A stretch of DNA of 64,000 nucleotides, from the NCBI RefSeq assembly GCF_040807025.1, contig NC_090952.1, forward strand, positions 25,665,068-25,729,067, written 5' to 3'. Below the pieces are notes generated by a model. The model did no database searches and was not told the DNA's origin. It saw only the letters and a list, made by a program, of their open reading frames with translations. Source of the stretch: Struthio camelus. Taxonomy: Eukaryota > Chordata > Aves > Struthioniformes > Struthionidae. Of this stretch, positions 1 through 64,000 are shown piece by piece; position 1 is the first letter of the stretch; each line of letters starts with the position of its first letter. The translations under genes and the position numbers were made by a program.

Positions 1-2594
1 GACTTGGGTCTGCTCAGAGAAGGCATCATCCCTTCTCCTCAAACACGAGAGTCCGACTTGATCCTTCCGGAGCCTCGCTAGGTCCCAGCCAGACGTATCT
101 GGTGTCGGACGTGTCCGATGTGCAACGTCCCGCCGCTGTGCGCTCGGGCAGAAGGCAGCCGTGGCCAGCGCCGGGTCTCCTCGCCGCCGAGGGAGGCTCC
201 GCCGGTGCCGGAGCCGGAGCCGGAGCCGGCGCGGTGCTGAAGGGACAGCTCCGCCCCGGCCCCGCCGGCCCGGCCCCGCCGCCCCGCCCGCCTTGGGCTC
301 CTCGGCCGGGGCCAAGGAGGAGACGCCTTTCCCCGCTCCGCCCGGGCGCCGGCTTTCCGGCCCTCCTTCCCGCTTGGCTGGGAGAAATCTTATCGGCTGC
401 TGGAGGCACCTGGTCGGCTCCCTCCAGGGGCTGCCTCGAGAGGACTGCTGTTCCCCAGCAAGCTGGGCTCTCAGTTCGTCTCTTCTGGGTGGACTCTATC
501 AAGGCCCTGAGGTGCGCTCAGCGCTTCTAGGGGCCAGCGCGCACCCCAGGTCAGTGGGGAGTGCTGCAGAGAGGGGTGGAGGCAGGAACAGGCTAAACCC
601 CTGTGCCGAGTGGGTGGTAAAAGCAGGGAAGGACGGATGTGCTGATGGGGTTGCAGGGCGCTGAGCAGCCTGCACCTCCTAGGGTCTTCAAGAAGCAACA
701 CAAAGCATCATGCCATGGTGAGCTGTCTGGCCAGTCTGGACGAAGCACGCTCAAGAAGCGAAGCAGCAATGCCACATCCCAGCTATTGCCAAGGTCTGAG
801 GAGGCAGCGTTTGTGGCTACCCTGTCACAGGGGGCTCCTACAGTCTCCTCAGGGGTTCTTTGGTCTGGCATGCTTTCTTCCTTTGCTGCCAGTTGTTCTG
901 GCTGGGGAGCAAGTGTGCGTGTATCTGTGCCAAGACCAGGGCACTGCATTTGCTGTTTAGACAGTGATTCTCATTAGCCTCTGCAGGGAAATATTTGTGA
1001 ATTGAATCTATGCAAGCAGCAAGGTGAGGGAGGTCGATGCTGCCACTGTTTCTTCATTCTGAGGTCAGGGAAGCCACGACGTGAGATAATCCAGATTATT
1101 TCTATCCAGAACGTGGCACTAAATGGCCTACTTCCCAGCAGCTGTCTGTCAGCTGCCTGGAATCCCGGCAGCCCACCAAGAGGCTGCTGCCGCCCTGTTC
1201 ACAGCCAGGGATCTGTCCCGGCCGAGCCTCCTGCTCACATAGCAGCTGCTTGCTGCGCCACGTGGCCCAGCCTCAGCTTTCTGCCATGCTCCTTGGAAGC
1301 AGTGAGTAGGAAGGTCACTCTAAATCTAGACCAGCTCAAGGTGAGCATGTGGCCCACTCTGAAACAGCCTGGGCCTTTAAGCACAGTCATGCATGGGAAC
1401 TATATGGAGCAGGCCTCTGCTTGCATCGGCAGTCTTGGCTGCTGACCCCAGTGGCATCTCTGCTGCAGTACTCACTCACTCAGTTCTTCATCAGCACCGC
1501 TAGTCTCAGCACAGTGATGCTGAGAAAATTCATGCATTTTTGGAGCTTTTAATGCTAAATGGGAGTTGGAAATGAGCCAGATAGTGCCCTGTTGGGTTGT
1601 GTGCCTTCTAGAGCAGGCAGGAGCAGGGAGCATCAAACCGTTGTGCTGGCATGCAACACCAAAAATGTCTCAAAGGACTGAAGTGTGGGCAGGGGAAAGG
1701 TCTTTGTCTTTCTTGCACAGAAAGACAAAGCTCTTTGTTTCCATGCCTGGCATCCTTTTCAAGACAGGCAGATTCTGTTCATTCATGAAAGATTTGTAAA
1801 AGGGCTTGGAGGAAATGGGGACAGGTCATATTGCAGCAGAGGTCATCAGCACCCCAGTAGAAATGGCACTGAAATTGTCTGTTACCCCGAGGATTTGGGG
1901 TAACCTTTTCTAATCTGAATGTGAGCTCTCAGGGGTATGTTGGCATGTGTCTGGGAGATGTCAAAGAACTTCTGCCCCACATACGTTCTTGCAGCATTGA
2001 GGAACTTAACTAATACCTCTCATATGGTCTCTTGTCCTCTCCTCGGGGACTATGGATGTGCAGCAGAGAGTCTCGTAGACTTCCGGAGGTTGGCTTTGTT
2101 TAAGTGTTAGTGATGCTATGGGTTGCAGTTGTGAAAGACAAGTCACAGGGGTGCGTCTTGCACGTGAAACAGAAGACAGTGAGGTCTGTGACTGTTTTTC
2201 CTGCTCAAGGAGTTTGTTTCCTTCCCCTGGAGTTGGCCTGCGGATGGTCCATCCCCTGTGCTCTCCGCTCCTTGCTGGGCCCCTGCAGCGCTGTCAGAGT
2301 GAAGGTAGTGCCTGGATATTGAAGATATTGCAGCTGTGCCGTTGGGAGGAGGAGGAGGAGGAGGCTGGGGTGAACGGGCTCTGTTGGAGACCTCTGCAGA
2401 CAGTGGAGAAAAGATGTGATGGGCTCCATGGTGCTTGGAAGTCTCTTAAGTGCTCTGCTTTGTCGGAGCGTCCTAAATGCTGAAGGCTTCGTGGCAAAGC
2501 TGTTGCATGGCTGCAGTCTGGCCAAGTAGTGACAAAGGCTGAACCACTGCGGGTAGGGACAGAGCTGCCAGCCAGGGGTGATGAGAAATGTAGG
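1..2594. other. 5' flank, no recognised gene
   Basis: A GC-rich patch at about 150-360 contains a GGAGCC hexamer run (205-232) and may be a small CpG island. The rest is ordinary mixed-composition sequence with a GGA microsatellite at about 2347-2363. No conserved coding frame is visible. In human, MED12 lies upstream of NLGN3, but nothing of its glutamine-rich C-terminus is here. Confidence 0.5.
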
Positions 2595-3560
2595 AAACTG
2601 GGCTGGAGGGGACTCCTAGGGGTCTCTCAGTCCATCCATCTGCCCTGCAGCACCCATTGCAGGTATGCATTCAGGCTGTACGGAAAGGTCTCAGTGAAAG
2701 AGATCGATCTTTCCTGGATAATTTGCTCCTGAGTTTTGCTGGCGTAGCTTTAAGTTTTTTGTGATGTTTACCTGAATCTCCTTTGTTAATATGATCATGT
2801 GTCCTACCTAGCACAAGTGTCAACATCAGACCGCTCTGATCTTCTTTGCAGTAGCCTTGACATGTTATAAGACTTGTCCTCTGTCTTGTCTCATCTTGAC
2901 TAGTCCCAGTCTTCCAGGATTTTGTCCAAGGCTTTGCTTCCCAAGCTTTTTGTTGTTCTTGCTGGTCTCCTCTGGGACCTCTCAGTTGGTCCAAATCTTT
3001 TGGAGGATGAAGCGGTCGTGTGGAGGAGAGCAGAATAACTACTTCATGTGTCTTTATAATCTGTGAGGAGAACAGAGTAATTACTTTGGGTGTCTTTATA
3101 AGCTGTCCTCCTGTACGTTCTAGTATATTTGCCTTTTCTTGTGACAATGGCATGCTGACTCATGTTCATTTTGTACTGCTCTGTCATTCTTATGACCCTT
3201 TTGGCAGAAGTGCCGTTGCCTTATTCTTCTCTAATCGGTGTTTGTGCAGTTGATTTTTTCCTGCTAATGACTTACAACCCTGGCCAACATCTTTCAGCCC
3301 TTTCTTCAGTCTGTCAGGAGCATGTCAAGTTTGGATCCTCGCCTCCAAAGTGCTGAGTGTCAAGTGCAGATTTTAAAACATATTCTGTTCTGTCATTTAG
3401 GTCATTTATGAAAATGTTGAGTGGTAGCAGCAGCAAGGCAGACCTTTCTGAAACCCTCCTTGTACCCTGTCTGTGTAACTGTGAGCCCCTGGTAACCATC
3501 TATTACTGTGCAAGAGCTGATGGATCTGAGTTCCTGGGAATTGCTTCCACAATGCTGTTT
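2595..3560 (-). mobile_element. Old CR1/L3-type LINE, 3' part, antisense
   Basis: Plus-strand text follows the reverse complement of a CR1 3' region. It opens with a 'GGCTGGAGGGGACTCC...CAGTCCATCC' segment and includes 'GTCTTCCAGGATTTTGTCC', 'GCTGACTCATGTTCATTTTG' and 'TCATTTATGAAAATGTTGAG'. About 1 kb, highly degraded, no intact frame. Recognised by pattern memory, not alignment. Confidence 0.7.
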
Positions 3561-6500
3561 CATGCTGGGAAAGGTCTGCCTCCTGCATGGTCTGGGAAAC
3601 CTGGGGTCGGAAGAACTCACTGGGCACTGTTCATAGCTCTTCACCACCACCTTTGCTCTAGTATTAGCCTCAAGCCCCAGCCCAGGCCAAGAGCATCGGA
3701 GGGTGGCAGCCGAGACCTGCTGGCAGTGGGATGCTCTTCAAGGAGCCACCAGGGCACCTGGACACAAGCACAGCACCCTGTTTGAGCTGCAGCTTCCGTG
3801 CTCCCCAGTGTTTCTGTGGGCCCACAGGCTCGCCCCGGGGTTTCTGCAGCTCTGCAGACCAGGTAGGAGGGCTGTTTGTAAGAGCTTGGGTCACTGCCCG
3901 GCAGGAGGAGAGCAGCGCCTAGCATCTGGCAGGGCGGCAAGCGCTGCTCGTGAGAGCTGCTGAGCAGCAGCCTGCAATCTGGAAGCACAGCCGAGGGAAA
4001 AGGTTTGGAGAGAGTTTGCCTTGGGGAAAGGCAGAGGCAGAGATTTCTCATACTGCTTGCTGGGTGCTTATCTGTGTCGGGATGCGGGGGCCAGGCCCCC
4101 GCTACCGCTCATGGTGACACAACAGGGTCTGATGGTCAGCAGAGTCACGCACTGCAAAGCGGCTGCGGGGCACAATGGGACGTCTCTTCCCCCTGCCGTC
4201 AGGATGAGATTGTCCATCAGTGCCCAGAGGGTGATTTGACATCTAGCCTGGCCCACACCAGGCCTAGGACCACCGCATCAACCTGCCAAGCTCAAGGTTG
4301 GTCATGGCTGGCGGGAGTGGGAGGCTAGACACCAGTGCACTGGGCTGGGATGAAGAGGTTGGCCCAGATTCTGTTTCTGTTGGGTTAGCGGCTGTTTCGA
4401 GACCAGTACTTCTTCTCCTATGAGGGCTGGCTGCCTCAGTCTGGCTTGGCACTACTCACTCATAGCTCATCAGTCCTCTGCCAGAAAAGGTGTGGATCCG
4501 ATTCTTCTGGCTGGTGTTGAGACGTCTTACTGTGCATCTGCAATTTAGACTTCCACAGGATCCCGCCTGCTCAGGTTTCCATGGAGAGCGTCTTGTTGTT
4601 TGGGAGGGAGCAGTCTGGCAGACAGTACAGCCGTGGAAATACCGATAGAGCATTTGTTTTCTAAGATGCATGAATAAAATCATTAACAGTTAACAGCCTC
4701 ACTTCCTCTGCTTGCACCACCAGTTTTCAGCGGTCTGGCAGAATGACCCGGGATGCCTGCAGTGCCTTTATTCTTCTGGCTCCTCACAGCGCACTCATCT
4801 CAGAGTCCCCACTTTGGCCATATCTGCTCAGACTAGCCTGGTTTCACTTCCAGTTGGCAGGCTTTATTTCCTCCTGGCAGCCTCCTTGCCATTCGCAAAG
4901 GCTGCAGGGAAGCAGCAGCCATCTTCACTGGGGGACGAGCTTGGCTTCGCTTCTGCAGGCAAAAACCAGGGAACCGTAGGCGGCTTAACCTGGGGAAGTT
5001 TTGCTCCTACCACCCGTGGGATGTGAGGGAATCACTTCCCTGGATTAAATGTCCTCTCTCAGATCTTCCGTTTCTTTTTTTTTCAAACACTTGGAAAGAG
5101 CAGGGGAACCTTGCATTAAAACCCTTTGAGGCGCGCGTTGGAGGCAGCAGACAGCGATGCAGGGCACGTGCAACAGCCCCCGGGAGTGCCGCTGACTGGC
5201 GAACCCTCCGTGAAGAGGACCGAGTTCTGCTTTTCGTGGCAGTCTGTCAATATTAAATTAAGGCTAAATTCCCCCACTAAATGTTATGTTAACATGAAGT
5301 TACAGCAGAAAGCACAGAGCACAGAACAGCAATATGAGGGTAAGATGTGTTACGGGGATATTGTAAACATCCCAAATGAGGCATTTGAAACCCAGGGAAT
5401 TCCAGATTTAGGGTTTGCATCATTTTCGTTTTTGTAATTGAAAAACAATCCAAACACAGGAAGGCTTGGAAGCGTGTCGCTGAGGTTGTTTGGGTGCCTT
5501 TATTCTGTGCTGCAGGGACATCAGCAGATGGAGGAAAAAAGTATTTGAAAAACAACGGAATCAAATCTGGTATTACAAATGTGAAAATACTGTGATTTGA
5601 ATTTTGCTGTTAACATAGTGTGGCTCTCTGAGGTAACATTAGGGTTATTGGGTACCTTGACTGTGCATCTCCATATCTGGACATATTTGGCTGTCACAAA
5701 TGTCGCTCACCCCTCTACGTCCTCTGCATTGTAAAGCTTGTAATTTGAGGCAATCGCGTGTCTTGTAACATATTTTCCCTTGGGTTACAGATGCGTACTT
5801 GGAACTTGAATTCTACCTTAACGTATGGTTTTTGTCTTTGAATTTCCCTGTTTTTAAAAAACTGTGAAAAGTCTACGGGTGAGGATTAAACAAAACCCCG
5901 AGGGAATATCGTGATAGTATAATTCTGTAGCAAGAATCCTATTTGGGCTCTATTTTACAAGGAAGACTCATTCTTGTGCTGGGACACGGTGGTTACGCTG
6001 GCTTTGCAGCTGCTCCGAGGCGGCGAAGTGGGTGGTGAATTCAGCCCTAATTTTGCAGCGCCTTGTGTGCGCAGCCCAGCTGGCGGGCTGCGGGCTCGCT
6101 AAGCTGCCGTCTCGGCGTGTAGCGCTGCAAAATCCCTCGGCCGGAGGAGTTCTTGGAGCCGTAGTGCCCAAGGCAAGGTGCGGCCGCAGCCCTGCGAAAG
6201 ACCTTGGATCAGGAAATCAACTGGTAAGCCACAGGCGGCAGGACTGTGGTGCGCACGTTTCCGTGGAGGAAGAACCACGACTGGTCCGTTCGAATGGCTC
6301 TGCTGGGAGGCACTATCAAACCTGTCCATAGCTTCCAGCCATACAAATCAGATGTGAGAGTCGTTAGTAATTTGACTTTATCCTAACCTGTGGTTTCCAA
6401 AGGGAGGCTGTGCAGCAGATCTGAATCGGGCAGTTGGGAGAGCAAAGAGCGCGCAAGGTTGCCCACCAGCAACGCCGCGCAGGGCGACCAGGTCTGAAGC

Positions 6501-7679
6501 ACGCTTGAGATCCCACTGGAGAGTACAGAGACTGTGACACACATCGAGGTGTCCCCATCTGTTTGTTGCACCCCGGCATGTTGCTGTAGGCAAAGTTCAG
6601 GCTTTTGCTGAAGGAGGAGAATTGCTACAGGGAGGATTAGATGAATGTTTGTTTGCCTCTGGAGGGGAAGGACAGCGGTGTAGCCAGGGCACTGGCCGGA
6701 GGAGGCAGCGGGCAGGGGTGTTGTGCAGCTTTGTGATAGCAGCGCTTGGGGTATTGGGGTGCCTTGGCTGTGTTTCTGTCCCTTGATACGCTTCATTTGC
6801 TCTCGCATTTGTTTTCCAGGTTTTGGCACCTTTTGGGGAGAGACGTACCGGTGTCGTTCTCCCATTGCGTGTGGTGGCGTTGCTGCTTCTCTCTGCAGCC
6901 CCGTTTGGTGCGTGCTGCTCTCCTCTTTCCCGTGGCGAGGCAGGAGAAGGCAGAGGGGAGATGGAGGGCGTGCAGAGGTTGTGGACGTCGGGTAGAGGCA
7001 GGAGCGCCTGTGTGTTGTGTCTCCGTGCCTGGAGGATGGAAGCGCTGATCGGTCTTGGTGGCGATAGCTCACCCCTGCGGGTCGTTCCCAAGTGGGGGTC
7101 CTCGTGCTGCGTCCCGGCCTTGGATGGGGCAGTGAGTGCAAGCGTTTCGCTTCTCCCCATCCTTTCTAGGAGTCTCTTCATCCTCAATTACCTGCCGTCT
7201 CTCTGCAGGCTCTGGAAATATGTCTGCAATCCCCGCCTTGCAAGACCGGGCTGCCTGGGTGGGCTGGATGCAGTAACATGATTTTCTGGGCTGAGTGTCT
7301 CTTATTATGCCTGTCATACACTGATTTCTGAGCCTGCTGTGTTCCCCGGGCATATCAGGAGGGCAGGCGCAGCACGGGCCCATTTCCTTAATGACCGGCA
7401 GCGAATTGCCTGCACATGTGCAGTGCAGATTTGAGACGCCCTCCATGTATTTTTTCCTTTTTTTTTTTTTTCCTCTGCGGATTTTCCTCGTTGGATGAGG
7501 TGTTCTCCATTCGGTGGAGTCCCTGCCCAGCCGAGCCTTGAATAGAGCCACTTCCTGCCCTCCGCACACAGCCCCTGTTTTGTGCTCCAATAATTCCAAG
7601 GCAACTCCGCTCCCCTCCGAGCGTTGGCGAGATTTACCAGGTGGGCACGTAAGGATGCTCGGAGGCAGGACGGAGGTGC
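3561..7679. other. NLGN3 upstream region with AT-rich block
   Basis: No coding frame recognised. About 5,240-5,960 is clearly AT-rich and free of recognisable repeats, contrasting with flanks; it could be a conserved non-coding element or a decayed repeat. A T15 run is at about 7458-7471. Confidence 0.4.
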
Positions 7680-8880
7680 CCTGCCGTGGCCGTCACCCCT
7701 TCCCAGGGCGAGGACGCGCGGCTGGCGCAGCACTAGCAGCCTCTGAGCTGCCGTGAAGCGGTGCCCGCTGAGCGGGGACGGGGCTGTAAAGGTGCCCGCC
7801 GGGGTGAGGAGCTGCCTTCTGGCCGCCGCCGCTCTCGCCTTTGCCTTCTCGGCCGCGGCCAGGGCGAGCGCGGCCGCCTCCGCCGCCTGCCCGTGCCCAC
7901 GTCCCCCGGGGAGGCGGCCGCGCCGGCGAGGGGGAGGGAAGGGGGCCCGTTACATAAGACCTGAATGCGGCAGGCGGCGCGGGGAGGGGAAGGGCAGAGC
8001 GTTGAAAATCCACGCAGCCTCCGGCGAGGGCTCCCCGGCGCAGGAGCTCCGCTCGCTGCCGCGCAGCCGCAGGTCCCCATCCGCAGCCGCTGCCTGCCCT
8101 GCCTCGCTGCGCCTTCCCCCCAGCCCGGCCCTGCAGGCGGGGGCTGCGCGCCGGGCCGGCGGGGGGGCCTGCAGCACCCGCTGCCCCCCCCCCCCGCCGC
8201 CGCCGAAACCCCGGCGCGGGCAGTGGGAGCGGAGCTCAGCTTCGTGCGGGCTGGCCCGGGGGTCCGGCGGGGAGCGGGGCTCCCGGGGGGGGGGTATTCC
8301 TGGGGGGGGGGGGGCCGCTCCTCTCCTGCCGCCCGAGCACCCGCGTCGCGCCGCGGTTCTCCTCCTCGCTTTGGCCAGCGGCGCGTCGAGGCGGGAAGGC
8401 GGCCGGACGGCGCGTGGGCCGGCGAGACGGCTGTCTGGGGCTGGCCGCGTGGGTCTGGTTGTGCCGATGCGCCAGGTGGCGAGAGCGGCTGGATCGTCTG
8501 CAGGGCAGCGGGAGGCGGCGGGTGACGGGCGGCACCGGGACAGGGGAGCGATGCTGGGCGCGGAGCCGAGGGAAGGCGGGCGCGCGCGGGCCCTCGGAGC
8601 AGGGCAGCGGAGGGGGGCCGACGGGCTGCCCCGCGGGGCCCGACCGCGCGCGGGGAAGCGGCGCTGTCCCGCTGATGCAGCGTCTCGGCGCGCTGTACGT
8701 CGCTGCCCGCGTCTTCCCGCAGCGCAGGGCGAGGGGGGCTGCGTCGCCGCGCGCAGCGGCCGCACGGCTCTGGCAGCCCCTGCAGCCTGCCTGGCGGAGC
8801 CGCGGCGCGGGCGGGCGGGCGGGCGTCTGAGCCCCGAGGGTGGGCTCTGCCCGGCGCCGGGCGCGCCTGCACGTGTTCGA
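7680..8880 (+). promoter_or_regulatory. CpG island, candidate NLGN3 promoter
   Basis: About 1.2 kb of very GC- and CpG-rich DNA with G and C homopolymers (8165-8315) and a TATA-like TTACATAAG at about 7950. It is the strongest CpG island upstream of the NLGN3 start codon, about 1-2 kb away. Direction and use are inferred. The 386- and 388-residue open frames on opposite strands are composition artefacts. Confidence 0.45.
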
Positions 8881-9791
8881 CGTGTGCCGACAACGCTTAG
8901 CCTGCGTTGTCTCGCGTAGCGTCTCGGGGTGTTCTCCAGGCATCGCCGTCTGGGCTCTCACCTTGGGTAGGCGAACGCGAGGTCCTTCTCAAGGTCACGC
9001 AGGCATGACGAGCGCAGCCGGGGTCCAGCGTCTGGCGCAGGGGTCCTTGCAGCCTGCCGGGCTTTTGCTCCAGGAGCGTTCTGGCCAGCGAGCTGTGCTT
9101 CCCCCGGCGTTTGCGGGATGAGGTGTCCTCTTCCTCCGCTCCCTGGCACGCTCCCGTCTGCGGCTGAGCAGAGGCTCTTGCCCCACTAGCAGGCGCGCGT
9201 CTTCTGCTCCCTTGGCCTTGCCCAGCTGCCTGCGTGCAAGGTAGGACCTGCCGTGTGGGACCACCGCCCTGACGTTAATGCCCTGCTTGCTCCGCCTGTC
9301 CTCTGAGCTGTTCCTTCAGTCTGTGGAGCTGCTGTTGTTCCCAGAGCCACCCACCTGCGTAGTGGAACAGGCGGAGGCAAAGGGTGATGGGGGGGCAGGA
9401 GGGTCTGGCAGCATGTCCGACCAGTCTTGCTCAGGGACGCTGGTTCTGTGTGTGCTGCAGGTCCTTTGACTCTTTCCAGAGTGAGTCTGCTGCTGATTAC
9501 CTCCATCTCTCCACAGTGTCCGCAATCCCAGCAGCACTGCGCCCTGCGAAGGTGGACAGCAGTGGGCAGCTCGCAGGCTCTGAAGAGCAGCTGCACTTCT
9601 CTGTGGATCAGCGCTTCTAGGTCACCCCGCTGAAGGCGCAACTGGGCTGTGTGTTGCCGATTCCTGGCTGTCTTACTCCACGGATCTGGCTCTTCCTGGT
9701 GGACAGATCAGAGGCTTGCTGTAATGGGGATGCCCTGAGCCCTCGCCCCAGGAGCTTCAGGCCTGGATGTTGGTGCTGCTCCTCCCGGACG
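8881..9791 (+). other. Region before NLGN3 start codon
   Basis: A candidate acceptor (CTCCATCTCTCCACAG, ending 9516) would make 9517-9791 the 5' UTR part of coding exon 1. Nothing else recognised. Confidence 0.35.
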
Positions 9792-34119
<24,328 letters not shown>

Positions 34120-35690
34120 CTGCCCGGCGGCCCGCGCACGCACACACGCACGCACGCACACACACGCACGCAGCAAACACTGGCAGAGGGACTGGCGGGG
34201 CCGCGGGAGCCCCCGGACGCACCGGGCAGCGCGCACGGAGCGATGCGGCACCGAGCCCGGACCCGCGGGGCCTCGGCGCCGCCGGGCAGGGCGCCTGCGT
34301 CGCTCCCTCCCGGCTCTTTCTTTCATTCGTTTCTAACTTTCGACAAGTGCTTTGACTCTGCGGCTCGCCCCGGGCGGCAGGGCGGATGCCGGTGGCAGAG
34401 CCCCGCCGGGCAGCAGGAGGGCACGGCGTAGCCCCGGCGCCCGCCCCGGCCCCGGCCCCGGCACGGGCGGGCAGCGGCTGCGGGGGGCTCCTTGCGCCGG
34501 GGCCGTGCCTCCCCGCGGCGGAGGGGGACGGCGTCCCCGGCTCTCTGCCTGCACCCGAGCGGAGCGCGCCGGGCTGACGAGGAGCGGTCCCGGGCATCCC
34601 TCCGAGCTGGCGCTGGGGCCGGCGGGAGGTTGGGCATCCGGCGGGCCGTGCGAAAGGCTCCTTCGCCGTGTCGAGCGGCGCCCGCGGGCCACGGTGCTAG
34701 GCAGAAGGGGCTGGGCAGGGTCCCCGGGCCCAGCCTCGGGCTGGGTGCAGGGTTTGGGGCTGGTCCCGGGGCCTCCGGCCTGGCGCTGCCGGGGCACCAG
34801 CGCCGCCAGCAGGCCCTGAGCCGGGGACTTGGCGCCTCTGGCCCTCTTTGCGCTGCAGAGAATCTCTTTTGTGTCAGTCGTTTCTCTTTGCAGAGACGTT
34901 TTTTAAGCAGATCTTTAGTTCTTTACACACTAACGGAGTCGCCGCGTTTTGTCCTTTGTAAAGATTTTAAAACCAAGTGTTCTTGATATAAAATAAAAAG
35001 CCAGTTAGAACGCCAGCGTGTGTGCGCGGTGCCCCCGCGCCCGCCGCCGCGGCCTCCCGCGCCGCCCGGCCCCGCTCTTTTGTATTTTTGATATTCGCCC
35101 TCCTCCGTCGCCCGTGCCCGCGTAGCTCAGCCCGACGGCCCCGCTCGGCGCCTCGTCCCGCCGGGCGCCCCCGTCCCCCAACCCCATCCCGCCCCCCCCC
35201 CGCCACGCACCCGTCACCCCGTCGGCGCGGCCGGCGTCCCGCGGGGCTCGTCCTGCTCGTCCCGGTGCCCCGCCGCAGCCAAGCGCCGGCGCGAGCGAGG
35301 AGCCGCCGGGGAGACCGTGCCCGCGCGCGCCCTCGCCGGCCGGAGCAGCGGGACCCATGCCCGGCCGCGCCGCGGGCCCTGGCACGCCGGGACCGAGCGG
35401 GGCAGGGCTGGGGGGGGGGGGCCGGATCCTGCGCGTTCCCGCACCTGCCTGCACATCCGTGCCGTGGCCCCCGGTGCCGTGGGCACTGCCCGGCCGTGCC
35501 CACCACGTGCCCCAGGACCCCGCCGGCATCCGGACCCCGCCGGCCCGGCGGCGGGCACCCCGGACCCCGGTTGGGCGACGAGCGGGAGACCGCGGGGCCG
35601 CGGCGCGCTGATCGGAGAATGTATTTATACCCTGTCACCCGCGCGGAGTAACAAATTCCAAATAAAACAGAAGTGATATTTTTAATAGCG
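34120..35690 (+). other. NLGN3 3' UTR and poly(A) signals
   Basis: A CA/CACG microsatellite follows the stop (about 34137-34173), then a GC-rich body. AATAAA occurs at 34992-34997 and again at 35661-35666, each at the end of a local AT-rich stretch. These are candidate proximal and distal polyadenylation signals, giving 3' UTRs of roughly 0.9 and 1.55 kb. The UTR extent is inferred. Confidence 0.6.
34137..34173. repeat. CA/CACG microsatellite in NLGN3 3' UTR
   Basis: CACG- and CACA-type dinucleotide-based repeat starting about 18 bp after the NLGN3 stop. Confidence 0.85.
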
Positions 35691-35979
35691 GTGTGTCGCC
35701 CCCCCCCCCCCCCCCTTCTTGGCGCGGGCGAGGGCCGGGGCAGCAGGTCCGGGGGGGGGGGGGGCGCCGGGGTGCTGTGCCCCGCTGCGTTGGCAGGACC
35801 GTGCCCCCGGGGCGAGGGTCCCTGCCGCCCCGGCCCCCAGCACCCAGACCCCCCCCCCCCGCTGCGGAGCCTCGCCGCCCCACGGACCCCCTCCTGCCCA
35901 GCCTGCCACCCCTTCGGGCCCGGCTCGCCGGCCAGAAAAGCTGCTGCTTTCATGGCTTTTTAATGTAATTTCGACTGGG

Positions 35980-35993
35980 GTTGCCATGGAAAT
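35980..35993 (+). promoter_or_regulatory. X-box-like (RFX) motif 1
   Basis: GTTGCCATGGAAAT: a perfect left half GTTGCC and right half GGAAAT with spacer AT, compared with GTNRCC-N(0-3)-RGYAAC. Confidence 0.4.
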
Positions 35994-36339
35994 GAGGATT
36001 TGGAGGGGGGGATGGCCTGCAGCCGGAGGAGGGGGCCGCGGCCCGTGGGCAGGGCGGGTGCTGGCGGGTGCTGCGCGGGGAGCTCTGCCCTGCAGAGCAG
36101 CTGCAGCCCGGCCCCGGGCTGGGCAGCCGGGGGGGGGGGCTGGGGGCACCGGCCTGGGACCCCTGTCACCCCGGGGCCGGACCGCATGCAGCTCGGGCCG
36201 AGGTGGGGGGACGACGGCGCTGGCCGCTCCCCGGGGCCGGGCGTCCGCGCGGGGCCGCGGCGATGCCGCTCTCTCGGTGACCGGCGAGGAGCTGAACCGC
36301 CACCGCCGAAATCCATCCATCGCTGCATCTCGGGGAGCG

Positions 36340-36353
36340 GTTGCCATGGGAAC
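36340..36353 (+). promoter_or_regulatory. X-box-like (RFX) motif 2
   Basis: GTTGCCATGGGAAC, the same layout as motif 1 exactly 360 bp downstream, with a right half closer to consensus. Confidence 0.45.
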
Positions 36354-37489
36354 GGGGGGGGGGGGCTCTGCAGCGGCCGCAGACCCCGCCGCTCCCGCGC
36401 CCCCTCTCCCGGCTCCCGGGGCCGCGCTGCTGGGCTCGCCGGCGTCACGGCGAAGCTCTCGAGGCTGCTCAGGGCCTCCTTGCCCGTCACCGGGGTCTCT
36501 CTGGAGCCCCGGAAAAGCCCTGGGAAAGCAGGTGCCGAGGGCATGTGCAGTTAACATCTGTGTGATGATGGGGGACGTCCTCAGCTTGGGGGACGTGCTT
36601 AGAGCCGCCGGCAAAGAGCCACCTAAGGGAACTGAACCGCAAAGGCCTCCTGCACCACCTGGGACGGAGGGTAAAACAGTGACCCCCCCCCCCACCCGGT
36701 GCCGTGTGCGGCCCCCCAGCGGCTCCGGGCCTGGAGCCAGCAGGAGCACAGGGCTCTGGCTCTGCCCGGGGCCGGGACGGCGTCCGCAGCCGGGGAAAGT
36801 GGGCTGGGGGGGGGGTCTCCAAGCCCGCTGCGCTGCGCCCCTTCCTCCGGGCAGCTATGATGTTCCTGTGACGGCTACAGCTCGAGTTCCTCAAGCCTTT
36901 CGCCGCTGCCCTGATTTTGCAGCGCTGCGAGGTCTCTGCCGACTTCGGCGTCACCCCGGCCCCGCCAGGCACCGCGGCGTCACCCCCGTCGCGCCGTCCG
37001 GTGGTGACTCGCCCCGGCCCGTCTGGCTTCAGCACAACTAGGGCTCTCCAAACACCTCACCCCAACTTCACATCCCACGTTACCCGGCGTGTCTAACGTC
37101 ATTAACACAGTAATACGGCGTCCGCCGGGTGCGGCTGTTCAGTGCCCAGTTCCGACTGACCTGACAGTCGGTGCTGGACCGGTGTTGTGCACGTGCGTCC
37201 GCTCCCTTGCCGTTGAGGTGCACTTTGTCCCGGGCCGCGGATCTTTGCACAACCGTTGCGCCCACCGCAAATATCAGGGCACAAAGGTCGGGCCGAGCTG
37301 GCCGCCCGGGGCCCCCGACGCTGCTGCCCGGGCCGCCTCGGCCCCAGCCCCTCTCGCCCGGCCCTCGGGCCAGACCGCAGCCAGCAGCCCTCCCGCCAGC
37401 TGGTCTTGGCGAGGAAAGGGGACCGACGCCTGCCTCAAGGGCTCAGAGGCGACAGGAGAGCGGCCACGCTCCTCCCCGCCTCTCTTGGC

Positions 37490-37612
37490 TTTTTTTTTAG
37501 GTTTTTATTTCATTTTTTATTTTTTATTTTTAGTTTTTTAGGGTTTGGGTTTTTTTTTTTTAAGGGTTTTTTTAGGTTTCTTTTGGTTTTTACTTTTCTT
37601 TTTTAAGCTGAA
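37490..37612. repeat. T-rich tract
   Basis: About 120 bp of T with scattered A and G, an abrupt AT-rich break in GC-rich DNA, immediately 5' of a (CCG)n-rich patch and the C-rich minisatellite. Could be the reverse complement of an old retroelement A-tail, but no element body is recognisable. Confidence 0.6.
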
Positions 37613-37807
37613 AGTCTCAAAAGTCGAGGTCCCTCTTCGCACGCCTGCCCCGGCTGCGCTCCGGCACGGCGGCCGCGGGCGGCGGGTCCCCGCGGGGCTC
37701 CCGGCCGCCGCCGCCGCCGCCGCTCCCCGGCCCGGCCCGGCCCGGCCCCGCCGCGCTGCCCCGCAGCGCCACCTGCCGCCGCCGCCGCCGCGCTCCGCTG
37801 CGCCCCG

Positions 37808-38662
37808 GCCCCCGGAGCCCCCCAACTAGCCTGGCCCCCCGGAGCCTCCCAGAGACCCCCCCCAGCCTGGCCCCCCCCGGAGTCCCCCCCAGCCTGACCC
37901 CGCTCAGAGCCCCCCAACTAGCCTGGCCCCCCGGAGCCTCCCAGTGACCCCCCCCCAGCCTGGTCCCCCGGAGCCCCCCAATTAGCCTGGCCCCCCGGAG
38001 CCTCCCAGTAACCCCCCCCCCAGCCTGGTCCCCCGGAGCCCCCCAATTAGCCTGGCCCCCCGGAGCCTCCCAGTAACCCCCCCCAGCCTGGTCCCCCGGA
38101 GCCCCCCAATTAGCCTGGCCCCCCGGAGCCGCCCAGTAACCTCCCCCCAGCCTGGCCCCCCCGGAGCCCCCCAAGAAGTCTGGTCCCCCGGAGTCCCTCA
38201 GTGCCCTCCAGAGCCCCCCAGCTAGCCTGGTCTCCCAGTGCCTGACCCCCCCCCCCGAAGCCCCCCCAACTAGCCTGGTTCCCCGGAGCTCCCCAGTGCC
38301 CTCCAGAGCCCCCCCAACTAGCCTGGTCCCCCGGAGTCCCCCAGAGCCCCCCCCAGCCTTGTGCCCCCGAAGACTCCCCGGAGCCCCCCAACAAGTCTGG
38401 TCCCCCAGAGCCCCCCAGTGCCCTCCAGAGCCCCCCAACTAGCCTGGCCCCCCCCAGCCCCCCAGTGCCCTCCCTAGAGCCCTCCCAGCCCGGCCCCTCA
38501 GAGCCCCCAAAGCCCTGCAGCTATCCCAGTCCCTCAAAGCCCCCCAGAGTCCCTCATCGGCCCCCAACCAGCCTGGTCCGCCCCCCCCTCCCGAGACCCC
38601 TCCCAGGCTGCCCCATAGCGCCCCACTGCACCCCCCCACGCCCCGCCTGGCCCCTCCAGTGC
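37808..38662. repeat. C-rich minisatellite upstream of GJB1
   Basis: About 850 bp of tandem units of roughly 60 bp made of 'CTAGCCTGGCCCCCCGGAGC', 'CTCCCAGTAACCCC' and 'CCAGCCTGGTCCCCCGGAG' variants. Central copies (37,920-38,160) are nearly identical; flanking ones are degenerate. Long minus-strand frames across it encode Gly/Trp-rich repeats and are artefacts. Confidence 0.95.
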
Positions 38663-38725
38663 CCCCGCAGCGCCCCGAGGCCCGGGGGGGGGGGCGGCGG
38701 GGCAGGGTGGTGCCGGACGGGGCTG

Positions 38726-38750
38726 CGCTGACTCAGCCGCCGGCCTTATC
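38726..38750 (+). promoter_or_regulatory. MARE/AP-1-like site with adjacent GATA motif
   Basis: CGCTGACTCAGCC (38726-38738) matches the Maf recognition element TGCTGACTCAGCA at 11 of 13 positions and contains the AP-1 core TGACTCA. CTTATC (38745-38750), a GATA site on the minus strand, lies seven bases further. The pair is about 400 bp upstream of the P1 TATA box. Function is inferred only. Confidence 0.35.
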
Positions 38751-38925
38751 GTGGGCTGAGATTGCGGCGCCCGCGCCCCCCCCCCCGGCGGCGGCGGCCC
38801 CCCGCTGCCGCCCCGCCGCAGGGCCGGGGTGGTGGTGGGGGGGGGGGTCGAGGAAGGGGCGGGGGGGGGGGGCGGCAGCAGGCGAAGGGTCGCCGCGTCC
38901 CGCTGCGCCGCAGACCTTGGTGCGG

Positions 38926-38938
38926 GTTAATGGTTGAC
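38926..38938 (+). promoter_or_regulatory. HNF1-like site upstream of GJB1 P1
   Basis: Reads GTTAATGGTTGAC against the HNF1 consensus GTTAATNATTAAC: the first half-site is perfect and the second has two mismatches. It stands out in GC-rich surroundings about 210 bp before the P1 TATA box. Confidence 0.45.
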
Positions 38939-39146
38939 GGGGCCGGTTGAGCGGCCGAGCAGCCGCGGCGGGACCCACCGACGGGTCCGCAGCCCGGGGG
39001 GGGGGGGGGGGGGCGCGGCGGGACCCCCGGGCGCGGCGGGCAGGGCGCTGCCGGCCCCGGACACACCTGCGCTGTTTGCTCGACGGGGAAGCGGCCCCGC
39101 GGGCAGCCGGGCGCCTGGGAGGGGGCGGGCGGGCGGCGCGGCCCGG

Positions 39147-39201
39147 TATAAAGTCCAGGCTGCCGGGCTGGAGGCCCAGGTGCTGCGGCCCCGCGAGGCA
39201 G
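39147..39201 (+). promoter_or_regulatory. GJB1: GJB1 upstream promoter (P1-like) and short first exon
   Basis: TATAAAG at 39147-39153 is followed about 50 bp later by a consensus donor, CAG|GTGAGT, at 39201/39202. This predicts a start near 39175-39180 and a 5' UTR exon of about 25 nt spliced to the acceptor at 40951. A partially palindromic HNF1-like site (38926-38938) lies about 210 bp upstream of the TATA box. The liver promoter P1 of mammalian GJB1 is HNF1-driven, so this is a reasonable homologue, but position and motif are the only evidence. Confidence 0.55.
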
Positions 39202-40261
39202 GTGAGTGCTGGGTGGCCCCCACCGGGCTGGGGGTGGGGGGGGTGCGATACCCCCCCCCTCCTCCGGCTGGGGCATGGGGGGGGGTGAGGTGCAGGACGC
39301 TGCACCCCCTTCGCTCCCAGGTGGGTGCCCACCCTCCGCGGGGGTCCTGAGCCTCGTGCTCTCGCTTACGGGGGACGGCGGCATTTTCCAGCATGGGGAC
39401 GCCACGTTGCGGCCCCCCCCACCCCGTCCTGCCCCGTTGCCTTTCTGCCCCCCACCCCCCTGCCCTGGCCTCCAAGCTGTGCTCGACCCCCGCTGCGTGG
39501 GGCCAGGCTGCCCTTTGGGCTGGGCGGCGGGGTGCTGCTGCTGCCCGGCCTCCTGGCTCCTGGGGGGGGGGGCTGGTGACGATGGGGACCCCCGTCACAC
39601 CGCGGGTCCCTGGCGGACGGCTGGCACTAGGCGCGCTAGGGGTGCACAACCCGAGGGAGGTGGCACCGGGGCGTCCCCGCGGCGGGGAGGGGCTGGGCAG
39701 CGGCGCGGGACCCCGGGCAGGGCCGCGGTGCCCTTTACCCAGGCGCTGCGCTTCCTCAACGTCTCGCTGCCGCCGCGCGGCGTCCGCCGGCCCGGGCGCC
39801 CCGATGGGATGCAGTGAGCTCAGCCCCGGGCGCCGAGCTCCCTTGCAGCAGGCCCTCGAGGGCACGGCGAGGCCCAGGACCCCCTGCCCACCCCAGCACC
39901 CGCGGCGGGGTGCCAGCGCCGGCCGCAGCAGCTCAGCCTCGCGCAGGGCCCCGTGCGGACGGGGGCAGCCCTGCACCGAGGGCGCTCTGCGCTCCCGGCA
40001 CCCCGCAAACGCCGGCGATGCCGCCAGGGCCGCCCGGCTCCCCCAGCCCGCGGGGACGGGTCGGGTCCCGCCGGGCAGGGCAGCGAGCGCCCGGGTGGCG
40101 GTGGCCGGCGGGGCGAGCCGTGCGCGGGGCAAGGTGGGAGCGGGCGCCGGGCCGGGGCCGCGGGAAGGCAGCACACAGGCACTTTGTTCGGCCGGGGTGG
40201 GCGGAAGTCAGGGCGTTGGATCTGAATGCTAAAGCGTGTTGTTCAGGGGCCCATAAAGGCC

Positions 40262-40419
40262 CCTTTGTATGCAAATAGTTTATAAAGCAGCATATGACTT
40301 CCAGTGCAGGGCAGTGGCGGACAGAGACAAGGGCAGGCGGAGCAGAGCTCTGCTGCCGGCGACATGAGACCCTAGAGGGGCCTTTGCGGGCAGCTCCCGG
40401 CACCCGGCCTCGCCGGCAG
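40262..40419 (+). promoter_or_regulatory. GJB1: GJB1 proximal promoter (P2-like) and first exon
   Basis: A Sox-type core CTTTGT and a perfect octamer ATGCAAAT (40270-40277) sit side by side just before TTTATAAA (40280-40287). A predicted start near 40312 and the donor GGCAG|GTACGC (40419/40420) define a 5' UTR exon of about 108 nt, spliced to 40952, 12 nt before the ATG. Another Sox-like AACAAAG (minus strand) is at 40182-40188. Human GJB1 has a nerve promoter P2 about 0.5 kb before the coding exon, driven by SOX10 and EGR2; the arrangement here matches. Transcription start is inferred. Confidence 0.65.
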
Positions 40420-40963
40420 GTACGCGCCGGGGGGGCTCCTGGCAGCGGGGTCGCCTCGCGCCCGGCCTGGGGGCGGCTCGGGGCCGGCAGCCGGCTCCGG
40501 AGGGCCACGCGGGTGGGCGCTGGGCGCGGGGAGGCGGCTGCCGCGGGGACGAGGGGGACGAGCGCAGCGAGGTGCCGGTGCGGCCCGCGGGGCTCCCCGC
40601 CGGCTGCCGCCCTGGAGCGCGGCGCCGGGTGCGGGTCGGGGCCCCGGCGGGTGCCTGGGGGCTTCGCCCTCTTCCCCCCCGCAGGGTCCAGGCGCCTCTT
40701 GGGGTCCCTGCTGCCTGTGGCCGTGCCATGGGCTGGAGACAGCTCGTGGTCAGCTCCCCCGTCCCCGGCGCGCGCGGTGGCAGGCGGAAAGGCCGAGCAG
40801 CTCGTGGCCTGGCGCCGAGCCCGGAGCCACGCCGTCCGTCCTGCCGTCCGTCCTGCCCTCCATCCGGTCGCTTCGGCGCTGCTCCCGCCGGGACCGGGGC
40901 ACGGTGGCTCTCCATCCCCGGGATCGCTAACGCTGCCTCTCGCTCCCGCAGACGTGAGGAACG

Positions 40964-41803
40964 ATGAACTGGGCCGGCCTCTATACGGTCCTGAGCGGGG
41001 TGAACCGCCACTCCACCGCCATTGGCCGCATCTGGCTCTCCGTCATCTTCATCTTCCGGATAATGGTGCTGGTGGTGGCGGCCGAGAGCGTCTGGGGGGA
41101 TGAGAAGTCGGCCTTCACCTGCAACACGCAGCAGCCCGGCTGCAACAGCGTCTGCTACGACCACTTCTTCCCCATCTCGCACATCCGGCTGTGGGCCCTG
41201 CAGCTCATCCTGGTCACCACGCCGGCCCTGCTCGTGGCCATGCACGTGGCCTACCAGCAGCACCAGGAGAAGAAGCTGCTGATGCTGACGGGGCACGGCG
41301 ACGCCAAGCACCTGGAGGAGGTGAAGAAGCACAAGATGCGCATCGCGGGCTCGCTGTGGTGGACGTACGTCTGCAGCGTGGTGTTCAGGCTGCTCTTCGA
41401 GGCCGTCTTCATGTACCTCTTCTACATGATCTACCCGGGCTACCAGATGGTGCGGCTGGTCAAGTGCGAGGCCTACCCTTGCCCCAACACGGTCGACTGC
41501 TTCGTGTCGCGGCCCACCGAGAAGACCATCTTCACCGTCTTCATGCTGGTCACCTCCGGCATCTGCATCATCCTCAACATGGCAGAGGTGGTCTACCTGG
41601 TGGTGCGGGCGTGCGCTCGCCGCGGCCGGCCGGACTCCAACCCGCCGTCGGGGAAGGGCTCCTTCTACGGCCACAAGCTCTCCTCCGAGTACAAGCAGAA
41701 CGAGATCAACCAGCTGCTGACGGAGCAGGACGGCTCCCTCAAGGACATGCTGCGCCGCAACCCCGGGCTGCAGGAGAAGGGCGACCGCTGCTCGGCCTGC
41801 TAG
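40964..41803 (+). CDS. GJB1: GJB1, gap junction beta-1 (connexin 32)
   Basis: Connexin 32 oligomerises into hexameric hemichannels forming gap junctions, notably in liver and myelinating Schwann cells. This single coding exon gives 279 residues (human 283). N-terminus [21 protein letters not shown]; four membrane helices at about 20-40, 75-95, 130-152 and 188-210. EC1 cysteines are 53, 60, 64 (C-X6-C-X3-C) and EC2 cysteines 168, 173, 179 (C-X4-C-X5-C). The cytoplasmic loop is short, as in beta connexins. The tail carries EYKQNEIN and ends CSAC, the CaaX-like prenylation motif of Cx32. The ATG has A at -3 and follows the acceptor CCCGCAG (40951) by 12 nt, so all coding lies in one exon as in mammals. 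It lies 6.8 kb after NLGN3 and is followed by a second connexin. Confidence 0.98.
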
Positions 41804-41841
41804 AGCCGCCGCGGCCGCCCGCCCGCCCGCCCGCCCCTGCC

Positions 41842-41847
41842 ATTAAA
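41842..41847 (+). other. GJB1 poly(A) signal
   Basis: ATTAAA 39 bp after the GJB1 stop, following a (GCCC)n stretch. If used, the 3' UTR is only about 60 nt, far shorter than in mammals. No other signal occurs before the next gene. Confidence 0.55.
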
Positions 41848-42275
41848 GCTCCCATCCCCGACGCTGCCTCCCTCCTTTCTCCTCGCCGTCGGGCCCGGCG
41901 GGGGGTCGCGGAGGCCGGCCCGGCGGGGGGCAGCGGCGGCGCCGAGCCCCGGCAGCCGGCGCGCGGGTGGCATTGAGCGGCGGCCAAGGGCTCGCGCTGC
42001 CCCCAGCGCCGTCCCCTGCAGCCCCCGTGTATATTTAGAGGGGCGGGGGGGGGGGAAAAAGCTCCCAGGCCAAAAATAGAGGAGGGAAAAAAAAAAAAAA
42101 GGTTTTCCCAGTGGCCGTGTCATCTGCCGCTCAGGACGTGAGCCAATGGGGCCCGCAGCCGGCTCGCTGCCCGCTAACCCCTCGCCGGCCGGCCGGAGCC
42201 GTCCGCGCGCCCGCCGCTCCGGCCGGGGAGGGCTGGGGCTTGGCGGCGCGGCCGTCTTCGGGGCGTCGCGGCGCC
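41848..42275 (+). promoter_or_regulatory. Upstream region of the second connexin
   Basis: GC-rich. It contains an AT-rich TATATTTAG (about 42030, TATA-like or MEF2-like), CCAAAAATAG (about 42070, MEF2/CArG-like), an A14 run (about 42088-42102) and a CCAAT box at 42143-42147, 129 bp before the ATG. No clear splice acceptor precedes the ATG, so transcription may start here without a 5' UTR intron. Inferred from motifs only. Confidence 0.4.
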
Positions 42276-43010
42276 ATGGGGGACTGGAGCCTGCTGGGGC
42301 GGCTGCTGGAGGGCGCCCAGGAGCACTCGACGGCGGTGGGGCAGGTCTGGCTGTCCGTCCTCTTCGTCTTCCGCATCCTGGTGCTGGGGGCGGCCGCCGA
42401 GCGCGCCTGGGGCGACGAGCTGGCCGGCTTCGCCTGCGACACGCAGCAGCCCGGCTGCCAGAGCGCCTGCTACGACAGCGCCTTCCCCATCTCCCACCTC
42501 CGCTTCTGGGTGCTGCAGATCATCTTCGTCTCCACCCCCAGCCTGCTCTACCTGGGCCGCGTCCTGCACCTGCTGCGCCGGCAGGAGAAGGCCCAGCGGC
42601 GCGCGGCGGCGCGGGCCGGCGGCGGGGCCCCGCGGCGGCCGCCCCCCGGCCGGACCCGCTTGCGGGGCGCCCTGCTGAGGACCTACGTCTGCAGCGTGGT
42701 GTCCAAGGCGCTGCTGGAGGTGGGCTTCGTGGCGGGCCAGTGCGCCCTGTACGGCTTCGAGCTGAGGCCGCTCTACACGTGCCGCCGCTGGCCCTGCCCC
42801 AACGCGGTCAACTGCTACGTCTCCCGGCCCACCGAGAAGACCATCTTCATCCTCTTCATGCTGGCGGTGGCTTGCGCGTCCCTGCTGCTCAACCTCGTCG
42901 AGATCTACCACCTGGCCACCACCAAGTGCCGGCCGGGCCCCCGGCCCCGCGTCCCGCCCGGGGGGCGCAGCCCCGGCAGGGAGCCGCCAGCGGGGGACCT
43001 GGCCGTGTGA
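42276..43010 (+). CDS. Alpha-type connexin, 244 residues, adjacent to GJB1
   Basis: A complete intronless connexin with a strong Kozak context (GCCATGG). EC1 cysteines 54, 61, 65 (C-X6-C-X3-C) and EC2 cysteines 169, 174, 180 (C-X4-C-X5-C) are canonical, followed by SRPTEKTIF. The N-terminus ([23 protein letters not shown]) and [24 protein letters not shown] resemble the alpha group (GJA1/GJA4/GJA5) rather than GJB1. The cytoplasmic loop (about 101-130) is short and Arg/Pro/Gly-rich, unlike the longer loops of alpha connexins. The tail is only about 30 residues and ends DLAV, similar to the D-L-x-hydrophobic tails of Cx43, Cx40, Cx46 and Cx50 that bind ZO-1. It is GC-rich like its surroundings, with no frameshift. 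I cannot assign an orthologue; non-mammalian connexins of 27-29 kDa are the likeliest relatives. Confidence 0.92.
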
Positions 43011-43030
43011 GCGCGACCGGCCTGGCAGCT

Positions 43031-43036
43031 AATAAA
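43031..43036 (+). other. Poly(A) signal of the second connexin
   Basis: AATAAA 20 bp after the TGA stop, implying a 3' UTR of only about 45 nt. Both connexin genes here have unusually short predicted 3' UTRs. Confidence 0.7.
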
Positions 43037-43361
43037 CGCCCGCGGCACCTCGCTGGCCTCCGGCTCGGCCCGCGGCATCGCCTCCCCCGGCTGCGGGGCC
43101 CCCGGCGCCCACCTTACTCAGGTCAGCAGCGTCCCGAAGGCTCCCCTCAAACGCCTTGTAATACCCTGGCTGCCACCCTGGGCAGCTGGGGTGGCCACTG
43201 GCTGAGGGGGGGGGGGGAAACGGGGCCACCGGTGCCTGGGGGGGGGGGACGGGCACTGGGAAGCGGCAGGCTGCCACGGGGCAGGGGGAGGCAGCGGTGC
43301 CAGCGTGCACGAGGGCCGGGCGGGCAGGGCGAGCAGCACCGTCTGGGCTGCGCAGGCAAGC
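43037..43361. other. Spacer after the second connexin
   Basis: GC-rich with several G8-G10 runs; no gene recognised. Leads directly into the minisatellite. Confidence 0.7.
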
Positions 43362-44378
43362 GCACGTGGGGATGGGTGCACAGGGACAGGGTGCATGGGG
43401 ATGGGTGCACAGGGATGGATTGCATGGGGACGGACACACAATCAGGGTGCGTAGGGATGGATTGCATGGGGACGGACACACAGTCAGGGTGCAGAGGGAC
43501 AAGGTGCATGGGGATGGGTGCACAGGGACACAGTGCATGAGGACGGACACACACGGTCAGGGTGCATGGGGATGGGTGCACAGGGATGGATTGCATGGGG
43601 AGAGACACACACGGTCAGGGTGCACAGGGACAGGGTGCATGGGGAAGGACACACAAGGTCAGGGTGCACAGGGACAGGGTGCATGGGGATGGGTGCATAG
43701 GGATGGATTGCATGGGGAGAGACACACACGGTCAGGGTGCACAGGGACAGGGTGTACAGGGACAGACACACACGGTCAGGGTGCACAGGGACAGGGTGCA
43801 TGGGGATGGGTGCACAGGGACAAGGTGCATGGGGAAGGACACACAAGGTCAGGGTGCACAGGGACAGGGTGCATGGGGATGGGTGCATAGGGATGGATTG
43901 CATGGGGACGGACACACGTGGTCAGGGTGCACAGGGACAGGGTGCATAGGGATGGATTGCATGGGGACGGACACACGTGGTCAGGGTGCACAGGGACAGG
44001 GTGCATGGGGATGGGTGCATAGGGATGGATTGCATGGGGACGGACACACGTGGTCAGGGTGCACAGGGACAGGGTGCATGGGGACAGACACACACGGTCA
44101 GGGTGCACAGGGACAGGGTGCATGGGGATGGGTGCACAGGGATGCAGTGCATGGGGACGGACACAGGCGGTCAGGGTGCACAGGGACAGGGTGCATGGGG
44201 AACGGACACACATGGTCAGGGTGCAGAGGGACGGGGTGCACGGGGGACGGACACACATGGTCGGGGTGCATGGGGACAGGGTGCACATGGTCGGGGTGCA
44301 CAGGAACAGGATACAAAGGGATGGAGGTGCATGGGAAGAGGGTGCACAGGGACGGGGCGCATGGGGACAGGCACCCAG
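43362..44378. repeat. G-rich minisatellite between the convergent connexin and ZMYM3 genes
   Basis: About 1 kb of tandem repeats built from 14-15-nt variants of GGTGCAcagGGACAG, GGTGCATGGGGATG and ATTGCATGGGGACGG. They alternate with ACACACrxGGTCAGG in higher-order units of roughly 60-75 bp. Near-identical higher-order copies (for example around 43,900-44,060) suggest recent expansion. The long open frames across it encode only repeat peptides and are artefacts. Confidence 0.95.
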
Positions 44379-44635
44379 GGCTGGTGCGCACAGCGCCGGG
44401 GCGCCCAGCCCTGCCCCTGCGCTCCCTTCCCCAGGGCCAGGCCTCACCCAGGACGGGGTGGGGCGGGGGGGGTTGAGCCCCGCACCCCGACTGCCGGCAG
44501 GGACGTGCCGAGCTGGGGCTCGCCCAGGCCCGCGGGAACGGGGAGAGGGGCCCGTGCACCCAGCAGAGCACCCTGCGCCCGCGCCGCCGCGCCTGGCTCC
44601 CGCTCCCGGGGCACCGCGAGAAAGCAGGGGCGGCC

Positions 44636-45843
44636 AGCCGGTTTTTGCATCTTTATTTGAAATGAATGGTTTCCAGAGACACAGGGTTAGTCCTACCGCC
44701 CTGTTATCACTACAACAAGACTGGTGAGCGGCTCACTCTCCACAAGGACACAGAGGACAGAGGGCCCCGGGCCAGGGCCCAGAACAATATATACAGGCTC
44801 AACAGACAGTGCCGAGACCCATGTACAGCTCAGGAAAACCGAACAGGACACGAGGAAGGGAAGGAGGCAGAAGGGAACAGCAAAGCCGGAGCCCCGCTCG
44901 GCCCAGGCTGGGTGCCAGGGCCCCGCAGCGGCAGGAGGCGGACGAGGAGGAGGAGGAGGAGGAGGAAGGCCAGGCAGACCTCGCTCTTCTGCTTCTCCCC
45001 CCCCCCGAGCCCCATCCAGCTTGCAGCACTGCAAGCAGCTTGCACCGCGGAGGGACGCGGGTGACGCGAGGCTCAGGTCCCCCGGGAGCCGCAAAAGGCG
45101 CCGGCAGGCAGAGGCGGGCAGTGCTGTCCCAGTCCCGTGTCCGTCTGTGCGCTTTCTGCCACCTCAAACGCTGACAAAAGCGGGAGCCGCAGCCAGGCTG
45201 GGTACTCCCCGACTCCCTCCGCGTCCCACCCGCCTGTCTCCCCCCCAAACCCCGGGCGTCAGCCCTGCTCCCACCCAACAGCGCAGAGGCTGCCCGCGGC
45301 CCATCCGCGCCTCTGCGCCCCACTGCCGTGGAAACGCTCTCCCAGGGCAGCGGGGCCGCGCCGGTCCTGCCGTGCCGCCCAAGCGGGTGTTACGAGCCTC
45401 GGGGCTGCTGGTCCCAGACAGTGCTCTGCCGAATTGTGCAGTTCCTGCCCCGGGGCGGGGGGAGACGGGGATTAGTGTCAGGGTGAGGGGAAGGGGGCTG
45501 CGGCCCGGCGGAGCAGGAGGACAGGGCCGGGCAGGGGTGGCCGCTCTGGTGGCTCGGCCACCGCCGCGCTGCAGGGCCTGGCCCCGGGGAAGACAGCCCG
45601 CCCACCCACCCGGCAGCCGGGACGAGAGGCAGGGCTGAGCGCAGGGGCCACGTACGGAGGAAAGGCCTGTTGCGAGCAGGGGGGGATGGCTGAGTCCAGC
45701 AACGATGAGGGGACAGCACTGCTGCAACTCCGGCCGGGGATCAGCGCTAGGCCCCCCCGCGCTGCACGGCCCCTGCCCTGCCGCCAGAGGCAGGGAGACG
45801 AGGCGTCCAGGACTGGAGCGGAGCCAGCTCGGCAGCGCCCCGC
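44636..45843 (-). other. ZMYM3: ZMYM3 3' UTR
   Basis: Inferred from the stop at 45844-45846 and the poly(A) signal at 44652-44657. It is GC-rich, with a (GAG/CTC)n microsatellite at about 44940-44970 and no credible coding frame. Similar in size to mammalian ZMYM3 3' UTRs. Confidence 0.6.
44652..44657 (-). other. ZMYM3: ZMYM3 poly(A) signal
   Basis: Minus-strand AATAAA, about 1.19 kb after the ZMYM3 stop, in a local AT-rich patch after GC-rich DNA. Cleavage is expected near 44635. Confidence 0.7.
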
Positions 45844-46042
45844 TCAGTCCATGTCATCCTCAAGGCCCCCGAGCCGGCTGTGCTCCTCGTAGATCTCCCT
45901 CACGGCCAGGATGCGGTTCAGCATGCTCTCCAGCATGCTCCTGTCCATGGGGATGACCGAATACCAGAGGGGCGACTCGGCAATGCACGACCGCTCGGGC
46001 TGCAGGTAGAAGATGTCGTTCCGGTTCCGCAGACTCTCGGGG
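45844..46042 (-). CDS. ZMYM3: ZMYM3 terminal coding exon
   Basis: 199 nt including the TGA stop. CPESLRNRNDIFYLQPERSC, IAESPLWYSVIPMDRSMLES, MLNRILAVREIYEEHSR. The last residues (LGGLEDDMD) differ slightly from human, where the tail is also acidic. Confidence 0.96.
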
Positions 46043-49000
46043 CTGCGAGGAGAGAGGAAGGTGAGCCCTGTGACAGCAGCATGGGCCTTGGTGCCTCCCA
46101 CCCCACCGGGGGCTTAGAAAGCCTAGCATGCCCCTGCCGGTTATCAAGGAGGGCTCAGACTTGCTTCAGGTGTCAGTCTCAGCCTCGAGCAGGACAAGGC
46201 CTGGAGCACCTCACTCAGGACCAAACTCCTTAGCCAGCCAAGCACCAAGACGCACATTCGATGCCTCTGTGTGCCGCACGAGAAGGCAAGGAGTGGAAGG
46301 AGCCAGAGAGGTGTTTCCTCAACCATGGGCAGTAAGCATTGCAGAGCCTGGGCAAGGCTTTACACTCAAAGAACTAACTCTGCATGTGTGGAGAGCAGCA
46401 GCCACTCCACAGGCTCCCACTGGAGCTGAAAGGTGGCCCCGGAAAGGACGCACGTCCCGTCTCCCAAGAAAGCCTCACCATTTGGAGAGATAAAATTCAT
46501 AGAACTTGACTGGACATCGGAGAGGGTTCATCCTGTTCTCCCGCTGCTCCAGGATTGGCATCTCCTCCTCGCGCTTCCGCTTTCCAGAAGTGCCCTCTGC
46601 AGAGGGGGACAGAGCAGGATCACAATTGGGAGCTGATGGGCGGAGGTAGGGGGAGGGAGAGACAGGTGCTCAGGCAGACCCTACCTCGGCCTTTCTTCTG
46701 CTTGGCAGGAGCATAGTAGCGGATGCTCACCACCTTCGCCATGCCACGGGCTGTGTTGCACTTGCGGGACTGGCGCACCACATTGGTGAAAGACAGCTGC
46801 ATGTGTTCCTCCGCTGTCTGCAGCCCAAAGAACTTGGTGTTGAAGAACATGAGGGTGTTGAGGAGCACAAAGGGCGAGTAAACACCCAGCTGCTTGCACT
46901 CCCAGAGGTGTTCCTCCTCAACACGTGAGAAAACTGCATCTGCAACACACAGACGAAGAATCAGGTCACACCCACAGTGGCCTTGTGCAGGCTCTAGGCT
47001 CGTTCAGGAGGGAACTAGAAGAATGACGTGCCTGCCTGGGATCCAGCTCCACACATCTGGGGAATATGGGCCTGGAGCATTCCCTTCACCCCAGGCAGAC
47101 AAACTCAGCTCAGCAGCGCAAGAGAGTTGTACTTCGCAACACTCACTTTGTGTGCACAGGGCAGTGTTGTGGAGCCAAGAACAGTTCCAGGAGGCTACTT
47201 CTCCAGAGCTGTCAGAGAGCTAGATGTTGGGTCTGCCCAGCCACAAACCATCCCAGAGTGTGGCCAAACCACGGGCCAGAACCCAGATCAATCCATACAG
47301 ATGGCCACAGAGTGAACTCGTCAGTGCTCCACCACATTCAGTGGGAGATAAAGAGCGAGCAGCAGGCCAGCTCCTGCCTAGACATACAGGTTTGAAGCCA
47401 AAGGCATCTGCTTGGAACAGCCAGCATGCAGAAAAGAGGCTGGACTAACCACAGACAGGACACTCTGGGATAGGGAGCCCAGATCACAGCATCCCAGATC
47501 ACAGCATCCCAAACAGCCTCTGCAGAGCTCTAAGTAACTTGCTCACAAGGCAGACAGGTAGCAGCACAGCAGCCTGGACCAACACTAGCGTGCAGGGCTC
47601 ACTCGTGGAGTGGGAATGCAAAGCAGGCATGGGCCATCAGGCCTCCTGCCTTGGTGTCCTCTTTGCCAAATGGCCGAGACATTGCTGCGAAATGAACTGT
47701 TGTAAAGATGCAAGCTGTACCAGGGCACAAAGCAACCATGCTCTGTTCCCAGCCACCCTGACTCTGGGCAAGAAAAGCTGCTGAGGTGTAAACCAGGTCG
47801 GCTCTGCTGCTGGGGTGGGTAAGAAATAGTTCATTATGTCCCCAACGCACAGCGGGACAGCGCTCTCTGTGCCAAGGAAGAGAGCAGAGGCCGAGGGAGC
47901 ACAATCAGACCGCAGGATCCGAGGCCAGGAGCAGAAACCGCGTGCATGTTTGGTGACTCAAGGTAAGCTGGAGACACATACTGTTTGGTAAGATTGTGGG
48001 TTGCCAGCCACTCAGGGACTTGTTCAGCTCCTGCACGAAGGTCAGGTAGTAAAGGTCTGTAAATATATTCACCATACGATTGTTCTCGAGCAGGTACTAG
48101 AAAGGACAGAACACACAGTCAAGAGAGACATGGCAGCACCTGGGGTGCAAACCCTCCCCAGAGAGCCCAGGGTGCACACAGCGCACTCCTTGCACAGTCA
48201 GCACTGCAGGGGCAGACTCAAAGCCCAACAAAGCAGACTTGGAAGAAGGGACTGACTTTGGGGAGGTCTCCCGGCCCTCCTCAAGGATGTACATGAAAGG
48301 TGCAAGGCCAGGGAATAGCTGCCACCTAGGGCAGCTGCTAGGGTTGGGAACAGAGATCGAACCAGATGGGTTCCTATCTTGGGGTGAGGCACTGAAGATC
48401 AGAGGCTAATGAACCTCTCTGGGTCCCCAGAAGGCAGAAGAAAGAGTATTCGCTCCCCTCGCCATATCTGACCCCCAAGTTTGGCTGCGGAGGACTTGAG
48501 GGCAGCAAGCCCTCCCTCACCTGCTGGATGCCGAGGCAGAGGTAATAGATGCTGTCTGGTTCGTATCGCTCCCCATTGGGCCGTGTTATTTCCTTGACAA
48601 ACTGGGCCAGGCCATAGTTGAGCTCAGCAGCTGTGCAGGCCAAGATGTCTTCCTTGATCCTCATGGGCTTGGCTGCAGAGGCAAGCAAGGCAGCCTCAGG
48701 CAACAGCCTGCAAGGCCAGGAGCACCTCAAAACTCCGGGCCCTGGCTGCGAGGAGGCTGCTGCCACTCCACCGCGTACAGACAGGGCACTTACGACCAAA
48801 GCGCAGCTCCTCTCCCTTGCTCGTCTCTCCCCCTGCGTACTTGGCTTGCACCCAGGACTTCCAGGCGTTCACACCGTACGAGTAGTTCAACGCTGTGCAG
48901 CTGGGCTGGCTGCTCATTGAGTCTCGAGAACAGCTTTCAGTGAGCACCAGGCGCTTCTGCCCCTGCAGAGAAGTGTACTGTGAGGATGGGCATGTAGCCG

Positions 49001-52000
49001 GGACAGATGCAAGAGTCCTGGCCACCCCTTTAACCTGCTGACAGCCAGCTAGCTCCCTCTCAGCGTGTCTCTGTCCACCAGAGCAGCCTTCTGCTGACAG
49101 TTCAGCCAACAAGGCCCATTAGTTATGGGGACCATAGCTGAAGAGCCCAAGTTTCACCATCGCCTGTGGCGTTCGTGGCCCCTCCAAAGTGACAGGCAAG
49201 TATCATTTCCTTTCAAGGAGCAGCCCATGGTCCGGACATGACCAGAAGGGAGAGGGCACAACCTCCCCAGCACACCGAAGCCTCCAGCACGCTTCACCTT
49301 AGAGTATTTCCCAGATGCCAGCTCCAACTCCAAACCCACTGAGCTCTGAGCAGACTGTAACCACTAAGAGCTCACCTTTCGGACAGCACGAGGCAGGTCT
49401 TGCTCTGTGGACACATCTTCTGGCCCTACCAGCCCACAGTCGAAAAGGAAATCCACACTGGGGTTGATGTCTAGTGGGTCTGACAAGAAACACAAGCAAA
49501 AGGGCTCAGTTGAGCCATCTCATTCTGTTCCCAGCAGATGTAAGAGGTGGGCAGGAGTCTAAGCCAGGTTACACCTCTGTCCCCGACCTCTCTCAGTTGC
49601 TTCTTACAGCAGGACAAAGTGGGAATCTGCAGCCCAGCACTTCACACCCTCCGCCCCTGCCTGGCAGGAACTTTTAGCCACGGCCCAACAAAAGAAACAG
49701 CATCACCTGCCAGAGAGGCTAAGCTTTCTCAGACTAATCAGAGCCCAAAATTCCCCCTTCTGACAGTTTGCCAGCACTGGGGACAGCCTAGCACAAGCAC
49801 CCCAATTCTCTGTCCTTTGCTGCTAGCATCCTGCCTCAGTGCTGCTGTGCTCCTGCTTGTCCCTGCCCTTCCTTTCCACTTTCTGCCCTCTGAAGGGCAT
49901 GCACAGCAACCCTGCCATCTCCCCGATGTCCTGCCCTACCCACATCTCTCTCAGGCTTTGCTGGATCCCCTGGTATCACTCAGAAGCACGCCAGCACCTC
50001 TGCCCTGCTCTTTATGCTGTTGAAGTCAGCTTTCTATTTCCTTTTCTCTGCAGAAGTGTGTCCACAGCAGGTCAGTAAGTCTAGGAAAACAGACTTGTTC
50101 AAAAGCCGTGATCTCCTACCCACCGCTGTGAGCAATCACCTGCAAGATTCTCAGTTCGTGGCCTCAAACCTGGACAGTCAGAGGGCAGGGGGAGGGAGTT
50201 CACAGCATGCAGCTCTTAATGCTGCGGGCAAAGGAAGGCCGAGGGCCGCAGGAAGACCCCACTGCAGCACAAGCAGCCCTGCATGCCTAGTTCACCAAGC
50301 TCTTACTCTTAGGGAAGTCAGCCTCCAGGTCCTGGCCAGGCTCATCGAGGACGTTTGCCATCTTGACGGCCATAGCCAACACATCATCCCGTGCTGGCCC
50401 AAACAGATCACAGTCCTCCAGGAGTCCCTCTGCACTCTGGTTACTCACCAGGTCTGCAATGCAAAAGCAGAGCAAGAAACCCAACTTTAAAGAAAGCCTT
50501 CTGGCTGTTTTCCCTGTGACAGATAGAAAATGAAGTCAGGCTCCCTGGGGCACAGTCCTGTGCTCAGAGCAACCTCACACAGCAGTCCCACAACGGCTGC
50601 CCTGCCCAGCTTTCCGCGGACAGTGAGACATTGGACCTTTGTCCTCTCCCCAGCCACAGCCTACTGAGGCTTGGGGAAAGCAGCCCCCAACTAAGAAGAT
50701 ATGTGAAGTCAAGATTCCCAGTCTTCTTGCTGGGAAGCTCCATTTCAAGTAAGAGCCTGAAAAGCCATGTGAATAAACTAATTGTGCGTGCATGCCCCAG
50801 CACTGGCACCTCTGAAAGGGACAGTGGCAGACACCGCTCCCTGCTGTGGCACTTGCCTCCTGGTGCCTCCTCAGCAGCAGCCTAGCATTCGCTCTTTGCT
50901 GCTGCTGCCTTTCTGAGGCTTTTAGAGGAGTGGCAATAAGGAGAGATGGTCTGGCTCCAGGTGCAGGCAAACCCCCCCAAGACTCCTGTTGCTGGGCCAG
51001 ACCAAATCATGGTAGAACCTACCGCACAGGTCTGAGGAGGCCTTGTCCAGTTCTTCAGCCTCTGCAATCATCTCAGCCATGGCCAGGATGTCAGCCTCCA
51101 GTGGGTTGGAGGGGATCTTCACCTTCAGCTCCTCAATGGTCTCCACGATTTTATCTGTGCTCTCCAGTGTGGTGGGCAAGAACATTGGCACAGGCACCTG
51201 TTGACAGCAGGACAGCAGGCAGAGATCAGACATAGGCTGTGCCCACAAGGAGTTTTGGTGCAGCTGACTGCCACAAAAGCAGAGACTGGGAAGAGGACGG
51301 ACAGAGAAGCAAGGAGAGGCTGTGGCATGGCAGGGTCAAGACAGTAAAAGAGAATAGGAGCAGGTGGAGTGTGTCGCTTACCGGGACAGGCATGGAGAAA
51401 GGCACAGGTACTTTCTGGCAGTACATATGCATAGGCACAGGCACGAAGATCGGGACGGGGATTGGCAACACAATCACCTGGGGCTTCCAGTCAGCCTCTG
51501 ACAAGAGCAAAAGTATGTCAGTGAGCTTGCTCCCAACAGCTCCTCCACCCAGTCCAGCTGCGCACTGCCATGTCCACACAGCTGTCCAGTGCCACAGCCC
51601 TTTCAGCGACCAGCTACCAAGAGCTGCAGCAGCAGCAAGCTGAACACACCCCAGCAACAGGGGAGGCTTGCCGTTAGCCAGAGGAGCAAGCCCTGCCCCT
51701 TCAAGAGGCCTAGCTCCCTTGCACAGGCTGCAGGCCACGCGCATGCCTGAGAGCAGCTACACAGCGGAACTTGCTCAGCAGATGGCCCCTCAGGCAAGCT
51801 CATGATCTCCAGAGAAAGAGGTGCTGTCCCGCATGCAAGAAGAGGAGAAAGGTGGCCTGGAAGCAGGATAATGCTGCAGTGCTCTCTGCAGTTCTCCTTT
51901 TGCCATGGACAAGAACGGGCTCCCTACAGCTAGCCCTGCAGCGTGTGCACTGCGCTGCCCGGACGCTCCTCAGCATGGTGCCAAACACCCGGGGCGCTGT

Positions 52001-55000
52001 ACGGCATTTCAAGCTGGATTCACACTCAGTTTGAAGCACAGAAATGCTGCTCACCCCTCCAACAGAAAACACCCTGTGATCCAGCAGAGACGTGTCTTAT
52101 CTCCTTACCTGTCTGACATCCTTTGGACTTCATTTCTATTTTGCAGGAAACGCCCCGGTTCTGCATCAGTGGTTTACACATAGCAGCTTTGTTCTTCCGA
52201 GGGGTGGCTGGAACTGGAGGGGGCGGGGGAGGTGGCGCAGCTGGAGACATCTGGGCTGAGGAAGTCTTTGCTGACAACTGAGGAAATCCAGAAAGCAATA
52301 GGTTGGTGTCCGTGAGAGGCAGCACCACCTTCCCAACTGCGGGTGCAGCTAGAGACACTCCCAGACCTCAGGCCAAAGCACTTCCCGGAGCTTGGCAGCC
52401 CCCAATGCACAGGCTCTGGTCTGAGACTTGCTCAGCCCTCCCAGGCCCACATGTTCCCACAGTCAGATCTGGCCAAAGGATTGCTAAGCTGATCCTGACA
52501 ACCAGCACACCTTATGGCAGCCCTGCAACAGCCAGTAGAGAGTCTGGTACCAGTCGCTCCCATCCCACGGCACAGATGGGAATGCAGAGGGACAGTGACC
52601 GCGCTCAGGCACAGGGGAGCACCGTGCAAGGAGTCAGCCCCGCAGTAGCAAACTGCTCTGGTGCCCATGTGTGATTCCTGGGGAACGGGTTATTCTCTCC
52701 TTTGGCAGGAGGTATGCTTATGCTGCCCTCCCTAGCAGCCCCTCTCAGCTCCTACTGCCCAGGCCACCACCATCTTGAAATATATATGTTGTAAGAGAAC
52801 GAACAGCAAACACGTCCTTTCCTGGGGATGTCCCGTTATACCATCCGAGAACTCCTACCTCAAACAGGCCTTACCATGTTAGTCTCTGCTTTCTGTGGGG
52901 AAGAGGCAGGTGGTTTTGGCTCAGAAGTCTGACCTGTAAGAGAAAGCAATGACTCTTAGTTAGAGAGCTCCTGGGCTAACAGGTCCCACTGTTGGGACTG
53001 GAGGTGGCAGCAGCCACAGGCCAGAGGGCAGGGATAGGCTCTCCAGAAACTGGTCCTGGGTCACTCCAGGAACAGTTAGTCATTCCAAAATCTCTAGTCC
53101 TAGTAGCTCAGAAGACACTAGAACTCCAAAATCAAGTCACTCCCACATCATTTTACGCTCCCTTGCTGTCCACCCCATCCCCATCACAGCAGGTCAGGAG
53201 AAATCCCAGCCCTTCATAGAGAGGATATCCCCAGCTCTGCCTACTGGCTTGCTGTACCGAGCCATGACCCCTCCCTGTGCCTCCATCTCCCTGTGACAAA
53301 TATCTTGGCAAAGTGCTTCGAGATCCCTAGGAAGAAGGTGATAGAGCTAGAAGTAGTGCTATGAAATACCCCAGAAAGCACAGACACAGCTTTTCCACAG
53401 CACTGGCAATGCAGTCCGCTCCCCGCCAGGAAAGAGCAGATCACCAGCAGGTAGAAGGCATGCGTGGCAGACGCTACTCTCAGTGATAACGATATCATCG
53501 GGGCTCGGATGATGGTTCCGGCTTGCTCAGTCTGCAGAGAACCTGCACCCGTCACCCAGACTGGCTGCTGTGCTAAAAGAGCACCTTATCCAAGTGTCCC
53601 ATGAGGCCTGGTTACCCACGTGGCTGGGAGAAAGAACTGCCTTCTACAGCACTGACTAACCATGGGCCATGCATGAAGGAGACACCTGCAAAGAAAGCAG
53701 CAGGCCTCAGCACCCAAAGAAAGTGGCAGCTCCCTCCGCATCTCATAGTGACAGGCTCTTCACAGGTAAGACCCAGACTCAAAAAGGATCAACATCCAGG
53801 GCATTTGTACTGTGCGGATTTCCTTTGTCCTGAGGAAATGCAGGACAGTCCTTGAGCAAACGAGGGCACAGTGGGATTCACTTGATGACTGTGGCGGGGG
53901 GGGGGGGGGGGGGCGGGGAGAGGGAGGAGGAACGACACCACAGATAAGTGCCAGTCCAAGAAAGCTCCCTGGCCTGCAGCTGGGCAATCAGCTATAGCAT
54001 CTGCAAGTCTGTCAGTGGGTCCAAGCTGTTCCTGTGACCTGCCCAAAGCAGACAGGCAGCACTTCTAGACAAAACCCATCAGTGACTTGAATGGGGAAAG
54101 GCTGTGGGGTACGAGCAGAGTCTCTGCTGCAGCGGAAGCAAAAGTAAAGTGCAGCGTCCCACAAGCCACGGGTTTAGGACTGTGGGCAAGAAGATCTTCC
54201 CCAACGGAGTTCCATGTGCTACACAGCCAGGCCTCCAGCCAAACTGTAGTTTATTCTTGGCTCTCATGCCAAAACCAGCCAGGAACTGTTGAGGCATCAT
54301 CTGCACCAACTGCTGACTTCGGGCCCTCTCTCCTCTCCGGCTGAATGGCCCTGGGCAGAGCTTGTTCCTCTTGGAAGTCTTTGGGCACAGTTCTGCAGTA
54401 GAAGCTCCTCAATCACCTTGTTACACAGACACTGTTCCCAGTACAGGAACTGCCACTTTTACCACCAGCGATTGCTCTCAGGATCACCAGGCTGGCAGCA
54501 GCCACTCGGTCACAGCAATGAACGGTTTTAGGCAACCGCTAGCAACAAAAGTAGTAAGTTGGCAGCAGCTCTGCTCAAGATGGGGCTGAAAGCCAGACAG
54601 TCCCTTGTGAGCTGGCAATCCCGCTGCCAGGTCCACAGGAGACCCTGGCTGGACGGGGCAGCAGCTATACCATGCCACATGCTGCTGCTGAGTTGCTCTC
54701 CAAAATCCCCTGCACAGCTGGGGTGGCTCTTCTAAAACCTCTCTGTGTAAGTGCACAGCAGGCCTGGCTCCCAGCACCCTTTCCCTTCAAACTGACCGGT
54801 ATAACAGAGGTCCTAGGACAAGGATGTCCATAGCCATCCCAAAACAGGCAAGGAACGGGTGTGCCAGGACACAGAGAGGACCCAGCGCCATCAGTGACGT
54901 TCACAATGCTGCTTTTACAAAACTCCGTGGCTGCTGGAGCAGCCTGAAGCTTGTGCTCAGGCAAGCACTCACCGCTGTGGCAGAGCATCTCCTCGGCTTT

Positions 55001-58000
55001 CCTCAAAGTCCTCTGGCTCATAGGGCTCACGCAAAGGCCTCGCTGGCAGAGTGCTGGGCAACGCCCCACACGCTAAACGGAAAAGCTCTTGGCTATTTCC
55101 AGAAATGTGGTGGAAGGGGGTGCTCAGGAAATACTTCTGGTCCGTGGTGGCAGAGGGGGTTTTTAAGAGAGTCCTGCGGTCCATGACTCCAACAGGCAAT
55201 AGCCAAAAGGTGTGAAATAGATGCTTCCTTCAACAGGTAGCGGATGGCTTGCCGTGCCTGTGTTCCAAAGGCAGTGTTACAGGTCCCCCATATTTAATAT
55301 GCCTTGAAAGCAAAGAGTACAAATCCAACAGCATGACTAGCACTGTGGATTTCCTGGGCTAGCTACAGGAACGGGCAAACTTAACTGCCTCTTCCTCTAC
55401 CACAGCAGCAGGACACTGTGCCCCATCAAGCACTCTCCCTCTGGGCACCCAGTGCCAGCAGAAACCAACAGTTCTTTGTCCAGATCACTCCGGTGTGCTA
55501 CAACTCAAGCATGCCTGGCTGTCGCACCACACAACGTTTACACGGCATGGCTCTTGGATGGCAGGCCAGGGTTCCTCAGGCTGGAGGAACCTGCTGCTTC
55601 TGGCAGAGCAGCTCCGCCTTGCTCTTTAAGCAGTCCTGACATCCTGTGCTTTCCTCATCTTGCAGTTAGCCCACTGCTGTCAGGAGAGAGGAACCAGAAG
55701 GTCTAGAGACTGGGAACAGGGTCTCTCAGGGAAGGTCCTTGTCTCGGTTTCCCCTCCTTGGTCCATCCTAGCCAGGGTTTTAGACCTCGTGGAACTCCAG
55801 CAGGGCAGCAAAGCCCTGAGCCTGCAATATCGGTATCTGCCACCAAAGTGAATCACACCACAAGCTGCAGACATCTTATTAACCAGATCACGTTGCCTAG
55901 AAGATCCTGGCCTATGAAAGACCAAGCAGACCAAGCAGAATGAGACTAAGCGAGCGTCCGAGGGCCAAACGACGTCTTGTCACTTGTCACTATGAGAACC
56001 TTCCATCCTGAGGGACCCCAAAGCACTTTGCAATCTTCCATAAACAACTGGCTCAAGTTAATGATAGGAAACGGGGCAACAGGCAGTGAAAATCTCCTCT
56101 CCAGCTGGAACTCCATGGATGCAGAATTGGGTTATCCGGGACACGGGGTTGGCAACTCCCCAAAGCTGCCAGGGATCTTTGGATAAGTGGTAGGACTTCA
56201 ATCCACCATCACAAAACAGAGTGCCTCCAGCAGCTCAGTGCTCCCTCAAGAACGTTATAGGTTCAGCTCTGACTGAGGAGAGCCCACCTACAGCATCACC
56301 AGCACCACTTCCTGCAGCACCCTGCGTTTTCCTTGAATGTCTCCCATCCAAGCACTGACCTGGCCCAATCCTGCTTAGCTTATGAGATCTGAGAAGGTCA
56401 CAGCTCGGAGGTGGTGTGGGGCTGCAGGTGGATTATCATGCCAAACCACGCTGTCCCCTAACCCTGTAAATCGAGCTCTCCGCTGGCAACATGAGGATGG
56501 AGTCGCCCATTAAATCCCTGAGTATCCTCGCTAAGAGTGTGAGCTACAGGCAGCACGCTGGCACCGGCTCCTCCCGTCTGGGCCCTGTGTGTCATAGAAC
56601 CATAGACGTTAGAGATGGAGAAGCCCCATTAGGTCCCACTCCGTCCTTTCCCCCCCAGGGGCCAGTGCAGGATTGTTCCCTAGCGTCTCATCCAGTCCCA
56701 GGCAGGAAGCTTCCACCCCTCGCTGTTCGGTCTTCCCTGTGTCTCTCGGACTGAGCTATGCAGGTCCCCTCCCTCCCTCCTACTCACTGTTCAGCAGGCT
56801 CTCGGGCCCCTTCTGCGTGTCCAGGTTGGGCTGGTTCTGTTGATTGTAAAATCGCAGCAGACACTGCTGGTTGCAGAAGTGTTTGATTTGCCCTCGCCAG
56901 TGGATGGTTTCCAGCAGCTTCCCCTGACGCTTGCAGGCATGGCACCGAGCTGCCTAAAGCCCGCATCAGCAGGAGAGAAACAACGAGTAACTAACCACAC
57001 CCCCTCCGAGTGCAACACAACTCTCCAGTGAAAGGTGCACATGGCAAGGTGCTGTGAGCTTCCCCACAGCAGTGCCCTGCCAGTGCCAGCCGGGGACTCC
57101 AGCGGTGCGAACTTCTCACAGCAGCACTAGCCGCGGATCCAGCACTGTGAGCTTCCTCAGTGCAGTGCTCTGGCAGGATCAGCTGGGGACTCCAGCTACG
57201 TGAGCTTCCCCGTAGCAGTGTCCCGTCATTGCCAGGCAGGACTCCAGCAGTGCCAGGTTCTCCGCAGCAGTGCCAGCCAGACTCCAGCAGCGCGAACTTC
57301 GTCAGTGCAATGCCCACTTATTTGGGTGCCGTGCCCACCACAGCACTTAGCACAAGCTGCCAGTGCCAATACTGACCTTGAAGTACCAGAGCAAGTATTT
57401 GCTTTTGCAGTCTTCACTACAGAAGTCCCAGGTGCTGCCCTCCAGCTGCTCGGTGACCGCCCGCTGGCAGGTCTGAGAACAGTAGGTGCAGGTGATGCAG
57501 CACAGGCCCAGGTTCTTGGTGAAATCCTGTTTGTAAAGAAGCACACACCCTGCGGAGAAACAATAGGAGTGAAACCTTCCCAGGATGAACTGGGGGCCTC
57601 CCTGACCCAAACATGACCAGAATCCAGGTCTGCGGAGACAACAGAGCACACGCAACACACTGTAGGGAACAATCCAGCACTGGCCCCTGGGGCTGGGATA
57701 AGATGGGACCTCATGGGGACTTGCCATCTCTCACCTCCATGCTTCTAGGAAGAGTCTGACTCCAACCTCCTGTGTGCAGGAACCCAGCAGGCAGGGCAAG
57801 GCCAGGTCAGGCCAGCCCAGACGCAAGAGCGTAGAAGTGCATGATGACAGGAGGAGCGGAGCTGCCACCTGCTGTCTCCCCAGCCCCCAGAGAGAGAAAA
57901 GCTGTGAGAAAGCCCTCCCCAAGGACACAATGAACGGTAAAGATCTTGCCCTAGGGCCTGGCTGGACAGCAAGCCATCCCCACGACAGTCCTCCCTTCAC

Positions 58001-61000
58001 TGCATGGTGAGGCTCTTGCCCCAGGGCCTGGCCAGTCTCCCCTCTGTTCCACTCCATGCTCTCTTCTCCTCCCCCAGCATGGGCTGGCAGGGGGTCTCTG
58101 CCTCTCCCATGCCTTCCCCAAGTACCTTCGCTGCAGAAGTTCTTCTCCACCCCAGAGAAACGGATCTTCTCATGCAGCAGCTTCTCCTGCTTGCAGTGCT
58201 CGCACTGAGACACTACCCCACGTAGCCGCTTGAAGTCCTCGCAGCAGTCCTTGCAGCAGAACTGATACACTTTGTCCTGCCAAAGAGACCGCCGCCAGGT
58301 CAGCCAGGCTGGCAGGAGGTCTCCACGCTTCCTGGCGTAGCGGGAGCAAGACTGTGGGGCTGAGGAGACCCAGTCTCCAAGTCCCCAGCTCTCCTCGCAC
58401 GGGGCTTAGCAGAAGGGGGCTTCCTCCCGCCCTAGCTCTGCTCTGCTGACCTTCCGCTGAACAAGACAGCGCGCTCGGGGCATGGTTTCCAGCCACGTCT
58501 CTACAGCTAAGCAGTTCAAAGCACTCGCTCAGAAGGAGCTCTAACCCTTGAGCTGGGAAAGGAAGAAGCTCTGCAGTCCTCCCCAAGGTTGGCCTCAGCC
58601 TCACTATCGCCCTGGGGAAAAGAGTGCTCACCTGCCAATCTAGGATCTCTGGCTTCCCACTGAAAAGATTGTGGCAGTAATGGCAGTTCAGGTGGATCCC
58701 TCCTTCTGGGCTGGTGCGCTGCAGAATACAAAGACAGTGCATGGAAGGAGTGTACGGAGGGCCGTGAGCACCCAGTTTTGCACCGCTGCTGCTCATCCTG
58801 CCTCCTCCACCGCTCACAGCCCCCACTCTGCCCTTGCTTCCACAGGCAGTGGCTCAGAGTCAGTCCGTCAGATCACGCATCCAGCTACCGGATAGCAGAG
58901 GCTTGGGCAATTCCACTTCGCTTCCAGGGTACTGGGTTCAGCTCTTGTCAGGTAAGCAAGCTTTCAGATTGCCAGCTCTCTGGATTTGAAAACACCAGGA
59001 TATGGGGACTCTGCTATCTTTCCTTAGGCTAAAAGCTCTGGAAGCACGTGTGCCTGGTGTCTAACATCAGGGTAATATGACTTCAGAATTCAAGCAGTCG
59101 TTCTCATCCCACCTTCCTCCGCTAGATTAGAGTGCCATTTAGCACTTGGTGTCTTGTCCCCAGTGATAGATTTATTAACAGAGTCATCTTCCTGGTTTTC
59201 TTCCTGATAACCTCTGATAAGGTGCTCTGCAAGCGTGCTGCATTTTTCAAGTCCCAAAGTAATTTTGGTGGCATTTTTCAGCACACTGCCAATTTTTCTT
59301 CAACATTAAAAATAATGTGGACATCAGATGAATATCCTTCCGGTCTGTGCGGTATTCTCAGTAGTCCTTTTGCTCCCTAGTCCCCAAACTTCAATTCTCT
59401 ATTCTCCTGCCAGTACTTCCAATACTTTAACTAATCCTTTCTGCTACAGTTTTAAGATGGGGAGCTCGCGCTGAATGGCATATCTGCTATAATCACAGAG
59501 CCTTTTCAAAATTCTTACTTTATCGACCTTATACCCCCACATTACTTGAGTGAGGCTGATGTAGGATCTTGCACTGACCTGTATTTAAGTGCATGTTATG
59601 TATGAGGAGCCAATCTTGTCAAGCAATCCAACTGCTTTTTATGACTGCCCTGATCTCAAAAGGAGTTAACGCTCCACCAGTTTTTGTTTCATCTGCAAAA
59701 TTTTTAGCACGCTGATGCAGACTTTACTTCCAGATTGCTGATGAAGCTGTTGAACTCTTTGGGCTTAACAGTGATCCCCAAGAAGCCCATCTTGAAATAC
59801 TCCCTCCAATGGTTTTTCTTTCACAAGTGTGTCCCGAGATCTGTCAATAAGATGGTTCCTAATCCAGGTTGTGTGTGGCTTTTCTGATACTTCACAATGC
59901 TGATTTTACATGGCAATAATCCAAGTGTCTTAAGAAGGTCTACAGCTGTAACAACTCTTCAGCTACTCTTACAAACAGGATTTGTGATCTCAGCAAAGGA
60001 TCATATCATTTTTATTAAAAAAAAAACAAAAACAAAAACCAACCCCCCCAAAACAAAAAAACCCAAAATACTGCAACTGCCATTAACTAAATCTCTACCT
60101 CTAGATTCTGCATTTTCTCAGTTGCCCAAGGCATGTCCTGACCTAAGTTTCCTGGGTCCTCCTGCTTGTCGCTTTGTTCTTTAAATTACCTTTGAATACC
60201 ACGAAGACTTCATACATACGAGAACTTTACAGCAGAAGATAAAAACCATCAGCCAAGCCTTTAAGGACTATTAGATGTATCCTGCTGATTTTGAATTTCT
60301 AGACATGTTCTAGGAGATTTATGTTCCTTGGTGATCTCTGGCTCAGAGGACAGCTCTGCCCCTTTCCACCATGCTAGCAGGTGCCCACTGTGCTTGTGCC
60401 CTTGTAAGGCCACTATATCCCACGACCGCTCATGCAGCGCAGCTCTGTACAGCACTCCCGCTGGGCGTAAGCTGATAGACAGGAGAGAACTACAGCCAGA
60501 CTTATCCCAGCTGAGGGGAGGGGAGGTAAGGCCAAGACTGAGTAATTGGCAGCTACAAGCACTGCAACTCAGGTCCTCCAGCAGAGCCTTTCCTATGGAC
60601 CCTCCCTGAGGAGCCTGAGGAAGCTGCAGCCTCTGCCGAGTATGAAAAGAGGCAGGAGGCTCTAGGGCTCAGCCCAGCATGAAGGATGTTTCAGTACCTG
60701 GAATTTGGTCCAGCAGCTGGGGCTGCAGAACTGGTAGACAACCCGGTCTGTCTTGTTGTAATAGCAGGGTTCAGATAAACTCTTTCTGCAGAAGCTGCAG
60801 GGTCTAGGGGGACCTGATGAAACAGACAGGAATCGGTGAGGGCAGCAGCACAGGACATGGGACTGGGTTCTGAGGATGGCATGCAGGCTACTCACTCCTC
60901 CTCAGTCTGTCAAGCTATAACCAGAAAGGAAGGGACAAGAACACCAGGAAACTAAGAGCACCAAGTTCTGCTAGGACAGAAATGTTAAACATGGATGGAG

Positions 61001-63963
61001 AGCAGAGCGGCTCCGGGACGTGACCCTGGCTCTGCAGGAATCTGGAAAAAACAGCCTGCAATACTTGTACCAGTCAGCAGAGACCATTCCCACTCCTGGA
61101 CACCCCGGTGCTCCATGTAGCAGAAAGGGCAATGCCAGCACAGTAGAGCACTACAATTGCTTCCTGCATTCTCAACAGACACTACCCTTCAGCATTAGAA
61201 TAGCTATGTGCTGCAAGGGTGCCTCCCTCTCCTAATACCCTTCCACTTATCTCCCTGGACTCCTCCCCAGACATCTTCCCTTGTGAGCAATATGCCTTCC
61301 TTCCAGTCTCAACCACAAGCAAGGGTACAAAAGGAGGAGTTAGAGTGGAGAGCTGACTGAATCCCTGTATGTGGGCGCTCTTACCAACCAAGCCTGACTG
61401 CTTCACTTTGTGGGAGGTAGTGCAGCAAATGGAGCAGAACAGGCCCATCTTGCCGCTGCGATCCACGTTGGGCAGCATGTCAAAGTTCTTGCACAGCGTC
61501 TTGCACCACATGCACGGGTAGACCCGAGTGTTTTTCTGCAAACACAGAGCAGAACAGAGCTGTCAGAGAGCCCATCACACTCGTCAAAGCTCTATCCCCC
61601 ACCTGCCTCATGCCCCCACCCCATTACTGCATCCACCGCAGGGCAGCTCTCCTGCTGGGAGCACATGGACACCTGACGTGAGAGCCAAGCTCGCAGACCA
61701 CAGGTTCAGGTAGCTGGTGGTAGAGAAAAGCTGACTTTGCTCACTGGCACCTCAGCTTCACTTTGTCAAGGGTATGCACGTACTCATGGGGACCCTTGGC
61801 AGTAATGCAGAACCTGGCAGTGCCATTAGGACAGTTCAGTGAAGCCTACTCAGGCCACAGAGGAGCAGATACAGCCAAGCTCTGGGTAGACATCCAAAAG
61901 AAGCTGACCCATGCTAACTCCATGTACCAATGTCACTGGACAGTGCAGCTTATCAAGTGTTTGACCTTCGCTTGGGTCCAGTATGAGCCCTGGGGTCACA
62001 GCCCCAGCAGAACGAGTGTACTTGCTTAAGTTTCAAAGTTTCTCCACGGCAATCTCTTACGACGTTTTGTCAGCAACAAAAGGCCAAGAGGGTTCAAGCT
62101 GCCTGCTGTTGCACAGTGTCCTGTGCTAAACTGAAGAAAGGAGATGTGTGCCCATGGATACCTCCCCACCCCAGGCAGCTGACTCCACACACCTTCTTGT
62201 AACTGTTGAGACAGGTGGAATTGCAGAAGCGTTTTTGCTGGCCTTCATGGAAGAGGTATTCCAGGGGCAAGCCCTTGTTGTAGATATAGAGTCCACAGTT
62301 GTCGCAGCAGTTGGTTTTCAGCCCCTTGGTGGCCCGGAACTTGGTGAAGCAGGCGTCGCTGCAGATGCGATGCACCACGTTCCCATTGCTGACCTCGTGC
62401 TGGATCTGCAGAGGCATCATTGCTGTCACTCCCTCATACCACCACGTGCCTCCCTCCTACACACACGTGCCACTTCCAAGGCCCTTGGGAGGATGAGCTG
62501 TTGCGCTAACAAATTCAGGCAAGAGCCATCCCGGAAGCCGCTGTGTACTCAGCCTGGCCTCCCTCGCCAAAAACAGCAGAGCAGTTGGGAGAGCAGAGTG
62601 GCAGGAGGCAATTGGCTGCAGGCTAGGGGGAAGGTGAAGTTTTGTTTCTGGGAATGAGGACTGGATCACAGTGGACAAGAAAGAACCCGGAAGAGAGCTC
62701 AAACCACCTCAAGGGCTGAGGCCTCAGGCCATAAGAGTACCCGGAAAGTGCCCTGCACTCAGGCAGGTCTCAGGCAGAACCGAGCACCTCAGCCTGGATA
62801 CGGAAAAGACAAAGACTTTGTTTACCTCGCCGGGTTTGTGGCAGACACTGCAGCGGCTGGTGTCTGAGGCCTCTGCAGACTGAGGTGCCGGTCTCTGCTG
62901 CTGGGCCTCGTAGAGAGAGAGGCAGACGGAGGTGCAGAACTCGTGAAAAGAGCCACCTGAACCGATCTGGGCAACCACCGAGTCCTTGGTGTTCCAGATT
63001 TCCCTGGGGATCAGCAAGGCATGTATTAGTGCAGGGACACACCAGTCCTGCCATGAAGGGACAGGATGAAAGGCTGCAATGCAGGGGACTCCCTTGTCCC
63101 AAGAGGGCAGCAAAAGCTGTCTCATAGCAGCTGCGGTCCAACCCAGAGGAGTGGTGTCCAGAGGGGCAGCATGCATAAGGTTGCTCCGAGAGGAGGCAGG
63201 GACAAGGTGCATTAAGCTTACGGACAGGCAGAGAAGGGCAATAATGCGAAGCGGGAGTAAGGAGGATGGGATCTGCAGAGCACGAAGAAAGACATGGGGC
63301 AGTAGGATAGGAGTGATGTGGCAGACAAAGGAAGCATGAGGGTCACAGGGATGGCGACTGGCAGGTACGGCTGTGGGGCAGCTGAATGGGATCACAAGTG
63401 CGGGAGTCAGGAACACTGAGGGAAGTGGAACAATCACACACTTTTTACAGAAGGTGCATATCTTTTTCCCAGGTGGTTTTTTTGAGAAGGTGGTGAGACA
63501 GGAGCTGGAGCAGAAGAGCTGAGGGAGTCCTTTACGCTGGTAGGCAGTCTGGCCTTTCTGCAGTGGGGTCCGGCAGTTGGCACAAGTCATCTTGGTAACA
63601 GTAGAGCGGGCGGCTCGCTGAGCCATCTGAGTGCGCAGGGACATACGGGTTGAGCGTCGGGTACGAAAAGGAACAAAATCCTCATCATTAGGATCATCCA
63701 CCATTGCATCTGAATCTTCATCAGAGACCGGAACTGCAAAAGAACAGAGAGAACATACACAGAAATTCCCTGTTAGGGACTGAGACAAGACCTCAGCCAT
63801 GAGAGACATGGTGGGGCTTTCTGGGGTCACCTTTCTGGATAACTTCTACATGCTTTGTACCTTCCTGGGTGGGGTGATAAAGGGACCCTGAAAAGATATT
63901 CTGCTGAAATTGGAGATGAGCCAGGAAGTCTTTAAGCAAACTGGGCTTAGGTACAATTTTTCT
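45844..63963 (-). CDS. ZMYM3: ZMYM3, zinc finger MYM-type 3 (22 coding exons, 5' end outside window)
   Basis: ZMYM3 is a nuclear MYM-zinc-finger protein found in LSD1/CoREST/HDAC-type chromatin complexes and linked to DNA-damage signalling. Joining the 22 minus-strand exons gives 3,438 nt in one frame: 1,145 residues plus stop, against 1,370 in human, so about 225 N-terminal residues lie past the right edge. All junctions are GT-AG with matching phases. Seen in order: an acidic linker (VSDEDSDAMVDDPNDEDF), ten Cys-rich MYM fingers (exons ending at 63733 down to 56953), a Ser/Pro-rich linker with PPPPPPP and PRKNKAAMCKPL, a PVPVP-rich segment, a conserved helical acidic region (EADILAMAEMIAEAEELD), and the C-terminal domain shared with ZMYM2/ZMYM4/QRICH1. 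The 3' end converges on the connexin pair. Identity is secure; the first listed exon (63831-63963) is the least certain. Confidence 0.97.
46479..46596 (-). CDS. ZMYM3: ZMYM3 exon: basic linker
   Basis: 118 nt, phase 1 to 2. EGTSGKRKREEEMPILEQRE, NRMNPLRCPVKFYEFYLSK. The KRKRE patch is a candidate nuclear localisation signal. Confidence 0.94.
46685..46939 (-). CDS. ZMYM3: ZMYM3 exon: C-terminal domain
   Basis: 255 nt, phase 1-1. NAVFSRVEEEHLWECKQLGV, YSPFVLLNTLMFFNTKFFGL, QTAEEHMQLSFTNVVRQSRK, ending in a basic AKQKKGR. The acceptor TTGCAG is chosen because it restores the conserved N-N/A-V-F junction. Confidence 0.94.
47982..48096 (-). CDS. ZMYM3: ZMYM3 exon: C-terminal domain
   Basis: 115 nt, phase 0 to 1. 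YLLENNRMVNIFTDLYYLTF, then VQELNKSLSGWQPTILPN; donor A|GTATGT. Confidence 0.94.
48521..48672 (-). CDS. ZMYM3: ZMYM3 exon: C-terminal domain
   Basis: 152 nt, phase 1 to 0. PKPMRIKEDILACTAAELNY, FVKEITRPNGERYEPDSIYY, LCLGIQQ; essentially identical to human. Confidence 0.95.
48794..48962 (-). CDS. ZMYM3: ZMYM3 exon: start of C-terminal domain
   Basis: 169 nt, phase 0 to 1; donor is a perfect GTAAGT after GGTC. GQKRLVLTESCSRDSMSSQP, LNYSYGVNAWKSWVQAKYAG, EELRFG. Begins the C-terminal domain shared by ZMYM2/3/4 and QRICH1, thought to derive from a mobile-element tyrosine recombinase. Confidence 0.95.
49376..49479 (-). CDS. ZMYM3: ZMYM3 exon
   Basis: 104 nt, phase 1 to 0. NPLDINPSVDFLFDCGLVGP then EDVSTEQDLPRAVRK; conserved linker into the C-terminal domain. 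Confidence 0.94.
50307..50453 (-). CDS. ZMYM3: ZMYM3 exon
   Basis: 147 nt, phase 1-1 (skippable in frame). DLVSNQSAEGLLEDCDLFGP, DDVLAMAVKMANVLDEPGQD, EADFPK. Conserved acidic, helix-forming region of unknown specific role. Confidence 0.95.
51023..51197 (-). CDS. ZMYM3: ZMYM3 exon: conserved acidic helical region
   Basis: 175 nt, phase 0 to 1. VPVPMFLPTTLESTDKIVET, then EADILAMAEMIAEAEELDKA, ending SSDLC; practically invariant with human. Confidence 0.95.
51382..51497 (-). CDS. ZMYM3: ZMYM3 exon: PVPVP-rich segment
   Basis: 116 nt, phase 1 to 0. ADWKPQVIVLPIPVPIFVPV followed by MHMYCQKVPVPFSMPVP. The alternating Pro/Val pattern runs on into the next exon (VPVPMFLPTTLEST). Confidence 0.95.
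52109..52277 (-). CDS. ZMYM3: ZMYM3 exon: polyproline and PRKNKAAMCKPL segment
   Basis: 169 nt, phase 0 to 1. Begins LSAKTSSAQMSPAAPPPPPP, then TPRKNKAAMCKPLMQNRGVS and KIEMKSKGCQT, which is highly conserved with human from PRKNK onward. Confidence 0.95.
52875..52933 (-). CDS. ZMYM3: ZMYM3 exon: short Ser/Pro linker
   Basis: 59 nt, phase 1 to 0. It encodes SQTSEPKPPASSPQKAETNM, corresponding to but diverged from the human SQSPESKPQTPSQTK linker. Both splice sites are clear (TTACAG, ATG|GTAAGG), and the frame joins finger 10 to the next exon. Confidence 0.88.
53262..53375 (+). mobile_element. MIR-like SINE remnant
   Basis: 'CCTGTGCCTCCATCTCCCTG' followed by 'GGCAAAGTGCTTCGAGATCC' and 'AGGTGATAGAGCTAGAAGTA' resembles the conserved core-to-tail order of MIR-type SINEs with L2-like tails. 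Short and diverged, in a ZMYM3 intron. Confidence 0.55.
53896..53913. repeat. G18 homopolymer
   Basis: Uninterrupted run of 18 G in a ZMYM3 intron, flanked by GCGGGGAG; prone to sequencing length error. Confidence 0.9.
55965..56430 (-). mobile_element. SINE with 5S-rRNA-derived head, antisense
   Basis: Plus-strand 56340-56400 reads 'TCTCCCATCCAAGCACTGAC', then 'CCTGCTTAGCTTATGAGATC', the reverse complement of the 5S rRNA internal promoter region. On the minus strand this head is followed by about 330 bp of body and a tail resembling 'GCAAAGTGCTTTGGGGTCCC' and 'AGGATG', typical of L2/Deu-type SINE ends. A 5S-headed SINE such as AmnSINE1 or a related sauropsid family fits. The exact family is unproven. 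Confidence 0.7.
56585..56770 (-). mobile_element. CR1 LINE 3'-terminal fragment, antisense
   Basis: Starts 'GTCATAGAACCATAGACGTT', the reverse complement of the CR1 terminal octamer region, then 'CATTAGGTCCCACTCC' and 'GCCAGTGCAGGATTGTTCCC'. Ends just before a ZMYM3 splice donor (56787), so it abuts an exon. Confidence 0.8.
56788..56953 (-). CDS. ZMYM3: ZMYM3 exon: MYM finger 10
   Basis: 166 nt, phase 0 to 1; acceptor GCTTTAG. AARCHACKRQGKLLETIHWR...HFCNQQCLLRFYNQQNQ, then a linker ending GPESLLN. Confidence 0.94.
57046..57330. repeat. Degenerate minisatellite in a ZMYM3 intron
   Basis: About five diverged copies of a 40-53-bp unit beginning GTGAGCTTCC or GCGAACTTC, containing GCAGTG and GGACTCCAGC. 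Lies between the exons for fingers 9 and 10, stopping about 50 bp before the finger-9 exon donor. Confidence 0.75.
57377..57549 (-). CDS. ZMYM3: ZMYM3 exon: end of MYM finger 8 and finger 9
   Basis: 173 nt, phase 1 to 0. GCVLLYKQDFTKNLGLCCIT then CTYCSQTCQRAVTEQ...WDFCSEDCKSKYLLWYFK. Confidence 0.95.
58126..58276 (-). CDS. ZMYM3: ZMYM3 exon: end of MYM finger 7, start of finger 8
   Basis: 151 nt, phase 0 to 1. DKVYQFCCKDCCEDFKRLRG closes finger 7; SQCEHCKQEKLLHEKIRFSG...NFCSE begins finger 8. Confidence 0.95.
58632..58718 (-). CDS. ZMYM3: ZMYM3 exon: first half of MYM finger 7
   Basis: 87 nt (29 codons), phase 0-0. RTSPEGGIHLNCHYCHNLFS...EILDWQ. As a symmetric exon it could be skipped in frame, but that would break finger 7. 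Confidence 0.95.
59480..60010 (-). mobile_element. L3/CR1-type LINE fragment, antisense
   Basis: Ordered matches to the reverse complement of an L3-type 3' coding region: 'GTTTCATCTGCAAAATTTTT', 'TTGCTGATGAAGCTGTTGAA', 'AACAGTGATCCCCAAG', 'GTCAATAAGATGGTTCCTAA', 'CAATGCTGATTTTACATGGC'. Ends in an A-rich, C-rich patch (60020-60070). In a ZMYM3 intron. Confidence 0.75.
60698..60813 (-). CDS. ZMYM3: ZMYM3 exon: MYM finger 6
   Basis: 116 nt, phase 1 to 0. Encodes GPPRPCSFCRKSLSEPCYYN...VYQFCSPSCWTKFQ, a complete finger with a Cys-rich core as in mammals. Confidence 0.95.
61385..61535 (-). CDS. ZMYM3: ZMYM3 exon: MYM finger 5
   Basis: 151 nt, phase 0 to 1. Encodes KNTRVYPCMWCKTLCKNFDM...GLFCSICCTTSHKVKQSGLV; the Cys pairs of finger 5 are intact. 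Confidence 0.95.
62193..62405 (-). CDS. ZMYM3: ZMYM3 exon: MYM fingers 3 and 4
   Basis: 213 nt, phase 0-0 (71 codons). IQHEVSNGNVVHRICSDACF completes finger 3; NCCDNCGLYIYNKG...RFCNSTCLNSYKK is finger 4. Confidence 0.95.
62826..63003 (-). CDS. ZMYM3: ZMYM3 exon: MYM finger 2
   Basis: 178 nt, phase 2 to 0. EIWNTKDSVVAQIGSGGSFH...FCTSVCLSLYE completes finger 2; a Gln/Pro linker follows, then the start of finger 3 (CSVCHKPGE). Confidence 0.95.
63442..63733 (-). CDS. ZMYM3: ZMYM3 exon: acidic linker and MYM finger 1
   Basis: 292 nt, phase 1 to 2. It encodes PVSDEDSDAMVDDPNDEDFV, a Ser/Arg-rich stretch (FRTRRSTRMSLRTQ) and the first finger (CANCRTPLQKGQ...LFCSSSCLTTF), ending at CTFCK of finger 2. 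Nearly identical to human over the fingers. Confidence 0.95.
63831..63963 (-). CDS. ZMYM3: ZMYM3 exon (first in window)
   Basis: 133 nt, phase 0 in and 1 out, no stop; acceptor CTTCCTAG, donor AAAG|GTGACC. It encodes 44 residues starting RKIVPKPSLLKDF and ending KHVEVIQK, and its last base completes the Val that begins the next exon (V-PVSDEDSD). Frame and splice sites fit exactly, but I could not match its sequence to ZMYM3 as firmly as the later exons. Confidence 0.75.
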
Positions 63964-64000
63964 CTAGGAAGTGAAGGTCGAGCAGAATTCTGAAACGTGA

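Follow-up and report, generated by a model that had tools for sequence, protein, structure and literature searches.

The open reading frame at positions 42276 to 43010 of the ostrich DNA analysed here is very probably bird gja2, an ancient paralogue of GJA3 lying beside GJB1, whose product would be a working gap-junction subunit, anchored through a PDZ-type end and reshaped by GC-biased substitution, with a role in muscle carried over from zebrafish. The apparent new gene is thereby settled, since it fits gja2, a group already described and a connexin that mammals lack (Mikalsen et al. 2021, PMC7914757). The observation made in the earlier note is correct, but the gene is not an undescribed one. 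The main points of note, which are modest, are its tail, a pair of docking residues and the apparently GC-driven rewriting of its sequence; these are possibly new, as the excerpts consulted do not mention them.

Results

The window, meaning the whole stretch of 64,000 nucleotides (C11:25665068-25729067 in an assembly of 1.45 Gb), contains gja2 within an NLGN3-GJB1-gja2-ZMYM block. The upstream neighbour on the + strand is NLGN3 (neuroligin-3, 9915-34077), given as a partial map with exons seen at 9915-10274, 32094-32876 and 33289-34077, the second of which scored 604.9 bits with neuroligin-3 versus 538.5 with neuroligin-4. It is followed by the coding exon of GJB1 (40964-41803, + strand), identical to PDB Cx32 at 165/190 positions over the conserved blocks. 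Downstream lies a ZMYM-type gene on the - strand (45847-63722), whose five scanned exon pieces carry MYM zinc fingers (three pieces), a QRICH1 domain (one) and a DUF3504 domain (one); it is named ZMYM3 on account of the human Xq13 gene order, NLGN3-GJB1-ZMYM3. Two minisatellites were also seen, a C-rich one between NLGN3 and GJB1 (37828-38512; periods of 27, 47, 65 and 128 bases) and another at 43369-44371, starting about 360 bases 3' of gja2, with a 15-base unit and a higher-order periodicity of about 73 and 117 bases. Published qPCR primers for chicken Gjb1 match GJB1 exactly at 41691-41712 and 41745-41759, and the span from 41691 to 41759 is 69 bases, equal to the reported product size (PMC12009728), which points to a bird genome. 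The ends of CR1 repeats, considered as a marker of the clade, gave a signal no better than chance.

Around gja2, motif matches on the + strand comprise an ATTAAA at 41842-41847, possibly the polyadenylation signal of GJB1, a TATA-like element, TATATTTA, at 42030-42037, 246 bases 5' of the gja2 ATG, and an AATAAA polyadenylation signal at 43031-43036, 20 bases past its stop. Because the ATTAAA motif precedes gja2, the two connexin genes could be transcribed apart. The start context of gja2 is GCCATGG. A muscle promoter, an idea taken from zebrafish, where gja2 is a muscle gene, was considered and dropped, as the MEF2 consensus has two exact matches in the whole window, both distant from gja2.

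The coding sequence is a single open frame on the + strand that begins with the ATG at 42276 and ends with the stop at 43010, giving 244 residues with zero internal stops, and 472 bp separate it from the stop of GJB1 on the same strand. The Pfam Connexin profile (PF00029) matches residues 3-214 over profile positions 1-224 of 225 (291.7 bits, E 5.5e-87), and PDB Cx46, the alpha-3 connexin of solved structure, matches the protein at E 3.2e-104, so that the intact connexin described in the earlier note stands. The six cysteines of the loops are spaced as is standard for connexins (C-x6-C-x3-C in the first extracellular loop, E1, and C-x4-C-x5-C in the second, E2), four hydrophobic helices are present, and the N-terminus, MGDWS, is that of PDB Cx46, Cx50 and Cx43. 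The length of the frame is by itself no proof, because, when the GC-rich segment 41804-43380 was simulated 500 times with a Markov model, 29.4% of the simulations held an ATG frame of at least 244 codons on one strand or the other; with long chance frames so common in such DNA, it is homology that carries the case. GC content at codon positions 1, 2 and 3 is 0.69, 0.54 and 0.99, and about 0.75 in both flanks. An antisense open frame of 245 codons (42174-42911, - strand) overlaps gja2 and was not taken as a gene, because such frames are expected at a third-position GC of 0.99. Rfam gave no matches at gathering scores, and an AlphaFold model of the protein, built on a two-row alignment, was too poor to be used (mean pLDDT 50.7).

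A search of the whole assembly with the gja2 protein returned 34 matches, which we grouped into 21 connexin genes; GJE1 was not sought in this count, and apart from GJB1 the genes were named from their sequence and location. A single match had 100% identity; ranked by E-value, GJA8 came next (62% over residues 1-223), and the first piece of the bird's own GJA3 matched at 72% over residues 1-110. For comparison, 18 of the 21 genes were aligned with five PDB sequences in 23 rows and 191 columns, leaving out GJD1, GJD2 and GJD4, which match gja2 more weakly in the assembly search; the PDB chains are presumably of sheep for GJA3 and GJA8 and human for the others. Here gja2 is identical to PDB GJA3 at 141/191 positions (74%), to the bird's own GJA3 at 134/191 (70%), to its GJA8 at 125/191 and to its GJA5 at 121/191 (63%). 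The ten closest of the 22 other rows are all GJA and the best non-GJA row reaches 97/190, in agreement with the alpha-type character that had been read from the N-terminus and second helix. Scans of the phages, genome_contigs and viral_contigs sets confirmed no connexin.

Lying on the same strand only 472 bp away, gja2 might be thought a recent tandem copy of GJB1, an origin already doubted in the earlier note and now to be dismissed with near certainty, considering that the two agree at just 83/190 positions (44%), that the corresponding topology was rejected in a seven-row tree test (delta lnL 127, AU p 4.7e-6), and that gja2 shares its N-terminus with the alpha connexins named above and its DLAV end with the bird's own GJA3. 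In the same test, AU p was 0.447 for gja2 with GJA3, 0.682 for gja2 outside GJA3 plus GJA8 and 0.062 for gja2 with GJA8, and the free seven-row trees did not separate the order of gja2, GJA3 and GJA1. The 23-row tree places gja2 nearest to GJA3, weakly; it pairs gja2 with PDB GJA3 to the exclusion of the bird's own GJA3 (89/57), an arrangement that is untenable as drawn and reveals how poorly the local branching is resolved. That GJA3 is the nearest relative would also agree with a GJA3 orthologue moved beside GJB1. This, too, has next to no probability, because the genome holds another gene, of 513 residues, on contig C1 near 203.98 Mb and beside GJB6 and GJB2, that is 177/191 (93%) identical to PDB GJA3, as orthologues of this bird and the PDB mammals are elsewhere (GJA8 172/191, GJA1 185/191; among the beta connexins, GJB1 165/190 and GJB2 160/190). 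At 74% instead of about 93%, and adjoining GJB1 instead of GJB2 and GJB6, gja2 falls outside the GJA3 orthogroup and is a GJA3-related gene distinct from the bird's own GJA3. With regard to a one-to-one mammalian orthologue elsewhere, which would have spoken against the loss proposed in the earlier note, the nearest mammalian gene is thus GJA3, present separately in the same genome.

The tail of gja2 after the fourth helix, taken at a fixed offset, has 29 residues, versus 262 in the bird's own GJA3, 169 in GJA8 and 133 in GJA5, and among the 18 own connexins only GJD3 (20) and GJB2 (14) have shorter ones, all lengths being read to the first stop with splicing ignored. Its last residues, GDLAV (42993-43007, + strand), resemble a PDZ ligand and match the ends of the own GJA3 (DDLAV) and of PDB Cx46 (ADLAI), and for this reason the tail has probably been shortened internally with its end kept. 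In Cx50 the last residue is required for ZO-1 binding and for plaques (PMC5267330). A distal exon holding the missing tail was considered and set aside, as the AATAAA, a motif match only, lies just 20 bases past the stop.

The replacements in gja2 are strikingly one-sided. The own and PDB GJA3 have the same residue at 177 columns, and from this shared residue gja2 departs 44 times, GJA5 45 times and GJA4 48 times; taking the GJA3 state as ancestral, gja2 has 16 gains and no losses of Gly, Ala, Arg or Pro, and one gain and 21 losses of Phe, Tyr, Met, Ile, Asn or Lys. The corresponding gains and losses for the two classes are 6/6 and 9/12 in GJA5 and 2/6 and 12/10 in GJA4, and in the unpolarised comparisons with human they are 4/3 and 7/4 in GJB1 and 8/5 and 8/4 in GJB2. 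At the 140 columns common to GJA3 and GJA8, the counts for gja2 are 9/0 and 1/12. We infer GC-biased gene conversion as the cause, while selection or relaxed constraint would also allow the pattern. The other 17 own connexins have 31 invariant residues in common, and gja2 retains every one of them; as 12 of the 18 genes likewise show zero core changes, this indicates a normal core and no more.

These features could also be signs of decay in a gene that this lineage has ceased to need, with the frame open by chance and the short tail and the GC-type replacements as the first steps of loss, and gja2 has been reported as lost in crocodiles (PMC7914757). The end branch of gja2 in the 23-row tree is 0.49 versus a median of 0.11 (GJA3 is near 0), a length that allows relaxed selection, although those of GJA5 (0.37) and GJA4 (0.32) are of comparable length. 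Nevertheless, we consider decay improbable: the frame has neither a stop nor a frameshift, all six loop cysteines and all 31 core residues are in place, the second and third codon positions still differ strongly in GC between flanks of intermediate content, and the PDZ-type end survives even though most of the tail preceding it is gone. The preferred reading is still that of a functional gene.

The docking surface of gja2 departs from that of Cx26, whose E2 docking residues are established (PMC6487695, PMC5414816). In the first extracellular loop signature (42435-42476, + strand), Asp55 (42438-42440) stands at the place of the Cx26 docking residue Asn54, and the stretch T168-C169 ... N176-A177-V178-N179-C180 in the second loop (42777-42815, + strand) corresponds to K168, N176, T177 and D179 of Cx26, so that gja2 keeps Asn176 and has Thr for Lys/Arg168, Ala for Thr177 and Asn for Asp179. 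Both N54 and D179 of Cx26 are docking residues, and for each only two or three out of 20 human connexins have another residue at the corresponding place (PMC5414816). In the set of 18 own genes, either change is found only in gja2 and GJA5, and both genes carry both; GJD1, GJD2 and GJD4 show Asn at the E1 position and, at the E2 position, Glu, Glu and Asp, respectively. A reading of Asp55/Asn179 as broken docking, against family invariants, came from a set of six connexins, in which gja2 departs at 7/72 positions invariant in the other five and Cx43 at 6/71, and was withdrawn when the wider set showed the same pair in GJA5. In the bird's own GJA3 (C1 near 203.98 Mb), His occupies the Cx26 N176 position (SPCPHTVDC), at which PDB GJA3 and gja2 have Asn, and GJA3 of birds may have shifted to another docking group.

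Discussion

GJA5 (Cx40) forms functional gap junctions, and because it carries the Asp/Asn pair, this pair looks mutually adjusted and not broken; it would most simply be a matched exchange, as in GJA5. We advance as a possible but doubtful further step that a nearly tail-less gja2, remade by GC-biased substitution with its PDZ end kept, owes the pair, otherwise present only in GJA5, to a reciprocal convergent adjustment that gives it a docking preference of its own. In fish connexins engineered as a pair, docking does respond to changes of charge at E2 positions (PMC13372691). The same departures from the pattern of mammalian GJA3, GJA8, GJB1 and GJB2 might instead mean that gja2 functions chiefly in unpaired hemichannels, or that its docking is homotypic only: all four positions, 54, 168, 177 and 179, are replaced, the K/R-N-D motif marks a compatible group and is subject to disease changes (PMC7455559), and the Cx26 variant D179N, though it arrives at the membrane and builds plaques, is recorded as having impaired channel function (PMC10604905, PMC10135792). 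This appears unlikely to us, given that the own GJA5 has the same Asp/Asn pair, that Asn176 is kept and that the own GJA1 also has Thr at the 168 position.

A working gap-junction subunit is thus the most likely role of gja2. From what is general in the family, six subunits would form a hemichannel, and a complete gap-junction channel would arise where two hemichannels dock by way of E1 and E2. The conserved DLAV end may tether the plaque to ZO-1 or another PDZ scaffold, whereas the regulatory tail has apparently been lost for the most part. GC-biased substitution would have reshaped the sequence with the universal connexin core kept. The gene stands beside GJB1 as GJA3 stands beside GJB2 and GJB6. 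Expression in skeletal muscle, coupling muscle cells, is suggested by zebrafish only and finds no support in the local sequence. In zebrafish, gja2/Cx39.9 is listed in skeletal muscle and without a human counterpart, and reduced slow-muscle contractility is cited for it from Hirata 2012 (PMC9073686). In the excerpts on gja2 and connexin we found nothing on the function of bird gja2, and in those on gene order in chicken or on a bird "gja3-like" nothing on the gene beyond PMC7914757.

The assignment to gja2 rests on the relation to GJA3, in a tree of the bird's own connexins and five PDB sequences, and on the linkage to GJB1. The published group, a "GJA3-related gene", occurs in most jawed vertebrates other than mammals, fishes and tetrapods alike, but is missing in crocodiles, and its lower-case name denotes that it contains no mammalian sequence, mammals there including the platypus; gjb1 and gja2 are tightly linked in cartilaginous fishes, and 22 connexins were counted in birds (PMC7914757), close to the 21 genes grouped here. 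The loss in mammals supposed in the earlier note agrees with this literature, but it is reported for mammals as a whole and not for therians only. The teleost gene cx39.9/gja3like was renamed gja2, and cx39.9 and gjb1 are tabulated on one chromosome in most teleost species (Mikalsen 2020, PMC7066803). The ostrich gene, 472 bp 3' of GJB1, shows this linkage at close range, and it offers a test case for whether, in a gene-dense part of a bird genome, drift driven by GC bias can remodel one channel gene and leave GJB1, 0.5 kb away, conserved, and for whether the E1/E2 Asp/Asn pair acts as a matched docking code.

Compared with known connexins, ostrich gja2 is like teleost gja2 (cx39.9) in being a GJA3-related, non-mammalian alpha connexin linked to gjb1; it has 244 residues and a 29-residue tail, whereas the name cx39.9 implies a fish protein of about 40 kDa. 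With GJA3 (Cx46, known in birds as Cx56) it shares the nearest sequence (70-74%), the DLAV/DLAI end and the arrangement of an alpha gene beside a beta gene, but GJA3 is a separate gene on C1, with 513 residues and 93% identity to PDB GJA3, and gja2 is far more diverged and nearly tail-less. GJB1 (Cx32), the adjacent gene, has the same domain plan and differs in belonging to the beta subfamily, at 44% identity. GJA5 (Cx40) shares the Asp of E1 and the Asn of E2 (CDTQQPGC ... VNCYVSRP), and differs from gja2 in its 63% identity, its 133-residue tail and the His that it carries at the 176 position, where gja2 has Asn.
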